Below, in pieces: positions 1 through 64,000 of a stretch of 64,000 bases of DNA. How positions within the stretch are numbered: position 1 is the stretch's first letter; every line of letters begins with the position of its first letter. A program made the translations under genes and the position numbers. Location: the NCBI RefSeq assembly GCF_003851545.1, contig NZ_BHVX01000006.1:186001-250000 (forward strand), read 5' to 3'. The notes under the pieces are model-generated. The model searched no databases, was not told the DNA's origin, and was given only the letters and a program-made list of their open reading frames with translations. The stretch is from Ralstonia sp. SET104. GTDB taxonomy: Bacteria; Pseudomonadota; Gammaproteobacteria; Burkholderiales; Burkholderiaceae.

Positions 1-411
1 GCCCCGGGCAAGCGTCCGTTGTCGTCGATGAGCCCGACCATCGTCACCAAGGACGGCAAGCCCGTTATGGTGGTGGGCACGCCGGGTGGCAGCCGCATCA
101 TCACGGCCGTCATGCTGACCATGATCAACGCCATCGATTACGGCATGAACGTGCAGGAAGCCGTCGACATGCCGCGCTTCCACCAGCAATGGCTGCCGGA
201 CGTGACCAACGTCGAGCCGTATGCGTTGTCGGAAGATACGCGCAAGATCCTGACGTCGATGGGCCACAACCTGGGTGCGCCGCAGCCGGCCAACCACCTG
301 GCAGCCATCATCGTTGGTGCGCCGTCGCTGGGCGGCAAGCCGATCGGCAACAACCGCTTCTACGGCGCGAATGATCCGCGTCGGAACACGGGCCTGGCAG
401 CTGGCTATTGA
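1..411 (+). CDS. ggt: Gamma-glutamyltransferase, C-terminal part
   Basis: This is the 3' end of a gene that starts before the window; the frame is open from base 1 and ends at TGA 409-411. The 136 visible residues are the end of the small subunit of gamma-glutamyltranspeptidase, a periplasmic enzyme that hydrolyses or transfers the gamma-glutamyl group of glutathione. The family marker PLSSMSP lies at residues 6-12, followed by GTPGGSRII, which in this family lines the gamma-glutamyl pocket. The catalytic threonine would lie upstream, outside the window. A hairpin terminator follows 26 bp after the stop. Confidence 0.93.
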   Translation, partial: APGKRPLSSMSPTIVTKDGKPVMVVGTPGGSRIITAVMLTMINAIDYGMNVQEAVDMPRFHQQWLPDVTNVEPYALSEDTRKILTSMGHNLGAPQPANHLAAIIVGAPSLGGKPIGNNRFYGANDPRRNTGLAAGY

Positions 412-436
412 TTGACATTGAAGCACCCGCTGTATG

Positions 437-466
437 AAAAAACCCGCCGAGTTTCGGCGGGTTTTT
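437..466. terminator. Bidirectional rho-independent terminator
   Basis: The inverted repeat CCCGCCGA (443-450) / TCGGCGGG (454-461) has a 3-base loop, an A-run before it and a T-run after it. It lies between the convergent ggt and hpd-like genes and can serve both. Confidence 0.88.
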
Positions 467-486
467 TCTTGGTGACGTTTTGCGGG

Positions 487-1560
487 TTAGGCCGCCGCCG
501 TCAATACCGGCAGATTGCCCTCGCCGAAGCCGTGGTGCCCGCGCCGCTGCACGATCTCGAAAAAGATCTCGCCTGGGTGCCGCTTGACGAAGGTTTGCAG
601 GAACAGCTTGGGCACGCCGTTGACGATCTCGCCGTCGATCAGGATGCCGTACTGGCGCAATGCGCCCAGATCCAATCCGTGACCGGGCAGGCGTGCGTCG
701 ACGGTGTCGTAGTAGTGTGCCGGGGGCTCGACAAAGGTGAGGCCGTTGGCGGCCAATGCGGCGGCTGTGCGCAGGATGTCGTCGGTGGCCAGCGCGATGT
801 GCTGCACGCCTTCGCCGGGATGGTCGGGCAGATAAGCGTGCATCAGGTGGGCGCGGTGCGTGCCTTCTTCATACAGCGGAATGCGGATCATGCCGCACGA
901 AGACACCATCACGCGGGAATCCCCTGCGACGTGCCAGTTGGCGTGCAGCTCATGGATTTCGCTAAAGCCGAGCTGGTTGCGGTAGAAATCGATCCAGTCT
1001 TGCAGGCGGCCGGGGCCGACGGTCTGCGTCAGGTGATCAACCCGCGCCAGCCCGACGCCGGTGTGGTGCCAGTCTTCGTGCGCGGTGGCGGCGTCCAGCG
1101 GGCGGAAGTCGATGTCGTAGATAGAGATGTCGCCCAAGCCGCCTTTGGCGCCGTGCTTGCCGCGCCAGCGGTCGACAAAGTACAGGTGCGTATCGCCCAC
1201 GCCCTGAATGGCGGGAATTACCAGTTCTGCCGGCCCGATCGGCTCGGCTTCGGCCGGCCAGGCGCCCAGCTCGACGGCGCGGTCGTAAGCGCGCTGGGCA
1301 TCGTCGACGCGGATGCCGATGGCGCAGATACCCACGCCATATTCCTCGGCCCAGCGGTGCGCGAACGAGTCCGCTTCAGCATTGACGAGGAAGTTCATGT
1401 CGCCTTGCCGGTACAGCGTGACATCTTTGCTCACGTGCCGCGCGATGGCCTTGAACCCGAGCGATGCGAACACCTGGCCGAGCGCGGCTGGCGCTTGTGT
1501 GGCGAACTCGATGAACTCCAAGCCGGCGGTCTTGAATGGCAGGTCGGCGTTGCGGCTCAT
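487..1560 (-). CDS. hpd: 4-hydroxyphenylpyruvate dioxygenase family protein
   Basis: A 357-residue two-domain vicinal-oxygen-chelate protein of the HPPD family; Pseudomonas HPPD is about the same length. The expected Fe(II) triad is present: His176 (in ARVDHLTQ), His254 (in GVQHIAL) and Glu335 (in IFFEIVQRRG). The C-terminal GFGEGN gate-helix motif is also present. HPPD turns 4-hydroxyphenylpyruvate into homogentisate in tyrosine breakdown. The start is set by AGGAG upstream of ATG 1560; a longer open frame has no such site. It is the last gene of a minus-strand run with shikimate genes, an unusual place for tyrosine catabolism, so a different substrate is possible. No hmgA or fahA is nearby. 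Confidence 0.82.
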   Translation of the reverse strand: MSRNADLPFKTAGLEFIEFATQAPAALGQVFASLGFKAIARHVSKDVTLYRQGDMNFLVNAEADSFAHRWAEEYGVGICAIGIRVDDAQRAYDRAVELGAWPAEAEPIGPAELVIPAIQGVGDTHLYFVDRWRGKHGAKGGLGDISIYDIDFRPLDAATAHEDWHHTGVGLARVDHLTQTVGPGRLQDWIDFYRNQLGFSEIHELHANWHVAGDSRVMVSSCGMIRIPLYEEGTHRAHLMHAYLPDHPGEGVQHIALATDDILRTAAALAANGLTFVEPPAHYYDTVDARLPGHGLDLGALRQYGILIDGEIVNGVPKLFLQTFVKRHPGEIFFEIVQRRGHHGFGEGNLPVLTAAA

Positions 1561-1641
1561 GGTGAAACTCCTGTGGCGGAAGCAAAGAATGAGGACTCCG
1601 CATTGTGTACCACGCGCGTGGCAATGCGTAGCCAACAGTCG

Positions 1642-2832
1642 CTATGCGGCAGCGCCTTGCGGATTCGCCTGATTCTGCAACTTCGGCAGCCAGAGGAAGG
1701 CGATGGACGCCAGTACTGCGCCGGCCATCATCATCGGCACCACCATGGGCCAGGCGCCGAGGCTGTGCGATGCGTCATCGAAGGCGGCCGCAGTCTGCCC
1801 CAGGCAGAAGGCGGCCAGCATCATGATGAAGCCCGACCATGACACCGCGCGCCCTGCAAGATGCGGTAACTCGCCCACCGCACCCGCCTGGCCACAGGGC
1901 TGATGAATGCCGTGGCCCATGCAATAGACGCCGTGCCCGAGCAGCAGCGGCCATGCTTGACCAGGAAGAAGCCAGCAGCCCAGCCCCTGGATGCTGGCGC
2001 CGAGCAGGCTGAGCGTTGCACCTTGCTGGACCGTCCGTACGAGGCTTTGGCGACGCAGCAGGCGCCTGCAGCCAGTCGTGCTCACGATGTAGACGAGCGA
2101 ACCGCCGGCCGGGATCCAGCCATAAAGCTCCGGCGACAGGCCAAGGTAAGCGATATAGACCATCGGCGAGAGCAGCAGGAAGCAGAAGATGCCCGCGTAG
2201 GTCGTGGCCGCCAGCAGCCCCCAGACGCGAAAATCCGCGCTGGCAAAAATTTCACGCACGCCGCCTGCCTGGGCGTGCGTTTCCTGGCGGGTCTCGGCAA
2301 ATCCGTACCAGCACATCGCCCATAGCACGAGCGCATAGAAGCTCATGCCGGCGAGCACCCAGCGCCAACCGGCATGTTGCGCGACAAAGGCGCCAAGAAT
2401 CGGCGCCATCAACGCTACGAAGCCAAGGCCCGTGAGGCCGCGCGCCATGACGTGTGGGCCGTCGCGCGCAGGGTGCAGATCGCGCACGGCAGCACGTGCG
2501 CACACCAGGATGGCGGCCATCGAGAAACCCTGCAGGGCGCGCGCTGCCGTCAGCATGGGGGCCGTCGCCGCCAGGGCACCGGCCAGCGCCGCAATGGCAT
2601 AGCACGCCAGCCCGATCAGCAGCACCTGCCGGCGGCCAAAGCGATCGGCCAGGCTGCCCATCGGCAGTTGCCCAATGCCAAAGGCCAGCGCGAAGACCGT
2701 GAGGCTCGTGCTGGCCGAGCCCAACGCTTGGGCAATGGCAGGCAGAGCGGGAAGGTAGCTGTCAGTCGCAACCGGTTGGGCCGATAGCAACAGCGGCAGC
2801 AGCAGGGCAAAGCTCAGTGGGCGACGTGTCAT
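1642..2832 (-). CDS. MFS transporter, Bcr/CflA (DHA1) type
   Basis: A 396-residue inner-membrane protein with about 12 hydrophobic segments. The N-terminal half carries the drug:H+ antiporter loop signature GSLADRFGRRQ between TM2 and TM3 and the motif TDSYLPALPAI in TM1, typical of the Bcr/CflA multidrug or metabolite exporters. The start at 2832 lies 4 bp after the stop of the shikimate dehydrogenase gene, so it is probably co-transcribed. The context suggests export of an aromatic or hydroaromatic compound, but the substrate cannot be read from the sequence. Confidence 0.82.
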   Translation of the reverse strand: MTRRPLSFALLLPLLLSAQPVATDSYLPALPAIAQALGSASTSLTVFALAFGIGQLPMGSLADRFGRRQVLLIGLACYAIAALAGALAATAPMLTAARALQGFSMAAILVCARAAVRDLHPARDGPHVMARGLTGLGFVALMAPILGAFVAQHAGWRWVLAGMSFYALVLWAMCWYGFAETRQETHAQAGGVREIFASADFRVWGLLAATTYAGIFCFLLLSPMVYIAYLGLSPELYGWIPAGGSLVYIVSTTGCRRLLRRQSLVRTVQQGATLSLLGASIQGLGCWLLPGQAWPLLLGHGVYCMGHGIHQPCGQAGAVGELPHLAGRAVSWSGFIMMLAAFCLGQTAAAFDDASHSLGAWPMVVPMMMAGAVLASIAFLWLPKLQNQANPQGAAA

Positions 2833-2836
2833 CGGC

Positions 2837-3670
2837 TCAATACGCGATGGCTGCGCTGCGCCGCAGTTCGTCTGCGGTGGCGGTGCCAAAGCCGAAGAAC
2901 TCCAGATACGCAGGAATCATTTCGAACAGCATGTCGGTGCCGACCTGGACGCCGCAGCCCTTGTCGAGCGCCGCGCGCAGCAGCGGCGTGTACTCGGCTT
3001 TCATGACCACCTCGCCAACGAAGCAGCCGGGCGCGATGCGAGCCACGTCAAAGGGCAGCGGATCGTCTTCTTTCATACCCACCGGCGTGGCGTTGACGAC
3101 CACATCAAAGCCGTCCGGATCATTCGAGCCGGTGCGCACCACCAACGTTGGATAGTGCTCCCGCAGGCGCTGGGCCAGCGACTCTGCCGATGCCGCGCGG
3201 GTGTCGTACAGCGCCAGTTCACCCACGCCAGCCGCCGCCAGCGACGCTGCGATGGCCGAGCCGACACCGCCGGCACCCGAGAGCAGCACGCGCGCGCCCT
3301 CAAGCTGACGCCCCTTGCGCAGCACGCCGCGCACGAAGCCGGCACCGTCAAACTGGTCGCCAAGCAACGTGCCGTCTTCGCGCTTGAGCACCGCATTGCA
3401 CGCACCGGCAATACGCACGGCGGGCGTCACCTCGTCCACCAAGTCCACCGTCGTGACCTTGTGCGGCATGGTGATCAGCGCGCCGCGCAGGTTGGTGAAG
3501 CGCAAGATCGATTCGAAGCTCTGCGCGTAGTCCTCCGCCTTGACCCCCATGGGCACCACAACGGCGTCGATGCCTTTTTTCTCGAACCAGGGGTTGTAGA
3601 TCATCGGCGACTTGAACGTCTCGGTGGGGTAGCCGATGTGGGCGATGAGGGTGGTTTTTCCAGAAATCAT
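2837..3670 (-). CDS. aroE: Shikimate/quinate dehydrogenase (catabolic AroE family)
   Basis: A 277-residue AroE-family oxidoreductase. The catalytic Lys71 lies in ITMPHKVT and the partner Asp108 in GDQFDGAGF. The nucleotide-binding glycine loop GAGGVGSA is at about 132-139, and NATPVGM follows. The usual SPxxHN substrate loop reads SPMIYN here, as expected for a divergent, non-housekeeping member. It should interconvert shikimate and 3-dehydroshikimate (possibly quinate and dehydroquinate). It sits between a symporter of the shikimate type and a second transporter and shares the locus with a dehydroshikimate dehydratase, so the likely direction is catabolic oxidation rather than chorismate synthesis. 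Cofactor preference is not certain. Confidence 0.88.
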   Translation of the reverse strand: MISGKTTLIAHIGYPTETFKSPMIYNPWFEKKGIDAVVVPMGVKAEDYAQSFESILRFTNLRGALITMPHKVTTVDLVDEVTPAVRIAGACNAVLKREDGTLLGDQFDGAGFVRGVLRKGRQLEGARVLLSGAGGVGSAIAASLAAAGVGELALYDTRAASAESLAQRLREHYPTLVVRTGSNDPDGFDVVVNATPVGMKEDDPLPFDVARIAPGCFVGEVVMKAEYTPLLRAALDKGCGVQVGTDMLFEMIPAYLEFFGFGTATADELRRSAAIAY

Positions 3671-3689
3671 GGTTCAGCAGATACGTGTT

Positions 3690-5072
3690 TCAGGCGGCCA
3701 AGGCTCCGGCCCGCTGGCGGGCATATTCGACCTTGTCGACGGGTTGGGCGGCGGGCTGGCCCAGGTCGTCCATGTGGATGCGGTAGGTCTCGCGGGCGCT
3801 CATGGCTGCCACGGCGGCAACGATGGTCACACCGAAGGCGATGGCGCCCACGGTCAGCCAGATGTTGGCGGCACCTGGGGGCGCCACGGCGGTGAAGAGT
3901 GCCGGCAGCATGGCGGTGATGGCGGTGCCGACGTTTTGCGAGATCGCCATCGCCGAGACACGGGTGCGCGTCGGGAACAGCTCCGGATAGAAACTCGGGA
4001 ACACCGCGTTGTAGCCCTGATAGACCACGCCCCACATCAGGATCGACATGGCGAACGCAAGCGGCACGTTTTTGATGCTGATGGCGTACAGGTAGGCAAA
4101 CGCAAGCACCCCAGCGAGCAGCGAGCCGAGCACGATCGGCGGCTTGCGGCCAATGCGGTCAGACAGATCGCCGACATACGGAATCACCAGCACCGCGACG
4201 ATGTTGCCCACCACCGGAATCCACAGGTAGATGTCTTTGGCAAAGCCGATGCCGTAAGCCGGCTGCACCGCGTAGGCCGCGCCAAAGATGGTCGCTACCA
4301 CGGGAATCACGTTCATCAGCGCCATGCAGACCACGCGCAGCATGTCGGGCGTGCTGTACTTAAAGGCATCGATGACTGGTGAGCGGGGGCGGCCCTGTTG
4401 TTGCTCAGCGGTAAATGCGGGCGTCTCATGCACCTCGCGGCGGATGACATAGCCCGCGATGATGACAACGAAGCTCAGCAGGAACGGAATGCGCCAGCCC
4501 CAGGCGTTGAACTGGTCAGCAGGCATGTAGTGCGCGAGCGGCAGAAACACGGCGGCCGCCAGAATCTGCCCCGCCTGCACGCCTTGCAGCGTAAAGCTCG
4601 CGTAGAAGCCGCGCCGGCCAAACGGTGCGTGCTCCAGGATCATCGAACTGGCGCCGGAAATTTCACCGGCCACGGCAAAGCCCTGGATCAGACGCATGAT
4701 GACCAGCAGCGTCGGCGCCCACAGGCCAACCTGGTCGTAAGTCGGCAGCAGGCCCACGCCGATGGTCGAAAAGCCCATCAGGAACATGCACCACAGCAGT
4801 ACGTTCTTGCGCCCGTGCGTGTCGCCAAGGTGGCCCAGCACGAAGGCGCCAATCGGCCGCGCCACATAGCCCACGCCGTAGGTGGCCAGCGAAGCGATGA
4901 TGGCCGTCTTCGGATCGCCCTTGGGAAAGAAGATTTGCGGGAAGATCAGCGCCGCTGCGGTGGCGTAGATGAAGAAGTCGTAGTACTCGAGCGCCGAGCC
5001 GATCCAGCCGCTGGCGGCGGCTTTCTTCGACTGGTGCTTGCCCAGGGGCTCGTGGGCAGGGGCTGCTGTCAT
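3690..5072 (-). CDS. Metabolite:H+ symporter (ShiA-like MFS)
   Basis: A 460-residue MFS protein of the metabolite:H+ symporter family, to which shikimate (ShiA), alpha-ketoglutarate and proline/betaine importers belong. Family marks are the start AASGWIGSALEYYDFFIYATAA, the loop GHLGDTHGRKN and a second loop, GDLSDRIGRKP, with about 12 membrane spans. It is the first gene of the minus-strand operon, 19 bp before the shikimate dehydrogenase gene. The pathway context makes uptake of shikimate, quinate or protocatechuate the likely job. A palindromic site at 5188-5213 lies about 115 bp upstream of its start and probably binds the IclR regulator. Confidence 0.86.
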   Translation of the reverse strand: MTAAPAHEPLGKHQSKKAAASGWIGSALEYYDFFIYATAAALIFPQIFFPKGDPKTAIIASLATYGVGYVARPIGAFVLGHLGDTHGRKNVLLWCMFLMGFSTIGVGLLPTYDQVGLWAPTLLVIMRLIQGFAVAGEISGASSMILEHAPFGRRGFYASFTLQGVQAGQILAAAVFLPLAHYMPADQFNAWGWRIPFLLSFVVIIAGYVIRREVHETPAFTAEQQQGRPRSPVIDAFKYSTPDMLRVVCMALMNVIPVVATIFGAAYAVQPAYGIGFAKDIYLWIPVVGNIVAVLVIPYVGDLSDRIGRKPPIVLGSLLAGVLAFAYLYAISIKNVPLAFAMSILMWGVVYQGYNAVFPSFYPELFPTRTRVSAMAISQNVGTAITAMLPALFTAVAPPGAANIWLTVGAIAFGVTIVAAVAAMSARETYRIHMDDLGQPAAQPVDKVEYARQRAGALAA

Positions 5073-5187
5073 GGTGGTCTCCGGTTTTATCTGTGCGGCC
5101 CGTCTTCCGATGAAAGGCCGTCTCTACACGCACCGCAGCGTAGTCCGCTGTAGCGGTGGGGCACAAGCGAAGAACGCCTGAGAATGA

Positions 5188-5213
5188 TCGATGATCGCAC
5201 GGACTTGTGCGAA
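5188..5213. promoter_or_regulatory. Candidate IclR operator 1 (symporter promoter)
   Basis: It contains the inverted repeat TCGCAC-N6-GTGCGA preceded by TCGATGA. The same layout occurs at 6167-6192 in front of the regulator and quiC: both sites read [AT]CGATxATCGCACG, three variable bases, then TTGxGCGAA. Two copies in the two control regions of one locus suggest a shared operator. Confidence 0.55.
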
Positions 5214-5357
5214 AAACGCACGGCACAAGGGTTTTTCCGGGGGCGCTGTCCTGGCGGCGCGGCTACAACGGTCTGGGTGCTATGCGCCTGCTGCTTCACC
5301 ATCATCGTGGGCCTGATGGCGCTGCGCCTGCCTCGCCGTAAATTCAATGCGCGGTGT

Positions 5358-6125
5358 CTACAGCACCCGCATGATCGACAGCGCGGTGTCCTGCAAGACC
5401 TGCAACACGCGCTGCAGCGCACGTTCGGTGGTCTCTTCACCCACCTGCATGTTCACGCTCAGCGCGGCAATAACGTTGCCATGGCGATCGCGCAGCGGCA
5501 CCGCCACGCCGCGCACACCGATCTGCAATTGCTGCTCGACCACGGCATAGTCCTGCCGGCTGGCCATGCGGATTTCATCGAGCAGCCGTTCGCGCTGCAG
5601 AATCGTGTAAGGCGTATAGGGCGTCAGCACGCAGGTTTCCAGCCATGCCTGGACAGTCTGCTCGGGCAGCGCAGCCAGCATCATCACCCCTGCTGATGCG
5701 AGCGGCGCCGGCACGCGCGCACCGAGCACGAAACCCGTGCTCATGACGCGGCTCGTGCTGGTGCGCGAGATGAATACCAGTTCCCACTTGTCGAGCACGC
5801 TGAGGTAGGCCACTTCGCCAACGGCGGCCGTCACCTGTTGCAGGAACGGCTGCACCGTGCGCGGCAGGCGCGCCGAATCGAAGTACGACCAGCCCACCTT
5901 CAGCACGCGCGGCGTCAGGCTGAACAGCGTGCCTTCGCTGCTGAGGTAGCCGAGGTGCTCCAGCGTCAGCAGGTAGCGGCGCGCGGCTGTGCGGGTGAGG
6001 CCGGTCAGCTCTGCCGCCTGCGTGGGGGTCAGCCGCGGGTGGTCATGGTCGAACGCCTCCAGGATGGCGAGCCCTTTCTCCAGCCCGGCAATCCAATCGC
6101 GCCGGTCGAGCGGTTCTTTCTTCAT
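5358..6125 (-). CDS. IclR-family regulator (PcaR/PobR/PcaU group)
   Basis: A 255-residue regulator. The N-terminal winged helix (residues about 12-75) includes the HTH stretch TPTQAAELTGLTRTAARRYL and the wing ending in SLTPRVLKVGWSY. The C-terminal IclR effector domain covers about 85-250. The start EPLDRRDWIAGLEKGLAILEAF is typical of the Pca/Pob branch, which controls aromatic-acid catabolism. It is divergent from quiC, with a 131-bp gap holding one of the two palindromes, so it probably controls quiC, the porin and the symporter operon. The effector is likely a pathway compound (shikimate, quinate or protocatechuate), inferred from neighbours only. Confidence 0.88.
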   Translation of the reverse strand: MKKEPLDRRDWIAGLEKGLAILEAFDHDHPRLTPTQAAELTGLTRTAARRYLLTLEHLGYLSSEGTLFSLTPRVLKVGWSYFDSARLPRTVQPFLQQVTAAVGEVAYLSVLDKWELVFISRTSTSRVMSTGFVLGARVPAPLASAGVMMLAALPEQTVQAWLETCVLTPYTPYTILQRERLLDEIRMASRQDYAVVEQQLQIGVRGVAVPLRDRHGNVIAALSVNMQVGEETTERALQRVLQVLQDTALSIMRVL

Positions 6126-6166
6126 GGCGATAACCCTAAAAACGAGCGATATGTGCGCGCGATTGT

Positions 6167-6192
6167 ACGATCATCGCACGCTGTTGCGCGAA
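6167..6192. promoter_or_regulatory. Candidate IclR operator 2 (iclR/quiC intergenic)
   Basis: It matches the site at 5188-5213 in 20 of 26 positions: ACGATCATCGCACG, three bases, TTGCGCGAA. The inverted repeat TCGCAC-N6-GCGCGA is imperfect here. It lies 42 bp upstream of the regulator start and 65 bp upstream of the quiC start, so it could serve autoregulation and quiC control. Confidence 0.55.
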
Positions 6193-6256
6193 TGACGCTT
6201 GTGGATGCATGGCTTGCGCACCTACGCTGCGAGCATCGTCAGATCAACGCATCGCC

Positions 6257-8140
6257 ATGAATTCGCTCCGCGCAGGGCGCCGTCCCAAATGCATTGCCAC
6301 CGTGTGCCTGTCCGGCACGCTGCCTGAAAAGCTGGAAGCGGCGGCCGCTGCCGGTTTTGACGGCATTGAGATTTTCGAAAACGACCTGCTGAACTTTGAC
6401 GGCTCGCCGGCCCGTGTGCGCCAGATGGCGGCGGACCTTGGGCTGGCGATCATGCTGTACCAGCCGTTCCGCGATTTCGAGGCAATGCCGCACGAACTGT
6501 TTGCGCGAAACCTGGCGCGCGCCGAGCGCAAGTTCGACGTGATGGCCGAGTTGGGCGTAGAGACGGTGCTGGTATGCAGCAACGTGCAAGACATCGCCGT
6601 CGACGACCCGGCGCGTGCGGCAGGCGATCTGCGTCTGATGGCAGAAGCAGCGGCCCGGCGCGGGCTGCGCGTGGGCTATGAAGCGCTGGCCTGGGGCCGG
6701 CACACGCGGACCTGGCGCCAGGCGTGGCAGATCGTGCAACAGGCCGACCATCCGGCGTTCGGGCTGATTCTCGACAGTTTCCATACGCTGTCGCTGGGCG
6801 ACACGCTGGATGGCATCCGCGACGTGCCAGCAGACAAGCTCTTCTTCGTGCAGTTTGCGGATGCGCCCAAGCTGTCGATGGATGTGCTGTCTTGGAGCCG
6901 GCATCATCGTAACTTCCCAGGGCAGGGGGATCTGCCGGTGACGGACTTTGCGCGCGAGTTGCTTGCCGCTGGCTATGCCGGGCCGTTGTCACTGGAGGTC
7001 TTTAACGACGAATTCCGTTCCGCTCCCGCGCGGTTGACCGCGCTCGACGGCATGCGTTCGCTGCTCTGGCTGGAGTCGGAAGCCGGTGGCGCTGAACTAC
7101 CGGCGCCGGCGCAATTTGAAGGCGTGGATTTCCTTGAGTTTGCGGTGGATGCCGTAGCAGGGCGAGAGCTGCAAACGCGCCTGCGCGCGCTGGGTTTTGC
7201 CTTTGCGGGGCACCACCGTTCCAAGGCTGTCGATTTGTATCGGCAGGGCCGCGTCAACGTGATCCTGAACATGGAGCAAGACAGCGCGGCGTCTGAACAT
7301 TTTGAATTGCATGGGCCGTCTGTCTGCGCGATCGGCCTCAAGGTGGACGATGCCGAACGTGCGATGGCACGTGCACGTGCGTTATGCGGCCAGGAGTGGC
7401 GTGGGCCAGTCGGGCCGGCCGAACGCAGCATTCCTGCGCTGCGCGCGCCGGATGGCACATTGCTGTATCTGATCGATGACCGCCAGGCCGATCGCAGCAT
7501 CTATGAGAGCGATTTCGTTCTGCAACCTGGCGTGCAAGCCGGCACAGCAGGATTGGCATCGATTGACCACGTTGCGCAGGCGCTGCCCGCGCATCGGCTC
7601 GACAGTTTCGTGCTGTTCTACCGCGCCATCTTCGGCATGCAGGCCGAGGCCGTGCAGGAGATTGCCGACCCCTACGGCCTTGTCAAAAGCCGTGCGATGG
7701 TGAGCCCAGACCGCAACGTGCGGATTCCGCTCAACGTGTCGGAAAGCGGGCGTACGGCAACCGGCCGGTTCATTGCCGCCTATGCGGGCTCGGGTGTGCA
7801 CCATATTGCCTTTCGCTCCGATCGGCTGTTCGAAACCATCGAAGCCATCGACCGCGTTTCGGCGCATATGCAGCACGTGCCCGAGAACTACTACGGCGAC
7901 GTCGCCGCCCGGCTGGGGCTGGATGACACGCTGCTCACACGTCTGCACGACGACGGGTTGCTTTATGACCGCGACCCGCACGGCGATTTTCTGCACACCT
8001 ATACCGAGCCCTTCCGCGAGCGCTTTTTCTTCGAGCTTGTCCAGCGCAACGGCTACGTGGGCTATGGCGCAGCAAACGCCGCCGTGCGCATGGCCGTGCA
8101 AGCGCAACTGAGCCGGCCAGACACCAACCCGGGCGGCTGA
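6257..8140 (+). CDS. quiC: 3-dehydroshikimate dehydratase, QuiC type (isomerase-HPPD fusion)
   Basis: A 627-residue two-part protein. Residues 1-275 form a sugar-phosphate-isomerase-type barrel that should carry the dehydratase activity (3-dehydroshikimate to protocatechuate). Its metal ligands are visible as Glu142 (GYEALAW), Asp173 (LDSFHTL), Gln199 (FVQFADAP) and Glu247 (LSLEVFN), matching the E-D-Q-E set of bacterial QuiC enzymes. Residues about 285-615 form an HPPD-like module with HVAQ, GVHHIAF and FFFELVQRNGYVGYG at the iron-ligand positions. This second half is common in QuiC1/QsuB-type enzymes and its function is not settled. The start MNSLRAGRR is chosen because homologues begin near it; no strong SD is seen. 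Confidence 0.92.
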   Translation: MNSLRAGRRPKCIATVCLSGTLPEKLEAAAAAGFDGIEIFENDLLNFDGSPARVRQMAADLGLAIMLYQPFRDFEAMPHELFARNLARAERKFDVMAELGVETVLVCSNVQDIAVDDPARAAGDLRLMAEAAARRGLRVGYEALAWGRHTRTWRQAWQIVQQADHPAFGLILDSFHTLSLGDTLDGIRDVPADKLFFVQFADAPKLSMDVLSWSRHHRNFPGQGDLPVTDFARELLAAGYAGPLSLEVFNDEFRSAPARLTALDGMRSLLWLESEAGGAELPAPAQFEGVDFLEFAVDAVAGRELQTRLRALGFAFAGHHRSKAVDLYRQGRVNVILNMEQDSAASEHFELHGPSVCAIGLKVDDAERAMARARALCGQEWRGPVGPAERSIPALRAPDGTLLYLIDDRQADRSIYESDFVLQPGVQAGTAGLASIDHVAQALPAHRLDSFVLFYRAIFGMQAEAVQEIADPYGLVKSRAMVSPDRNVRIPLNVSESGRTATGRFIAAYAGSGVHHIAFRSDRLFETIEAIDRVSAHMQHVPENYYGDVAARLGLDDTLLTRLHDDGLLYDRDPHGDFLHTYTEPFRERFFFELVQRNGYVGYGAANAAVRMAVQAQLSRPDTNPGG

Positions 8141-8264
8141 ACTCACGCCACAATTTGCACCCCCATGGCCAGTGCAGTCGTGGGCGGTTTTTACGTAGCA
8201 ACGGCCGCGCGGGCGGCCATCGCACATCCACACCCGCCATATCGAAAAAGGAGACAAGGGAGCC

Positions 8265-9329
8265 ATGAACAAAACCGTGATCGCCGCACTGGTGCTAGGT
8301 GCCACGAGCCTGCCGGTGGCAGCGCAAACTGCCGGCGGCGTCACCCTCTATGGGTTGATCGACACGACCATCCGCTACAGCACGCACGAGAACGCCGCAG
8401 GCAACCACAACCTGCAGATGACTGACGGCGTGCTGACCGGCAGCCGCTGGGGCCTGCGCGGCACCGAAGACCTGGGCGGCGGCACCAAGGCGATGTTCAT
8501 TCTGGAATCGGGCTTCTCGCCGGACACCGGTGCCAGCCAGCAGGGCGGGCGCCTGTTCGGGCGCACAGCCGTGGTCGGCCTGGAGAGTGACTACGGCAAG
8601 CTCTATCTTGGCCGCCAGTACACGCTGGCGCACGAGATTCTGTCTTCGTACGAGGCGATGGCGTTTGCCAACAATTCCATCGTCGGCTACCAGGGCGGCA
8701 ACTACACGGGCCTGCGCTACGACAACACGGTCAAATACATCAAGTCGTTCGGTGGTCTGCAACTTGCCGGTGCATGGACCTTTGGGGAAGCCGCCGGCAG
8801 CTTCAGCAAGAGTTCGGCTGGCGCAGGGTCGATCGTCTACAGCATGGGGTCGGCTGAAGTGGGCGCGGTGTACCAGGTCACGCACGATGTGTCCTCGGCG
8901 TTCTTTGGCGCCGTGCCAGCAGCGCTGGCCAGCAAGCAGACGGTGTGGGGCTTTGGCGGCAAGCTGGAGACCGCCATCGCAACGTGGTACCTGGGCTACA
9001 CAAACAGCCGCCTCGACGTAGCCGACTACAAGAACCAGGCCGCCTACGCAGGCGCCAAGGTGCCGCTATCCGGCGCACTGAGCCTTATCGGCACCGTGCA
9101 GTACGACTGGATGAAGCACCTTGATGCCAGCGGCAAGCGCCTCACCACCGCCGGCATGCTCGACTACGCCTTCAGCAAGCGCACGGATGTGTATGCCGAA
9201 ATTGACTACACGCACTTGCAAGGCGCGTGGGTTGCACTGAACAGCGCTGCCGCCTTCAGCAATTCAGGCAACACGTATGGCAATAACTCGCGGTTGGGTG
9301 TGATGCTGGGCGTGCGACACAAGTTCTGA
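8265..9329 (+). CDS. Gram-negative porin (16-strand, Burkholderiales type)
   Basis: A 354-residue outer-membrane porin. The N-terminal signal peptide MNKTVIAALVLGATSLPVAA is followed by SVTLYG-like GGVTLYGLIDTTIRY, the standard first strand. GSRWGLRGTEDLGGG is the usual strand 2-3 signature, and the protein ends in the aromatic residue of VRHKF as the assembly machinery needs. A strong AAGGAG precedes the ATG. It lies 124 bp after quiC and before a terminator, so it is probably the entry route for the compound degraded by this locus. Confidence 0.92.
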   Translation: MNKTVIAALVLGATSLPVAAQTAGGVTLYGLIDTTIRYSTHENAAGNHNLQMTDGVLTGSRWGLRGTEDLGGGTKAMFILESGFSPDTGASQQGGRLFGRTAVVGLESDYGKLYLGRQYTLAHEILSSYEAMAFANNSIVGYQGGNYTGLRYDNTVKYIKSFGGLQLAGAWTFGEAAGSFSKSSAGAGSIVYSMGSAEVGAVYQVTHDVSSAFFGAVPAALASKQTVWGFGGKLETAIATWYLGYTNSRLDVADYKNQAAYAGAKVPLSGALSLIGTVQYDWMKHLDASGKRLTTAGMLDYAFSKRTDVYAEIDYTHLQGAWVALNSAAAFSNSGNTYGNNSRLGVMLGVRHKF

Positions 9330-9353
9330 AGGCCGGCCCCGCCCGCGCCACGG

Positions 9354-9387
9354 AAAAGCCCGCCAGAAGTCTCGGCGGGCTTTTTTT
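9354..9387. terminator. Bidirectional rho-independent terminator
   Basis: AGCCCGCC (9357-9364) pairs with GGCGGGCT (9374-9381), flanked by A4 on the left and T8 on the right. It is shared by the convergent porin and dadA-like genes. Confidence 0.88.
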
Positions 9388-9399
9388 CCTTTGCTGCGA

Positions 9400-10653
9400 T
9401 CAATGCAACGGGCAATCGCGCGCGATCACGTCGCCGATCATCGCGGCGGTGGCACCGGACAGCGTCCAGCCCAAATGCCCGTGGCCCGTGTTGTAGAACA
9501 CGCGTGCATGCCGGCCCCGGCCGACGCGCGGCATCATGTCGGGCATCATCGGGCGCAAGCCGGCCCATGGCACCACACGTGAAGTGCCGATCGCAAAGTT
9601 GCGGCGCGTCCAGGCCACCAAGGGTTCGATGCGATCCGCGCGGATATCGCGGTTGTAGCCGTTGAACTCGGCCGTGCCCGCCACGCGGAAGCGGCCTTCG
9701 CCCAGGCGGCTCGTCACGATCTTGGCGCTTTCATCCAGCAGGCTGACCCACGGCGCGCCCTGCACGCTGGCTTCGTCGTCCAGGTGCACGGTGATCGAGT
9801 AGCCCTTGACCGGATACACGTTGATGCGGTCCCCCACCATTTGCGCGACATGCCGGCTGCCCACGCCCGCGCACACGACCAGCGCATCGGCGGTGAGGTC
9901 TTGCACGACATTCGCCGCGCTGGCGGAAAGGCGGTCGTCCAACGTGGTTTGCAGCAGAAGCCGAACGCCGCTTCCGGTGATCTCCACATCACGCACGTCC
10001 ACGCCTTGCATGAAGCGTACGCCGCGCTTTTCGCATGCCTGCGCAAGGCCGCGGGTGAATTTGTGGATGTCGCCCGTCGCATCGGATTCGGTGAAGTAGC
10101 CGCCGTAGTAGGTGCCGCGCAGCGTCGGCTCGATGGTGGCGATGTCTTGGGGGCTCACCGCGTGACGCTCAAGCCCGCCAGCGACGAGCAGGGCGTTGGC
10201 TTTGCCCGCTGCGGTAAAGCTCGCCTTGTCGTGATAGACGTGCAGGATGCCGCGTCGCTGCAGGTCGAAATCGATCTGCTCGCGTTCGGCCATCGCAAAC
10301 AGGTGCTTGCGCGCCTCGATGGCCATGCGTGTGGTTTCGATCGTGTTGCGGCGGTAGTGCGCGATGCTGGCCACGAACTCGCCAATCCACGCGTACTTGT
10401 GCCACGACGGCTTGGGGTTGAGCAGCAGCGGGGCATCGTTGCGCAGCATCCATTTGATGCCCTTGAGCAGCGTGCCGGTGCTGTTCCAAACCTCGGCGTT
10501 GCTGGCGGAGAGCTGTCCGCCGTTGGCAAACGACGTTTCCATGGCCGGATACAGATGCCGGTCGAGCACCGTGACCTGATAGCCGAGTTGCGAGAGCGTG
10601 TAAGCGGTGGTGACGCCGGATATACCGGCGCCGACGATGACGATGTGCGTCAT
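9400..10653 (-). CDS. dadA: D-amino acid dehydrogenase-type FAD oxidoreductase
   Basis: A 417-residue DAO-family flavoprotein of the DadA group. The dinucleotide-binding loop GAGISGVTTAY is at residues 8-18. The TSFANGGQLS segment, PVKGYSIT and C-terminal YNTGHGHLGWTLSG are DadA hallmarks. DadA enzymes oxidise D-amino acids to 2-oxo acids and pass electrons to the membrane chain. The gene is preceded by a tandem glycine riboswitch (10700-10897, minus strand), which suggests that it handles glycine or that glycine is its signal; the substrate may therefore differ from D-alanine. No alanine racemase gene is next to it. Confidence 0.85.
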   Translation of the reverse strand: MTHIVIVGAGISGVTTAYTLSQLGYQVTVLDRHLYPAMETSFANGGQLSASNAEVWNSTGTLLKGIKWMLRNDAPLLLNPKPSWHKYAWIGEFVASIAHYRRNTIETTRMAIEARKHLFAMAEREQIDFDLQRRGILHVYHDKASFTAAGKANALLVAGGLERHAVSPQDIATIEPTLRGTYYGGYFTESDATGDIHKFTRGLAQACEKRGVRFMQGVDVRDVEITGSGVRLLLQTTLDDRLSASAANVVQDLTADALVVCAGVGSRHVAQMVGDRINVYPVKGYSITVHLDDEASVQGAPWVSLLDESAKIVTSRLGEGRFRVAGTAEFNGYNRDIRADRIEPLVAWTRRNFAIGTSRVVPWAGLRPMMPDMMPRVGRGRHARVFYNTGHGHLGWTLSGATAAMIGDVIARDCPLH

Positions 10654-10678
10654 GGCAGTCCCTACGGAGTGGCGGTAT

Positions 10679-10695
10679 GACCGGACGATCCGGTC
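10679..10695 (-). promoter_or_regulatory. Hairpin between riboswitch and dadA
   Basis: A perfect hairpin, GACCGGA-CGA-TCCGGTC, lies just after the second glycine aptamer and about 25 nt before the dadA start. No T-run follows, so if it is part of the expression platform it more likely acts on translation than on termination. Confidence 0.4.
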
Positions 10696-10699
10696 GGCT

Positions 10700-10897
10700 C
10701 ACCCCATCTGTCTCGGGACCTGAGAGCTTGGGCATCAGCAGTGCTGGCGCCTTCCCCTTCGGTGGGCGTGCGCGCGGCACGCCTCTCTCCAGATTCGCAG
10801 TCGACGCCACAGTCCTTTTGCCTGAGAGTTTCCGGGGTGGTTGCTCCATCGGCGCCGGGCGTTGCGCGTGTGCGTTGGGCCCGGTCTCTCCTGCGGC
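10700..10897 (-). promoter_or_regulatory. Tandem glycine riboswitch
   Basis: Read on the minus strand, the first aptamer opens with GCAGGAGAGACC, followed by GGCGCCGATGGAGCAA and the conserved AAACTCTCAGGCAAAAGGAC. After a short linker, a second aptamer shows CTGGAGAGAG, CACCGAAGGGG and CTCTCAGGTC. This double-aptamer order with these conserved segments is the glycine riboswitch. It ends 47 nt before the dadA-like start and no other gene lies between, so it should control that gene. Usual targets are the gcv glycine-cleavage genes; a DadA-type target is less common. Confidence 0.92.
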
Positions 10898-11075
10898 GTG
10901 TTGCAGCTGTCGTTGGTGCGTCAGCCGCGCCTGCGTACTGCCCAGGTGGGCAGCGGGACCGAGTGTGTCACGAGTTGTGACGTTCGGCAAGTCGGGCGAT
11001 TGTGAATGCCAGATCCCTTGATCGGCATGGTCAGGGCATACTGCGCTCTGCATCGCTTCGCATCAGGCGGAGCGC

Positions 11076-12344
11076 ATGGGCGCAATCTTTGAATTCATGG
11101 AAACAGGCATGTCCTCCTCGCGCCCCACGCGCGCCTTTAAACGAGCGATTGAGCCCCTTGAGGTTCTCGCGGTCTTTCTTAAGCTCGGGCTGACATCGTT
11201 CGGCGGGCCAATCGCCCATATTGGCTATTTCCGGCGTGAGTTCGTTGAACGCAGACACTGGCTGGACGATGCCACCTTCACCGATCTCGTCGCCCTGTGC
11301 CAGTTCCTGCCGGGGCCGGCCAGCAGCCAGGTCGGCTTCTCAATTGGTCTGCTGCGCGCAGGCTGGCTTGGCGGACTGGCGGCATGGCTTGGCTTTACGC
11401 TGCCCTCGGTCTTGCTGCTGATTGCGTTTGCCATGGCCACACCGGCGCTGGATGCCCCCATTGGTGCCGGATTGATTCACGGGCTGAAACTGGTTGCCGT
11501 TGCTGTTGTCGCGCAAGCGGTGTGGGACATGGCGCGGCGGCTCTGCCCGGATCATCGCCGCGCGGGTATCGCGCTGGCGGTGATGGGCCTGCTGGCTCTG
11601 GTGACTTCCGTCTACGCGCAGCTCATGGCCATTGTGTTGGGTGCCGCACTGGGTCTGGTGCTATGTCGCAATCTGCCAGGATCCGCAGAGACCGATACCG
11701 TTGCGCATGGCAACGCGTTCCATGTTTCCCGCAGCACCGGCGCGATTGCACTGGCGCTGTTCTGCGCCTTGCTGTTTGGTTTGCCGGCGCTGGCGCAAGC
11801 GCGCTTCAGTGATGCCGCGTACGTGTTCGATGCGTTCTACCGTTCTGGCGCACTTGTGTTTGGCGGCGGCCACGTTGTTCTTCCGCTTCTGCAGGATCAG
11901 ACCGTCGTGACAGGGTGGGTGACATCCAACGATTTTCTCGCCGGGTACGGTGCGGCACAGGCCGTTCCGGGGCCGCTGTTCACGTTTGCCGCGTTTCTTG
12001 GCTGGATAAAGGCCGGCGTACCCAATCATCTGGCAGGGGCGCTGCTTGCCACGACCGGCATCTTCCTTCCCGGCCTGCTGCTCGTGATTGCGGCGTTGCC
12101 TTACTGGCAGGCGCTGCGTGCGCAGTGCTCCATGGCTGCGCTGCTGGCTGGGGTGAATGCAGCAGTCGTGGGCTTGCTGGCAACGGCACTGTACGCGCCG
12201 GTCTGGACCAGCGCTGTTCGCTCGCCGCTTGACTTTGCGGTGGCGGCCACCGGGTTCCTCTTGCTTGCGCGGTGGAAATTTCCGCCACTTGCCGTTGTGG
12301 TGTTCTGCGCCGTTTTGGGCATCGTTCAGGCGCATCTGCGCTAA
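11076..12344 (+). CDS. chrA: Chromate transporter ChrA, two-domain
   Basis: A 422-residue membrane protein of the long-chain CHR family, made of two homologous halves. The first half has SFGGPIAHIGYF and the LPGPASSQ motif. The second repeats these features as VFGGGHVVLPLL and AVPGPLFTFAAFLGW. Long-chain ChrA proteins export chromate and give chromate tolerance. The start at 11076 is the first good one; an internal ATG at 11109 (MSSSRP) is equally possible. No chrB is nearby, so induction by chromate is not evident. Confidence 0.9.
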   Translation: MGAIFEFMETGMSSSRPTRAFKRAIEPLEVLAVFLKLGLTSFGGPIAHIGYFRREFVERRHWLDDATFTDLVALCQFLPGPASSQVGFSIGLLRAGWLGGLAAWLGFTLPSVLLLIAFAMATPALDAPIGAGLIHGLKLVAVAVVAQAVWDMARRLCPDHRRAGIALAVMGLLALVTSVYAQLMAIVLGAALGLVLCRNLPGSAETDTVAHGNAFHVSRSTGAIALALFCALLFGLPALAQARFSDAAYVFDAFYRSGALVFGGGHVVLPLLQDQTVVTGWVTSNDFLAGYGAAQAVPGPLFTFAAFLGWIKAGVPNHLAGALLATTGIFLPGLLLVIAALPYWQALRAQCSMAALLAGVNAAVVGLLATALYAPVWTSAVRSPLDFAVAATGFLLLARWKFPPLAVVVFCAVLGIVQAHLR

Positions 12345-12418
12345 GCGGCCGGTGCAGTAGCGAGCATCGCCTTTGCGCTACCATGCGCCCACAACGATCC
12401 CGTTACCTCGATCCGACC

Positions 12419-14200
12419 ATGGACGCTCCAGCGAACCGGACAACGTACACGCAATCGCCGGCACGAGGTTCTGAAGCGCTGGTGGGGGCGTCTAGCGAAA
12501 CGTACCGGCGGCAACGCAGGACGCTGTTTGGCGTGGGCATCAGCGCGTCGGGGGCGCTTGGCGCATGTGCCGTCATCTCGGTGATGGCGCATGCGCGGAC
12601 GATCGCGCTTGCCGGATGTCTGGGCGCGATTGTCGTCGTCTGGATTGCGTTGCTGGCCGTGCATCGGCGTGTCCTGCAACCTGCTCCTGAGCCTGCGCTG
12701 GAAGATGGGGAATCCAGCACTGCAAGCAACGCAGCAAACCGCGCAGAAACGATGTTGCTTGCGACGATGGGCCGCGAGATCCGCGCGCCACTCTGGGCAA
12801 TGCTCGGCAACCTTGAGTTGCTCGACCGCACGCCATTGGATGATGCGCAGCGCCATCATTTGCAGATGGCCAGGGCCTCCGGCGAGGCATTGCGCGGCCT
12901 CATCAACGACATCCAGGACGTATCGCAGATGGAAGCTGGCCGGCTGTCGATCGCGCACATGTCTTTCGACTTGGCATCGCTGGCGCGCAGCGTTGGCGCC
13001 CGGTGCGCCCCGGCCGCACAGGCAAAGCAGCTCGATTTCAATTGCATGGTCGCTCCCGATCTGGCGCCGCGCTATGTCGGCGATCCGGCTCGGTTGCAGC
13101 AAGTCATGACCCATCTGGTCAGGAATGCGATTGAGTCCACCGAGCGCGGCGAGGTTGTTCTCGAGGTGTACCTGGAGGACGCGCGGCGGCGCGATCGGAT
13201 TTCCATCGGTGTGATTGACTCCGGTGCGGGCTTGACCGAGGAACAGCAGCGGAACACCCTCACGCCATTTGCGCAGGAAGGCGCATCGAATGCCTTGATT
13301 TCTGGCAGCGCGCGCCTGAGGCTTGCCCTCTGCAAGGGCCTTGTTCGCCTGATGGGCGGCAACATAGCGTGCACGTCGACGCCCGGGGTGGGCAGCACGT
13401 TCGTTATGCAACTGGAGCTTGAGGTCGATGCCGATGCCAATGTGCAAGGCATTGAGGATGCCTTGGGTGCCGCAGTTCATGATGGCGAAGGCGCCACCGC
13501 CATTGATGTGCTCGTGGTCGATGATCACTCCGCCAACCGTGATCTCCTGCGTGATCAGCTCACCGCGTTGGGTTATGCGGCCGATGTCGCGCAAGGTGGC
13601 ATGTCGGCTCTTCGCATGCTGAGCAGAAAGCGTTACCACATGCTGCTGACCGCGCTGAACATGCCAGGCATGGATGGCTACGCGCTCGCACGGTTCGTTC
13701 GTGACCGCTACGCTGGCATGCCCATCATTGGCCTGACTGCGCACGTCACCGAACACGAACGGGCCATGTGCCGGGACGTGGGCATCGACGATGTGCTGCT
13801 CAATCCGGCATCGCTCGAAGCCATCGGCAGCGCTGTTCGGCGCTTCGCTGATCGCGCTGAAAAGATGAAGCTCGGGGCATCTGCCGTGGACCCAACCATG
13901 GGGCCGTTGCCGGCATCGCTTCGGCAAACGCTGATGACAACGCTCGAAGCATCGGTGCGCAAGATCGAAGCCGCGATCAGGCAGCAGAACAACGCGCTGG
14001 TTAGCGGAGAGCTTCACTCAATCAAAGGGGCGTTTGCGATGGTGCATGAAGCTGCCGTCGTTGAGCTTTGCAAGCGCCTCGAAACGCTGGCGAAGGCGGG
14101 CGACCTGGAAGCCGCAGCAGCAGATGTCGGCAAGATCGTGCCGATGGCGCGCGACGCACTCGCGCGCCGTGCTCAATCACCTGCGGATACGGGCGAGTAA
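12419..14200 (+). CDS. Hybrid histidine kinase relative without acceptor His and Asp, HPt intact
   Basis: A 593-residue inner-membrane protein with the order: two TM helices (about 36-57 and 62-82), HisKA-like dimerisation helix, HATPase, receiver, HPt. The H-box reads ATMGREIRAPL: the phospho-acceptor His of the SHEIRTPL family motif is Arg119. The ATPase keeps an N-box asparagine (RNAIEST) and DSGAGL, but the G2 box is GSARLRLAL instead of GTGLGL. The receiver keeps VVDD but the acceptor Asp before NMPGMDG is Ala412 (TALNMPG). The HPt histidine, His533 in LHSIKG, is intact. It resembles RcsD, a phosphotransfer protein with dead kinase parts. The RcsB-like regulator at 15628-16371 is the natural partner. 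It overlaps no other gene and begins 75 bp after chrA. Confidence 0.85.
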   Translation: MDAPANRTTYTQSPARGSEALVGASSETYRRQRRTLFGVGISASGALGACAVISVMAHARTIALAGCLGAIVVVWIALLAVHRRVLQPAPEPALEDGESSTASNAANRAETMLLATMGREIRAPLWAMLGNLELLDRTPLDDAQRHHLQMARASGEALRGLINDIQDVSQMEAGRLSIAHMSFDLASLARSVGARCAPAAQAKQLDFNCMVAPDLAPRYVGDPARLQQVMTHLVRNAIESTERGEVVLEVYLEDARRRDRISIGVIDSGAGLTEEQQRNTLTPFAQEGASNALISGSARLRLALCKGLVRLMGGNIACTSTPGVGSTFVMQLELEVDADANVQGIEDALGAAVHDGEGATAIDVLVVDDHSANRDLLRDQLTALGYAADVAQGGMSALRMLSRKRYHMLLTALNMPGMDGYALARFVRDRYAGMPIIGLTAHVTEHERAMCRDVGIDDVLLNPASLEAIGSAVRRFADRAEKMKLGASAVDPTMGPLPASLRQTLMTTLEASVRKIEAAIRQQNNALVSGELHSIKGAFAMVHEAAVVELCKRLETLAKAGDLEAAAADVGKIVPMARDALARRAQSPADTGE

Positions 14201-14217
14201 GCCCACTCAGTCCGTGC

Positions 14218-15504
14218 TCAGCGGGCCACGACGCGGGTCTTGCCCGATTCGATCGCATCGGCCACAAAGAACGGTACGTTCAGCCTCCATTGCCCCTGCT
14301 TGACTGGCGCCTCGTATTGGATTGCCGGGCTTTCCGCCTCCACCAGTTCAATCACCTGGTGCGCACCGTCCGGCCGTGTCGATTGTCCGGCAATGGCCGA
14401 ATAGCCTGCATTGCTGCCGACGTGAAAATGATCGGTCTTCCAGCGCACCGGCGGGTGAACGGGAAAAGGGCGGGCACCGTGGAATCCGAATAGCGCGTCA
14501 TGGTTGAGGATGCTTTGCCGCACCGTTGGCCAAAGCACGACGCGCAGGAATTGCTGATCCGTGAAGCGTGCCGTTCCTTGATAGTTGGCGACAAATGTCT
14601 TGATGCGCGGCGTAATCGGGGGCGTCACGCCAGCGCAGCCGCCCCACAAGCCAGCCAGTAACAACTCGGTGTGGGTGAAGTAATCGCGCATGTGATGGAA
14701 GACGCAATCGCTGGCGAGCCATTCGTCCACCGCCGTGACTTCACGCTCCGACAGCAGCGAATCCGCGTCACGGACCAGGAAGCGGTCGACACCTGGGTCA
14801 TCCATCACAAAAAACCGCCACAGTGTGGCGGGAATGGCGCGCCGTTCGTCCTGGTCCATCGTCAAGATTTCTGCACCGGCATCGCGCAGCCTGCGCTGCA
14901 CGTGTTCCGGCACGCTGCTGTCCAGATAGAAGCGGCATGTCCATGCGGGATACAGATCGTGCGCGACCCGCGCATTCATGACGGCGGTCTCGCAATAGCG
15001 CGGTTGCGCGCCAAACAGGCTGAACGCAATGATGTTGCGGCCGCGCGCGTTCGGGTCGAAGCGCGGCGGCGTGGCCGGTAAAGGCCAGTGCTCACCCGTG
15101 CGGCACAGAGCGTCTGCCTGCGCCAGCGAGCGATGACCGTATTGGCGTAGCTCATCCTCCTTGCCGAGCCAGCCGCAGACTTCCGCAAGGCCGTCCAACC
15201 AGGTGCGGGAGGCGCGTGCGCGCTGAGCTGCTGGCGCTGCTTCAATCTGCCGATAGATGCGATAGGCGTCTTCGTACTTGCCCGTTCGCATCAGACACAG
15301 CGCGTAGTCGCCCAGGATGGTCATGTTGCCGGGCGTGTATTCAAGCGCGCGTTGAGCGAGGGCGAGGGCCGTAGCGTGGTCGGCCGCCGCCATTGCGGCA
15401 ACAAACTGTGTGGCCAGCGCCTGGAGCTGCGCCTGTGCCACATTGCGGCTCGCGTTGGCGGCAGGGCGTCTGGGTGCAGGAGGAAGTCGTCGGAGTTTGG
15501 ACAT
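14218..15504 (-). CDS. TPR protein with glycosyltransferase-like domain
   Basis: A 428-residue protein of unknown function. Residues about 20-130 are Ala-rich helical repeats of TPR type (ALALAQRALEYTPGNMTILGDYALCLMRTGKYEDAYRIYRQ). Residues about 150-400 look like a nucleotide-sugar-type fold: NIIAFSLFGAQPRYCETAVMNA near the start and a DxD-like motif in FLVRDADSLLSEREV, followed by HHMRDYF and SDQQ-like TDQQFL. No signal peptide or TM helix is seen, so it should be cytoplasmic. It lies between the two phosphorelay genes and upstream of the secretion operon. It could modify the adhesin or a surface polysaccharide; this is inferred from position only. Confidence 0.6.
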   Translation of the reverse strand: MSKLRRLPPAPRRPAANASRNVAQAQLQALATQFVAAMAAADHATALALAQRALEYTPGNMTILGDYALCLMRTGKYEDAYRIYRQIEAAPAAQRARASRTWLDGLAEVCGWLGKEDELRQYGHRSLAQADALCRTGEHWPLPATPPRFDPNARGRNIIAFSLFGAQPRYCETAVMNARVAHDLYPAWTCRFYLDSSVPEHVQRRLRDAGAEILTMDQDERRAIPATLWRFFVMDDPGVDRFLVRDADSLLSEREVTAVDEWLASDCVFHHMRDYFTHTELLLAGLWGGCAGVTPPITPRIKTFVANYQGTARFTDQQFLRVVLWPTVRQSILNHDALFGFHGARPFPVHPPVRWKTDHFHVGSNAGYSAIAGQSTRPDGAHQVIELVEAESPAIQYEAPVKQGQWRLNVPFFVADAIESGKTRVVAR

Positions 15505-15627
15505 GGCGTGACAGAGATCCGAGGGCTGCGGACAATGTCGGCCGCGAGCAGGCGCGCGCTGCCAACGGAGCAGCGAACACCTCTGATGAAATAACGATCG
15601 AACGCCCGAACATCGGGCAATAGGCGG

Positions 15628-16371
15628 TCAGGCCGGCTTTACACTGCGCGGCATTTTCCTGGCGGCTGGCGCCGGGTCCGGAGCGTTCAGACTTGCCGGG
15701 GCTGACTCGGGCGTGCCTCGTGACGCGGCAAGAGAAACCCCCATCGAATACTTAACGAGATCCGTGTCGTTATCGATGCCGAGCTTCTTCATGGCGTTCG
15801 ACTTCTGCGAGCTGATCGTCTGTTTGCTACGCCGCAGTTGTGCCGCAATTTCATTCACGCTCAGCCCCGACACAAACAACCGGACGACTTCCTCTTCACG
15901 CGTCGTCAGCGCGTTGCTGGTCGTGCTGGCAGATTCCACGTGAACCTGCCACGCGATCTCGGAAATCGACGGCGAAAAATAGCGGCCCGAAGCGTAGGCG
16001 CCGTGGATGGCCGTCAAGACGTGGTCCGTGCTATCCGACTTGCTCAGGATGCATTGAATGCCGAGCTTCAGAAGCGCGCGGATCACGCCGGGGTTGTCCA
16101 TCATCGTCAGCACGACGATGCGGGTGTCGGGGTAGCGTCTGCGCAGGAATGAGAACAGCGTGATGCCATCACCGAATTCCCCACCGGGCATTGCGTAATC
16201 CGACACGAGCACATCGCACGGGTGTTCATCGAGCGCGGCGATGAGCTTGGTTGAGTTCAGGGCGGTTGCGACCACCTTGACGCTTTTGTGATTGGCCAGG
16301 AACGCCTGAATGCCGTTGATAACGGTCGGGTGGTCGTCCGCAATGATGACCTGAATCGAGAATTGATCCAT
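15628..16371 (-). CDS. RcsB-like response regulator (NarL/FixJ type)
   Basis: A 247-residue regulator. The receiver (residues 6-125) has the acidic pair Asp12-Asp13, the phospho-acceptor Asp58 in VLVSDYAMPG, and LTMMDNP. The stretch MPGGEFGDGITL and the C-terminal LTTREEEVVRLFVSGLSVNEIA...SKQTISSQKSNAMKKLG closely follow RcsB, including its unusual TISSQK recognition helix. The C-terminal 35 residues are a Pro/Ala-rich tail absent from RcsB. RcsB acts on capsule, motility and adhesion genes. Phosphate could come from the HPt protein at 12419-14200; a true kinase is not visible in the window. The start at 16371 is set by comparison; an open extension runs to 16407. Confidence 0.86.
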   Translation of the reverse strand: MDQFSIQVIIADDHPTVINGIQAFLANHKSVKVVATALNSTKLIAALDEHPCDVLVSDYAMPGGEFGDGITLFSFLRRRYPDTRIVVLTMMDNPGVIRALLKLGIQCILSKSDSTDHVLTAIHGAYASGRYFSPSISEIAWQVHVESASTTSNALTTREEEVVRLFVSGLSVNEIAAQLRRSKQTISSQKSNAMKKLGIDNDTDLVKYSMGVSLAASRGTPESAPASLNAPDPAPAARKMPRSVKPA

Positions 16372-16927
16372 TTGAGTATGTGTCCAATGTTCAGGCATTC
16401 CAACCACAACCCCCGGGGCAATGCCTCCCTTCGGTTCCGGCCCCTTGATTGAAAGGGCGGCGTCAGAAGCGGTTGTAGACGTCTTCGTTCCCGTCTGCCA
16501 ATAGAAGGCACTTTAGTTCCATCACGCGTCGTACGCCATGGATCTCAAATGGAATGGGATCGTACTGGTACGAAATTTCTCCATGATAGCGACCCGCTTT
16601 GTGGCGGGTAGGGCCTTTATTCGCCCCTGGACGGCAGCGCTACGTTGCATCGATTGATTTTCATCGATCTGTCCGCGCACTTCGCATCGTTTTTAGTACT
16701 TGTCTGGTGCTGAATGCCTAGGGGTCGCATATCCCGTATCTGGCGATTTTCAGAAAATCACAACCGTTTCGTAGCTCATCAGATGGCCTGAGTTGCTGGC
16801 TTGATTCCAAACGGTTCGTACTCAATCAGGCAGCAGCGTTTCGTGGCCATCTGCCTACATCAATCTTTTGCCTGTCGCGCACCACCGCACCTCAACGCCA
16901 TACGCGATCGGCCCATTGGTTCAGATC
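16372..16927. other. Intergenic control region of the secretion operon
   Basis: This 556-bp region is more AT-rich than its neighbours and has no convincing gene. It holds the palindromic site at 16558-16577 and a copy of CTCAATCAG at 16821-16829, 99 bp before the ABC-protein start; both motifs recur in front of the adhesin gene. The regulator 15628-16371 reads away from it on the other strand. Confidence 0.6.
16558..16577. promoter_or_regulatory. Shared palindrome-like site (secretion operon)
   Basis: It contains CGTAC-TG-GTACG at 16561-16572. ATCGTACTGGT recurs upstream of the adhesin (22971-22981), and the 12-mer TGGTACGAAATT (16566-16577) recurs upstream of terC (30608-30619). This suggests one DNA-binding regulator, identity unknown. 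Confidence 0.42.
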
Positions 16928-19354
16928 ATGACTCTCGACACGACTCAAACTGTGGATGCCCAAGAGGCGACGTGGCAAGAGCCGCCCAAATCCACGACCA
17001 ACCACGACGGCCTGCTCGACGCCGTCATGTGGATGTGTGAGCGCTATGGTGTCGGCAAAACGCCCGAGGCGCTGCTGGCCGGTCTGCCCAAGGGCGGCGT
17101 ACTGTCGCCTTCGCTGGCGCTCGGCGCGCTGGGCAATGCCGGGCTCACGGCCGGCCTTGTTGATCGTCACCTGCAACAACTGCCCGAGCACGTCATGCCG
17201 ATGATCCTCGTGCACAAGCAGATGGGCGGCTGCATCCTGCTCGCGCGCCGGCGCAATCCTGACAAGGAGGCGAAGGGCGGGCTCCTCTATCAAGTGGTGA
17301 TGCCCGACATCGGCCCCGAGCCGGTCGAATACACGCAAGAAGAGATGGACGCGGTTTACTCGGGCTACGCCATCCTCGTCAAGCCAACAGCCAAGGTCGA
17401 TACGCGTGCGGGCGAACAGGAACCCGAGCCCGCCGGCCACTGGCTGCTGCGCACGCTTTGGCGCTATCGCCGTTATTACGCGAGCGCGGCACTCGGCGCA
17501 TTGCTGATCAACGTGCTGGGCCTGGCCAGCATCTTCTTCACCATGAACGTCTACGACCGCGTCGTGCCCAATCAGGCGTTCGTGACGCTGTGGTCGCTGG
17601 CCATCGGCGTGGCAATTGCGATGACGTTCGAGGCGATCTCGCGTCAGGTTCGCGCGCATCTGCTTGATGTGGCCGGAAAAAAGGCCGATCTCGTCATGGG
17701 CACGCTGTTGTTCCGGCAGGCGCTGTCGATCCGGATGGAGAACAAGCCCGCCTCGGCCGGCTCGTTTGCGAATCAGCTTCGCGAGTATGAATCCGTGCGC
17801 GATTTCGCAACGTCCGCCACGCTGGCGGCCGTCTCCGATCTGCCGTTTGTGCTGCTGTTCGTGGGCGTGGTGTTCATGATTGGCGGCAGCCTGGGCTGGG
17901 TGCCCGCCATGATGGTGCCGCTCATCGTTGGTATCAGCGTGGTGGTGCAGTGGCCGCTCGCCAAGATCATGAAAGAGAACCTGCGCGAAGCGTCGCTCAA
18001 GCAGGGCGTGCTGATCGAATCGGTCGAAGGGCTGGAAACACTGAAGGCCGTGGGCGGCGAAGGGCACATGCAACGCCGCTGGGAGCGCTACAGCGCCTTG
18101 TCGGCGGCGTCCTCCATGAAGTCCCGCAAGATCTCGAGCAAGGCGACGAGCGTCGTCACGTTCCTGCAGCAACTGCAGACCGTCGTGCTGGTTGTATTGG
18201 GCGTGTACCTGATCGATGCGGGCCAACTGACGCAAGGCGCGCTGATCGGTACGGTCATGCTCGCAGGCCGGATCACAGCGCCGCTGAGCCAGGTGATGGG
18301 CCTCGCGCTGCGTTTCCAGCAAGCCAAGGCGGCGCTGGCTTCGCTCAACAACCTGATGACCATGCCGGTCGACCGCGATCCGGCACGTGAATACCTGCCC
18401 AAGCCGCCGCTGTCGGGCCAGATTTCGCTCAAGGATGTCCAGTTCGCCTATCCGGCCCCGCCGATGCAGCCGAACCCGGCCATCCTCAAGGGCGTCAGCC
18501 TGGCCGTCCAGCCGGGCGAACGCGTGGCGATTCTCGGCCGCATCGGCAGCGGCAAGTCAACGCTGCTGCGTGTGATGGCGCGCCTGTACGCGCCCACCGC
18601 AGGCCAGATGTTTACCGACGGGCTCGACGTTGAGCAGATCGACCCGGCGGACTGGCGCAAGACGGTTGGCTACGTTGGCCAGGACGCGCGCCTCTTCCAC
18701 GGCACGCTGCGCGAAAACGTGATGATCGGCCGCCCCGAAGCGTCTGCCGAGGCGTTTCTGCGCGTGCTGAAACTGACCGGTCTTGATCAGGTAGCGGCCA
18801 AGCACCCGAAGGGCATCAACTTGCCGATCGGTGAAGGCGGGCAGGGCGTCTCCGGCGGTCAGCGTCAGCTTGTGTCGCTTGCGCGCAGCCTGCTGGCTCG
18901 CCCGCAACTGCTGCTGCTCGATGAGCCGACCAGCGCAATGGACAACCAGACCGAAACCGCGTTTCTCGGCCACCTCGCCCGCGCGACACAAGGCCAGACG
19001 CTTGTGATTGTCACGCACCGCCCGTCGATCCTCGCGCTGGTCGATCGAATTATCGTGGTTGAAGACGGCAAGGTCGTTGCCGACGGCCCAAAGGAGAGGG
19101 TTCTGGCCGCGCTGTCCGGCGAAGCCCAAACCGCGCCCGGCACTGCCCGGCGACCCGCAGCGAACAGCGCAACGTCGGCTGCATCAACGGACGCGCAACC
19201 GGCTACGCCGAAGCCCGTGGCAATCACCGCGAAACGTTCGGCGCGACCTGCCCCCGATGGCGCGGCCCATTCGACGGCCCAGTCGACGGCACCGTCGCCG
19301 TCCCTCGGCCAACCCGCTGCCACGCAGCAGCCCAACCGGGAGTCGATTCGATGA
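16928..19354 (+). CDS. Type I secretion ABC transporter (LapB-like)
   Basis: An 808-residue ABC exporter of the adhesin-secreting LapB branch. The N-terminal 130 residues are a C39-like domain without a peptidase cysteine in the right place, which in relatives binds the substrate. The membrane domain covers about 165-430. The ATPase has Walker A GRIGSGKST (about 537-545), signature VSGGQRQ (about 641), Walker B LLLLDEP (about 661) and the H-loop VTHR. A long low-complexity tail rich in Ala, Pro and Ser (about 730-808) is unusual. The start is MTLDTTQ, by comparison with the family. The gene overlaps the next by ATGA. It should power export of the adhesin at 23138-28132. Confidence 0.9.
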   Translation: MTLDTTQTVDAQEATWQEPPKSTTNHDGLLDAVMWMCERYGVGKTPEALLAGLPKGGVLSPSLALGALGNAGLTAGLVDRHLQQLPEHVMPMILVHKQMGGCILLARRRNPDKEAKGGLLYQVVMPDIGPEPVEYTQEEMDAVYSGYAILVKPTAKVDTRAGEQEPEPAGHWLLRTLWRYRRYYASAALGALLINVLGLASIFFTMNVYDRVVPNQAFVTLWSLAIGVAIAMTFEAISRQVRAHLLDVAGKKADLVMGTLLFRQALSIRMENKPASAGSFANQLREYESVRDFATSATLAAVSDLPFVLLFVGVVFMIGGSLGWVPAMMVPLIVGISVVVQWPLAKIMKENLREASLKQGVLIESVEGLETLKAVGGEGHMQRRWERYSALSAASSMKSRKISSKATSVVTFLQQLQTVVLVVLGVYLIDAGQLTQGALIGTVMLAGRITAPLSQVMGLALRFQQAKAALASLNNLMTMPVDRDPAREYLPKPPLSGQISLKDVQFAYPAPPMQPNPAILKGVSLAVQPGERVAILGRIGSGKSTLLRVMARLYAPTAGQMFTDGLDVEQIDPADWRKTVGYVGQDARLFHGTLRENVMIGRPEASAEAFLRVLKLTGLDQVAAKHPKGINLPIGEGGQGVSGGQRQLVSLARSLLARPQLLLLDEPTSAMDNQTETAFLGHLARATQGQTLVIVTHRPSILALVDRIIVVEDGKVVADGPKERVLAALSGEAQTAPGTARRPAANSATSAASTDAQPATPKPVAITAKRSARPAPDGAAHSTAQSTAPSPSLGQPAATQQPNRESIR

Positions 19355-20598
19355 GCTTCAATATCTTCAGGAAATGGCTGCCGCGAAAAGCCAAATTGTC
19401 GGCGGGTGACGCCGCGTTCATGAACGACGTGCAGGAGTCGCTGCTCACGCAGTCGACGCCCGGCTCGATGCTGGTGATGTACGTGATTGGCGCGCTCCTC
19501 GTGGTTGGCCTCGGCTGGGCAAATTTCGCCCGTGTTGAAGAGGTGACCAACGGCGAAGGCACGATCATCTCGAAGAGCCGCGAGCAGGTCATCCAAAGCC
19601 TGGAGGGCGGGATTCTCGAGCAGCTTGACGTGCGCGAGGGCGACATCGTCAAGAAAGGGCAGGTGCTCGCCAAGATCGACCCGACCCGCGCCGAGACGAG
19701 CTACCGCGAGGCATGGTCCAAGCAGATCGGCCTGAAAGCGACCATCGCGCGCCTGCGTGCCGAAGCGTACAGTCAGCCGCTCGTTTTTCCTGACGACGTC
19801 AAGGGCGTGCCCGAGGTGGTCAAGCAGGAAACGCTGGCCTACAACGCGCGCCGCCGGGCGCTGGAAGACAGCGTTGCCGCGCTGGAGAAGAGCCACGCGC
19901 TGTCGATGCGCGAGATTGGCATGGCAGAGCCGCTGTCGGCCAAGGGGTTGATCTCCGAGGTCGAGTTGCTGCGCATGCGCCGTCAAGCCAACGAACTGCG
20001 TTCGCAGATCGTCGATCGCCGCAACCGCTATCAGGCCGATGCCAACTCCGAGCTGATCAAGCTGGAACTGGAACTGGCGCAGACCAGCGAAACGGTCGTC
20101 GGACGCGCAGATGTGCTGCAACGTACGACCGTCGTCGCGCCTGTGTATGGCACCGTGAAGAATATCCGCGTGAACACAATCGGCGGTGTGATCCAGCCGG
20201 GCGAGCACATCATGGAAATCGTGCCGCTGGAAGACCAACTGCTGGTCGAGGCCCGCATCAAGCCGTCGGACGTGGCATTCCTGCACCCCGGCCAGCCAGC
20301 CACCGTCAAGGTCACCGCGTACGACTTCGGCATTTATGGCGGTCTCAAAGGCAAGGTCGAGCACATCAGCCCGGATACGCTGAAGGACGACCAAAAGGCC
20401 GCTGCCGGGCGCCCTGACGCGACGTACTACCGCGTCCTGGTGTTGACCGAATCGAGCGCTTTGCAGGCCGGCGGCAAAACGCTGCCGATCTTGCCGGGCA
20501 TGGTGGCAACCGTCGATATCCGCACGGGCGAGAAGACGATTCTCGACTACCTGCTCAAGCCGATCTTCAAGGCGCGTGAAGCGTTCCGGGAGCGTTGA
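19351..20598 (+). CDS. HlyD-family periplasmic adaptor (LapC-like)
   Basis: A 415-residue membrane-fusion protein. One TM helix lies at about 36-56 (MLVMYVIGALLVVGLGWANF), followed by the first lipoyl half VIQSLEGGILEQLDVREGDIVKKGQVLAKIDP, a helical hairpin (about 110-250), and the second lipoyl half plus beta-barrel (VVAPVYGTVKNI, then VARIKPSD-like VEARIKPSD). It links the ABC protein to the outer-membrane channel. It overlaps the ABC gene by 4 bp and ends 2 bp before the TolC gene, so the three are one operon. Confidence 0.92.
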   Translation: MSFNIFRKWLPRKAKLSAGDAAFMNDVQESLLTQSTPGSMLVMYVIGALLVVGLGWANFARVEEVTNGEGTIISKSREQVIQSLEGGILEQLDVREGDIVKKGQVLAKIDPTRAETSYREAWSKQIGLKATIARLRAEAYSQPLVFPDDVKGVPEVVKQETLAYNARRRALEDSVAALEKSHALSMREIGMAEPLSAKGLISEVELLRMRRQANELRSQIVDRRNRYQADANSELIKLELELAQTSETVVGRADVLQRTTVVAPVYGTVKNIRVNTIGGVIQPGEHIMEIVPLEDQLLVEARIKPSDVAFLHPGQPATVKVTAYDFGIYGGLKGKVEHISPDTLKDDQKAAAGRPDATYYRVLVLTESSALQAGGKTLPILPGMVATVDIRTGEKTILDYLLKPIFKAREAFRER

Positions 20599-20600
20599 TC

Positions 20601-22808
20601 ATGACCGACCGGAACCGAATCCCACCATCTGCGATACCGGTGCCCAAGTCGGCATTTCGGCCGATCGCCTGGGTTGTCTCATCGCTGTTTGCGCTCGCGC
20701 CGCTGGCGTTTGCAGAAGAGGCGCGCGCGCAGGGCGCGGTCGGCCTGCGTTCGCATGTGCCGTTTACCGAATGGGCTGGTCAGACGTCGGCTGCTGCGGC
20801 GCAAGTCAAGGCGGACGAGCAGAAGCGCGCGATCGAGACTGACACAACTGAAGGCCAGGCGCGCCTGGCGGCGCAGGCCACGCGTGCTGAAGCGGCGCGG
20901 CAGCTCCAGCGCGCCGAAGAACAGGCCAGGCTGGTGCGTGAAGCGCAGGCGCGGGAGGTCTCGCGTATGGCTGAGGAAGCTGCACGGCTGGAGGCCGCGC
21001 GCGCAGAAGCGCAGGCAAAACAACGGGCAGACGAAGAGCGTGCCGCAGCCGAGAAGCGCCGTCAGCAAGAGCAGGCACGTGTCGCTGAAGCAGCACGCGC
21101 TGAGGCCATCGCGAAACAGCAGGCGGAAGCGGAACGCGTAGCCGCTGCTGAAGCGCGCGCGCAGGAGGCCGACGCGCAACGCCGCGAGACGGAGGCTCGC
21201 GCGGCGGCAGCGCGCGAATTCCAGGCGCGCGCCGAAGCTGAGCGCACCGCCGAAGCCAGGGCCGAAGCGGCACGCCAGAACCAACGCGAGCATCTGCCAG
21301 CACGGCGTTCGGACGATGGTTTGGTCGAATTCAAGGCCGTCGTTCCCCCGGGCACGGTGCCCGCCGCACCGGAAGATGCGCCTGCCGTCGCGCCGTCGGC
21401 CAAACCGCAACCTTCACCGGCGTCTGTGGCGCGTCTGCCCGAGATGCCTGCACCATCCGCCGCAAGCGAAGGCCCCAAAGCGCGCCACGGCAAAGCGAGC
21501 GCGGTGCCCGCCAAGGGCACGCCTGGGCAGTTCGCACGGTGGCTGGAGGCGCAATCTGATGACTACGGCTCGGGCCCGACGCCATCGCCTGAAAAGCTGC
21601 GCGAGATCTTCTGGCGGGCGGTTCAAATGGCCGCCGAACGCAGCCCCGAAGTGCGACAGGCTTACGCCAGCTACCAGGCCGCCAATGCGGATGTGGCAGA
21701 AGCCAAGGGCCAGCGCTGGCCCCAGGTGGATATCGGCTCTCAATCGCCAGGACTCAACTTCGGCCCCGGCGGCAATGGTGACGGTAGCGGCTCGGGCAAC
21801 CCCCTGTCGGTCAACGTCACGACCAATCTCTTCGATTGGGGGCGCACGAAGAACACGATCGGTAGCCGCGAGCACCTTTCCACTGCAGCCAATCGGGCCT
21901 ATGACGCTGCCATGGAAAAGGTCGGCTTCGATGTTTCCTCAACGCTGATCGAGTTGGGCAAGCAACGCAACATCGTCGATCTGAGCCAGCAGTTTGTCGA
22001 CCGCATGGCAACGCTGGTCAAGATGCTGAGCGAGATCGTGGAGGTTGACCGCGGCCGTGGCAGTGAGCTGACGCAGGCAAAAACGCGGCTACTGCAGGCA
22101 GAAGCCTCGCGGGACACGGCCGAAGCCCGCGCGCGCGACGCAGAACTCACGCTGCGCAAACTGGTGGGCGACGAGGCGGTGATGATTCCGCGCACGCGGG
22201 CGTGGTCTGTCGAGCCTGGCAACTTGGAAAAACTGTTGTCGCTGGTGGGCGCGCATCCGAGTCTGCAGCAAGCGAAGGCCGAGGCGGACGCTGCGGACAT
22301 GAGCGCCAAGGCGGTCAAGGCATCGGCTCTGCCGCAGGTCAACTGGGTGGTGAGCGCGGGCATGAGCAAAGACGCGCTAGGCCGCCGGCAACCATGGCAA
22401 ACCATGCTGAACCTGAATTGGGGGGCATTCCGCGGCGGTTCCGCCAAGGCTGCGACCGAAGCCGCAGGCGCGCGCGCCGAAGCGAGCTGGCAGCGCTTGG
22501 AACAGCAACGCCGCGATCTCGAATATGCGGTGCGCACGGCCGACCAGGATGCGAACACCATGCTGCAACGTGCCGATCTGTACCAAGGCTTGTCGGCTGA
22601 GACCGACCAGGTGCGCAAAGCGTTTTTCGAGCAGTGGCACCACCTTGGCCGGCGCACGCTGCTTGATGTGCTGACCGCGGAAAACGAGCACTACGGCAAC
22701 CGCGTCGCAGAAGTCACCAACCGCTTCGACGCCTACCTCGCTGTGTTCCGCGAGCACTACTCGGCGGGCGCTTTGGCCCAATGGCTGAGAAACGAACACG
22801 GTCAGTGA
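20601..22808 (+). CDS. TolC-family outer-membrane channel with long coiled-coil N-terminus
   Basis: A 735-residue protein, far longer than the usual 450-500 residues. A signal-like segment (about 22-42, IAWVVSSLFALAPLAFA) is followed by an Ala/Glu/Arg/Gln-rich stretch of about 170 residues (about 60-235) that should form a single long charged helix or coiled coil. A Pro/Ala linker (about 245-315) leads to the TolC part (about 325-725), with SPEVRQAYASYQAANADVAEAKGQRWPQ and TNLFDWGRT typical of outer-membrane efflux proteins. It is the last gene of the operon and is followed by a terminator. The extra segment may span the periplasm or reach peptidoglycan; nothing in the sequence proves this. 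Confidence 0.87.
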   Translation: MTDRNRIPPSAIPVPKSAFRPIAWVVSSLFALAPLAFAEEARAQGAVGLRSHVPFTEWAGQTSAAAAQVKADEQKRAIETDTTEGQARLAAQATRAEAARQLQRAEEQARLVREAQAREVSRMAEEAARLEAARAEAQAKQRADEERAAAEKRRQQEQARVAEAARAEAIAKQQAEAERVAAAEARAQEADAQRRETEARAAAAREFQARAEAERTAEARAEAARQNQREHLPARRSDDGLVEFKAVVPPGTVPAAPEDAPAVAPSAKPQPSPASVARLPEMPAPSAASEGPKARHGKASAVPAKGTPGQFARWLEAQSDDYGSGPTPSPEKLREIFWRAVQMAAERSPEVRQAYASYQAANADVAEAKGQRWPQVDIGSQSPGLNFGPGGNGDGSGSGNPLSVNVTTNLFDWGRTKNTIGSREHLSTAANRAYDAAMEKVGFDVSSTLIELGKQRNIVDLSQQFVDRMATLVKMLSEIVEVDRGRGSELTQAKTRLLQAEASRDTAEARARDAELTLRKLVGDEAVMIPRTRAWSVEPGNLEKLLSLVGAHPSLQQAKAEADAADMSAKAVKASALPQVNWVVSAGMSKDALGRRQPWQTMLNLNWGAFRGGSAKAATEAAGARAEASWQRLEQQRRDLEYAVRTADQDANTMLQRADLYQGLSAETDQVRKAFFEQWHHLGRRTLLDVLTAENEHYGNRVAEVTNRFDAYLAVFREHYSAGALAQWLRNEHGQ

Positions 22809-22833
22809 TCGTTCAACCTGCAGGGTTCAAACG

Positions 22834-22869
22834 AAGCCGTGGCGCATGCGTTGTGCCACGGCTTTTTTC
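22834..22869 (+). terminator. Rho-independent terminator of the secretion operon
   Basis: AAGCCGTGGC (22834-22843) pairs with GCCACGGCTT (22855-22864), followed by a T-run. It separates the secretion operon from the adhesin gene, which therefore needs its own promoter. Confidence 0.9.
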
Positions 22870-23137
22870 TTGTCGGGGCGGGAAAAAACGCCGTTTCGGG
22901 AAGGGAGTGCGAATAGGAACTGCCTGAAAAAGTACATGCGCATTAGATGGCGTGACGCCCATAAGAGCAAATCGTACTGGTCCTACGCATATCTAAATCC
23001 GTCTGGTTTTGATTGCCAGAGCAGACCGCGAGAATTGCCCTCAATCAGAGGTCCATAGCGGGCCAACGATGTTTGAAACCTCTCTTCCATTTCCGCTGGC
23101 CCCACGGCCGGCATATTGTCAAAGGACAGCGTTGAAC
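22870..23137 (+). promoter_or_regulatory. Adhesin promoter region
   Basis: This non-coding leader is AT-richer than average. It carries ATCGTACTGGT at 22971-22981 and CTCAATCAG at 23040-23048, both also present before the secretion operon; CTCAATCAG sits about 100 bp before the start codon in each case. AAAGGA lies 11 bases before the chosen adhesin start. Confidence 0.45.
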
Positions 23138-26100
23138 ATGAGCACTGTGAAGCTGGCCGTCGTGGACGGCAAGACCATTACTCAGGCGGCCGACCTGCAG
23201 GGCGGCAAGGCTGCCGGGGCGGTGAAAGTCCGCTCCATCAAGGGCGGTAAATTCATTCTTTCTGACGTCAAGACCGGGCACGCGCCTGAAAACATCACGA
23301 TCAAGCGTGTCGGCAAGAACCTGCTGGTGAGTCTGGAGGGTGACGATCTCGAGCACCCCTCGCTCATCATTGAAGAGTTCTACGGTAACGAAGCCCAGCT
23401 CGTTGGCATGGGCGAAGACGGCGCATACCACGAATATGTAGCGACCGATGCGCAGGACGACCACGAGGCTTCTGAGCTTTCTGATGGCTCGGATTCTCCG
23501 CTCGTCCTGGGCGCCCAGCAGATGACCGGCTTCAGTGGTAGCGACCTGATCGCCGGATCCGGCGCAGGCGCTGCAGGGGCAGCAGGCGCGGCCGGCGCGG
23601 CCGGTCTGGGTGCCGCCGGCTGGGCGGCTCTGGGTGCGTTTGGTCTGGCGGCCGCTGGCATGATCGGCGCCGGCATCGCTGACAGCCGCCGCGGCAATGG
23701 TGGCGGCAATGGTGGTGGCAACGGCGGCGGTAACGGCGGCGGCCTCGATCCCGCCGATGGCGACCACCTCGTGCCGACCATCGGACAAGTCATCGATAAC
23801 TTCGGCCCCAAGACCGGTCCGATCCCGCAAGGCGGCTTCACCGACGACCTCACGCCGACGTTCATCGGCACCGGCACCGCACCGGGCAACAAGATCGAAA
23901 TCTACGACAACGGGCAGAAGATTGGCGAGGCGATCGTCAAGGCCGACGGTACGTGGGAATTTCCGGTGACGGTGGAGCTGGGCAATGGCGCGCACAACGT
24001 CTACGTAGTCGAGCATGACAGCGCGACGGGCGCCGTGGGCAAGCCCTCAGCCGAATTCAACTTTACGGTTGATACGGTGGCGCCCGCGCTGCCTGCGTTC
24101 GAGGTTGTTGACCAGAACGGCGATCCGGTTGGCAGCCCGACCAATGAAACGAACCCGATCTTCCTTGGCGACCATGTCGAGCCGGGCCACACCGTGATCG
24201 TGCGAGACAAAGATACCGGCGAGATCATCGGCACGGTTGTGGTTGGTGAGGACGGTTCTTGGGCAATCTCGCCCGAGACAGCACTGACCGAAGGCGACCG
24301 CCATTTTGAAGTGATCGTTGAAGATCAGGCCGGCAATCGCTCGGCGGCCGACTACGACCTGACCGTCGACACCACGCCCCCGACCAATCCGGTGTTTGAA
24401 GTGGTGGACGAACATGGCAACCCGATCGACTCGGGCGACCCGACCGGCGAGAAGAATCCGGTGTTCCGTGGCTCGGACGGCGAAGAGGGCGCCACGGTCA
24501 TCATCCGTGACCCGGATACCGGCACCGTCATTGGCACCGACATTGTCGATGAGCACGGCAACTGGGAAATCCCGGTTGACACCGGTGGCGACGGTGATCA
24601 CCACTATGAAGTCGTGATCGAAGACCCGGCCGGCAACAAAAGCGACCCGATTGATTTCGAAATCATTGTCGACACCACGCTTCCGGCATCCCCGGTGTTC
24701 GATGTGGTGGACCACGGCGGCAATCTGATCGGTGCGGGCGGCTCAACCAACGACAGCACCCCGGTGTTCCGTGGACGCGACGCCGACGAAGGCAATACTG
24801 TCATCATCCGTAACCCGGATACCGGCGCCATCATTGGCACGGCTATTGTTGATGAGCACGGCAACTGGGAAATCCCGGTTGACAACGGCGGCATTGAAGG
24901 CGATTACCACTACGAAGTCGTGGTTGAAAACCCGCACGGCAATCACAGCACGCCGGTTCGGCACGACCTGATCATCGACACCACGCCTCCGGCGGACCCG
25001 GTGTTCGAGGTGGTGGACCAGGACGGCAACCCGATCGGCTCCGGCGACTCGACCAACGAGACGGACCCGGTGTTCCGTGGCTCGGGTGGTGACGAGGGCG
25101 ACAAGGTCATCATCCGTGATCCGGATACGGGCACCGTCATTGGCACGGGCATCGTTGATGAGCACGGCAACTGGGAAATCCCGGTTGACACCGGCGGCGT
25201 CGAAGGCGATCACCACTACGAAGTCGTGATCGAAGACCCGGCTGGCAACGTGAGTGATCCCGTCGAGTACGACTTGATTGTCGACACCACCGCCCCGGCT
25301 GACCCGGTGTTTGAAGTGGTGGATCAGGCCGGCAACCCGATTGGTGATGGTGGAAACACGCGTGAGACGGAACCGGTGTTCCGCGGTACCGGCGGCGATG
25401 CGGGCGACAAGGTGATCGTGCGCGACGAAGACGGCAACGTCATCGGCACGGGCACGGTCAAGGACGACGGCACGTGGGAAATCCCCACCGAAACGCCGCT
25501 CGACGAAGGCAGCCACCACTTCGACGTGGTGATCCAGGACCCCGCGGGCAACGAGTCGGGTTCGGTGGGCTACGACATGAATGTGGACCTGACGACCCCG
25601 CTGGCGACGGCCGTGATCGACGACATGGGCAAAGACGTTGGCTTTAACGACTCCGACTGGCTGACCAACGATGGCTCAGCCGGCCGCCTCATTCGCGGCC
25701 ATGTGGAAAACGTGCTGGCGGCTGGTGAGAAGGTGCAGATCTCGACCGATGGCGGTGCGAACTGGTTCGATGCAGTGGTGCGCACCGACGGCACGTGGTT
25801 CGCAGTGGACCCCAACGTCCATAGCGGCGATTGGGAAATCCAGGCACGTGTCGTTGGCAGTGGCGGTACGCCGAGTACGGTTGCGCAGCAGACTGTGGCG
25901 CTGGATATGGATGTGCCACAGGCACCGGCAAGCGTTGACGTGCACGCCGATTCGATTACGGTTGATCTGACGGGAACAAAAGCGCAAGCCGGAGACATGC
26001 TTCATATTGCGCACGGTGCCCCAAACCTCACGTACGCCGCCACGCATGGCAGTTTCAACTACACGTTGACCGATGCTGATATTCGGCGCGGTTGGGTTGA

Positions 26101-28132
26101 GGTGCCGGTATCGGCGTCGGACAGGGTCTCCATGCCTGTGTCAGCCGCGATCATCGATCAGGCGGGTAATGTGTCGGATTACCGCACCATTGGTGGTCCT
26201 GTTCGACTGGACTTTGATGGTCCCAACCAGGCATTTAATGTTCATGGTCCAGGAGATCTCGGCGTACTTACCCTCTATGCACCTGCCAACGACTTCGTTT
26301 CTGTTGGAAATGGTCGCCTCCAAATGCGGTCCTTCCTGGGAGGCGTGGCGAAGGCAGCTCTGAACGACGGGAAGACCGCGACGCATCTGGAGGCTGTTAT
26401 CGCCTTTGATGGCTTGGACAGCTATCCCGGCGACCCAGGCTACGGCTATGGCTATCTCACCTTCTACGACGCCAGCGGCAATGCGATTCACAGCGTTTCC
26501 CTTCCCTTCGGCTCGCATCTCTACTCGATTGACATGCCCGATGGCAAGGAATTTGCATCATTCACCTACCATGCGACTCATAATGATGCTGCTAACACCC
26601 GAGTAGCGTGGTTCGACTACATCCTTGTCTCGGGGGGGGATTTCGCGCCGCATGCAATGGGGGTCACTGCACCACCGGATGAACAAGCGGTGAGCGCACA
26701 CACCGAAAGCCTCTACGGCGGCAGCGGCAATAACGTGTTCACGGTTGCCGACGTGGCCGATTTCGCCCATGTCACGCAAATCGCCGGCAACGGCGGCATG
26801 GACACGCTCAAGCTGACCGGCGCGGGCCAGGTGCTGGACGTCACGGCGCTCAACAGCGGCTCGACCGACAAGATCACCGGCATTGAGGTGTTCGACATTG
26901 GCGGCACGGGCGACAACACGCTCAAGCTGTCGATGGACGACGTTCTGAACCTCGGCGCGAAGGACCAGTTCACGACCGATGGCCATTACCAGGTCATGGT
27001 CAAGGGTGACGTGGGTGATCGCGTTGAGCTGTCGAACCTGATTGGCGCCGGCGGCTGGCAGCACAATGGCACCGTGACCATGGGGCGGGATAAGTATCAC
27101 GTCTACCGAAATGACACCACCCGTGCGGAAGTGCTGGTGCAGGACGGTGTCACAGTTATTCTTCCCCCTGACGGGCGGCTGGCGCCTCCGGGAACTGTCT
27201 TTTCGGAAGACTTTAACGGTATCGCTCCGGGAACTTATGCCGAGATCGATAACGGCTGGATGAAAATTACCAGCGCTCCGGGCACTTGGCAGTTGAGCCT
27301 TCGTACTGAAGGTAACTGGAGCCTCTCCAATGCGCTGACCCGCAACGGGAGTGACGGTGCCGTGGATGTGACGTTTGCGTTGAAGGCCGGCGTGACAGCA
27401 GATGGCTTCACCTACAGGCTGCCCAACTACGAACCATGGGCGTATGGAAGCGACATCCGATTCGAGTTCTACAAGGACGGGGTGCTTGTACATACGGCAT
27501 CGGCAGTTGCAGATGCGAGCACGCACCTGACGGGGCTGCCATTGTTCGACGCAGTTCGAATGATGGACCACAACAATCCCGATGCCTACGCGCTTGACGA
27601 TATCTCGTTCGATATCGTCACGCTGGGCGCCCCCGTGACTGCGCTTGGTCTGCCATCGGACGTCGGTGATAGCGTCTTCACGGGCGAAACGTTCGAGATC
27701 AGCGCCGTGGCCGAACTCGACGCGACGGACGCCATCGTCGGCAACGACAGCATCGACACGCTCAAACTGACCGGCGCTGACGAGGTGCTGGACCTGTCCA
27801 GGCTGGCGGGCAAGCTGTCGTCGGTGGAGGTGATCGACATCACCGGTTCTGGCGACAACACGCTCAAGCTTTCATTGGGCGATGTGCTGGAGCAGGGTGG
27901 CAAGGACTTGTTCGTGGCCGATGGCAAGACGCAGATGATGGTCAAGGGCGATGCCGGCGACACGGTTGAGCTCTCCGACCTGCTGGCGGACGGCTCGGAC
28001 GTGGGCGACTGGGCCCAGCAGAGCGGTACGGTTACCGTGGAAGGCACGCAGTACAACGTGTTCATCCACGAGGGCCTGAACACCGAGTTGCTGGTTCAGA
28101 TCGGCGTCCAGACCAACCTGGATAACCACTGA
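23138..28132 (+). CDS. Giant BapA/Lap-type repeat adhesin, type I secreted
   Basis: A 1664-residue surface protein. The N-terminal BapA-type prefix domain (about 1-125; MSTVKLAVVDGKTITQ, IKRVGKNLLVSLEG) is followed by an Ala/Gly-rich hydrophobic segment (about 140-185) and a (GNGG) spacer. Eight Ig-like units of about 100 residues follow (24-26 kb); units 2-6 are near-copies built on PVFEVVDxxGNPIG...HYEVVIEDPAGN...DTTPP. Two beta-rich domains (about 1030-1170 and 1350-1500) alternate with two copies of the secretion-signal-type module (TLKLTGA..VLD...GDNTLKLS..DVL...VKGD.GD.VELS). There is no Sec signal, as expected for type I export. An open extension upstream to 23009 is not used here because the prefix domain starts at 23138. 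Confidence 0.88.
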   Translation: MSTVKLAVVDGKTITQAADLQGGKAAGAVKVRSIKGGKFILSDVKTGHAPENITIKRVGKNLLVSLEGDDLEHPSLIIEEFYGNEAQLVGMGEDGAYHEYVATDAQDDHEASELSDGSDSPLVLGAQQMTGFSGSDLIAGSGAGAAGAAGAAGAAGLGAAGWAALGAFGLAAAGMIGAGIADSRRGNGGGNGGGNGGGNGGGLDPADGDHLVPTIGQVIDNFGPKTGPIPQGGFTDDLTPTFIGTGTAPGNKIEIYDNGQKIGEAIVKADGTWEFPVTVELGNGAHNVYVVEHDSATGAVGKPSAEFNFTVDTVAPALPAFEVVDQNGDPVGSPTNETNPIFLGDHVEPGHTVIVRDKDTGEIIGTVVVGEDGSWAISPETALTEGDRHFEVIVEDQAGNRSAADYDLTVDTTPPTNPVFEVVDEHGNPIDSGDPTGEKNPVFRGSDGEEGATVIIRDPDTGTVIGTDIVDEHGNWEIPVDTGGDGDHHYEVVIEDPAGNKSDPIDFEIIVDTTLPASPVFDVVDHGGNLIGAGGSTNDSTPVFRGRDADEGNTVIIRNPDTGAIIGTAIVDEHGNWEIPVDNGGIEGDYHYEVVVENPHGNHSTPVRHDLIIDTTPPADPVFEVVDQDGNPIGSGDSTNETDPVFRGSGGDEGDKVIIRDPDTGTVIGTGIVDEHGNWEIPVDTGGVEGDHHYEVVIEDPAGNVSDPVEYDLIVDTTAPADPVFEVVDQAGNPIGDGGNTRETEPVFRGTGGDAGDKVIVRDEDGNVIGTGTVKDDGTWEIPTETPLDEGSHHFDVVIQDPAGNESGSVGYDMNVDLTTPLATAVIDDMGKDVGFNDSDWLTNDGSAGRLIRGHVENVLAAGEKVQISTDGGANWFDAVVRTDGTWFAVDPNVHSGDWEIQARVVGSGGTPSTVAQQTVALDMDVPQAPASVDVHADSITVDLTGTKAQAGDMLHIAHGAPNLTYAATHGSFNYTLTDADIRRGWVEVPVSASDRVSMPVSAAIIDQAGNVSDYRTIGGPVRLDFDGPNQAFNVHGPGDLGVLTLYAPANDFVSVGNGRLQMRSFLGGVAKAALNDGKTATHLEAVIAFDGLDSYPGDPGYGYGYLTFYDASGNAIHSVSLPFGSHLYSIDMPDGKEFASFTYHATHNDAANTRVAWFDYILVSGGDFAPHAMGVTAPPDEQAVSAHTESLYGGSGNNVFTVADVADFAHVTQIAGNGGMDTLKLTGAGQVLDVTALNSGSTDKITGIEVFDIGGTGDNTLKLSMDDVLNLGAKDQFTTDGHYQVMVKGDVGDRVELSNLIGAGGWQHNGTVTMGRDKYHVYRNDTTRAEVLVQDGVTVILPPDGRLAPPGTVFSEDFNGIAPGTYAEIDNGWMKITSAPGTWQLSLRTEGNWSLSNALTRNGSDGAVDVTFALKAGVTADGFTYRLPNYEPWAYGSDIRFEFYKDGVLVHTASAVADASTHLTGLPLFDAVRMMDHNNPDAYALDDISFDIVTLGAPVTALGLPSDVGDSVFTGETFEISAVAELDATDAIVGNDSIDTLKLTGADEVLDLSRLAGKLSSVEVIDITGSGDNTLKLSLGDVLEQGGKDLFVADGKTQMMVKGDAGDTVELSDLLADGSDVGDWAQQSGTVTVEGTQYNVFIHEGLNTELLVQIGVQTNLDNH
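24088..25599 (+). repeat. Tandem ~303-306 bp Ig-domain repeats in the adhesin gene
   Basis: Five units begin near 24088, 24382, 24685, 24991 and 25297. Units 3 to 5 share long DNA stretches such as GAGCACGGCAACTGGGAAAT and GGCACCGTCATTGGCAC. Such identity allows length change by recombination and makes short-read assembly unreliable here. Confidence 0.85.
26700..28129 (+). repeat. Duplicated C-terminal secretion-type module
   Basis: The module at about 26700-27170 recurs at about 27650-28129. Both copies carry DTLKLTGA, then GDNTLKLS, DVL, a MVKGDxGDxVELS segment and a strand ending in LLVQ or VLVQ. The copies are separated by a distinct 150-residue beta-rich domain. Confidence 0.8.
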
Positions 28133-28258
28133 TGCGCCGGGCGCGGCGGCCCCATACCGGTCGCCGCGCTTACCGCCCCGTCAATCCCAATGCTTTATGT
28201 CCGGCTCAGGTTGCCACGCAGGCCACGCTATGGCCGGACACTTTTCACGAGTTCAAAG

Positions 28259-29239
28259 ATGCAAGCGAAAACAATCATGACGCGCATCGCCTTTGCAGGT
28301 GCGCTGTTCGCAGCCATGACCGCAATCGGCCATGCTCAGCAATACATCCCGCCGATGGACGCAGCCCAAGCGCAGGAGAAGCAAGTCTTCGGCGCAACCT
28401 ATGCGCCGGTCGGCCAGGTTGCCCAAGACCAGGTGCAGATCGTCTATTACCGCGCACCGCTGCGGGCAGGCCAGGGCAAGCCGACGGCGGCCAACGTGTA
28501 TCTGGATGACCATTTCCAGAGCGCGCTGCTGCCGAATGCCTACACCGTGTTCTGCGTCAAGCCCGGCCAGCACACGCTGGGCGCATATGTGAACGACGCG
28601 CCGGAATACAAAGGCAAAACCATCAACCGCTTTGCCGCCAATCTGAAAGCCGGTTCAACGTATTTCCTGAAGGTGCAGGAAGACGGCAACGGCGCGCCGC
28701 AAGCGCTGCCGCGCAATCAGGCCGAGCAAGAGCTGCGCGGTGCGCGCGCGCAGGTTCATGCGCTGTCGCGTGCCAACAGCACCGTGGCTTGCCAGGTTTC
28801 GCAAGCACAGGTGCAACCGGTGAGCGCCGTACCCGCAGCCGCAACGCAGTACAAGGACTACACGCTCAAGAGCGATATGCTGTTCGCGTTCGGCAAGTCC
28901 GGCTACCGTGACATCAGCCCCGCAGGCCGTGAAGAGATCGGCAATCTGGTGGCGCAAATGCGCCGCGAAAACACTGCCGCGAAGAAGATCATCGTTGTAG
29001 GCCACGCAGACCAGATCGGCAGCGATGAAGCCGCGCTCAAGCTCGGCATGCAACGTGCGCAAACCGTGCGCCGCATGTTGGTCGAGCGCGGCATTCCGGC
29101 TTCGCGCATTGACGCGGAAAGTGCTGGCAATACCGAGCCGGTGGTTGACGATTGCACAGGCTCGCGCCAACAGGTGATCCAGTGCTACGCGCCCAACCGC
29201 CGCGTGGTGGTGCGTGCGGACATGTCCAGCCCGGCCTGA
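28259..29239 (+). CDS. OmpA-family protein with DUF2846-like N-domain
   Basis: A 326-residue envelope protein. The signal peptide is MTRIAFAGALFAAMTAIGHAQ (about 7-27). Residues about 45-165 resemble DUF2846-type domains (ANVYLDDHFQSALLPNAYTVFCVKPGQHTL...STYFLKVQE). The C-terminal OmpA domain (about 205-320) has LFAFGKSGY, IIVVGHADQIGSDEAALKLGMQRAQTVRRML and NRRVVV, so it should bind peptidoglycan. It lies 126 bp after the adhesin gene on the same strand and may help hold or display the adhesin. ATG 28259 is chosen; ATG 28277 is also possible. A GC hairpin follows at 29265-29294. Confidence 0.87.
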   Translation: MQAKTIMTRIAFAGALFAAMTAIGHAQQYIPPMDAAQAQEKQVFGATYAPVGQVAQDQVQIVYYRAPLRAGQGKPTAANVYLDDHFQSALLPNAYTVFCVKPGQHTLGAYVNDAPEYKGKTINRFAANLKAGSTYFLKVQEDGNGAPQALPRNQAEQELRGARAQVHALSRANSTVACQVSQAQVQPVSAVPAAATQYKDYTLKSDMLFAFGKSGYRDISPAGREEIGNLVAQMRRENTAAKKIIVVGHADQIGSDEAALKLGMQRAQTVRRMLVERGIPASRIDAESAGNTEPVVDDCTGSRQQVIQCYAPNRRVVVRADMSSPA

Positions 29240-29357
29240 GCATTGTCGCTCTGCCAAGCAGCCGAGGAAGACCGCCGGTGCGTCCGGCGTCTTCCAGTCG
29301 CAATGGCGGGCTGGCGCATACGTGCCCGCCACGCGTTGAACGAGAGTGTGCTACGCA

Positions 29358-29546
29358 ATGCGAGATCCCAACCGAGAACTGCCGCCTGATGTGATGGAGG
29401 TACTGTGCGCGTTTGTTTGCCTGAGCGATCAACGGCAGCAGGCGTTCAATGGCGCGATGAATGCGTACCTTCTTGCGTCGCCGGCACAGCGGCGCCATCT
29501 GCACAAATCCTGGCAAGACAGCCTGGAGGCCAGCAGCCACACGTGA
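29358..29546 (+). CDS. Small hypothetical protein (62 aa)
   Basis: A short frame followed 56 bp later by a clean terminator. The protein is hydrophilic and helical (VMEVLCAFVCLSDQRQQAFNGAMNAYLL) with no motif I recognise. The start could also be the in-frame GTG at 29346. Being in its own unit after the adhesin locus, with a terminator, gives modest support that it is expressed. Confidence 0.45.
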   Translation: MRDPNRELPPDVMEVLCAFVCLSDQRQQAFNGAMNAYLLASPAQRRHLHKSWQDSLEASSHT

Positions 29547-29601
29547 GGTGCTGAGAACATCGCCGTGCGGATCGGCCAACCCGCCGCAAGCAGCAAAATG
29601 G

Positions 29602-29635
29602 AAAGCCGTGGTGCAGATTGCGCCACGGCTTTTTC
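29602..29635 (+). terminator. Rho-independent terminator
   Basis: AGCCGTGG (29604-29611) pairs with CCACGGCT (29623-29630), followed by T5. It resembles the terminator at 22834-22869. Confidence 0.85.
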
Positions 29636-29718
29636 ATTGGAGGGCTGGGTCAGGCCGCTGCCCTCGTTTGTAGGACAGACTACGCCGATTCCGATAGCGG
29701 CCTACCAACCACCGTCGC

Positions 29719-29940
29719 TATAATCACTGCACTGTCGCCTTTGCGATAGTGCGGGTTTCGCAGCCCATTCCTCCCTTTTCCAGACGGACAGCCGCTTCTG
29801 AGCGGCATTTTTATGTCCGGTGCTTGCACACGTCTATGCTTCTCATGGCGGGTCGGGCAGGGAGACCTTCGGGTCTGCCGGTGAGCTGGATAGGGGCCGG
29901 TCTGCGAACCCTGCTGTCGGGCCCGCCACCCTCGTTTCGC
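29719..29940 (+). ncRNA. Structured leader, C4 antisense RNA / ash-locus type
   Basis: A TATAAT box lies at 29719-29724. Downstream are a hairpin CACTGTCGC/GCGATAGTG (29730-29751), a long hairpin CGGACAGCCGCT/AGCGGC...TGTCCG (29785-29819), and a domain closed by GGCGGG (29847-29852) and CCCGCC (29932-29937) with an inner UUCG-capped stem. This order, with the phrase coding for MAGRAG...LSGPPP inside, is what is found in the c4-icd/ash region of P1/P4-like phages and their relatives. I infer a C4-type RNA; only a covariance search could confirm it. No other phage gene is near. Confidence 0.45.
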
Positions 29941-30075
29941 AGCGAGCGGCGAGCCTCCTCAATCCCTATCCTAGGAGGCAACATGCCTACCGAAAATTGC
30001 GGGCATCGCCCCGCGTCTTATCCTTCCCCTCCCGTCATCGCCACTAAGCGATTCACGCGCGGAGGCGGCCAATGA
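29836..30075 (+). CDS. Ash/Icd-like small ORF with internal 30-codon start
   Basis: The frame begins MLLMAGRAGRPSGLPVSW and continues to LSGPPP, the pattern seen in many short Ash/Icd-like phage and plasmid proteins. Much of it overlaps the structured RNA, so it may be a by-product of the RNA sequence. Inside the frame, GGAGG (29974-29978) precedes ATG 29983, giving a 30-residue peptide MPTENCGHRPAS... that ends by ATGA overlap with the next gene. Translation of the short peptide coupled to the next gene is the more believable reading. Confidence 0.4.
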   Translation: MLLMAGRAGRPSGLPVSWIGAGLRTLLSGPPPSFRSERRASSIPILGGNMPTENCGHRPASYPSPPVIATKRFTRGGGQ

Positions 30076-30335
30076 AAAATCGGCATCTCTATTTTTCGGG
30101 GGCGCTCGAGGCGCAAGCCTTTCTGCGCTGGATACAAGCCGATGCCTGCGTGCACCAACAATTTGAGCCGACGCGGCTGCGGTCGCAAATCAACTCGGTC
30201 ACGCTTGCGCAGCCGCCGGCATTTCGCGCGGGCTTCATTGATGCCATCGGCGCGTTCTTGATGCTCACGCTGGAAGGCGTGCCACCCAATCCGCAGCAAT
30301 GGGATGTGCGCAAGGTGGTGGACCCGCGCTCGTGA
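30072..30335 (+). CDS. Hypothetical protein (87 aa)
   Basis: An 87-residue soluble protein (MKNRHLYFSGALEAQAFLRWIQADACVHQQFE...). It starts by ATGA overlap with the 30-codon frame before it, which has a strong SD. No family is recognised. Composition and the coupling suggest a real gene. Its position behind a phage-like C4/Ash leader suggests that it belongs to a mobile-element remnant. Confidence 0.55.
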   Translation: MKNRHLYFSGALEAQAFLRWIQADACVHQQFEPTRLRSQINSVTLAQPPAFRAGFIDAIGAFLMLTLEGVPPNPQQWDVRKVVDPRS

Positions 30336-30518
30336 ATCGTTGATCGTCAACCGTTAAGCGTCAGCCGCCCACGACAGCAACGGGATCACGCGCTTCCTCG
30401 TGTATGGGGGCGGGGATTCTCTGAGCGACCGGTGTGCCGATGACCCGACACCGATCACCACCGACGCACTGACTGCAGCCACCGGCGCCAGCGGTTGGCT
30501 TCTGCGCTTTTACCAACG

Positions 30519-30556
30519 AAACCCGCATTGCGCCACGCCATGCGGGTTTTATTTTT
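30519..30556 (+). terminator. Rho-independent terminator
   Basis: AAACCCGCAT (30519-30528) pairs with ATGCGGGTTT (30540-30549), followed by a T-rich tail. Confidence 0.85.
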
Positions 30557-30577
30557 GTGTGGCGATGCGCCACCAGA

Positions 30578-30619
30578 AATTCGTACCAATACTAGAAAAT
30601 TCCGGCATGGTACGAAATT
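30578..30619. promoter_or_regulatory. Inverted repeat TTCGTACCA / TGGTACGAA before terC
   Basis: The two arms are at 30580-30588 and 30608-30616, 19 bp apart. The right arm extends to TGGTACGAAATT, identical to 16566-16577 in front of the secretion operon. It is a likely binding site for a dimeric regulator. Confidence 0.48.
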
Positions 30620-30714
30620 CATGCCTGAAAGATGCACAGATAATGCATTGCGTTAATAACAGAAAAGCCGCTGATGCGTGATTGGCAACGGCTTTAAACC
30701 GTGAGAAGGCTGTC

Positions 30715-31743
30715 ATGTCAAATACGTATTTGGGCTTTCCGCCCGCCACGGTTGCGGTATTCCTGGCGCTGACGGTGGCCGCTATCGCTGTCGATCTATT
30801 AAGCCATCGCAATAACACGCCCATTACGTTACGCAACGCGGCGCTGTGGTCGGTCTTTTGGGTACTGGTTTCGTTGGGCTTTGCTGGTTACCTGTATGCA
30901 GCGCACGGCGCCGAGGTGGCGAGCCTGTTCGTGACCGGCTACGCGCTGGAGAAAGTGCTCAGCGTCGACAACCTGTTCGTGTTCATGGCCATCTTCGCGT
31001 GGTTCAAGGTGCCCGACAGCCTGCGGCACCGGGTGCTGTATTGGGGCATTGGTGGCGCAATCGTGTTCCGTCTGGTGTTTGTTGCCATCGGCACCGGCCT
31101 GCTGGCGCTGGGGCCGTGGGTAGAAGTCGCGTTCGCAATCATCGTTGCGTGGACGGCGGTCATGATGCTCAAGGGCGGCGATCAAGGCGAGGCGGGTAAC
31201 GATTACTCGCGCCACATGGCCTATCGCACTGCGCACAAGCTGTTGCCGGTGTGGCCCAAACTGCATGGCAACCGCTTCTTCGTGCGCCGCGCCACGTTGG
31301 AACGCGCTGGCCTGGCATTGGCGGGGAAGGGCGCATGGTTTGCGACGCCGCTGTTCCTGTGCCTTGTTGTGGTTGAGGTGTCAGACGTGCTGTTTGCGTT
31401 CGATTCTGTGCCGGTCGTGATCGCGGTCAGCCGGGAGCCGCTGATCGTCTATTCGGCCATGCTGTTCGCCATTCTCGGCCTGCGGACCATGTACTTTGTG
31501 CTCGAGGCGCTCAAGCGCTACCTCGTGCATCTGGAGAAGGCGGTGGTCGCGTTGCTGTTCTTCATTGCGATCAAGCTGGCGCTGAACGCGACGGACCACT
31601 TCCTGGGGCACGGTTACATCATCGAGCCGGATGTCAGCCTGATGGTGGTGCTGGTTGTGCTGGCGATCGGGATGATGGCCAGCCTGCTGTTTCCGGCGCA
31701 ACCGGATCAAGCAAAGCGTGTTGACCCCCATACAAACGCCTGA
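30715..31743 (+). CDS. TerC/Alx-family integral membrane protein
   Basis: A 342-residue protein with about 9 hydrophobic segments. It carries both family motifs: EKVLSVDNLFVFMAIF and VEVSDVLFAFDSVPVVIAVS, whose acidic residues line the presumed metal path. Alx/TerC proteins are linked to manganese export and to tellurite or pH stress. The start ATG 30715 has GAGAAGG before it. It is a single gene with its own promoter region holding the TTCGTACCA inverted repeat. I see no clear yybP-ykoY manganese riboswitch in front of it. Confidence 0.88.
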   Translation: MSNTYLGFPPATVAVFLALTVAAIAVDLLSHRNNTPITLRNAALWSVFWVLVSLGFAGYLYAAHGAEVASLFVTGYALEKVLSVDNLFVFMAIFAWFKVPDSLRHRVLYWGIGGAIVFRLVFVAIGTGLLALGPWVEVAFAIIVAWTAVMMLKGGDQGEAGNDYSRHMAYRTAHKLLPVWPKLHGNRFFVRRATLERAGLALAGKGAWFATPLFLCLVVVEVSDVLFAFDSVPVVIAVSREPLIVYSAMLFAILGLRTMYFVLEALKRYLVHLEKAVVALLFFIAIKLALNATDHFLGHGYIIEPDVSLMVVLVVLAIGMMASLLFPAQPDQAKRVDPHTNA

Positions 31744-31802
31744 CAACTTGAACCCGGCTGCGTGCCGACCTCAAGGCACAGGCAACTCGGCCATGTGTGG
31801 CC

Positions 31803-32177
31803 TCAGGCAAATGCCGATCGCTCCGCCGGAATACGTTGGTAAGTCGCGGCGCCATCGTGCATCACGGTGAACGACAAATCGCTCTGTAGAAACACTGCAG
31901 GGGCAACGCCGCCAAACCCGGTATCGATCAAATAGGCAAGCAACACAACCTCGGTGGTTGCTTGGTCAACCTCCGTTTGGGCTTGGCACGCCTGCATGAC
32001 GTCAATGAAGCGTGCGCAAAACTCGGGCAGCATATCGACAAGCCAGGTAATGCCTCGTCTTTTAAATGGCGCGCCATTCGTAAAGATGGCGTTCATTATT
32101 TTTTTATCGTCAACCTCTGTTTTTCCGCAGAATTCAACCGCGCCAGATTCGCTCAATACACGGGCCTTGATCAACAT
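31803..32177 (-). CDS. Hypothetical protein (124 aa)
   Basis: A 124-residue protein starting MLIKARVLSESGAVEF with GGAG 10 bases upstream of the ATG, so it is likely a real gene. It looks like a small alpha/beta protein (STWL-like GITWLVDMLPEFCARFIDVMQA, then VVLLAYLIDTGFGG). No family is recognised. Its 5' part is less GC-rich than its neighbours, which may point to transfer. It stands alone between terC and the litR region. Confidence 0.55.
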   Translation of the reverse strand: MLIKARVLSESGAVEFCGKTEVDDKKIMNAIFTNGAPFKRRGITWLVDMLPEFCARFIDVMQACQAQTEVDQATTEVVLLAYLIDTGFGGVAPAVFLQSDLSFTVMHDGAATYQRIPAERSAFA

Positions 32178-32730
32178 GTTAATTCCGCTCCAAACGTGAT
32201 GAGATGCATTTGCTCACAGGGTTGAGGGGGCTCGGCTATTTTGTATGCGTTCAGGCGCTGAAAGAATTGGAGGGAGTCTTAATAAGGGTGGCCCCGGCCA
32301 GCGCATTGCAACGTATGGTAACGATTGACGGGCCAACCGGTTCCTCATCCGGCCGGATGGTGCAGAAAACTAACTTGTCAAACGAGGGATTAGTACGGGA
32401 ACGAGGTTTTTGGAGCGGAAATCGGACAGGTGCGCTTGCGTGGGATAACGGTATCGGCGGTGATCCGCTCAACATGCACGAGCCTTAACGCGTTGACGTC
32501 GAGGAGGCAGTGGTGGCCGGCAGGGTGGCAGCGTGACCCTGAGTGAGGGTAAACCATGATGACTGGGTGCTCCGGGGGCTGCCGCAGACGCGCGATTGCG
32601 TTTTCGTTTGCGTTTGCCCGGTAAAAAGCAACTCAATTCGTATTCATTTGCGGACGGGCACAGCATTTCGGCTTCATTTCATTGACGATATCGGCAGCAA
32701 CGCGTTTCATGTGAGTAACGCCGCTCTTGC
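32178..32730. other. Intergenic region before litR, no clear gene
   Basis: This 553-bp stretch has no frame with convincing codon use. An open frame at 32204-32488 lacks a good start site and resembles nothing I know. The last 100 bp before litR are AT-richer and probably hold its promoter. Confidence 0.4.
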
Positions 32731-33717
32731 ATGGAGACGCATGTGCAACCCGAAGACAACGCAGCCCCCCGGTACCGAAGCGGTACGGCCGCCCGCATGG
32801 CCAAAATGCCCGTCTCCACGCTTCGGGTGTGGGAACAGCGCTATGGCGTGATCTCGCCAACCAAGTCGAAGTCTGGCCAGCGCCTGTATTCCGGTGAAGA
32901 CGTCAAGCGCCTCATGCTCCTCCGATCTCTGGTGAACCAGGGGCACGCCATCGGCGCCATCGCAAACGCCGACAGTGGCGCGCTTGAGCAACTGCTCCAG
33001 ACGTCCAGTGCCGCGCAAGAGGCTGGTCCGCTTCCAGCGCATGCGGCCATTTCGGTCGCCGTCTGCGGCGCGCTGCTGGCTGAGCGTGTACGACGCAGAA
33101 AGAGCACGCTGATGTCGCTTGGCATCGAGCCGGTCACGGAATTGCCGGCAATTGAAGAGCAGGCGTTCCTGGAATTGCCTCCGAGCATCGACGTCTTGAT
33201 TGTCGAGGCTGCCTCGCTGCAACCTGAAACGGCGCAGAGCATCCTGGCCGCGGCGCGTAGCACGGGCACCAGCGCCATCGGCGTGATTTACAGCTTTGGC
33301 ACGGTTCGCGCCACCGATATGTTGCGCGCGGCGGGTGTGCGGCTGTATCGGGAGCCCAACGCGCACGGCGAGCTTGATCAGGTCTTGCAAGAGTTGACGC
33401 AGCTCGTGCGCGTGGATGCGGTCTACGGAAAACTCGAGCCGCTGCGCCGCAACGCGCGCCGGTTCACCGATCGCCAACTGGAAATCTTTGCCAACGCATC
33501 GCAGACGATTGCCTGCGAATGTCCGCGCCATCTGGTTGGCCTCATTCGGCAACTGGATGCGTTTGAGCGGTTCAGCGATAGCTGCGCGGTGCGCTCCACG
33601 CTCGATGAGCAACTTCACCGGCACCTTGGTGATGTGGCAAACCGGGCCCGGCTGATGCTTGAAGACGCGATGGAATTTGCAATTCGCGCCGAGACGCTGC
33701 ATCCGCCCGCAAGTTAG
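32731..33717 (+). CDS. MerR-type regulator, LitR-like without B12 domain
   Basis: A 328-residue regulator. The MerR winged helix is at residues about 15-85 (YRSGTAARMAKMPVSTLRVWEQRYGVISPTKSKSGQRLYSGEDVKRL), as in LitR/CarH light regulators. The C-terminal 200 residues show no cobalamin-binding ExxxH or DxHxxG motif, which fits the class II LitR described in Pseudomonas, where light is sensed by a separate LOV protein. It heads a cluster with folE, CFA-type methyltransferases and an FAD oxidoreductase, the same company LitR keeps elsewhere. No LOV gene or photolyase gene is in the window. Light control is inferred. Confidence 0.78.
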   Translation: METHVQPEDNAAPRYRSGTAARMAKMPVSTLRVWEQRYGVISPTKSKSGQRLYSGEDVKRLMLLRSLVNQGHAIGAIANADSGALEQLLQTSSAAQEAGPLPAHAAISVAVCGALLAERVRRRKSTLMSLGIEPVTELPAIEEQAFLELPPSIDVLIVEAASLQPETAQSILAAARSTGTSAIGVIYSFGTVRATDMLRAAGVRLYREPNAHGELDQVLQELTQLVRVDAVYGKLEPLRRNARRFTDRQLEIFANASQTIACECPRHLVGLIRQLDAFERFSDSCAVRSTLDEQLHRHLGDVANRARLMLEDAMEFAIRAETLHPPAS

Positions 33718-33792
33718 GTCCGTATACGTTCAGGAATTCCCCTGAGCCAGCATGGGCGGTGAGTGCACCGCTGACTTTCGGAGGCAACTTCA

Positions 33793-34521
33793 ATGAAGCT
33801 CACTTTGGATCCGCCCGGACTTGCCGGGGCGGCTGGCAGCGTGCCGCTTTCTGTTCGGATTCGGGAACGGTTGATGAGCGCTGGCCACCGCTTTCATGCC
33901 AACGACAACATCGCCGCCTACCTGCGTGACGGTGAACTGGATGTTCTGCAGGCCGAAGTGGAAGAGCGCCTGCAAGCCGTACTGCGCGCGCTGGTGATCG
34001 ATGTGGAGCAAGACCACAACAGCCGTGAAACCGCGCGCCGCGTGGCCAAGATGTTTGTGCGCGAAGTGTTTGCGGGGCGCTATGTTGAAGCCCCCGAGGT
34101 AACGGCGTTTCCGAATGTGGAACGGCTCAATGAACTGATGGTGGTGGGGCCGCTGCGGGTGCGCAGCGCCTGCTCGCATCATCTGTGTCCGGTAATGGGG
34201 CGCGCGTGGGTGGGTGTCATGCCCAGCCAGGACTCGCAACTGATCGGGTTGTCCAAGTACGCGCGCCTGATCGACTGGGTCATGAGCCGACCGCAGATCC
34301 AGGAGGAGGCTATCAAGCAGATTGCCGATTTGCTGGAAGACCGGATGGCGCCAGATGGCCTGGCGGTCGTGCTGGAGGCGGAGCACTACTGCATGCATTG
34401 GCGTGGCACGAAGGACGACGGGTCGAGCATGGTGAGCAGCGTGATGCGCGGGGTGTTTCTGACAGATCCGAGCTTGCGGCGCGAGTTTCTTGCGCTGCTG
34501 CCCGGCCGCCACGGCGGATGA
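33793..34521 (+). CDS. folE: GTP cyclohydrolase I
   Basis: A 242-residue FolE. Zinc and active-site residues are visible as Cys127, His129 and His130 in RSACSHHLCPVMG and Cys200 in EAEHYCMHWRG. The usual CEHH is CSHH here. The N-terminal 35 residues are variable. It makes dihydroneopterin triphosphate from GTP, first step to folate and to the pterin of photolyase-type flavoproteins. A strong GGAGG precedes the ATG. It is probably a second, regulated copy, as it stands directly behind the LitR-like regulator rather than in a folate operon. Confidence 0.9.
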   Translation: MKLTLDPPGLAGAAGSVPLSVRIRERLMSAGHRFHANDNIAAYLRDGELDVLQAEVEERLQAVLRALVIDVEQDHNSRETARRVAKMFVREVFAGRYVEAPEVTAFPNVERLNELMVVGPLRVRSACSHHLCPVMGRAWVGVMPSQDSQLIGLSKYARLIDWVMSRPQIQEEAIKQIADLLEDRMAPDGLAVVLEAEHYCMHWRGTKDDGSSMVSSVMRGVFLTDPSLRREFLALLPGRHGG

Positions 34522-34549
34522 ACGTCAAACAACACGAAGAGGCATCGGG

Positions 34550-35845
34550 TTGAAAATTCTCCAGTCCCCTGCAAAGCGCATCGCGGTGGTCGGCTCTGGC
34601 ATTTCAGGGCTGGCGGCTGCGCATTTCCTCGCAAAGCGCCACGCCGTAACGCTGTTCGAAGCGGCGCCCCGGCTTGGCGGGCATACCAATACGGTTGATA
34701 TTGAAGAGGGCGGGCAGGTTTTTGGCGTCGATACGGGCTTTCTCGTATTCAATGCGCGCACGTATCCGAATTTGATCGCGCTGTTTGATGAACTGGGCGT
34801 GGCGCATTGCGAGAGCGACATGTCGTTCAGCGTGTCGGTGGATGGCGGCGCGCTGGAGTGGGCCGGCACCAGCCTGCGCACGGTGTTCGCTCAGCCGCGC
34901 AACCTGGTGTCGGCGCGGTTCCTATCAATGCTGGGCGACATCCTGCGCTTTAACCGGCAGGCGCACGCCAACCTGGTGGCGGCTCGCAGTGAACGCCATA
35001 GCCTCGGCGCGTTGTTGGATGCCGGGGGCTATGGCGAACCGTTCTGTGCCCACTATCTGTTGCCGATGGCAGCGGCGATCTGGTCGACGCCGAGCCGTGA
35101 CATTCTCTCGTTTCCGGCGGAGACGTTCCTGCGTTTCTGTCTCAACCACGGTTTGCTGCAGGTGTTCAACCGGCCGCGCTGGCGCACCGTCAAGGGTGGC
35201 GCCCGCAGCTATGTTCAGGCGATTGCTCAGCGGTTGGCGGACGTGCGTGTCGCCACGCCGGTACGCGGCATCCGCCGCACGGCCAACTATGTCGATGTGC
35301 AGACCGATTCGGGCAGCACGCGCTACGACGCCGTGGTGCTCGCCACGCACGCGCCTCAGACGCTGCGGTTGCTCGATGACGCAACGGACGACGAACGCGC
35401 CGTGCTTGGTGCATTCCGCTACCAGCCCAACACCGCTTTTCTGCATCGGGATACCCGGCTGCTGCCGCGTCGGCGTCGTGTGTGGTCGGCGTGGAATTAT
35501 CTCGACGCGCCGCAAGCGGCGGCAGCGGATGGCGCGCCGTGCGTCAGTTATCTGCTGAACCAACTGCAACCGCTGCCTGTGTCGACTCCCGTGGTCGTTA
35601 CGCTGAATCCTCCGGCACCGCCAGCGCCCGAACTGGAGTACCAGCGCTTCGCCTATGAGCACCCGGTGTTCGACCAGTCCGCCATTGATGCGCAGGCCAG
35701 GCTGCCCGCATTGCAAGGGCGCAGCGGCACCTGGTTCGCCGGGGCGTGGACGGGCTACGGATTTCATGAAGACGGGCTGAAATCTGCGCTGCGCGTGGCG
35801 GCTGACTTCGGCTGCGCGCCGGCATGGGCACAGGTGGCGTCATGA
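34550..35845 (+). CDS. FAD-dependent amine oxidase-like protein
   Basis: A 431-residue flavoprotein. The Rossmann loop VVGSGISGLAAAHFLAKRH is at about 11-29, followed by LFEAAPRLGGHTNTV, as in NAD(P)-binding Rossmann/amine-oxidase proteins of the desaturase-like branch, and it ends with GTWFAGAWTGYGFHEDGLKSALRVA, the C-terminal FAD motif. No ATG is in frame at the right place; TTG 34550 is the best start, and TTG 34490 is an alternative that would overlap folE. It is the first of four tightly linked genes (ATGA overlaps). Relatives adjacent to CFA-type methyltransferases act on lipids; UfaD of furan fatty acid synthesis is a possible model. Confidence 0.8.
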   Translation: MKILQSPAKRIAVVGSGISGLAAAHFLAKRHAVTLFEAAPRLGGHTNTVDIEEGGQVFGVDTGFLVFNARTYPNLIALFDELGVAHCESDMSFSVSVDGGALEWAGTSLRTVFAQPRNLVSARFLSMLGDILRFNRQAHANLVAARSERHSLGALLDAGGYGEPFCAHYLLPMAAAIWSTPSRDILSFPAETFLRFCLNHGLLQVFNRPRWRTVKGGARSYVQAIAQRLADVRVATPVRGIRRTANYVDVQTDSGSTRYDAVVLATHAPQTLRLLDDATDDERAVLGAFRYQPNTAFLHRDTRLLPRRRRVWSAWNYLDAPQAAAADGAPCVSYLLNQLQPLPVSTPVVVTLNPPAPPAPELEYQRFAYEHPVFDQSAIDAQARLPALQGRSGTWFAGAWTGYGFHEDGLKSALRVAADFGCAPAWAQVAS

Positions 35846-36612
35846 ACGGTGACGCACAGCTTCTTGTCGGGCAAGTCATGCACCGTCGCTTGCGGCCGGT
35901 GGCCAATCGCTTTGTCTACCCGGTGTTTGCCGTGCGCGTGAAGCTCTCGGCGCTCGGCAGGCTGACGGGCGCGTGGTTTGGCGTGGATTGCCTGCGGCCG
36001 CTGTCGCTGCGCACGCGCGACTACGGCCCGCGCGATGGCACCGATCTGCTTGCGTGGATACGCGGCGTACTGCGCGATGCCGGCTTGAGCGCTGAGGGTG
36101 AGGTCTGGCTGCAGACTTTTCCGCGCGTTGTCGGCTGGATGTTCAACCCCGTCTCGTTCTGGTATTGCCACGACGCGGCTGGCACGCTGCGCGCGGTGCT
36201 GGCCGAGGTCAACAACACCTTTGGGCAGCACCACAGCTATCTGCTCTGTGCGCAGGACGGAGGGCCCATAGGGGCCCATACGGTGCTGACCTGCCGCAAG
36301 CAACTCCATGTTTCACCCTTCTGCGCGGTTGTGGGCAGCTATCAGTTTCGCTTTACCGAGACCCCGGCGACGGCTCTGGTGCGCATTGATTACCGCGACA
36401 GTGACGGCCCGTTGCTGCACACCGCCATTGGCGGACGGCTGCAGCCTTTTGATGCCGCACACCTGCGCCGCGTGTTGTTTCGGCAGCCGCTGCTGGCGGT
36501 GCAGGTCATCGGCCGTATTCATTGGCAAGCGTTTCGCCTGTGGATAAAGGGTGTGCCGTTCCTTGGCCGCCACCCGCGCAACCCATCGTCTTCTATGGAG
36601 CCGCCTCGATGA
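35842..36612 (+). CDS. DUF1365 family protein
   Basis: A 256-residue protein of the DUF1365 family (HRRLRPVANRFVYPVFAVRVKL, LQTFPRVVGWMFNPVSFWYCHDAAG, EVNNTFGQHHSYLL, KQLHVSPF). Function is unknown; it always lies near an FAD amine oxidase and a CFA-type methyltransferase, so a role in fatty-acid modification is likely. It overlaps its upstream and downstream neighbours by ATGA, so translation is coupled. Confidence 0.88.
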   Translation: MNGDAQLLVGQVMHRRLRPVANRFVYPVFAVRVKLSALGRLTGAWFGVDCLRPLSLRTRDYGPRDGTDLLAWIRGVLRDAGLSAEGEVWLQTFPRVVGWMFNPVSFWYCHDAAGTLRAVLAEVNNTFGQHHSYLLCAQDGGPIGAHTVLTCRKQLHVSPFCAVVGSYQFRFTETPATALVRIDYRDSDGPLLHTAIGGRLQPFDAAHLRRVLFRQPLLAVQVIGRIHWQAFRLWIKGVPFLGRHPRNPSSSMEPPR

Positions 36613-37808
36613 CTGCCACGTATTCTCAGGCGTGGGTACCGCCCCACGTTCCCGCCGGTGGCCGCCTGTTTGTGGCGCTGGCAGCCCGGATGCGTCACGG
36701 CTTGCTGCACCTCATCACCCCAGATGGAGACGTGCAGATCGGCGATGCCGCCTCGGCGCTGTCTGCCGATCTGCGCATTGTCGACTGGCGCGCCTGCGCC
36801 CGCATTCTGCGCAGCGGTGATGTTGGCTTTGCCGAGGCGTATCGGGACGGATGGGTCGAGACAAGCAATCTCGCCAACTTGCTCCGTCTTGCCATCATGA
36901 ACGCCGCCACACTGGAGCAGGCGATTTTCGGGAACGCGCTGGCACGTTCTGTCTTGCGGCTGCGGCACTTGCTGCGCCGGAACAGCCGCAAAGGCAGTCG
37001 GCGCAATATCCATTTGCACTATGACCTGGGCAACGATTTCTATCGGCTTTGGCTGGACGAGGGCATGGCTTATTCGTCAGCGTGGTTCAACGGCCGTCTT
37101 CAAGATGGCCTGGCCAATGCACAGGCAGCCAAGTATCGGCGTGTGTGCGATCTGTTGGGGCTGGGGCCGGGCATGGAATTGCTTGAAATCGGCTGTGGCT
37201 GGGGCGGCCTGATGGAAATGGCATGTGCACGCGGCACCCGGGTACACGGCATTACCCTGTCGGAAGAGCAGCGCCGTTACACGGCCGAGCGCCTCGCAGG
37301 CGAGCCACGCGCCCAGGTGGAACTGCGCGACTACCGCGATCTGGATACGTCGTACGACGCCATTGCATCCATCGAGATGTTCGAGGCGGTGGGCGAAGCG
37401 TACTGGCCAACGTACTTCAAGACGCTGGTGCGCTGCCTGCGCCACGGAGGCCGTGCACTCGTACAGAGCATCACCATTGACGAAGCCCACTTCGAGCGCT
37501 ATCGCACCGGCACCGATTTCATTCAGCAGTTCATCTTCCCCGGTGGCATGCTGCCCAGCCGCGAGCGCTTTATCCGCCTGGCAGAGCAACATGGCCTGCG
37601 GGTGTTAGACCGCCTCGACTTCGGCCGCGATTACGCAGAGACATTGCGCCGCTGGAGCCAGCGTTTCGAGGCGCGGCTGGACGCCGTGCGCGCACTCGGC
37701 TTTGATGAACCCTTCATCCGCATCTGGCGTTTGTACTTCGCCTATTGCGAAGCCGGCTTCGATGAAGGGAGGATCGGCGTGTCGCAGTTTCTGCTCGAAC
37801 GGGGGTGA
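36609..37808 (+). CDS. Cyclopropane-fatty-acid synthase family methyltransferase 1
   Basis: A 399-residue SAM-dependent enzyme of the CFA/UfaA1 family. The SAM loop LEIGCGWGGLMEMA is at about 193-206. The active-site region has MFEAVGEAYWPTYF and IFPGGMLPS, and the HYDLGNDFYRLWLDEGMAYSSAWF segment is the family start. CFA enzymes add a methylene or methyl group to the double bond of phospholipid acyl chains. It lies between DUF1365 and DUF1295, the same order as around ufaA1 in M. tuberculosis, so a methylated rather than cyclopropane product is possible. Confidence 0.9.
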   Translation: MTATYSQAWVPPHVPAGGRLFVALAARMRHGLLHLITPDGDVQIGDAASALSADLRIVDWRACARILRSGDVGFAEAYRDGWVETSNLANLLRLAIMNAATLEQAIFGNALARSVLRLRHLLRRNSRKGSRRNIHLHYDLGNDFYRLWLDEGMAYSSAWFNGRLQDGLANAQAAKYRRVCDLLGLGPGMELLEIGCGWGGLMEMACARGTRVHGITLSEEQRRYTAERLAGEPRAQVELRDYRDLDTSYDAIASIEMFEAVGEAYWPTYFKTLVRCLRHGGRALVQSITIDEAHFERYRTGTDFIQQFIFPGGMLPSRERFIRLAEQHGLRVLDRLDFGRDYAETLRRWSQRFEARLDAVRALGFDEPFIRIWRLYFAYCEAGFDEGRIGVSQFLLERG

Positions 37809-37810
37809 TC

Positions 37811-38587
37811 ATGCCGGTCTGGAGTGTCGCGCTTGTTGCGCTGTTAGTGCTCGTGGCGGTGTTCAGTGCCGTGTGGGCTTGGCAACTGACCAATGAAAAC
37901 GCCGGCATGGTCGACCCGGTGTGGGCATTTTCACTCGGGCTGGTGGCGCTCATCTATGCATGGCTGGGCACTGGTTCGGTACACGCGCGCGTGCTGGTGG
38001 GCGTGGGCGGCGCAGTGTGGGGGGGTCGTCTTGGCTGGCACCTGTGGCGCCGCAATGCCGGCAAGCCCGAAGATGCGCGCTACAGAAAACTGCGCCAGGA
38101 ATGGGGCGCGGCGGCACCGCGCAACATGTTCGGTTTCTTCCAGTTGCAGGCGGCGGTATCGATGTTGCTGTCGATTGCGTTTGCCGTGCCGAGCTATCGG
38201 CCCGATGCGCCGAGCACCTTTGCGGTGGCGGCCGCCGTCACGCTTTGGCTGGTGTCGGTGGGTGGGGAAGCGCTGGCGGATCGGCAATTGCGCAAGTTTG
38301 CGGCTGACCCGGCCAACCGTGGAAAGACCTGCCGCACAGGACTGTGGCGGTATTCGCGGCATCCGAACTATTTTTTCGAGTGCGTGCATTGGTTGGCCTA
38401 TGTGCCGCTCGCGGTGGGTGCACCGTGGGCATGGCTCACGGTGCTGCCGCCAATCGCGATGGCGTGGTTGCTTGTGAAGGTCTCCGGCATTCCCATGCTG
38501 GAAGCGCACATGCAAGCCACGCGCCATGACTACGCCGAATACGCACGCACCACCAGCATCCTGATCCCCTGGCCACCGCGCCACTGA
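37811..38587 (+). CDS. DUF1295 / steroid-reductase-like membrane protein
   Basis: A 258-residue membrane protein with about 6 hydrophobic helices. It has the DUF1295 motifs LGWHLWRRNAGKPEDARYRKLR and the C-terminal GLWRYSRHPNYFFECVHWLAY, which resembles NADPH-binding regions of steroid 5-alpha-reductases and ICMT enzymes. It follows the CFA gene by 2 bp and may reduce the product of the methyltransferase. The start ATG 37811 is taken; GTG 37805 is in frame too. Confidence 0.87.
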   Translation: MPVWSVALVALLVLVAVFSAVWAWQLTNENAGMVDPVWAFSLGLVALIYAWLGTGSVHARVLVGVGGAVWGGRLGWHLWRRNAGKPEDARYRKLRQEWGAAAPRNMFGFFQLQAAVSMLLSIAFAVPSYRPDAPSTFAVAAAVTLWLVSVGGEALADRQLRKFAADPANRGKTCRTGLWRYSRHPNYFFECVHWLAYVPLAVGAPWAWLTVLPPIAMAWLLVKVSGIPMLEAHMQATRHDYAEYARTTSILIPWPPRH

Positions 38588-38612
38588 TCTACCGCGCTTG
38601 AGGAGACCTCTT

Positions 38613-39713
38613 ATGACTGCGTTATCCACGTCCACGATGCCCCCCGAGCGTGCTGCAGAGCCGCGCGACGGTTGGCTCATTCAATGCTGTGAGCGCGGCT
38701 GGCTGCCGGATGGGCTCGTTCGTGCAGGCATGCGCAGCCTCATGCGCCAGCGTCTGTGCGATGAGGGCATCAACAACGGCGAACTGCGTTCGCGGCGCAC
38801 CAATGCGTTGCTCGATGAATTGCGTGCCAGCCCCATCGCCATTGAGACCGATGCCGCGAACACCCAGCACTACGAATTGCCGCCGGCATTTTTTGAGGCC
38901 CATCTCGGCCCTCAATTGAAGTATTCATGCGCGCTGTACCCAACCGGTACGGAAACCCTGGCCCAGGCCGAGGAAGCCATGTTTGAGTGCTATGCCGAAC
39001 GCGCCGGTCTGGCCGATGGCCAATGCATTCTCGACTTGGGGTGCGGCTGGGGTTCGCTCTCGCTGTGGATGGCCAAGCGCTATCCCAAGGCACGCATCGT
39101 GGCATTGTCCAACGCGCAGGGGCAGCGTCGCTGGATCGAGTCACGTGCCGCAGAGCGGGGCCTGACCAACCTGAGCGTGCACACGGGAAACATCGTCGAT
39201 TTCGAGTTTGCAGAGATGCCAGAAGGCGGGCGCTTTGACCGCGTCGTGTCGATTGAGATGTTCGAGCACATGAAGAACTACGGCCTGTTGCTCGCCAAGA
39301 TTGCGCGGTGGATGCGCCCCGATGCGGTGCTGTTCGTACACATTTTTGCGCACCGCACGCTGGCGTATCACTTCGAGGTGCAGGACGGTACTGACTGGAT
39401 GTCGAAGTACTTCTTCACGGGCGGGACCATGCCGTCGGAGGCGCTGTTGCTGCACTTCCAGAGCGACTTGCGTGTGACCAGGCAATGGTGGGTCAGCGGC
39501 ACGCACTATGCGCGCACGGCCGACCATTGGTTGGCCAACCTTGATGACGCCCGCAGCCGGTTGATGCCAGTGTTTGCCCAGACCTATGGCGCCCGTAACG
39601 CCGCGGTGTGGTTCCAGCGCTGGCGCATGTTTTACCTGGCAGTGTCGACGTTGTTTGGCTATGCCGGCGGCAACGAGTGGGGCGTGGCGCATTACCGGTT
39701 TGTAAAGCGCTAG
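38613..39713 (+). CDS. CFA-like class I SAM methyltransferase 2
   Basis: A 366-residue methyltransferase with a divergent N-terminus. The SAM loop LDLGCGWGSLSLWMAK is at about 139-154; SIEMFEHMKNYGLLL and MSKYFFTGGTMPSE follow. This GCGWGSLSLW branch includes coclaurine-N-methyltransferase-like and UfaM-like enzymes, so it differs from methyltransferase 1. GAGGAG precedes the ATG. It may act on the same fatty acid at another step. Confidence 0.85.
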   Translation: MTALSTSTMPPERAAEPRDGWLIQCCERGWLPDGLVRAGMRSLMRQRLCDEGINNGELRSRRTNALLDELRASPIAIETDAANTQHYELPPAFFEAHLGPQLKYSCALYPTGTETLAQAEEAMFECYAERAGLADGQCILDLGCGWGSLSLWMAKRYPKARIVALSNAQGQRRWIESRAAERGLTNLSVHTGNIVDFEFAEMPEGGRFDRVVSIEMFEHMKNYGLLLAKIARWMRPDAVLFVHIFAHRTLAYHFEVQDGTDWMSKYFFTGGTMPSEALLLHFQSDLRVTRQWWVSGTHYARTADHWLANLDDARSRLMPVFAQTYGARNAAVWFQRWRMFYLAVSTLFGYAGGNEWGVAHYRFVKR

Positions 39714-39717
39714 AAGT

Positions 39718-40248
39718 CTAGGGCAGCGTGCGCGTTCCATCGCTGCGCTGCCCGGTCCACACGAGCATCGGCAGCCACAGCGCCCACCCGGCGGCCAGCA
39801 CGGCCATCGTCACTGGCACATCCGGGATCTGCGCCGCGCCGAGCGCCGCGCCCGCGCGGAATGACAACGGGCCAGCCACGGCCCCCAGCGTCATCGCTAG
39901 CAGCCAGCGGCCGCGCAGCCAACGGAAGAGGATATTCACTTGGATTGCGAACAGCACCCAAAGCGCAAGCAGCCACGGCGGCGCAAAGCCTGCCCAAAGC
40001 GTGCCATGTGGATAGGCGATCAGGCCAGCGCGTATCAAAAGCGTTTCCCATGGCGCCGCAGCCGCGACCACCTGCAGCACCAGCCACAGCTCCTTCCTGG
40101 GCTGGCGGGCTTGTTGCAGATGAAGCCCCAGCAGGATCGCAACGAAGGCGATGCCCACCGAGGCAACATCGCGTGCTGCGCTGAGCACGCAGATAAACCA
40201 GCCGGCTTGTCCGGCCACCGCATAGAAGAGGGTGCGATGAAAACGCAT
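39718..40248 (-). CDS. DUF2878 membrane protein
   Basis: A 176-residue protein with 5-6 hydrophobic segments and the DUF2878 features ETLLIRAGLIAYP and APPWLLALWVLFA. Function is unknown; in many genomes it lies next to CFA and lipocalin genes, as here. It is convergent with methyltransferase 2 (4 bp between stops). Its start codon overlaps the 5' end of the divergent lipocalin gene by 12 bp if the starts given are right. Confidence 0.83.
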   Translation of the reverse strand: MRFHRTLFYAVAGQAGWFICVLSAARDVASVGIAFVAILLGLHLQQARQPRKELWLVLQVVAAAAPWETLLIRAGLIAYPHGTLWAGFAPPWLLALWVLFAIQVNILFRWLRGRWLLAMTLGAVAGPLSFRAGAALGAAQIPDVPVTMAVLAAGWALWLPMLVWTGQRSDGTRTLP

Positions 40249-40869
40249 GAAAGAAGCCACAGTTCGCTTACCCCGTCACGTTGGGCGCGCTGCCTTGTGT
40301 TGGCCGGACTGGTCTTCGCAGGAGCGTCGTGCTCCGGCCCGCCGCCCAATCCGAATCCCAGGGCAGCGGTGCCGTTGCATACGGTGCCGGTTGATCTCCC
40401 GCGCTACATGGGCCGGTGGTATGTCATCGCGAATATTCCGTACTTTGGCGAGCGGGGCAATGTCGGCAGCTACGCCGAATGGACCCTGCGCCCCGACGGC
40501 CGTATCGACGATGCCTACGTCTACCGGCCTGGCGGTTTCGACGCAGCCTTCAAGCGCATGCAGTTTGTCGATTCGGTCGTGCCGGGCAGCGGCGGCGGCG
40601 AATGGCGCGTGCGCCTGTTTTGGCCCATCTACGTCTCGCAGCTCACGCTGTATGTTGATCCGGATTACCGGGTCACGCTTCTGGGCTACCCCGACAAGAG
40701 CCTGGGCTGGGTGTTCTCGCGCGACCCCGACATGAGCGATGCCGACTACCGCGCGGCGCTTGGCCGCCTTGAAGCTATGGGCTACGACACATCGCGCCTG
40801 CGCCGCGTGCCGCAATTTCCCAGCCAACTGGGGCAACCGGGCTTCCAATCGCCGGGAGACGCCGATTAG
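40237..40869 (+). CDS. Blc-like outer-membrane lipocalin
   Basis: A 210-residue lipoprotein. The signal has a lipobox FAGASC (cysteine at about 29). The lipocalin start motif GRWYVIANIPYF is at about 59-70, and SRDPDMSDADYRAALGRLEAMGYDTSRL gives the C-terminal helix. Bacterial lipocalins bind fatty acids or lysophospholipids at the outer membrane and are induced by stress. Its place in a lipid-modification cluster fits. The Pro-rich spacer after the cysteine is usual. Confidence 0.9.
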   Translation: MKTHERSHSSLTPSRWARCLVLAGLVFAGASCSGPPPNPNPRAAVPLHTVPVDLPRYMGRWYVIANIPYFGERGNVGSYAEWTLRPDGRIDDAYVYRPGGFDAAFKRMQFVDSVVPGSGGGEWRVRLFWPIYVSQLTLYVDPDYRVTLLGYPDKSLGWVFSRDPDMSDADYRAALGRLEAMGYDTSRLRRVPQFPSQLGQPGFQSPGDAD

Positions 40870-40880
40870 CCGCGTGTGCA

Positions 40881-41417
40881 TCAACGTGACTCGCCCAACA
40901 GATGGCGGCGCAGCGCCGGTGCCCGAGTGCCGGGTGCAAGCCAGATATCGAAGAAGGCACGTGCGAAGGCGGTGTCGTCCACCTCGGTCGTCAGGCGCCC
41001 ATTGGCATAGAAGCGTGCACCGCGGTCTGGCAGGTAGACGCCGCACAACGTGTCGCCGGACTTGACGTCGGGAAAGGCCGGCACCATCGCGCGTTGCCAC
41101 TGTGACAGCGTTGCGTCTGACGGCACGGGCGACTGCAGCCGCCGGATTTCATCAATGGCCGTATCGACGAGGCGGGTGCCTGTGATGGCACGGCGATATG
41201 TGATCTCCAGCGCAAAAGGGGCGTCGTAGCCTGGCGGGACCTTGGCGCTCCATAACTGCGCGTCGTACAGACAGAATCCGAAGAGACACAACGCGCCCTT
41301 GCCCGACAACTCGGCGGGCGTCAGCGTGTCGTGGCAAGCAGCAAGGGTATGAAAGCTCGCGGCCGCGCCGAGTGCTGCGGCCACTGCGCGGAGGGTCTGG
41401 AGGCGCTTGGCAAACAT
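40881..41417 (-). CDS. Chalcone isomerase-like periplasmic protein
   Basis: A 178-residue protein with a signal-type N-terminus (TLRAVAAALGAAASFHTLA). It has features of the chalcone-isomerase-like fold family (GKGALCLFGFCLYDAQLW, then ALEITYRRAITGTRLVDTAIDEIRRL, LPDRGARFYANG). Bacterial members are not true chalcone isomerases and may bind fatty acids. It is convergent with the lipocalin gene, 11 bp apart. The start ATG 41417 is chosen to give the signal peptide. Confidence 0.75.
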   Translation of the reverse strand: MFAKRLQTLRAVAAALGAAASFHTLAACHDTLTPAELSGKGALCLFGFCLYDAQLWSAKVPPGYDAPFALEITYRRAITGTRLVDTAIDEIRRLQSPVPSDATLSQWQRAMVPAFPDVKSGDTLCGVYLPDRGARFYANGRLTTEVDDTAFARAFFDIWLAPGTRAPALRRHLLGESR

Positions 41418-41704
41418 ATGACAAAGGTTCGTGCTGCGGAGTGGGTGGGTCGTCAAGCCCGCGATGCCCAAAGGCATGCATAACGCCATCGCCGTTGAAC
41501 CGGGTGCGCGGCGGTTGTCTTGCACTGTACTCAGTGTTCACCGCGCGCGGCAAATCTGCGCGGGATTTTTTCTGACGCAAGCCTGGTTCAACTCAGCGCA
41601 ATCGGCTGCTGCGTTGTTGCACGACCTGCCAGTGCATCCGCCCGCGACTGCCGTTCGTATATCGGTTGCTTCCACGTTGCGAAGTGCCACGATTGAGGTC
41701 AACA

Positions 41705-42289
41705 ATGAAAAAGTATCAACTGGCTGGGCTGTCTGGTGTTGTGCTTTCCCTCGCAGTGATTTCTGGCAGCTACGCCTCTGTTGCGGCGGCCGCCATGAGC
41801 GACAGCGAAGCGACCGTCATGGTGGGCGGCGCGCCGATGTATCCGTCCAAGAACATCATTCAGAACGCCGTCAATTCGAAGGACCACACCACGCTCGTGG
41901 CTGCTGTGAAGGCGGGCGGTCTGGTCGATACGCTGTCCGGGAAGGGGCCGTTCACCGTGTTTGCACCAACCAACGAGGCCTTTGCCGCGTTGCCCGCCGG
42001 CACGGTCGATAACCTGCTGAAGCCGGAGAGCAAGCCGACCCTGGTCAAGGTGTTGACCTATCACGTGGTGCCTGGCCGGCTCACTGCCCAGGACCTCATG
42101 AAAGCCGTGTCAGATGGCGGCGGCAAGGCGTCCCTCAAGACCGTCGAGGGTGATGCGCTTACGGTCATGCAGAAGGGTGATCATCTGACCGTCACCGATG
42201 ACAAGGGCGGCGTCGCCACCGTGACGATCGGCAACGTGTACCAGTCCAACGGCGTGATTCACGTCGTGGACAAGGTACTGCTGCCGTAA
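41705..42289 (+). CDS. Secreted fasciclin (FAS1) domain protein
   Basis: A 194-residue exported protein: a signal peptide of about 30 residues (MKKYQLAGLSGVVLSLAVIS), then one FAS1 domain with the H1 motif GPFTVFAPTNEAFAALPAG and the H2-type YHVVPGRL, ending VIHVVDKVLLP. FAS1 domains mediate adhesion or binding at the cell surface. It lies just upstream of the sigma/anti-sigma pair; the fasciclin proteins MPT70/MPT83 of M. tuberculosis are targets of SigK, so regulation by the sigma factor next door is likely. Confidence 0.92.
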   Translation: MKKYQLAGLSGVVLSLAVISGSYASVAAAAMSDSEATVMVGGAPMYPSKNIIQNAVNSKDHTTLVAAVKAGGLVDTLSGKGPFTVFAPTNEAFAALPAGTVDNLLKPESKPTLVKVLTYHVVPGRLTAQDLMKAVSDGGGKASLKTVEGDALTVMQKGDHLTVTDDKGGVATVTIGNVYQSNGVIHVVDKVLLP

Positions 42290-42483
42290 TCGGTCACGTA
42301 AGCGGCCGCGTAGTCGATCACGTGCAGCGCGGGGGCATATGCCCTCGCGCGTGCTTGAACGGTGATGAGAGAAACGGCATGCCATCCAAACTTCGCTTCG
42401 CCCCGGACGCTCGTTGCGCGAACGACGCCGTTGGTATACCTTTGCCGCATCCCGTTGCGGGCAACCGAGGCACGCGAAATCAT

Positions 42484-43089
42484 ATGCACGTTGTCGGAGC
42501 ATCTTTGCTCGAGTCCGAGGACTCAACATCAGCGCGCCAGGAAGGTGGCCGGGAACATTTGGTTCAGCTCCTCAAAGACACGGCAGAAGGCAGCCGCGCA
42601 TCCTTCGCCGAACTCTACGCCCTCACTTCTCCCAAGCTCTACTCGCTGGCATACGGCATCCTCCGCAGCTCAGGTGAGGCGGAAGATGTGCTCCAGGAAA
42701 TCTATGTCGCCGTCTGGCAGCGCGCCGATCAGTTTGATCCTGGCCGAGGAACTGCCATGACGTGGCTGATTTCGCTGGCGAGAAACAAATCAATCGATCG
42801 CCTTCGTCAGATGCGCGAGACAGCGGGAGAAGAGACTGACTGGACGCACATCGTCGACGAGCAAGCGACGCCACCGGAGGCGGCTGGCATGAGTCAGGAG
42901 CGGCGACGTCTCGACGGCTGCATTCAAAAGCTTGAAGCGCGACAGCGTGGCGTGATCGTCGAAGCGTTTTTTACGGGTGCGAGCTACCCGGAACTCGCAG
43001 CGCGCCTGAGCGTGCCCATCGGTACGATGAAAAGTTGGGTGCGGCGCAGTCTGCTGCAGTTGAAGACGTGCCTGGAGCAACAGCCATGA
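42484..43089 (+). CDS. ECF sigma factor, SigK-like
   Basis: A 201-residue ECF sigma factor. Region 2 has SRASFAELYALTSPKLYSLAYGIL and AEDVLQEIYVAVWQRADQFDP; region 4 has VIVEAFFTGASYPELAARLSVPIGTMKSWVRRSL. The start at ATG 42484 gives a normal length; an upstream ATG at 42379 would add 35 unrelated residues. It overlaps the anti-sigma gene by ATGA. It is likely to control the fasciclin gene, the lipid cluster and itself. Confidence 0.9.
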   Translation: MHVVGASLLESEDSTSARQEGGREHLVQLLKDTAEGSRASFAELYALTSPKLYSLAYGILRSSGEAEDVLQEIYVAVWQRADQFDPGRGTAMTWLISLARNKSIDRLRQMRETAGEETDWTHIVDEQATPPEAAGMSQERRRLDGCIQKLEARQRGVIVEAFFTGASYPELAARLSVPIGTMKSWVRRSLLQLKTCLEQQP

Positions 43090-43808
43090 CGCCCGATCGC
43101 GATCTGGACTGCGCCGAATACGTTCTTGGACTGTTGGAGAGCCGGGAGCGCAAGGCGCTTGAGCGTGCGCTGGATCAGGACGCTGCCCTGAGGAATGCCG
43201 TCAGCGCCTGGGAGGCGCGCCTGTCGCCCCTCGGGGAAGACGCCGAAGCGCTGCAGCCGCCCGCGCGTGTGTGGAGGCGGATCCAGGCCGACCTGGGCCA
43301 CGTTGATCACGCAACAGCGCCTGCGCGTGAGTCAACAGTGCGGCGGATCTGGAACAGTATTGGCCTCTGGCGCACTTTTGCGCTCGCAACGACCTTTGCG
43401 ATGGTTGCGGTTGTTGCGTTGAATCTCTCCCTGTTTGCACCGACGGCGACACCGCCTGGTGCGAAGCCTGCCTACATAGCAGCGGCCATCACCGGCGAGA
43501 ATGGCTTGCCGCATTGGACAATGACGATCGACACGGCAAAGCGGGAGATTGTCGTGGTGCCGGCCGTTGCGTTGCAGGTTGCCGAGAGCGCCTCGACCGA
43601 ACTCTGGCTGATTCCCGAAAATAGCAAGCCAATATCATTGGGCGTGTTCTCGTCCAATCGATCGACCTCGATCGCGCTATCCAAGGAAAATGCAGCCAAG
43701 GTCAATGCCCGTGCGGTTCTTGCCGTTTCACTGGAGCCCAAAGGGGGCTCTCCAACGGGACAACCGACAGGTCCCGTCGTAGGCAAGGGCGCAATGCATG
43801 AGACGTAG
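43086..43808 (+). CDS. Anti-sigma factor, RskA type
   Basis: A 240-residue membrane protein. The N-terminal 80 residues are the cytoplasmic sigma-binding part (DCAEYVLGLLESRERKALERAL). One TM helix lies at about 97-117. The periplasmic RskA-type domain has STELWLIPENSKPISLGVFSSNRSTSIAL. No HxxxCxxC zinc motif is seen, so release is probably by proteolysis, as in RskA, rather than by thiol oxidation. A GC hairpin terminator follows at 43890. Confidence 0.9.
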   Translation: MTPDRDLDCAEYVLGLLESRERKALERALDQDAALRNAVSAWEARLSPLGEDAEALQPPARVWRRIQADLGHVDHATAPARESTVRRIWNSIGLWRTFALATTFAMVAVVALNLSLFAPTATPPGAKPAYIAAAITGENGLPHWTMTIDTAKREIVVVPAVALQVAESASTELWLIPENSKPISLGVFSSNRSTSIALSKENAAKVNARAVLAVSLEPKGGSPTGQPTGPVVGKGAMHET

Positions 43809-43889
43809 CGGCGGCTGGCACGCGCTGCAGGTGCATTAGAGGACGCAGAGATTGCACAAGCCTGGCAGATGCTGAGTTGTGTAAGTGAG

Positions 43890-43912
43890 GGCCGGCGAAT
43901 TTGCCGGCCTTT
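43890..43912 (+). terminator. Hairpin terminator after sigma/anti-sigma
   Basis: GGCCGGC (43890-43896) pairs with GCCGGCC (43903-43909), followed by a short T-run. Confidence 0.65.
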
Positions 43913-44234
43913 GCGTTATCAGCGGCAGTAAAAAAACCATGGCCCCCCCCGGCTGAAAGGGACTGTGGCATCAAAGGCATGGTGGCGGATTCGAGCCCGG
44001 ACGCAAGATGAACCGCGATCTGACGAAACTCCGGTGTGGGTGAGGGCTCTTGTGCAGGCACGGCTGCATCCACTCGCGCCGACGGGCCGTATATGCCAGC
44101 ACACATAACGGCTCCTCTTTTATATCCATGGTGATCCGGCTCAATTGCTGCCGTGCTGGCTGGCTTCAGACTCATTCCGGTGTGCGCCTCTGTGCGTGCG
44201 AAACGCGCCGACATGCCCCGGCACTGGATTGAGT
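43913..44234. other. Intergenic region, no gene supported
   Basis: It has an A7 run and a C8 run near 43930-43950. A minus-strand frame crossing 43702-44214 overlaps the anti-sigma gene and has no recognisable content. I see no other feature. Confidence 0.4.
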
Positions 44235-45101
44235 ATGTCGATGACGCGCTTGACTCGTCGAGCCTGGCTGGCCGCAGCGCTATCGACCGTGGCTGGCTGT
44301 TCCGCCCTGGATGTTCTGAACGCCGTGTCCAGGTCCGGCGCCAATATCCTCACGCCGGGGTTGGCATATGGCGACAACCCACGGCAGAAGCTGGACGTTT
44401 ATCGACCTGTCCGGCCCATGGCGGGGCCCGCACGCGCCGTCCTGTTCTTTTACGGAGGCTCTTGGCGAGAGGGCGCACGCGCGGACTACGCCTTCGTCGG
44501 TGAGGCACTGGCAGCGGTTGGTGCGATTGCCATGGTGGTCGACTACCGGCTCTATCCGGAAGTGAGTTATCCGGGTTTTCTGGAGGACTGTGCTGCCGCC
44601 ACGGCCTTTGCGCAGCGCTGGCTCGCACGGCAGGGATACGCAGATGCGCGACTGTTCGTTGCCGGCCATAGCGCGGGCGCCTACAACGCAGCCATGCTGG
44701 CCACGGACTCGCGCTGGCTGGGGGCGTACGGGCTGAGTACCGAGTCGCTTTCGGGTTGGATCGGAATGGCAGGGCCGTATAACTTCCTGCCGATCCAGAC
44801 GGCTGACATACTGCCCGTGTTCAATCATCCGCACGAGACGCAAGACAGTCAGCCGTTGTTTCATGTCGATCAACGTTGGCAGCCACCCGCGCTTTTGCTC
44901 ACCGGAGAGCACGATGCCTATGTCGACGTGCGCCGCAACACGCTATCGCTGGCCGAGCGTTTGACGGCGTATCGACATCCGGTTGAACTCAAGGTCTACC
45001 CGCGCCTGGATCATAAGACGCTGGTCGCAGCACTTGCTCCGCCGCTGCAATTTCTTGGGCCGGTGCTATCTGATATGGCCGATTTCGTCGCCAAGACATA
45101 G
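44235..45101 (+). CDS. Alpha/beta hydrolase (BD-FAE-like esterase), lipoprotein-like
   Basis: A 288-residue esterase. The N-terminus (TRRAWLAAALSTVAGCSA) is a signal with a lipobox-like VAGC. The hydrolase part has the oxyanion segment FFYGGSWREGAR, the nucleophile elbow GHSAGAYNAA, GEHDAYV for the acid and DHKTLVAA for the catalytic histidine. Substrate unknown; relatives act on small esters. ATG 44235 is used; ATG 44241 is also possible. It stands alone. Confidence 0.85.
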   Translation: MSMTRLTRRAWLAAALSTVAGCSALDVLNAVSRSGANILTPGLAYGDNPRQKLDVYRPVRPMAGPARAVLFFYGGSWREGARADYAFVGEALAAVGAIAMVVDYRLYPEVSYPGFLEDCAAATAFAQRWLARQGYADARLFVAGHSAGAYNAAMLATDSRWLGAYGLSTESLSGWIGMAGPYNFLPIQTADILPVFNHPHETQDSQPLFHVDQRWQPPALLLTGEHDAYVDVRRNTLSLAERLTAYRHPVELKVYPRLDHKTLVAALAPPLQFLGPVLSDMADFVAKT

Positions 45102-45150
45102 CGCCTCGTACAGGCATCCGTGCTTGCCCCGCACGGCGCACGCTCCGTCC

Positions 45151-45185
45151 GGTGCGGTGCGGTGCGGTGCGGTGCGGTGCGGTGC
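45151..45185. repeat. Pentanucleotide repeat (GGTGC)x7
   Basis: Seven perfect GGTGC units lie between the esterase gene and DUF1326, within a 362-bp non-coding gap. The repeat number could vary by slippage. I see no other feature in the gap besides the DUF1326 promoter area. Confidence 0.95.
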
Positions 45186-45463
45186 GGGATGCGGTGTGCG
45201 TTACACGCGTTCAGTTCAGCCTTTCCAGACTCGCGCGATGGGTGTCGGCGTGCCGCTATGCCTGCGTATCGGAACTGAAACGCTTTTGGCAGTCCGGCAT
45301 TCAGGCAAACCTTTTAGTAGAAGAATTTCCATTGAAAATCAACGGCTTACGCTGTTGGCATCATTGTTGCGGCATTTGGTTCCATGGTCGATGCGTTCCC
45401 GCATAGGCCTGCCAACGCCTGCTAGATTCCAGCCCCGCATCGTGGGGCACGAGGAGAACGGCA

Positions 45464-46108
45464 ATGATTTCCTGGGAAATTCAAGGCACCGAGTTGATCA
45501 ACTGCAATTGCGCATACGGTTGCCCTTGTCAATTCAATGCGCTGCCGACCCACGGCTTTTGCGAAGCAATGGGCGCCATATCGATCAGTCGCGGTTACTA
45601 CGGAGACGTGCGGCTCGATGGCGTCAACATGGCGGTGGTGTTTCAGTGGCCAGGGCCGATTCATGAAGGCAAGGGCAAGTGCCAGCCGATCGTTGACGAA
45701 CGGGCCAGCCCCGAACAACGCGAAGCGATCCTGAAGATCATGACGGGACAGGACACTGAGCCATTCGCGACGATGTTCTCGGTCTTTGCATCGACGCTTG
45801 AGCAGGCATTCGATCCGATCTTTACGAAGATCGATTACGACGTCGATGTCGACGCCAGACGCGGCCAGATTCATGTCGACGGCGTATTCGATGTGGCCGG
45901 GGAACCGATCCATAATCCGGTGACGGGCGCCGAGCATCGGGCGCGGATTCACTTGCCACACGGTTTCGAATACGAACTTGCCGAGGTCGGCTCCGGCACC
46001 AGCCGCTCGCAGGGAAACATCGCACTGGATCTCAAGGGGACTTACGCGCAATTCGCGCGGCTGCACCTGAATAACAAAGGACCGATCCGGCATCTCGCTG
46101 CCATATGA
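45464..46108 (+). CDS. DUF1326 family protein
   Basis: A 214-residue soluble protein of DUF1326. The N-terminus has the cysteine motif NCNCAYGCPCQFNALPTHG, probably a metal or redox site. GGAG lies 10 bp before the ATG. It overlaps the following DUF2182 gene by ATGA, and this gene pair is conserved in proteobacteria. Function is unknown; a metal (possibly copper) role is guessed from the cysteines and the partner membrane protein. Confidence 0.88.
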   Translation: MISWEIQGTELINCNCAYGCPCQFNALPTHGFCEAMGAISISRGYYGDVRLDGVNMAVVFQWPGPIHEGKGKCQPIVDERASPEQREAILKIMTGQDTEPFATMFSVFASTLEQAFDPIFTKIDYDVDVDARRGQIHVDGVFDVAGEPIHNPVTGAEHRARIHLPHGFEYELAEVGSGTSRSQGNIALDLKGTYAQFARLHLNNKGPIRHLAAI

Positions 46109-46896
46109 GGCGCGTCGAAAGTATCCTTGGGCGTGAACGTGTCATCGCGGCGGTCGGCATGATCGCTGCCGTTGCGTTGTCGTGGCGCTACCTATGGACA
46201 GGCGCGGGAATGGGCATGTCCGCGCTTGACATGACAACCATTGCGCTGTTTCCGCATCGGCTTGCAGATGACGGCGGCGGCATGGATCCTTCGCTGCCGA
46301 CCGTGATCTTCATGTGGTGGGTGATGATGGTCGCGATGATGACGCCCAGCGCTGCGCCGCTCGTCTTGCTGTATCGACGCGTGTTGCACCACCACGGCAC
46401 GGCCGGCGCCCAGTCAGTCACCTTGTCGATGTCTCTTCTGGCTGGCTATCTGGGCGCTTGGCTGCTTTTCTCGATCTGCGCGGCAGCTTTGCAGAAAGCA
46501 CTGCAGCCGACGGGCGTCATGTCGGAAATGATGCTGTGGTCGAAGAGCGCGTACCTCTCTGCGCTCGTGCTGGCCGCGGCCGGCGCCTATCAATTCTCGC
46601 CGCTCAAGCGCGCCTGCCTGACGCAGTGCCGTTCACCGGTGAGTTTCCTCACTGCGCATTGGCGTCCGGGCCCCGTGGGAAGTTTCCTGCTCGGGGTGCG
46701 CCATGGCAGTTACTGCGTTGGCTGTTGCTGGCTGCTGATGGCGCTGTTGTTCGTCGGCGGCATCATGAATCTTGTCTGGATTGCCGCACTGTCGCTGCTT
46801 GTCTTTGTGGAAAAAGTCCTGCCCGGCGGTGAACGCGTCGGTCACGTGCTGGGGGCCGCGTTGATTGTGTGGGCAGTTGCCACCCTGCTGGTGTGA
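46105..46896 (+). CDS. DUF2182 predicted metal-binding membrane protein
   Basis: A 263-residue inner-membrane protein with about 6 hydrophobic segments. It has the Met-rich motif FMWWVMMVAMMTPSAAP and the Cys/His segments CLTQCRSP and HGSYCVGCCWLLMALLF typical of DUF2182. Co-encoded with DUF1326 by 4-bp overlap. The Met and Cys residues suggest soft-metal binding. Confidence 0.88.
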   Translation: MRRVESILGRERVIAAVGMIAAVALSWRYLWTGAGMGMSALDMTTIALFPHRLADDGGGMDPSLPTVIFMWWVMMVAMMTPSAAPLVLLYRRVLHHHGTAGAQSVTLSMSLLAGYLGAWLLFSICAAALQKALQPTGVMSEMMLWSKSAYLSALVLAAAGAYQFSPLKRACLTQCRSPVSFLTAHWRPGPVGSFLLGVRHGSYCVGCCWLLMALLFVGGIMNLVWIAALSLLVFVEKVLPGGERVGHVLGAALIVWAVATLLV

Positions 46897-46985
46897 TCGG
46901 CAGAGCAGGTGAGCCTGCGCAACCGCAGCGCGTTGGAGACACCCGAAACCGGGCTTAGGCGCATCACCAGAGCCGAACCGCAGTC
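46890..46985 (-). pseudogene. Probable remnant of a copper P-type ATPase 3' end
   Basis: On the minus strand, one frame reads ALVMRLSPVSGVSNALRLRR, which matches the very end of CopA-type ATPases (SSVSVVxNALRLRR). Nothing else of the gene is present; the sequence before it in the same frame is unrelated. It lies between DUF2182 and a short-chain dehydrogenase gene, in a 199-bp gap with no other feature. Confidence 0.42.
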
Positions 46986-47095
46986 AACGCACCGATCGGC
47001 GTTGGAATTCAACGCGCTGCGCCCCCTCAGTTCAAAGTGATCAAGTCGAGAAACTACCAGGAGAACGGGATCAAGCCGCTCTTCAGTTCATATCG

Positions 47096-47887
47096 TTAGC
47101 TGAGCTTCTGCAAGCCGTCTCCCGTCAACAAGTAAGCAGGAGCTATTTCCGAGGCTTCTGTACAGGCGAGGCCGACTATTGCGCAGCCGGCACTCTCGGG
47201 CGTGACGAGCGCTCCGAAGGCGCGCTGAAACGTCTGGAGGTATTCATCGACGTCGACACCCGCACGTTCGGCGTATGCGCGTACCGCAAGCGTGCCAACG
47301 CCAGTCGCCGGCGCGAAACGCGGCAGCACGGTCGAGATTGCAATGTCCAGGCCGGCGCGCAATGCCTCGTCCTGCGCGTACTGTGCGATGAAGCGCTGAG
47401 TTGCCTTGGCGCCCGCGTAGCCCCCGCTTAGTGGTGAGCCGGCGATCGCTGCGCCGCTGCTGATCACGACCACTCGCGCTCCTGGCTTCAGCGGTTTCGA
47501 CAAGACCGCTTGCAACCAATGGAAGGCTATTCTCACATCGGTGTCCCAGTTGAGGGAGAACGTCTCCCAAGACTGTTCTCGGATTGTCCCCATGGGTGGA
47601 ATGGCACCGGCGACCAGGACCAGGATGTCTGGGTCATGCTTCGTCAGCAGCGTGGCGGCAGTTGTGTCAGTGCGGGCATCAGCAATCTCAGTGTGTGTGG
47701 CGCCATCTCCTGGCGCATCTGCGGGCACTGGCGTGCGTGATACGGCCACAACCTTGGCGCCTGCATCGGCAAACGCCTTGGCGATGCCTTTCCCCAAGCC
47801 GCGGCTTGCTCCCACAATCATCGCGATCCTGCCCTGCAAATCGGTGCGTGCGGCAGGCGCGGGCACTGCTGTATTCGGTGAATGCAT
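47096..47887 (-). CDS. Short-chain dehydrogenase/reductase
   Basis: A 263-residue classical SDR. The cofactor loop IVGASRGLGKGIA is at about 22-34, and the active site is Ser (VVISSGAA) with YAGAKAT (Tyr-x-x-x-Lys). The usual NNAG is replaced by VAGA. Substrate unknown. The start MHSPNT is taken for normal N-terminal length; an open extension runs to 47929. It follows the GST gene by 31 bp and is likely co-transcribed. Confidence 0.87.
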   Translation of the reverse strand: MHSPNTAVPAPAARTDLQGRIAMIVGASRGLGKGIAKAFADAGAKVVAVSRTPVPADAPGDGATHTEIADARTDTTAATLLTKHDPDILVLVAGAIPPMGTIREQSWETFSLNWDTDVRIAFHWLQAVLSKPLKPGARVVVISSGAAIAGSPLSGGYAGAKATQRFIAQYAQDEALRAGLDIAISTVLPRFAPATGVGTLAVRAYAERAGVDVDEYLQTFQRAFGALVTPESAGCAIVGLACTEASEIAPAYLLTGDGLQKLS

Positions 47888-47918
47888 GGTGTCCTCTCGG
47901 GCCAAAAGTATTAGGGCG

Positions 47919-48530
47919 TCACGCGTCAACCAAACCTTGAGCCTTCATTGCGGCGACCACTGCTGGACGAGCAGCAACACGCGCTTGGAAGCTTTGCAGG
48001 TGGCCGAATTGGGAAAGATCCAATTGGATGAGCTTCGCCCAGCGCGTCAAGGTAAAGAGATACGCGTCGGCAACGCTAAATTGGTGGCCGAGAAGAAACT
48101 GCGCGCGCGACAGCAGGGTATCGAGAACTGCATAGTGGCGCCGGAGGCTGGTCTGTCTCTCTTCCCGGGTCTGAGCCGGAGTTTCCCTCCGAAATAGCGG
48201 GCTGTAGCCGCGGTGAATGTCGGTGCCGAGGTAGTGCAGCATCTCGTGGAGACGGGAGCGCTCGAACGTTCCGTTGGCGGGCGCCAATCCAACGCCGGGC
48301 GCCTGATCGGCGAGAAACTGCAGGATTGCAGCGTTCTCGGTTAGAACCTGACCATCGGAGAGTTCAAGTGCCGGAACGAAGCCCTTTGGATTGATAGTCA
48401 GGTAGTCGATGCCCGCATCGGTTTTGAGAGTGGGAATGTCGACAGGGATAGCGGTGATCGGGATGCCGGCTTCGACGGCGACGATGTGCGGTGCGAGAGC
48501 GCAGCTTTGGGGCGCGTAGTAGAGCTTCAT
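47919..48530 (-). CDS. gst: Beta-class glutathione S-transferase
   Basis: A 203-residue GST. The start MKLYYAPQSCALAPHIVAVEAG contains the beta-class Cys10, and the thioredoxin-like domain has NPKGFVPALEL and LTENAAILQFLADQ. The C-terminal helical domain has FSVADAYLF. It conjugates or reduces with glutathione. It is first in a two-gene unit with the SDR, divergent from the NmrA-like gene. Confidence 0.92.
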   Translation of the reverse strand: MKLYYAPQSCALAPHIVAVEAGIPITAIPVDIPTLKTDAGIDYLTINPKGFVPALELSDGQVLTENAAILQFLADQAPGVGLAPANGTFERSRLHEMLHYLGTDIHRGYSPLFRRETPAQTREERQTSLRRHYAVLDTLLSRAQFLLGHQFSVADAYLFTLTRWAKLIQLDLSQFGHLQSFQARVAARPAVVAAMKAQGLVDA

Positions 48531-48749
48531 GATTGGTCCATGGGTGGATGGGGCAATCGCCCCTGTCGGCTGTGCTGGGGCTTACTGATATGACTGGGCA
48601 CGCGATTGAAATTCATCGGGGCGCCAGAAAAAATTTCGCTCACCGTCAGAACGGCCGATGAGAACGGCGGGGCAGATCAGTCTTGTTCAGTGAGGGATCG
48701 CACTGTTGGTCCCTGCAGAAACCACGACTGACTACCCGGAGATACAAAT

Positions 48750-49619
48750 ATGCTGTTGCTGACTGGCGCTACAGGGCGCACCGGCTCATACATTGCACAG
48801 GAATTCATCAAGCACGGTGTTCCCGTGAGGCTCCTTGTGCGAGACAAACTGAAGGCCGATTGGTACCGCGGTATCCCCACGATCGAGGTTGTCGAAGGGG
48901 ATATGGCGGTACCCCTAACGCTTGGCAACGCGCTGCGCGGGGTGACCCGAGTGTTGATGATTTCGTCGCCTGCATTGGACATGTTCCGTACGCAAGTCAC
49001 CTTCATCGACGCCTGTAAAGCGGCCGGTGTTCAGCACCTGATCAAGTTATCCGGTCTGAACGCGGGGCGAGAAACGACGTTCGTGTTCAGTAACATGCAC
49101 AAGCGGATCGAAGCGCACCTGCGGGGTAGCGGCATGGCCTGGACGAGCCTCAGGCCCACCGGTTTCATGCAGGAATACATTTTTGAAGCACCGAGCGTCA
49201 TTAACGATGGCTCGCTGTATCTGGCGCTCGACAACGTTAGGCTGAGTCCGGTGGATTTGATCGACGTTGGAAAGGTCGGTTTTCAGTTGCTTCGGGATGG
49301 CGGCTACCATGGGGAAGTGCTGCCAATGACGGGGCCTGAGCTTTTGAGCATGGCGGACATTGCGCAGCATTTGTCCGCGGCAACCGGCCGCAAGATCAGG
49401 TATGTACCCATCAGTCCGCTCGAGCGTTGGCGTGCCCTGGTTGCGGCGGGCATTCCTACAGAGGTTGCCGACGCGCTGGACAAGCAAGTCCACGAACGGC
49501 TCCAGGGCGGGTCTGAGTCGACCATTGATCTATCGACGCACAAGCGCTTCAATGTATCGCCGACGTTCTTTGGCAGATTTGCCGAGCGGCATGCCATAGA
49601 CTTTGGCGCAAGCCGGTAA
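48750..49619 (+). CDS. NmrA-like NAD(P)-binding protein
   Basis: A 289-residue atypical SDR of the NmrA/HSCARG type: nucleotide loop LLTGATGRTGSYIA at the start, LVRDKLKADW, and KLSGLNAGRETTF; the classical Tyr-Lys pair is missing. Such proteins act as redox sensors or oxidoreductases. It is followed after 14 bp by an ECF-type sigma factor gene, with GGGGAG between them, so the two are likely one unit. Confidence 0.87.
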   Translation: MLLLTGATGRTGSYIAQEFIKHGVPVRLLVRDKLKADWYRGIPTIEVVEGDMAVPLTLGNALRGVTRVLMISSPALDMFRTQVTFIDACKAAGVQHLIKLSGLNAGRETTFVFSNMHKRIEAHLRGSGMAWTSLRPTGFMQEYIFEAPSVINDGSLYLALDNVRLSPVDLIDVGKVGFQLLRDGGYHGEVLPMTGPELLSMADIAQHLSAATGRKIRYVPISPLERWRALVAAGIPTEVADALDKQVHERLQGGSESTIDLSTHKRFNVSPTFFGRFAERHAIDFGASR

Positions 49620-49633
49620 AGGGGAGACCACGC

Positions 49634-50713
49634 ATGAAGCCTCTGGGCAGCAGGTCGGGAGTTGCCCCCCACAGCGACGAACTTGGTGACAGGGATATCA
49701 ATCGACTTCTCGGCGCGGCGCGGCGGGAAATCAAGGTTCACTGTTACCGCATGCTCGGGTCACTGCATGAGGCCGAGGATGCCGTTCAGGATGCGTTCGT
49801 TCGTGCATGGCGCAGTTACGACACGTTCGATGGCCGCGGTTCGTTTCGGGCATGGCTCTATCGGATCGCGACAAACGTCTGTCTTGACGCGTTGAGCAAA
49901 CGGAAAAATCTGGCGCGCATCCTCCCAGATCAGCTCGACGGCCCCACCACCGACATGCCAGACGGGCGACCCGCGCCAGATGTTGCTTGGCTGGAGCCTT
50001 ACCCACAATCGGAACTCGATGCCGTCACTGATCCAGGCCCGACTCCCGAGGCACGTATCAGCATGCGAGAAGCCACGGGCCTGGCGTTCATGGCCGCCAT
50101 CCAGCAACTCGCCCCACGACAACGGGCTGCGCTTTTGCTGTGTGATGTACTCGGGTGGTCGGTAGCGGAGACGGCAGGCTTGCTGGGAGCAACTGTCGCC
50201 TCAATCAACAGCGCCTTGCAACGCGCCCGCCTGAAATTGGCCACTGGTTACAGCACCGGAGAGACCTCCCACGTAAGCGAGACAACTCCAAGCGAAAGGA
50301 GCCTTCTTCAAGGCTACGTGCAAGCGTGGGAAGAGCGCGATGCCGATCGGTTAGCCACACTGCTCAAGCAAGATGCGATTTACACGATGCCACCGCTAGC
50401 GCAGTGGTACGCCGGACGAGAATCGATACGCGCTTTCTTCGCATGGGCGTGGCCGTCATACTTGGACATACATATGAAAGCAATTCGGGCAAATGGCGCC
50501 CCTGGATTTGCAGCGTATTTCCGTTCGCACTCCGCTCCAATGGCGCCGCTGGCTGCGCATTCGCTGCATGTCCTGTCGGTTGATGCAGACGAAATCTCAC
50601 GGATAACGCTCTTTGTTGGGGGAAATGTGACGCGCCTGTTTGATGCGTTCGGCTTGCCCAGGACTATCACCGCCGCCGCTCCTGCGACTATCGACTGGAG
50701 TGCGGCGATGTAA
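49634..50713 (+). CDS. ECF sigma factor with SnoaL-like C-terminal domain
   Basis: A 359-residue sigma factor. Region 2: REIKVHCYRMLGSLHEAEDAVQDAFVRAWRSYDTFDGRGSFRAWLYRIATN. Region 4: LAPRQRAALLLCDVLGWSVAETAGLLGATVASINSALQRAR. Residues about 215-345 are a SnoaL/NTF2-like domain (LLQGYVQAWEERDADRLATLLKQDAIYTMPP), which in this group replaces a separate anti-sigma factor. No anti-sigma gene follows. The signal is unknown; the upstream NmrA-like protein is the obvious partner. Confidence 0.9.
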   Translation: MKPLGSRSGVAPHSDELGDRDINRLLGAARREIKVHCYRMLGSLHEAEDAVQDAFVRAWRSYDTFDGRGSFRAWLYRIATNVCLDALSKRKNLARILPDQLDGPTTDMPDGRPAPDVAWLEPYPQSELDAVTDPGPTPEARISMREATGLAFMAAIQQLAPRQRAALLLCDVLGWSVAETAGLLGATVASINSALQRARLKLATGYSTGETSHVSETTPSERSLLQGYVQAWEERDADRLATLLKQDAIYTMPPLAQWYAGRESIRAFFAWAWPSYLDIHMKAIRANGAPGFAAYFRSHSAPMAPLAAHSLHVLSVDADEISRITLFVGGNVTRLFDAFGLPRTITAAAPATIDWSAAM

Positions 50714-50827
50714 ATCTGGATGCAATGTTCCAGTCAAAAAAATGGCTGTACTGCGCCATGCGTAAGAAATTGCATGCACTTTTACTGGTTCGGGAGCGTC
50801 CCATCTCGAAGTGGTGATGGACGGTAC

Positions 50828-51526
50828 CTAGGCCCTCAACGCCAGTGGCTGGTCCCAGCCGGTCCAGGTTGCAGAGCCAGCATGCTCGGTGGTGTCCGAG
50901 GTCGCTGCGTATGCAGGCATCAACTGTTCGAGTTCGATACCAAACAGGTTGGCGCAGGTTGCGTTCAATGCGTTGATGGATTGCAAACCGCTTTGCCGAG
51001 CAAGCGTCTTCAACGTCTCAGTGATCTCCAGCGTGTCTGCTAACGGCACGGTACTGCCTTCCAGCGAGGCCAGCGAGGCCAGCGCGTAGAGCGCCTGCGC
51101 GGCGCGTTGTTCGCGCACGAGTGCATTGAACGCTTCACCTTCTGCAAACAGGCGCGCGCGCATCTGTCGCGTGCCTGTCCGCCAAAGCTCGCTCAGAGTC
51201 GCTGCGTTCCATACCCCCGCCGGGTGCTCGAACACCAGGTTGGCCAAGGTGCGTGACCATGGCTTGTCGTGATGGATGGCTGCCATGCGTGGGCAACTGG
51301 CATCGGGCACTGCCGCGAGCGTAATGGTGATCGGCTGCCAAGGCGTTCCCGGCAAGTCGCAGCCGAAATGGGCGAAAGCGGGCACGATAAATGGGTCCCC
51401 GGGGCGTACCTCGCGTCGGCCGTTCGCATCACGCAGGCAGGCGCTACCTTGCTCAGCCTGAACGCGTACCGCAAACGGAAAGCGCAGGCGTGACAGTCGA
51501 ACGTAGGTGCTGCTAGTGAGCGGCAT
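50828..51526 (-). CDS. AraC-like regulator with weak HTH
   Basis: A 232-residue protein: a cupin-like N-domain (about 1-90, SAVQAEQGSACLRDANGRREVRPGDPFIVPAFAHFGC-type), then helices with LSELWRTGTRQMRARLFAEGEAFNALVREQRAAQALYAL, which follow the AraC first HTH and linker helix. The second HTH is poorly matched. Target unknown. It is convergent with the sigma gene and lies upstream of the Crp-like gene, which reads the same way. Confidence 0.68.
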   Translation of the reverse strand: MPLTSSTYVRLSRLRFPFAVRVQAEQGSACLRDANGRREVRPGDPFIVPAFAHFGCDLPGTPWQPITITLAAVPDASCPRMAAIHHDKPWSRTLANLVFEHPAGVWNAATLSELWRTGTRQMRARLFAEGEAFNALVREQRAAQALYALASLASLEGSTVPLADTLEITETLKTLARQSGLQSINALNATCANLFGIELEQLMPAYAATSDTTEHAGSATWTGWDQPLALRA

Positions 51527-51621
51527 GGGTGACGAGGTGAGGGCAGGCGGCAGCTGTCGCAGGATTCTATGTCTACCCGCACGCGGGACAATGTCGCTTC
51601 GGTGACAGTATTTGGGGCGGC

Positions 51622-52335
51622 CTATAGCTCCGAGAGCCCGAACAGGCGCAACCGCTCCAGATCGGTTACGCGGATGGTCTGGTACGACAGTGTGATCATG
51701 CCGCCATCGGCGAGCCGCCGTAGCGCCAGGTTCACACGTTGGCGCGACAACCCCGTCAGCAACCCGATCTCTTCCTGTGACAGTTCCAGCACCGTGCTTG
51801 TGCGGGGGTACAGGGCAGGATGGAACAACTGGGCAATCGCTTGCGCCACCCGTGCATCGGCGCTCAGCAGACGGTCGTTCTGCACGGTGGCAATGAACTG
51901 GCCCATGCGCTCGTTGAGCTGGCGCACCACAAAGCTGGCAAACGGCAGGCTCTGTGCAAGCAGCGTGTTGAACACGGGCTCGGGCACCAGCAGCACGTGC
52001 GAGCTACGGATGGCAATCACATCGTAGCGGCGATCTTCGCGTTTGATGACGCTACCTTCACCACACCAGCCACCTGCAGGTACACCTGAGAACGTGCAGC
52101 CACGCCCATCAGATGTGTACACGGCCAACTTGATGAGGCCACTGTCCACCCCAATCCAGTAACGCGAGGGTTCGCCGCGCCGTGCGATAAAGGCGCCGGG
52201 CTCGAACGCCTGCAGCACGGTTTCGCGTGCGGCGAGCGCCTGGTGTTCGGGGGCCAGCGCGGTAAACCACGCGTGGCCCTCCAATTGGGATGCAGGCGAC
52301 AGAACGCGAGGTGCGGTCATGGTGAGGGCGTGCAT
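51622..52335 (-). CDS. Crp/Fnr-family regulator
   Basis: A 237-residue regulator. The cyclic-nucleotide-type barrel is at about 20-140 (FEPGAFIARRGEPSRYWIGVDSGLIKL, GGWCGEGSVI) and the C-terminal winged helix has LSQEEIGLLTGLSRQRVNLALRRLADGGMITLSYQTIRV. No FNR-type cysteine cluster is seen. It is divergent from the acyl-CoA synthetase gene (183 bp) and may control it. ATG 52335 is chosen; ATG 52320 is equally likely. A long open frame upstream of it is only the antisense of the synthetase gene. Confidence 0.87.
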   Translation of the reverse strand: MHALTMTAPRVLSPASQLEGHAWFTALAPEHQALAARETVLQAFEPGAFIARRGEPSRYWIGVDSGLIKLAVYTSDGRGCTFSGVPAGGWCGEGSVIKREDRRYDVIAIRSSHVLLVPEPVFNTLLAQSLPFASFVVRQLNERMGQFIATVQNDRLLSADARVAQAIAQLFHPALYPRTSTVLELSQEEIGLLTGLSRQRVNLALRRLADGGMITLSYQTIRVTDLERLRLFGLSEL

Positions 52336-52518
52336 AACATCAGTGAAATGGAGGCCGGCGCGTGGGGAGGGCGTTCGTTTTGTAAGAACCCTGTCAGCCT
52401 TGGGTTGACGCCGGTTTTCGGGCAGTTTGTCATCCGGATGACAGAGTACGGAAGCTGGCCGATGATAGCGTTGCCCATCAAAAAGCAACAGCGCCCGCCA
52501 CGCAATGGAGACACGGTA

Positions 52519-54153
52519 ATGCCCACAGATTTTGATAGCGGTCTGGCCCGTAACGCAGCCAACTTTGTACCGCTCACCCCGATCGAGTTTCTCGCGCGCG
52601 CAGCAGAGGTGTATGGCGACCGCCTGGCCATCGTGCACGGCCCGGTGCGCCAGAACTGGCGCGACACCTACGCGCGGGCACGCCGTATGGCCAGCGCGCT
52701 GACTCTTGCCGGCGTCGGCCGGGGCGAGACAGTGGCCGCGCTGTTGCCCAACACCCCGGCCATGGTTGAGGCCCATTTTGGCGTGCCCATGGCGGGTGCG
52801 GTACTCAACGCACTCAATATCCGCCTGGATGCCGCCAATCTGCTCTTCATGCTGCGCCATGGTGAGGCGCGCGTGCTGCTGGCCGACTCCGAGTTTGCCG
52901 ACTTGGCGCGGCAGATGGCGCTGGAGATCCCTGGACTCAAGGTGATTGCCGTGCACGACGCGCTGGGTCCACAGGCCGAGCCGTTCGGTGAAACGGATTA
53001 CGAGTCGTTCCTCGCCTCGGGCGATCCGCTCTACGCGTGGCAACTGCCGGCCGACGAGTGGGATGCCATTGCGCTCAACTACACCTCTGGCACCACGGGC
53101 GACCCGAAGGGCGTGGTCTATCACCATCGCGGCGCCACCATCAACGCGGTGTCCAATATTTTGGAGTGGGATCTGCCCAAGCACCCCGTTTATCTGTGGA
53201 CGCTGCCGATGTTCCACTGCAACGGCTGGTGTTTCCCTTGGACGATTGCGGCGCGTGCGGGTGTCAACGTTTGCCTGCGCAAGTTCGAGCCCAAGGTGGT
53301 ATTCGATTTGATGCGCGACGAAGGTGTGACGCACTACTGCGCCGCGCCTATCGTGCACACGGCGCTGGTCAACGCGCCACCATCCTGGCGTGAAGGGCTG
53401 CGCGGGCCGGTGCGTGGCATGGTAGCGGGTGCACCGCCGCCGGCCGCTGTACTGGCGCAGATGGAAGCGATGGGTTTCGAGCTCACCCACGTCTATGGCC
53501 TCACAGAGGTCTACGGCCCCGCAGCGGTCTGCGCAGAGCAGGATGCCTGGCGCGCACTGCCCGAGCACGACCGCGCGACCATGAAGGCGCGTCAAGGCGT
53601 GCGCTATCACCTGCAGTCGCAGGTGGTGGTGCTCGATCCAGACACCATGCAGCCTGTGCCCGCCGATGGCGAAACCATTGGCGAGATCATGTTCCGCGGC
53701 AACATTTGCATGAAGGGCTACCTGAAGAACGAGAAGGCCACACGCGAGGCCTTTGCTGGCGGCTGGTTCCACACCGGTGACCTGGGCGTCTGCATGCCCG
53801 ATGGCTACATCAAGATCAAGGACCGCAGCAAAGACATCATCATCTCGGGGGGCGAGAATATCTCCAGCGTCGAGGTGGAAGACGCGCTGTATCGTCACCC
53901 GGCAGTGCTGGCTGCCGCCGTGGTCGCTCAGCCCGATGTCAAGTGGGGCGAGACGCCCTGCGCCTTTGTTGAACTCAAGGACGGCGCTACCGCCACCGCC
54001 GAAGAACTGATCGCGCACTGCAAGACGCTGCTGGCGAGCTTCAAGGTGCCGAAGGCGGTGTTCTTTGGTCCGCTGCCCAAGACGTCGACGGGCAAGATCC
54101 AGAAGTACGAACTGCGCCGCAAGGTGAATTCGACGTCAGCCATCGACGTTTGA
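52519..54153 (+). CDS. AMP-forming acyl-CoA synthetase (DmdB/FadD-like)
   Basis: A 544-residue ANL-family ligase. Motifs in order: YTSGTTGDPKGVVYHH (P-loop, about 194-209), GLTEVYGP, GWFHTGDLG, KDRSKDIIISGGENISS, and C-terminal catalytic Lys in PKTSTGKIQKYELR. The length and HCNGW motif match medium-chain or 3-methylmercaptopropionyl-CoA ligases. GGAG lies before the ATG. It activates a carboxylic acid to the CoA ester; the chain cannot be named from sequence. Confidence 0.92.
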   Translation: MPTDFDSGLARNAANFVPLTPIEFLARAAEVYGDRLAIVHGPVRQNWRDTYARARRMASALTLAGVGRGETVAALLPNTPAMVEAHFGVPMAGAVLNALNIRLDAANLLFMLRHGEARVLLADSEFADLARQMALEIPGLKVIAVHDALGPQAEPFGETDYESFLASGDPLYAWQLPADEWDAIALNYTSGTTGDPKGVVYHHRGATINAVSNILEWDLPKHPVYLWTLPMFHCNGWCFPWTIAARAGVNVCLRKFEPKVVFDLMRDEGVTHYCAAPIVHTALVNAPPSWREGLRGPVRGMVAGAPPPAAVLAQMEAMGFELTHVYGLTEVYGPAAVCAEQDAWRALPEHDRATMKARQGVRYHLQSQVVVLDPDTMQPVPADGETIGEIMFRGNICMKGYLKNEKATREAFAGGWFHTGDLGVCMPDGYIKIKDRSKDIIISGGENISSVEVEDALYRHPAVLAAAVVAQPDVKWGETPCAFVELKDGATATAEELIAHCKTLLASFKVPKAVFFGPLPKTSTGKIQKYELRRKVNSTSAIDV

Positions 54154-54420
54154 GAGTGCTCCGACGTAATTCCCTTCCCCAAGGAGCGAGGGTATGTTTG
54201 ACTGCGCACGGCCAGTTCCGGAAACCTCAGGAACGTTGAGAACGAATTTATGCCCTTAGGGGCGGCGGGAAAATAGCTTCCGCCGTGCTGAAGAGACTTA
54301 AAGATGTGCATAGAATCCGGTGCGACGCACATGGGAAGAACACTGTGCACAATTTGACAAGCCGCTGATTGTAGTAGTAGTCCAGATCTCGAGCGGTGAC
54401 ATCTTGGGTGGATTCCCGAC

Positions 54421-54720
54421 AATGTAGCCCGAACCGCTGTCCGTCATCCATTCGATTTCCGATGGGGCTTTCGGAACATTGCCGAAACGCCGCTCGACGG
54501 CTGCCAGCATCACGTCGCGCACGACATCGCCCCTGTAGCCACCGGTCGTCGCTACCCAGCTCGTCGCCTCGCGGTCGCAGCAGTCCACAGCGAACGTCGC
54601 TCGCAGCGGCTCGTCCCGTGGCAACGATGGCGAGCGCGCAATCAACTTTTTTGCCCGGCCGTACCCGTAGTTTAAGTGGGTGACTGCGTCCGGTGATTCA
54701 GGGGGATGTTCCACTGGGCG
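54421..54720 (-). pseudogene. IS3-family (IS2 group) transposase OrfB remnant
   Basis: The frame contains [20 protein letters not shown], then [24 protein letters not shown], and ends [13 protein letters not shown]. This is the middle of an IS2-type OrfB DDE domain (the usual TDNGSGYI is TDSGSGYI). The N-terminal part and everything after GSGYI are missing, and the flanks at either end are unrelated. It is a decayed insertion-sequence fragment at the edge of the foreign block. Confidence 0.85.
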
Positions 54721-55184
54721 CGTCTTCCGACGGCGGATCAGCGTGCCGCGTCCACCAGTTTCCTTACGCCCATCACTTGGTATTCGTTCTCAAATCGCCA
54801 TAGCTAATGGTGATATATTTTTTTGTTCTTTAATTAAATAACTCCAATGTGATATGGATTTGTGTGCAATAAATATTGCACAATAGCTCGCCAAAAAATT
54901 ATATCGACTTGGGTAGTCTAGCCCGCAAAGCTGATTTATCAAGGCGACCTTGAAATGCCGGGGATTTATATTAACGTCAAGGGGTTGCTTGCTCAAAAGA
55001 AAAGGCGACCTTGCTCGGTCGCCTTGTTCCATGCGTGGAGGATGCTGCTAAGACAGTAAATCACTTTCAGGAAGAGGCCTTGTTACAGCAAGACATCTTC
55101 GTCCCTCCTTAGCGTACAGTCTGATTTTGGTCGTTTTCCCGCCGAAGTCAAGGGTTCTGTGCGCAGTGAATTTGGGAGTCGATC
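54721..55184. other. AT-rich stretch before the transposition operon
   Basis: From about 54790 to 54990 the GC content falls well below the surroundings. A perfect hairpin-type repeat GTGCAAT-AAAT-ATTGCAC lies at 54864-54881, CAAGGCGACCTTG at 54938-54950, and the strong hairpin at 55002-55025. I could not identify transposon end repeats with confidence. No gene is supported; an 80-codon minus frame at 54790-55032 starts inside the hairpin. Confidence 0.5.
55002..55025 (-). terminator. Rho-independent terminator reading leftwards
   Basis: AAGGCGACC (55002-55010) pairs with GGTCGCCTT (55017-55025). On the minus strand it is followed by TTTTCTTTT, so it terminates transcription coming from the right. 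No minus-strand gene lies immediately to its right now; the next is bluB at 60177. Confidence 0.7.
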
Positions 55185-55865
55185 ATGCGCACTCAACCAT
55201 CCCCGCGAGGCTGGCGGGATAGTGTGAATTCGAGCAAGCTGCGCAGGCACAACTACGCAGCTAATCTTTGGATTTTCTTTTCCAATAAGAACCAGGCGCT
55301 GTATCGCATCGAGGGTGACGTGCCCTTCATGCATTGCGTTCTTCTTGAGGGAAACCCCAATTTTGTGCGTTATCGGCCTCCAGCTCTTCCGAACCCAGGG
55401 GAAGCGCCTGGCAATGTTTCCGGTATTAGCTTTTCGATTGCCGAAGACGTGGAGGCTAGGCAGACGTGGTTCTGCTACCGTCGGAACGAACCTCCCTGGG
55501 GTGAGCAATGGTCAGCGGCCTTCAGCGAGCTCAATCAGCGAGCAAGCGAACGCCAAGCTGCATGCTGCATTGTGACGGTTCGTGAGTTGGAGCAGCAGCG
55601 CTATTTGTTCGACAACTGGCTGGTGCTGTCCCGTGCTATGACGGCCGCGCGGTCTTTGTCACGTGAGACCGAGGCGGAGTCGCTGGCGGCACTCCTCTCC
55701 CGCACACGCTCGTTCGAGTTGACCATCGCGTTGCATCAACCTGGCTGTGATCCCGCCATCATGCTGGCGGTGATTGCCCGCGAGCTGCAGCTAGGCCGAC
55801 TAACGGCTGATCTGACAACCACGTTGCTGAGCGATGCATCGATCCTGCATGCGGAGGGCTTATGA
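55185..55865 (+). CDS. TnsA-like protein, nuclease motif not evident
   Basis: A 226-residue protein, first gene of the module; GGGAG lies 6 bp before the ATG. Size, position and the order beta-strand pattern (ALYRIEGDVPFMHCVLLEGNPNFVRYRPPALP) match TnsA, the endonuclease that cuts the 5' ends in Tn7. The Glu of the first motif could be that in RIEGD, but the expected Asp and ExK of the second motif are not seen where FSIAEDVEARQTWFCYRRNEP stands. It may be inactive or a structural partner of the transposase. Identity rests mostly on context. Confidence 0.55.
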   Translation: MRTQPSPRGWRDSVNSSKLRRHNYAANLWIFFSNKNQALYRIEGDVPFMHCVLLEGNPNFVRYRPPALPNPGEAPGNVSGISFSIAEDVEARQTWFCYRRNEPPWGEQWSAAFSELNQRASERQAACCIVTVRELEQQRYLFDNWLVLSRAMTAARSLSRETEAESLAALLSRTRSFELTIALHQPGCDPAIMLAVIARELQLGRLTADLTTTLLSDASILHAEGL

Positions 55866-57856
55866 GCCGAGGCTGCACGCGTACACGCATCCCCGCGACC
55901 TTCGGCCGACCGGAAAGCTGGCCACGGCCCGCAATCCTTCAACTGAGCGAGCAGGATCAGGAGATCTATCGACGTCGAGAACGCGCGCTACGGATGTACG
56001 CCGAGCGGCGTGATTTCCCGACGATCCAATCCGAGGTGGGCCTGGGGCGCAGGGAGGTTTTCCGGTTGCTGCAACGGTTCACCGCTCCCAGTCCCACCGG
56101 CGGCATCTACGGTTTGTTCGGTCTGCTTCCAAGGCTGAGGATTCGGGTATATCAACGTAGGAAACCTCTTCGCCTGACTCCTGGCTCTTCTTCCGGTTAC
56201 GCCGGCGCCATGGGGAGCTTGCTGGAACAGCACGCAGAGGTGGAGGACATCTTGTACAGGCTGCTTCTCGGAACTGACGAGCGCGCCTTGGAGCGCCGCC
56301 CGACGTTTCGGACGGTGCATGCTGGTTGGCTTGAAGAGCTTCGTCGGCTCGGCCTAGACGAAACAGACTGGCCGTTTTGCTGCGGCGATCAGGGCTACTG
56401 CACGCTGATTCGCTACTGCAAGCAGCTGATTGCGCAGAACGCCGATCGTGGCGTAAAGATGCGATACGGGAAGGCTGCGGCCGACCGCCTAGCGAAAGTA
56501 GGGAGGGGCATCCCCCCTTTGATTCAGCCGCTACGTCCGGGCACCTTTGCGATCTTGGATTACGGCAAAGCCGATACGGCGTCCTGCTTTACGTTCAAGA
56601 CCCCGGAGGGCAAGGAGTTAGCGCAAGTTTTGCCGCGTTGGTACATTGCCGTGTTGGTGGACGAATACACCTCCGGCACCTGGAGCGCGTTCAACACCAT
56701 GGAGGTCGACCCTAGTGCGGACAGTGTATTGGAGGCGTTGGATCGCGCAATTAGGCCTGAGACCTATTCCGAGAAGGCGACACAAAGCGGAGCGGCTGAG
56801 CTTCCAACGCATATCCATGAGTTGCTGCCGTCGTTTGGGTTCTCCGGCGTCTCCGTTCTAAAGCTCGACAACGCACGATGCAATAGAGCGTTCGAGGTTG
56901 TTGATCGCATCATCTTCACCTTGGGATGTGCGGTGAACTTTGGACCGTATCGAACGTGGGTGCGCCGCGACGTTGTAGAACATGTCATTGGACGCCTTTC
57001 CGCGACCGGAGCCAAGCGCCTTCGGTCTAGCTACGGTACAGGACCGATGGATCCCCTCCGAGGGGACGCCGCCAAAGAAGCGATCAGCCTACATCTGGAC
57101 TACCGCGAAGTAGAGCGACTACTGCGCAATTGCTGCAGAGCGCACAACCGGAATGCCAGTGAGCGCCTTCACTGGTCTTCGCCTACCGAATACATTTCAC
57201 GCGCACTGGCCGATCCCGCCTCTGGCGTCTTCCCCAATCCACTGCCGCAGATCGCCATAAAGAATTCGGACCTTCTCGACCACATTGTCGAATGTACCGT
57301 ACGCGGTAGTTTGAAGAAGGGTGAGCGACCCTATGTGCGATGGGGGCGATGCCGATACACCAATCCTGTACTTGCTAGCTCCTGGCAGTTGCTCGGGAAA
57401 TCGATACTGCTATACATCAAGAGATACGACGCACGACTGGCAACCGCCATATTGCCGAAGACTGGAGAAAGCCTCGGCTTGCTTATCCCTGAGCGAGCGT
57501 GGCGCGAGTATGCCATTTCATTGCGCATGCGGCAGTTGATCAACCGAGCAGGGCTGCGGCTCGCGGCACACGAGCGCGAAGACCCACTGGAAGTATGGCA
57601 AAAGGAATGGGCGGCAACTCGCCAGACGAGAACAGGAGCAAGATCGCGGAAGCGCTCATCCAGAGACGCGATATGGTTCGCCCGCGAGCAACGCTTGCGG
57701 GAAGCTCATGCCGGCACCGGCCCACACGATTCCGAGGCTGGAGATGGTTATCAGGAGCCAAATGGCGTTGACGTTGGTGAATTGCGGGGCGGCTCAGGGC
57801 TTGACCCCTTCGGTCTGGACGAGGTTCCTGACCTCACCAAGCGAGGCAGGCCATGA
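55862..57856 (+). CDS. TnsB/TniA-like DDE transposase
   Basis: A 664-residue Mu/TnsB-type transposase. N-terminal HTH part: SEQDQEIYRRRERALRMYAERRDFPTIQSEVGLGRREVFRLLQRF. The rve core has Asp233 (FAILDYGKAD), Asp336 (LKLDNARCN) and Glu373 (RRDVVEHVIGRL), with 37-residue D-E spacing. The Mu-type C-terminal barrel has RWGRCRYTNPVLASSW. The tail (about 580-664) is charged and probably binds the ATPase. It catalyses strand transfer. Confidence 0.9.
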   Translation: MSRGCTRTRIPATFGRPESWPRPAILQLSEQDQEIYRRRERALRMYAERRDFPTIQSEVGLGRREVFRLLQRFTAPSPTGGIYGLFGLLPRLRIRVYQRRKPLRLTPGSSSGYAGAMGSLLEQHAEVEDILYRLLLGTDERALERRPTFRTVHAGWLEELRRLGLDETDWPFCCGDQGYCTLIRYCKQLIAQNADRGVKMRYGKAAADRLAKVGRGIPPLIQPLRPGTFAILDYGKADTASCFTFKTPEGKELAQVLPRWYIAVLVDEYTSGTWSAFNTMEVDPSADSVLEALDRAIRPETYSEKATQSGAAELPTHIHELLPSFGFSGVSVLKLDNARCNRAFEVVDRIIFTLGCAVNFGPYRTWVRRDVVEHVIGRLSATGAKRLRSSYGTGPMDPLRGDAAKEAISLHLDYREVERLLRNCCRAHNRNASERLHWSSPTEYISRALADPASGVFPNPLPQIAIKNSDLLDHIVECTVRGSLKKGERPYVRWGRCRYTNPVLASSWQLLGKSILLYIKRYDARLATAILPKTGESLGLLIPERAWREYAISLRMRQLINRAGLRLAAHEREDPLEVWQKEWAATRQTRTGARSRKRSSRDAIWFAREQRLREAHAGTGPHDSEAGDGYQEPNGVDVGELRGGSGLDPFGLDEVPDLTKRGRP

Positions 57857-58884
57857 TGGTCGAACCCCTGGTAATCGAGCAGGCGACCATCGCCGGTTGG
57901 CAAGGGGTATCAAAGAGTGTGCTCGTGGGAGATACGCCTCTTCGGCGCGAGCTGTTCTTTGAACACCCAGCGATGAGGTATCAAACTCAAGTCGTCACAC
58001 CAATGGCGAAGGAGATGTATCGAAACTTTAAAGCAGCCATCCTGCTTGGCGAACAAGGACTTTACATCTCCGGGGAGCGGAAAGATGGTCGCTCCTGCGC
58101 CCTCCGTATATGCATGAAATTGCTGGAGTCAGAGTATCCACAGATCGGAGCCTACTACCATTGCGCGAGCGCGTCAGGTGTGCCCAATCAGAAGGCTGCC
58201 TGGCAGGCCATGCTTAGCAGCACGGAGCATGCTTTCCTATCTGGTGATGTCATTCCATTGCGCGAACGCCTCGTAACGAAAATCGTCGACGATCTCCGTA
58301 GGCGTGGCACGGGCTACACCGCCATCTGGTGCGTAGACAACGCGCAAGAAATTCAAGAGCGAGAACTCGAAGCCCTCTTCGATCTTCAGGATCGCCTGTG
58401 GGCTAGAGGCGTTGTTCTGCTAACAGCAATGGTTGCGGACAATCAGCGGGACATACGTACCTTTGAGGCCCCCCCGTACGATCGATCGCTGCTCCGGCAC
58501 TTCTTCTGCAAGCACTTTGGGCTAAGGGGGGTAACTACCGCACATGACATCGAGGTGATTCTCGAAGCGTTCGACGCATCGGAGTTCCCCGAAGGGAGCG
58601 ATGTTCGTTGGACCGAATTCTTCTTCCCGCAAGCGTATGCGAATGGCTTTCGACTGGCAGAACAAACGTTGCATGTGTTCGAAACGCTCTCACAGTGCTT
58701 TCCTAATGCAGGGCAAAGTAAGCCCACGCTAGGCGTGATATTCAACGCCATTCGCTGGACGCTGCTGCGCAGTGCCCAGCTGGACGCGCCCGAGTTCAAT
58801 TTGCAGCCGGAAGATTGGAAGAGAGCCGTTCAGTATGCAGTGCTTCGTGGAAACTATACGCCGCCGCGGCTGCTGATGAAATGA
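57853..58884 (+). CDS. TnsC/TniB-like ATPase with altered nucleotide motifs
   Basis: A 343-residue protein in the TnsC position. The Walker A region reads SGERKDGRSCAL: the invariant Lys of GxxxxGK[ST] is Arg80. The Walker B region reads IWCVDNAQ: the catalytic Glu after Asp162 is Asn163. The rest (RELEALFDLQDRLWARGVVLLTAMVADN; RHFFCKHFGLRG) follows the TniB plan with a helical C-terminal domain. It should link target selection by TniQ to the transposase. Whether it hydrolyses ATP is doubtful. Confidence 0.78.
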   Translation: MMVEPLVIEQATIAGWQGVSKSVLVGDTPLRRELFFEHPAMRYQTQVVTPMAKEMYRNFKAAILLGEQGLYISGERKDGRSCALRICMKLLESEYPQIGAYYHCASASGVPNQKAAWQAMLSSTEHAFLSGDVIPLRERLVTKIVDDLRRRGTGYTAIWCVDNAQEIQERELEALFDLQDRLWARGVVLLTAMVADNQRDIRTFEAPPYDRSLLRHFFCKHFGLRGVTTAHDIEVILEAFDASEFPEGSDVRWTEFFFPQAYANGFRLAEQTLHVFETLSQCFPNAGQSKPTLGVIFNAIRWTLLRSAQLDAPEFNLQPEDWKRAVQYAVLRGNYTPPRLLMK

Positions 58885-60155
58885 CCATTCTTTCCGTGGT
58901 TGCAGGCGCGGATCTCGCTCCGCTGCCTTTCGAGTCAACCGAGTCGGTGCTCTTGAGGTTGGCCCATATGAATGCATTGAATGCGCGTGATGCTCGTGCG
59001 GAAGGTTTATGCACCACGTACTGGTCGCCGATTGTGCTGACGGAGGCAGGGCAATCCAGGCTTGCCCAACTAACCAACTGGCAACTCGATAAGCGAGAGG
59101 AGCACCTGTACTTCCAGTTGCAGCAAACGGGACTACTGTCCACGAAGCTTCGTTTCTGCGCGCGATGTGCCTCACACGGCTACCACTCTTACCTATTCCA
59201 GCTCTCACCCATAGCGGCTTGCCCTCTACATGGGGAGCCACTAGTGCAGTCGTGCCCATGCTGCGGTGTCTCAGTGGGAGAATGTGCGATAACCGAATGG
59301 CTCTTCAAAACGCCCTATCGTTGCGCGTATTGCCGTCGTCCGCTGGGACTTCAGGTTCCCACACCGGCAACGTACTATCAGCTAGAAGCGCAGCGATCTA
59401 TGCTTCTAGAGGCGTTCGCCCCTTACTGGAATTGGGCAAAGCGGCTTATGGCCGAACGTCGAACCATTCCTCAGTTATTTCAGGCGAACTGTGGGCGCGC
59501 TCTGCGAGGTGAGCTGGCGAGCCGCCGTGCCAGTGTGTTCTGCACCCTGGTTCCGGCCCCGTTCCTTGAGGCTTCCCCGGTGTTGACAGTGCTGACGTGG
59601 CGACAAAAAGTATCGCTGTACCAGTTAACATCAAGAAAAGTTGAACGGCGGGTCATTGGCGTCTATCAAGCAACGCTTCGCTTGCTGCAACGCTGGATTC
59701 TGGCGCACTGCCAGCATTCACCGAGGGAAGACTATCTGAGGGAGTGTCTGATGGAACCCAAGCCGCTCAACTACGGTGACATTGACTGTCGTGGGGTTCC
59801 TCGTGAGGAGTGCGCCTATAAACTGCTGCGATACGCAATCGAGCGAGACTACCGCGACTGTTCAGTTCATGCTGATGTCCGGACCGCGATGCCGTGGGGA
59901 TTCTTCCGAATTACAGAACCTTCCCTTCAAAGCCTGCCTCGGCTACCGCTTCGGGCGATTTTCCTTGCGATGTATGCGGAAGGCTATCTTCGGCTAAACG
60001 GGCGAGACTCCTTTTCTCTTGCTCTGGAAGGTGTGCGCTCGGATGCGGAGCTTCTAATGTTTGCCGGCGAAGCCCGCACATGCCGTTGGGGGTTCGTGGC
60101 GTTCCCGCCTGTTCCTGGGATGCCAACGACTCCCTTTCATCGGCGTGGATATTGA
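58881..60155 (+). CDS. tniQ: TniQ/TnsD-type target-site protein
   Basis: A 424-residue TniQ protein. The N-terminal ESVLLRLAHMNALNAR helix region is followed by a zinc finger CARCASHGYHSYLFQLSPIAACPLHG..LVQSCPCCG and a second CAYCRRPLG knuckle. The C-terminal 230 residues are unlike known TnsD DNA-binding parts but long enough for one. TniQ/TnsD proteins choose the insertion site. It ends 21 bp from the bluB stop, so a target at the end of bluB is a reasonable guess. Confidence 0.87.
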   Translation: MTILSVVAGADLAPLPFESTESVLLRLAHMNALNARDARAEGLCTTYWSPIVLTEAGQSRLAQLTNWQLDKREEHLYFQLQQTGLLSTKLRFCARCASHGYHSYLFQLSPIAACPLHGEPLVQSCPCCGVSVGECAITEWLFKTPYRCAYCRRPLGLQVPTPATYYQLEAQRSMLLEAFAPYWNWAKRLMAERRTIPQLFQANCGRALRGELASRRASVFCTLVPAPFLEASPVLTVLTWRQKVSLYQLTSRKVERRVIGVYQATLRLLQRWILAHCQHSPREDYLRECLMEPKPLNYGDIDCRGVPREECAYKLLRYAIERDYRDCSVHADVRTAMPWGFFRITEPSLQSLPRLPLRAIFLAMYAEGYLRLNGRDSFSLALEGVRSDAELLMFAGEARTCRWGFVAFPPVPGMPTTPFHRRGY

Positions 60156-60176
60156 GAGCCACGACGCGTGCATCAT

Positions 60177-60839
60177 CTAAGAGCGCGCGGTGCCGTGATC
60201 ACTCCAGCTGTTTTCGAACAGCATTTCGTTGAGTGATCGCCGTTTTTCCCAGCCCTTCTGTTCCAACATCGGCTTCTCGTAAAAGCTGTCGACATGACCG
60301 AGGCAGAGGACGGCAACTGGCCGGGCGCCGGGCGGCAGTCGTAGCAGTCGGCCGAGCTGTTCAGGGTCGAATAAGGAAACCCAACCCATACCGACCCCTT
60401 CCGCACGCGCGGCAAGCCAGATGTTCTGGATGGCACAGGCCACCGAGGCGAGATCCATCTCCGGCATGGTGCGTCGGCCAAAGATATGCCGCTCGCGTCC
60501 ATCCATGAGGGCGGCCACCAGAACTTCCCCGCAGTCCAGGATGCCCTCGACCTTGAGTCGCATGAACTCGTCCTGGCGCTCGCCCAGTGCAGCCGCGGTG
60601 CGCTCGCGTTCGGCTTCGACCAGCGCATGGACTTGCGCTCTCAGGCACCTGTCAGTGATGCGAATGAAGCGCCAGGGCTGCATGAAGCCGACGCTGGGGG
60701 CGAGATGCGCCGCGTGCAGCAAGCGTTCGAGCAATGCCGGGTCGAGCGGGTCTGACCGGAAGTGGCGCATGTCGCGGCGCTCCCGGATGGCGCGATAGAC
60801 GGCGGCAATTTCATCTTCGCTGTATCGATACGGGTTCAT
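60177..60839 (-). CDS. bluB: BluB, 5,6-dimethylbenzimidazole synthase
   Basis: A 220-residue flavin-destructase of the nitroreductase fold: RRDMRHFRSDPLD, HLAPSVGFMQPWRFI, the stretch MPEMDLASVACAIQNIWLAARAEGVGMGWVS and VLCLGHVDSFYEKPMLEQKGWEKR are BluB signatures. It converts reduced FMN to DMB, the lower ligand of cobalamin. It overlaps the cobB/cbiA gene by ATGA. It is the last gene of the cobalamin operon and has no terminator directly behind it. Confidence 0.94.
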   Translation of the reverse strand: MNPYRYSEDEIAAVYRAIRERRDMRHFRSDPLDPALLERLLHAAHLAPSVGFMQPWRFIRITDRCLRAQVHALVEAERERTAAALGERQDEFMRLKVEGILDCGEVLVAALMDGRERHIFGRRTMPEMDLASVACAIQNIWLAARAEGVGMGWVSLFDPEQLGRLLRLPPGARPVAVLCLGHVDSFYEKPMLEQKGWEKRRSLNEMLFENSWSDHGTARS

Positions 60840-62140
60840 GGCTTGAATAGCCTGGCAGCGGCGCACGGGTTGGAGGGAAAGTAGCAATGCAGGTAGCTCG
60901 CGAGCATGCTGCCGTGGCGATAGACCGCTTCGCCCTGTGCTGTGCCGCTGGCGCGGCGGGCGTGGGTATGCGGGGCGAGCGGAGTCTGCAGGCTTGAATA
61001 GTGGAAAGCATGGCCACGCAGCGTTGCGCCGTCGAGTTCAACCGATTGCAGGCCGAGCCCGGCAAGCCGGCTCTGCAGCGTTGCATGGCCGGGCAGGAGA
61101 TCGAGCATCGCGCCGGTTCTACCAGCGTTGTCGGTGAGTGAGTCCAGCAGGTAAAGCATGCCACCACACTCAGCATAGAGAGGCTTGCCCGCTGCAACGT
61201 GCGCGCACAGCGTCGCCTTGGTCACGCTGTTGGCGGCGAGTGTGTCGAGGTGCAGTTCCGGGTAGCCGCCCGGCAGGTAGACTGCGTCAGCCGACGGCAG
61301 CGGTTCATTGGCCAGTGGCGAGAAGAACGCGATGTCGGCTCCCATCGCGGTGAGCAGTTCTAGATTGGCCGGGTAGATGAAGGAGAAGGCCTGGTCTCGC
61401 GCAACGGCGATTTTTGTTCCCGTCAGGAGCCTCGGTACTGGAGTATCCGCGACAGGCGTGAACGAGACCGACGGAGGTAATTCCGACAGCCCTGTTCCGG
61501 CGATGCGTGCCGCGGCGGTCTCGATGCGCTGCTCGAGATCGACGATCTCCTGTGCCTGAACCAGGCCAAGATGGCGCTCAGGCAAGGTCATCGCATCGTC
61601 ACGCATCACGGTGCCGACGCAGCGCAGCGATGGCGGCAGCATCTCACTCAGCATCTCGGCATGGCGGGCACTGGCAACGCGGTTGGCCACGACACCATGG
61701 AACGGCAGCCCAGGTCGAAAATTCGACAGGCCGTAGGCCACTGCTGCAAAGGTCTGTGCCATGCCGTTTGCGTCAATGACGGGCAGGACTGGCACGCTGA
61801 ACGTAGCCGCGAGGTCCGCACTCGAAGGCGTGCCATCGAACAAGCCCATGCTGCCTTCAATCAGGATTAGGTCGGCGTCTGCTGCCGCAGCGTAAAGCCG
61901 GTGGCGACAGTCGGCTTCTCCGGTCATCCACAAGTCGAGCGAATACACCGGGTTGCCCGACGCGCGCTCCAGAATGTAGGGGTCGAGAAAATCGGGCCCA
62001 GTCTTGAACACGCGAACCGTGCGCCCGAGGTTGCGGTGATGACGAGCGAGGCCGGCCGTCAGCGTGGTTTTGCCCTGATGCGAGGCCGGTGCGGTGAGAA
62101 ACAGCGCCGGGCACGAGCGAGGCTTGGCTTGCTCAGACAT
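60836..62140 (-). CDS. cobB: Cobyrinate/hydrogenobyrinate a,c-diamide synthase
   Basis: A 434-residue amidotransferase (CobB/CbiA). The N-terminal P-loop ASHQGKTTLTAGLARH is at about 17-32, followed by KTGPDFLDPYILERASG. The C-terminal class I glutaminase has VYLPGGYPELH and the catalytic Cys in KPLYAECGGMLYL. It amidates the a and c side chains using glutamine and ATP. It begins 3 bp after cobO. Confidence 0.94.
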   Translation of the reverse strand: MSEQAKPRSCPALFLTAPASHQGKTTLTAGLARHHRNLGRTVRVFKTGPDFLDPYILERASGNPVYSLDLWMTGEADCRHRLYAAAADADLILIEGSMGLFDGTPSSADLAATFSVPVLPVIDANGMAQTFAAVAYGLSNFRPGLPFHGVVANRVASARHAEMLSEMLPPSLRCVGTVMRDDAMTLPERHLGLVQAQEIVDLEQRIETAAARIAGTGLSELPPSVSFTPVADTPVPRLLTGTKIAVARDQAFSFIYPANLELLTAMGADIAFFSPLANEPLPSADAVYLPGGYPELHLDTLAANSVTKATLCAHVAAGKPLYAECGGMLYLLDSLTDNAGRTGAMLDLLPGHATLQSRLAGLGLQSVELDGATLRGHAFHYSSLQTPLAPHTHARRASGTAQGEAVYRHGSMLASYLHCYFPSNPCAAARLFKP

Positions 62141-62143
62141 GCG

Positions 62144-62746
62144 CTAGTACTCCACGCCTTGCTGCGCCTTCACCCCTTGCTCGCGATACGGGTGCTTGAC
62201 CAGACGCATTTCGGTGACGAGATCGGCTGCCTCGATGAGCGCCTCTGGCGCATGCCGGCCGGTGACCACCACGTGCAGGGCAGGTGGGCGCGCCGCGAAG
62301 ACGGCCAGCACTTCTGCCAGCGGGAGGTAGTCATACTTGAGCACAATGTTCAGCTCGTCCAGGATCACCATGTCGTACGCGCCGCTGCCAATCATGCGGC
62401 ATGCCTCGGCCCAGCCCTTGCGGGCCGTTGCGATATCCGCGTCACGATCCTGGGTGTTCCAGGTGTAGCCGTCGCCCATCGTCAGGAAGTCGCAGTTGGG
62501 AAAACCGCCCAGGAGATCGCGCTCGGCGGTATGCAATGCGCCCTTGATGAACTGAACGACACCGAGTCGCATGCCATGACCAACCACGCGCAGCCCCATG
62601 CCAAAGGCTGCGCTGCTCTTGCCTTTGCCGGTGCCGGTGTTGACGATCAGCAGGCCCTTCTCCAGGGTGGCGGCGGCCTTCTTCTTTTCGAAGCCGGCCT
62701 TGCGCCGTTCTGTCATCCGCTGGTGTGCGGCCGGGTCCGTTTGCAT
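62144..62746 (-). CDS. cobO: Cob(I)yrinic acid a,c-diamide adenosyltransferase
   Basis: A 200-residue CobO/BtuR-type enzyme. The P-loop IVNTGTGKGKSSAAFGMGLR is at about 33-52; GVVQFIKG, MGDGYTWNTQDR, DMVILDELNIVLKYDYL and VVTGRHAPEALIEAADLVTEM follow. It puts the adenosyl group on cobalt. The start ATG 62746 has AGGGAAG in good position; ATG 62782 would overlap cobW. Confidence 0.94.
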   Translation of the reverse strand: MQTDPAAHQRMTERRKAGFEKKKAAATLEKGLLIVNTGTGKGKSSAAFGMGLRVVGHGMRLGVVQFIKGALHTAERDLLGGFPNCDFLTMGDGYTWNTQDRDADIATARKGWAEACRMIGSGAYDMVILDELNIVLKYDYLPLAEVLAVFAARPPALHVVVTGRHAPEALIEAADLVTEMRLVKHPYREQGVKAQQGVEY

Positions 62747-62772
62747 GATGGACGTCTTCCCTTGTCGTTCAC

Positions 62773-63885
62773 TCAACGCCATGTCGTGCGCGTCAATTGG
62801 CTCAACTGCTCGACGACGCGCGTGCGGCTCGGGTGATACCCGATGAAGACGAGTTGCGCGTGCCGCGCCGGTGCAGCGTCAGGTTCCGTTCGCAATTCGA
62901 TCCGGCTACGCACGCCCTGGATGATGAGCCTGCCGCCGCCGTCACGCGGCGACGCGAAGCCCTTGATGCGCAGAAGCGGTTCGCTGCACGCGATAGCGGC
63001 GATGGCTTCGCGCAGCGTCTGCGGGTCCTGCGCGTCTGTGCTGCGGATCATGAACGACAACCAGCCCGGATCCTGCTCATGGAAATGCTTGTGCGTGGCC
63101 AGGCCATGGCTGTGTGCGCCCAGGCTGCCGTGGCTGTGTCCATCGAGCAGGCGTTGGTTCGCGAGCGGACGCATCTTCAGCCCCGGCATGCTGGCGACAG
63201 GTCCGAAGTGACGGTGCCCGGCATTGGCCGGCTCGTGCAGGTGCAGGCCCAGCGTCAGACGTGTGTCGAGCTTTGCCTTGTAGGCCAGTTCGATAAAGCG
63301 GATCGAGGGCGCGAGTTCGCGCACGCGCGCTTCGGCTTCCAACAAGGTGTCATCACCGAGGGTATCGATCTTGTTGAGCACGACGATATCGGCGTTGGCC
63401 AGTTGCTGCTCGAACAGGCTCGCGACCGATTGCCCAAGGGCCTGGTCCGCACTTGCGGTGGCCTGGCCGAAACCGCCTGCCAGCAGAAGCGGGGCGTCGA
63501 CAACCGCCAGCGTCGCGTCGAGCACGAAATAGGGCGCGAGCGCCTCTCCCTGCAACTGCGCCATCACGGCGCTCGGCAGCGCCAGGCCGGAGGTTTCAAT
63601 CAGCACATGGTCGATCAGGCCGCGGCGTTGCCATAGCGCCTGCATCGTCGGCAAGAAGTCTTCGTCGTCGTCATAGGCGACCAGGCCGTTGGAGAGGTCG
63701 TGGATTTCGACCTCGCCACCTTCGCCGCGCAGCAGTGCGCCGTCGATCGAGACCTCGCCAAACTCGTTGACCAGGATCGCGAGGCGGCGTTGCCTGCTGT
63801 CGCGCATCAGGTTCGACAGCAGCGTGGTCTTGCCGGCCCCAAGAAATCCGGTGATGACGGTCACCGGAATGCGTGGCTGGCTCAT
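62773..63885 (-). CDS. cobW: CobW-like GTPase without the CxCC motif
   Basis: A 370-residue G3E GTPase. Walker A GFLGAGKTTLL is at residues 13-23, the guanine motif NKID is present, and there is a His-rich metal region (HFG..., GHSHGSLGAHSHGLATHKHFHEQD). CobW proteins deliver cobalt to cobalamin synthesis. The normal NGCICC motif reads NGLVAY (residues 66-71), so all three cysteines that grip the metal are gone; an acidic run YDDDEDF follows. It overlaps the upstream gene by ATGA. Confidence 0.9.
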   Translation of the reverse strand: MSQPRIPVTVITGFLGAGKTTLLSNLMRDSRQRRLAILVNEFGEVSIDGALLRGEGGEVEIHDLSNGLVAYDDDEDFLPTMQALWQRRGLIDHVLIETSGLALPSAVMAQLQGEALAPYFVLDATLAVVDAPLLLAGGFGQATASADQALGQSVASLFEQQLANADIVVLNKIDTLGDDTLLEAEARVRELAPSIRFIELAYKAKLDTRLTLGLHLHEPANAGHRHFGPVASMPGLKMRPLANQRLLDGHSHGSLGAHSHGLATHKHFHEQDPGWLSFMIRSTDAQDPQTLREAIAAIACSEPLLRIKGFASPRDGGGRLIIQGVRSRIELRTEPDAAPARHAQLVFIGYHPSRTRVVEQLSQLTRTTWR

Positions 63886-64000
63886 GCTGGCAACCTCCGC
63901 AACGCGTCCAGAACGCCGGCAAAATCGGAGTTGATGGCCGGATAGTCGATGGCGGGGCGATCGACAACGATCAGCGGGATGCCAAGCGCAGCAGCGGCAG
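63882..64000 (-). CDS. cobK: C-terminal end of probable precorrin-6A reductase
   Basis: Only the last 38 codons are in the window: AAALGIPLIVVDRPAIDYPAINSDF and so on to a TGA that overlaps the cobW start (ATGA). The GIPLIVVDRP phrase matches the end of CobK/CbiJ, which reduces precorrin-6A. The call rests on this short piece and on the operon context. Confidence 0.55.
   Translation of the reverse strand, partial: AAAALGIPLIVVDRPAIDYPAINSDFAGVLDALRRLPA

What the first reader, a model, noticed from the sequence alone, without database searches (positions are those of the whole stretch)
55185..60155. Compact Tn7-like module with altered TnsA and TnsC active sites
TnsB keeps its full DDE triad (Asp233, Asp336, Glu373) and TniQ its zinc finger. 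The TnsC-like protein has Arg80 for the Walker A Lys and Asn163 for the Walker B Glu, and the TnsA-like protein shows no clear PD-ExK motif. In known Tn7 systems both are needed for cut-and-paste and ATP-gated targeting. Either this is a family that works by another rule (replicative, ATP-binding only) or it is decaying; the intact overlaps and frames argue against simple decay.
Basis: partly seen in the sequence, partly recalled or inferred. Interest (0 to 1): 0.75.

Follow-up and report, generated by a model that had tools for sequence, protein, structure and literature searches.

The report
Tn7-like transposon with dead-looking ATPase regulator
This is a jumping-gene module related to Tn7 whose DNA-joining enzyme looks intact but whose regulator has lost its fuel-burning site, a loss shared by a branch of relatives, so the branch probably moves by a different rule.

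Summary
Window 55185-60155 holds four overlapping genes: tnsA-like, tnsB-like, tnsC-like and tniQ. TnsB keeps D233/D336/E373. TnsC has Arg80 and Asn163 where 51 of 51 and 50 of 51 intact relatives have Lys and Glu. TnsA has no PD-ExK Lys.

The change is not private to this copy. On a TnsB tree of 51 rows the window falls in a clade of 10 (support 100/99). All 9 readable TnsC there lack the Walker A Lys and Walker B Glu. Two other rows lost them apart from this clade. Losses concentrate at the ATP site; most other conserved residues stay, and tnsC is under purifying selection (dN/dS 0.19-0.23, rough). TnsB's triad is intact in 10 of 10. So this is a TnsC pseudo-ATPase clade of a Burkholderiaceae Tn7-like family, not one decayed copy.

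TnsA has a clear E-D-ExK set in only 5 of 74 loci. A sister 75-kb element without it shows 5-bp duplications at 3 of 3 examined sites.

A 2024 review reports non-canonical Walker motifs in some type V-K CAST TnsC; here the loss is outside CAST and clade-wide. No end was found on the window's tniQ side; this copy may be stranded. The mechanism is inferred.

The parts
55185..55865 (+). tnsA-like gene, 226 aa; TnsA-like by alignment and weakly by fold, no PD-ExK Asp/Lys
   Evidence: AF2 model (mean pLDDT 67.8) has Tn7 TnsA 1t0f/1f1z as its best PDB hits at E 4e-3 to 2e-2, none under 0.001
55862..57856 (+). tnsB-like DDE transposase, 664 aa, D233/D336/E373; C-terminal DPFGL tail
57853..58884 (+). 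tnsC-like AAA+ protein, 343 aa, G-E-R-K-D-G-R80-S and V-D162-N163; predicted ATPase-dead
58881..60155 (+). tniQ, 424 aa, zinc-finger cysteines kept
55122..55154 (+). operator-like dyad TGATTTTGG...CCGAAGTCAAGGG ending 30 bp before tnsA; possible TnsB/regulator site (function inferred)
   Evidence: no consensus RNA fold
55002..55025 (.). terminator-like hairpin between the left border zone and tnsA
   Evidence: similar hairpins seen by eye at this place in L068, L071, L020
54155..54914 (.). left border zone: congeneric DNA mostly stops at 54154 (end of the acyl-CoA synthetase gene); IS3-type fragments at 54413-54715; exact end not found
60156..60204 (.). right junction: a bluB-like nitroreductase-family gene (- strand) ends 21 bp after the tniQ stop; no inverted-repeat end found here

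Best explanation
This is the core of a divergent Burkholderiaceae branch of Tn7-like transposons in which TnsC has become a conserved pseudo-ATPase. Shown: TnsB active-site residues and the TniQ zinc finger are kept; TnsC keeps the AAA+ fold (prediction) but the clade has lost Walker A Lys and Walker B Glu in every readable member; TnsA lacks nuclease residues. Inferred: TniQ picks the target; TnsC serves as a nucleotide-independent (or permanently locked) bridge between TniQ and the TnsB tail; TnsB makes 3' nicks and joins the ends; without TnsA nuclease the product is replicative (Shapiro intermediate/cointegrate), resolved by host or neighbouring recombination; TnsA stays as a structural or end-binding part. 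The window copy is either compact and cargo-free or has lost its tniQ-side end.
For: Clade of 10 on the TnsB tree, UFboot/SH-aLRT 100/99; 9 of 9 readable TnsC dead. Column test over 62 distinct TnsC (51 intact, 9 clade, 2 others): K80 51/51 -> 0/9, Thr/Ser81 51/51 -> 2/9, D162 51/51 -> 2/9, E163 50/51 -> 0/9, R216 51/51 -> 1/9, while H38, P39, T49, L121, R139, L175, L182, P259, A261, L268, D311, W322, A325 stay 8-9/9. dN/dS of dead tnsC 0.19-0.23 in 3 pairs, against 0.12-0.19 in the 3 of 4 intact pairs with finite values. DDE kept in 10 of 10 clade members. AAA+/TnsC-like fold. TnsB C-tail DPFGL in 5 of 9 full-length clade TnsB, DRF[GR]L in 2 more. Only one TnsC of this family in the genome. 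R. soli copy (L020) lies in an interval absent from congener G005, beside dif. A sister element whose TnsA lacks the Lys has 5-bp duplications at 3 of 3 sites.
Against: No transposition of a dead-TnsC element is shown. A search for terminal repeats plus matching 5-bp duplications worked on 2 of 2 controls but gave nothing above the controls' background in the 9 dead-clade loci tried, window included. The sister element shown to have moved has an intact TnsC. Window and L068 keep Ser81 and Asp162, so some nucleotide binding is possible. dS is near saturation, so dN/dS is rough, and dead tnsC looks somewhat less constrained than intact tnsC. Some residues away from the ATP site also drift in the clade. 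L016 and L169 lack the DPFGL tail.
Confidence: 0.6

Rival explanations
1. ATP-binding-only switch: TnsC still binds nucleotide (Gly-rich loop, Ser81, Asp162) but cannot hydrolyse it, so it is locked in the DNA-bound, transposition-on state, as Tn7 Walker B mutants seem to be.
For: Window and L068 keep G79, Ser81 and D162. A Tn7 Walker B Glu mutant is hyperactive (PMC11406308 section 2.5).
Against: Lys80 is Arg; 7 of 9 clade members also lose D162 and Thr/Ser81, and 2 of 9 have Leu at 80. The same Walker B mutation severely compromised Tn6677, ShCAST and McCAST.
Confidence: 0.2
2. Decay: the window module is a stranded remnant and the altered residues are degeneration.
For: No tniQ-side end found; the bluB-like gene ends 21 bp after tniQ; IS3 fragments beside it; neighbouring DNA on both sides is not shared with congeners beyond the flanking genes.
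Against: Four open overlapping frames; the same losses in 9 of 9 readable clade members, at 23-50% TnsC identity to the window where measured; purifying selection; DDE intact in 10 of 10. Stranding of this copy would not explain the clade.
Confidence: 0.12
3. A working ATPase is supplied in trans or mixes with the dead TnsC.
For: The same genome has a TniABQ-like locus; its TniB-like ORF shows a normal Walker B by eye.
Against: Only one TnsC of this family in the genome; the other locus belongs to a different family; nothing suggests mixing.
Confidence: 0.05
4. Domesticated module with a non-transposition role (for example regulation or defence).
For: Compact, no cargo, no ends seen in the window; conserved frames.
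Against: TnsB DDE is kept, and family members lie in varied contexts on chromosomes and plasmids; PADLOC finds only TniQ models for the four proteins.
Confidence: 0.06

Closest known systems
Tn7 (TnsABCD)
   Same: Gene order A-B-C-TniQ/TnsD (recalled for Tn7); DDE TnsB; TnsC-like fold and, weakly, TnsA-like fold
   Different: TnsC lacks Walker A Lys and Walker B Glu; TnsA lacks PD-ExK; no att gene recognised; Pfam's rve model does not detect TnsB
Type V-K CAST TnsC with non-canonical Walker motifs (PMC11406308 section 2.5)
   Same: Natural TnsC without canonical Walker A and/or B; no working TnsA nuclease
   Different: No cas gene among the 9 flanking window ORFs given to Pfam; a tnsA-like gene is kept; Burkholderiaceae hosts; not compared with V-K TnsB on one tree here
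Tn5053/Tn402 (TniABQ-R)
   Same: TniQ and AAA+ helper; replicative route expected without TnsA nuclease; recombinase genes near a third of relatives
   Different: tnsA-like gene present; no resolvase gene in or beside the window module
L021-type Cupriavidus element (75.2 kb; sister subfamily seen here)
   Same: Same family; TnsA without catalytic Lys; TnsB DDE kept
   Different: TnsC has GEGKT and DEAQ; large cargo; ends AGTC... and 5-bp duplications

Membership tests
Tn7-like transposon (broad sense) | TnsB/TniA-type DDE transposase with full triad | tested here: met
   D233/D336/E373; DDE in 10 of 10 clade members; PDB profile hit to PseTnsAB E 3e-4
Tn7-like transposon (broad sense) | TniQ-family target protein with zinc finger | tested here: met
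   Pfam TniQ E 1e-4 (below its cut-off), PADLOC TniQ E 4e-6, cysteines conserved in the clade
Tn7-like transposon (broad sense) | AAA+ TnsC fold | tested here: met
Tn7-like transposon (broad sense) | TnsC ATPase motifs (Walker A Lys, Walker B Glu) | tested here: not met
   R80, N163; 0 of 9 clade members keep either. Also absent in some accepted V-K CAST members, so the filing rests on the other rows
Tn7-like transposon (broad sense) | Inverted-repeat ends and 5-bp target duplication | tested here: inconclusive
   None found for the window or 8 other dead-clade loci; met at 3 of 3 examined sites of the sister element
Cut-and-paste Tn7 (sensu stricto) | TnsA PD-(D/E)xK nuclease | tested here: not met
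   No Asp/Lys in window TnsA; clear full set in 5 of 74 loci
Tn5053/Tn402 | Own resolvase gene (tniR) in the module | tested here: not met
   No gene but the four in the module; no resolvase or recombinase Pfam hit in 9 flanking ORFs between 49634 and 63885; no tyrosine-recombinase hit in the 19-kb locus L031
CAST | Associated CRISPR effector | tested here: not met
   No cas family among 9 flanking ORFs (Pfam) and only TniQ models for the four proteins (PADLOC); CRISPR arrays were not searched for

The most novel reading that the evidence does not exclude
A lineage of Tn7-like transposons that moves without ATP control: TnsC is a nucleotide-free scaffold between TniQ and TnsB, TnsA is a non-cutting structural part, insertion is replicative, and some members settle beside Xer/dif or tyrosine-recombinase sites whose recombinase could resolve the cointegrate.
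Probability: 0.3. Interest if true: 0.78.

Novelty: new variant of a known kind. Interest (0 to 1): 0.62.

Why it matters
TnsC's ATP cycle is thought to help decide where and when Tn7-like elements insert. A natural clade that dropped the ATP site while keeping transposase residues, TniQ and the AAA+ fold makes a direct question testable: what does ATP do in Tn7-type target choice that a scaffold cannot? It extends a remark made for type V-K CAST to non-CRISPR elements, with separate losses and an intact sister for comparison. It also shows a TnsA-like protein kept after its nuclease residues are gone. None of the 8 TnsB proteins tested (window and 7 relatives) matches Pfam's rve model PF00665 at E <= 0.01, though L019 gives a sub-threshold rve_3 match, so surveys seeded with that model alone may miss the family.

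Tried and rejected
Single-copy decay of tnsC: rejected as the cause of R80/N163, since the states recur across a clade.

A clean empty site for the window: 6 of 15 congeners matched the bluB-like region, and none of the 6 shares the window's sequence downstream of that gene. On the left, 10 of 15 congeners align across the acyl-CoA synthetase gene, 9 of them to 54154 and one to 54166; an eleventh (G011) aligned only over its last 393 bases; the other 4 gave only short partial matches. Downstream of that gene the congeners also differ from the window and partly from each other, so no empty site could be drawn.

Ends by TIR + 5-bp duplication: the right pair ranked first in 2 of 2 controls (score 23; next best 17-19); best scores in the window, L020, L068, L071, L016, L168, L169, L170, L171 were 19 or less, and three of them gave no pair at all. 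For L020 a repeat pair (5310 and 11041, 14 of 20 bases) has no matching duplication.

An RNA hairpin upstream of tnsA: no consensus fold.

Relatives by single-protein pattern scan of genome contigs: none; the alignment scan gave 6 loci. Viral contigs: none.

Papers: PMC11406308 passages and section 2.5 read; PMC10293859 and PMC8649781 passages only; others seen as search listings. Six searches of the held open-access library listed no paper that I recognised as describing this clade; most listed papers were not opened.

Rows dropped and limits: 74 of 76 loci had a TnsC hit, 67 of more than 250 aa; one search used 62 of these after dropping identical sequences and any of five named loci with split or partial TnsC (L092, L094, L101, L103, L105). 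L030 and L072 have no readable TnsC; L070, L051, L074 only pieces. In one search, 25 close relatives, near-duplicates or split copies were left out of the tree. L178 joins a long branch (L075) there, so its place is unsure. One search prints 4 fewest changes for the 'dead' label with unreadable rows as a label of their own, and 3 without them. In one search, loci held only as short copies were not scanned. Many of the 76 loci are close relatives, so counts over loci are not independent events. In one search, 131, L075, L093 and L103 have a Lys near the expected place but out of register; they are counted as lacking the motif.
Full report
WHAT IS THERE. Window 55185-60155 holds four collinear genes joined by ATGA overlaps: tnsA-like (226 aa), tnsB-like (664 aa), tnsC-like (343 aa) and tniQ (424 aa). 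The cited residues are right: TnsB D233, D336, E373; TnsC R80 in G-E-R-K-D-G-R-S and N163 in V-D-N-A-Q. G+C is 0.55-0.59 over the module against about 0.63 for most of the flanks. The host is in the genus of Ralstonia soli: same-genus genome G012 has a contig of the same length (724059) and match position as the record titled Ralstonia soli. The flanks hold an AMP-binding enzyme gene on the left and cobalamin genes on the right, beginning with a nitroreductase-family gene that I call bluB-like from context.

RELATIVES. tblastn finds the TnsB family on 65 plasmid records, 44 of them Paraburkholderia, Cupriavidus or Burkholderia, and a profile search finds it in 93 of 398 family-level genomes at E <= 1e-30. 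I took 76 loci, the window's included, and aligned TnsB, TnsC, TnsA and TniQ as far as readable. Some are TnsA-TnsB fusions by ORF length and alignment.

THE KEY TEST. On a TnsB tree of 51 rows the window joins L068 (Cupriavidus pampae), L020 (Ralstonia soli), L071 (Paraburkholderia sediminicola), L016 (a Burkholderia pyrrocinia plasmid), L072 (Caballeronia sordidicola), L168, L169, L170 and L171 (four genomes of P. sediminicola's genus) with support 100/99. Nine of these ten have a readable TnsC, and none of the nine keeps the Walker A Lys or the Walker B Glu: GERKDGRS/VDNAQ (window), GAPGEGRS/VDNAH (L068), GPPGCGRR/LHHIE (L020), GGRGAGRR/LYNAE (L016), GERGMGLK/IRNIE (L071), and similar in the rest. 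L072's contig ends before its TnsC. Two more rows, L177 and L178, lost them apart from this clade; L178's place is unsure because of a long branch.

THE OTHER PROTEINS. The DDE triad is intact in 10 of 10 clade TnsB; over 76 loci D233 is kept in 75, D336 in 75 and E373 in 74. A DPFGL tail at the TnsB C-terminus is present in 5 of 9 full-length clade TnsB (window, L068, L020, L071, L168), in changed form in L170 and L171, and absent in L016 and L169. A TnsB/MuA C-terminal tail that engages TnsC/MuB is described in PMC11406308, which adds that it is not conserved across Tn7-like elements (passage). TniQ keeps its cysteines in the clade (one short third TniQ-like ORF in L169 lacks them). TnsA is different: the full E..D..E-x-K set is clear in only 5 of 74 loci (L017, L018, L037, L069, L172), so loss of the nuclease Lys is widespread in the family and not special to this clade. 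The TnsA model is weak (mean pLDDT 67.8, low around the lost active site); its best PDB hits are Tn7 TnsA at E 4e-3 to 2e-2.

DOES THE FAMILY MOVE? A sister subfamily with intact TnsC and Lys-less TnsA is an element of 75.2 kb in NZ_CP043441.1, about 99.9% identical at different places in four genomes (longer in G130 and G289 through extra stretches). Three copies were followed to both ends: AGTCAGACGACGAGAAAA and (reverse complement) AGTCGAAAGACGCAAAAC, with 5-bp duplications gttga, gcatc and cagag; the fourth copy (G314) stops matching before that end. So Lys-less TnsA did not stop spread. For the dead-TnsC clade the evidence is weaker. In Ralstonia soli the module lies in an interval absent from congener G005, where the left flank (133 bp, 75% identity) and the dif site (29 bp, identical) lie about 24 bp apart. 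The R. soli tniQ ends 280 bp from dif. Of 15 congeners only G005 gave both flanks; G003 and G001 matched at dif but not on the left. I could not find ends with matching duplications in any of the 9 clade loci tried.

THE WINDOW COPY. On the left, congeneric DNA runs to 54154 in 9 of 15 congeners (54166 in one more), then come IS3-type fragments and an A+T-rich stretch. On the right, the bluB-like gene ends 21 bp after tniQ, leaving no room for a usual transposon end. This copy may be stranded even if its clade is active. The genome has one TnsC of this family, and a different TniABQ-like locus elsewhere.

HOW IT MOST LIKELY WORKS. Shown: intact transposase residues, conserved TniQ, predicted AAA+ fold without ATP-site residues, TnsA without nuclease residues. 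Inferred: TniQ-TnsC-TnsB bridging without an ATP cycle; TnsB-only joining, hence a Shapiro intermediate and a cointegrate, as described for elements without TnsA (PMC11406308 passages); resolution by homologous or site-specific recombination.

WHAT IS KNOWN. Section 2.5 of PMC11406308 (read) says that some type V-K CAST TnsC lack the Walker B Glu and some lack a typical Walker A, and that a Tn7 Walker B Glu mutant is hyperactive while the same change severely compromised three CAST systems. PMC8649781 (passages) reports that TnsA-lacking transposons typically gain a resolvase. So the kind of change is known. What is new here, as far as my six searches show, is its occurrence outside CAST, fixed in a clade with intact sisters, with further separate losses. 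I therefore file it as a new variant of a known kind. Placing it among Tn7-like transposons rests on TnsB, TniQ and the TnsC fold, not on TnsC ATPase motifs, which are not met.

Noticed in passing
28 of 76 loci, e.g. L020:881-2626, L068:265-4249, L035:11387-13120, L077:9097-11127, L168:672-2405: Tyrosine-recombinase/integrase-like genes or pieces lie near the TnsB gene in 28 of 76 loci (L069 only weakly). The five query proteins came from four of these loci and no background control was made. Target preference or cointegrate resolution are both possible; none near the window module.
   Followed up: partly
L020:11137, L077:1336, L078:1857, L030:13276: dif-like Xer sites near the element in four family loci.
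   Followed up: partly
L130/L139 (NZ_CP043441.1 about 177119-252349) and G130, G289, G314: A 75.2-kb Tn7-like transposon, about 99.9% identical at different places in four Cupriavidus-group genomes, with 5-bp duplications at 3 of 3 examined sites.
   Followed up: yes
window 55122-55154; L068:9161-9200, L071:10204-10243, L020:5762-5801 and others: Operator-like dyad upstream of tnsA in 14 of 76 loci by a strict pattern, against 49 of 6080 random windows of the same length; AAGTCAAGGG is invariant in the 13 of 14 that were aligned.
   Followed up: partly
L071:4092-4976, L071:11828-12595, L170:9111-9407: The L071/L168-L171 group shares an ORF convergent to tniQ (CN_hydrolase by Pfam in L071; the L170 one has no Pfam hit); L071, L170 and L171 share an AbiEi-type antitoxin relative, and L170 and L171 an HTH gene.
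   Followed up: partly
G000:C13 about 19800-21500 (L192): A second, different TniABQ-like locus in the same genome: TniQ by Pfam, TniB-like ORF with a normal Walker B by eye.
   Followed up: partly
L182 (Massilia horti) 10061-16840: One relative has two tnsC-like ORFs with normal Walker A loops and two tniQ-like ORFs, by eye.
   Followed up: no
L017 (Klebsiella grimontii plasmid pNY3A): A relative with a complete TnsA PD-ExK set sits beside nucleotidyltransferase, ThiF, Mov34 and SAVED genes that look like a CBASS-type cargo.
   Followed up: no
window 54413-54715: IS3-type fragments; the 54413-54613 piece also matches one other place in G000 and two each in G003 and G012.
   Followed up: no
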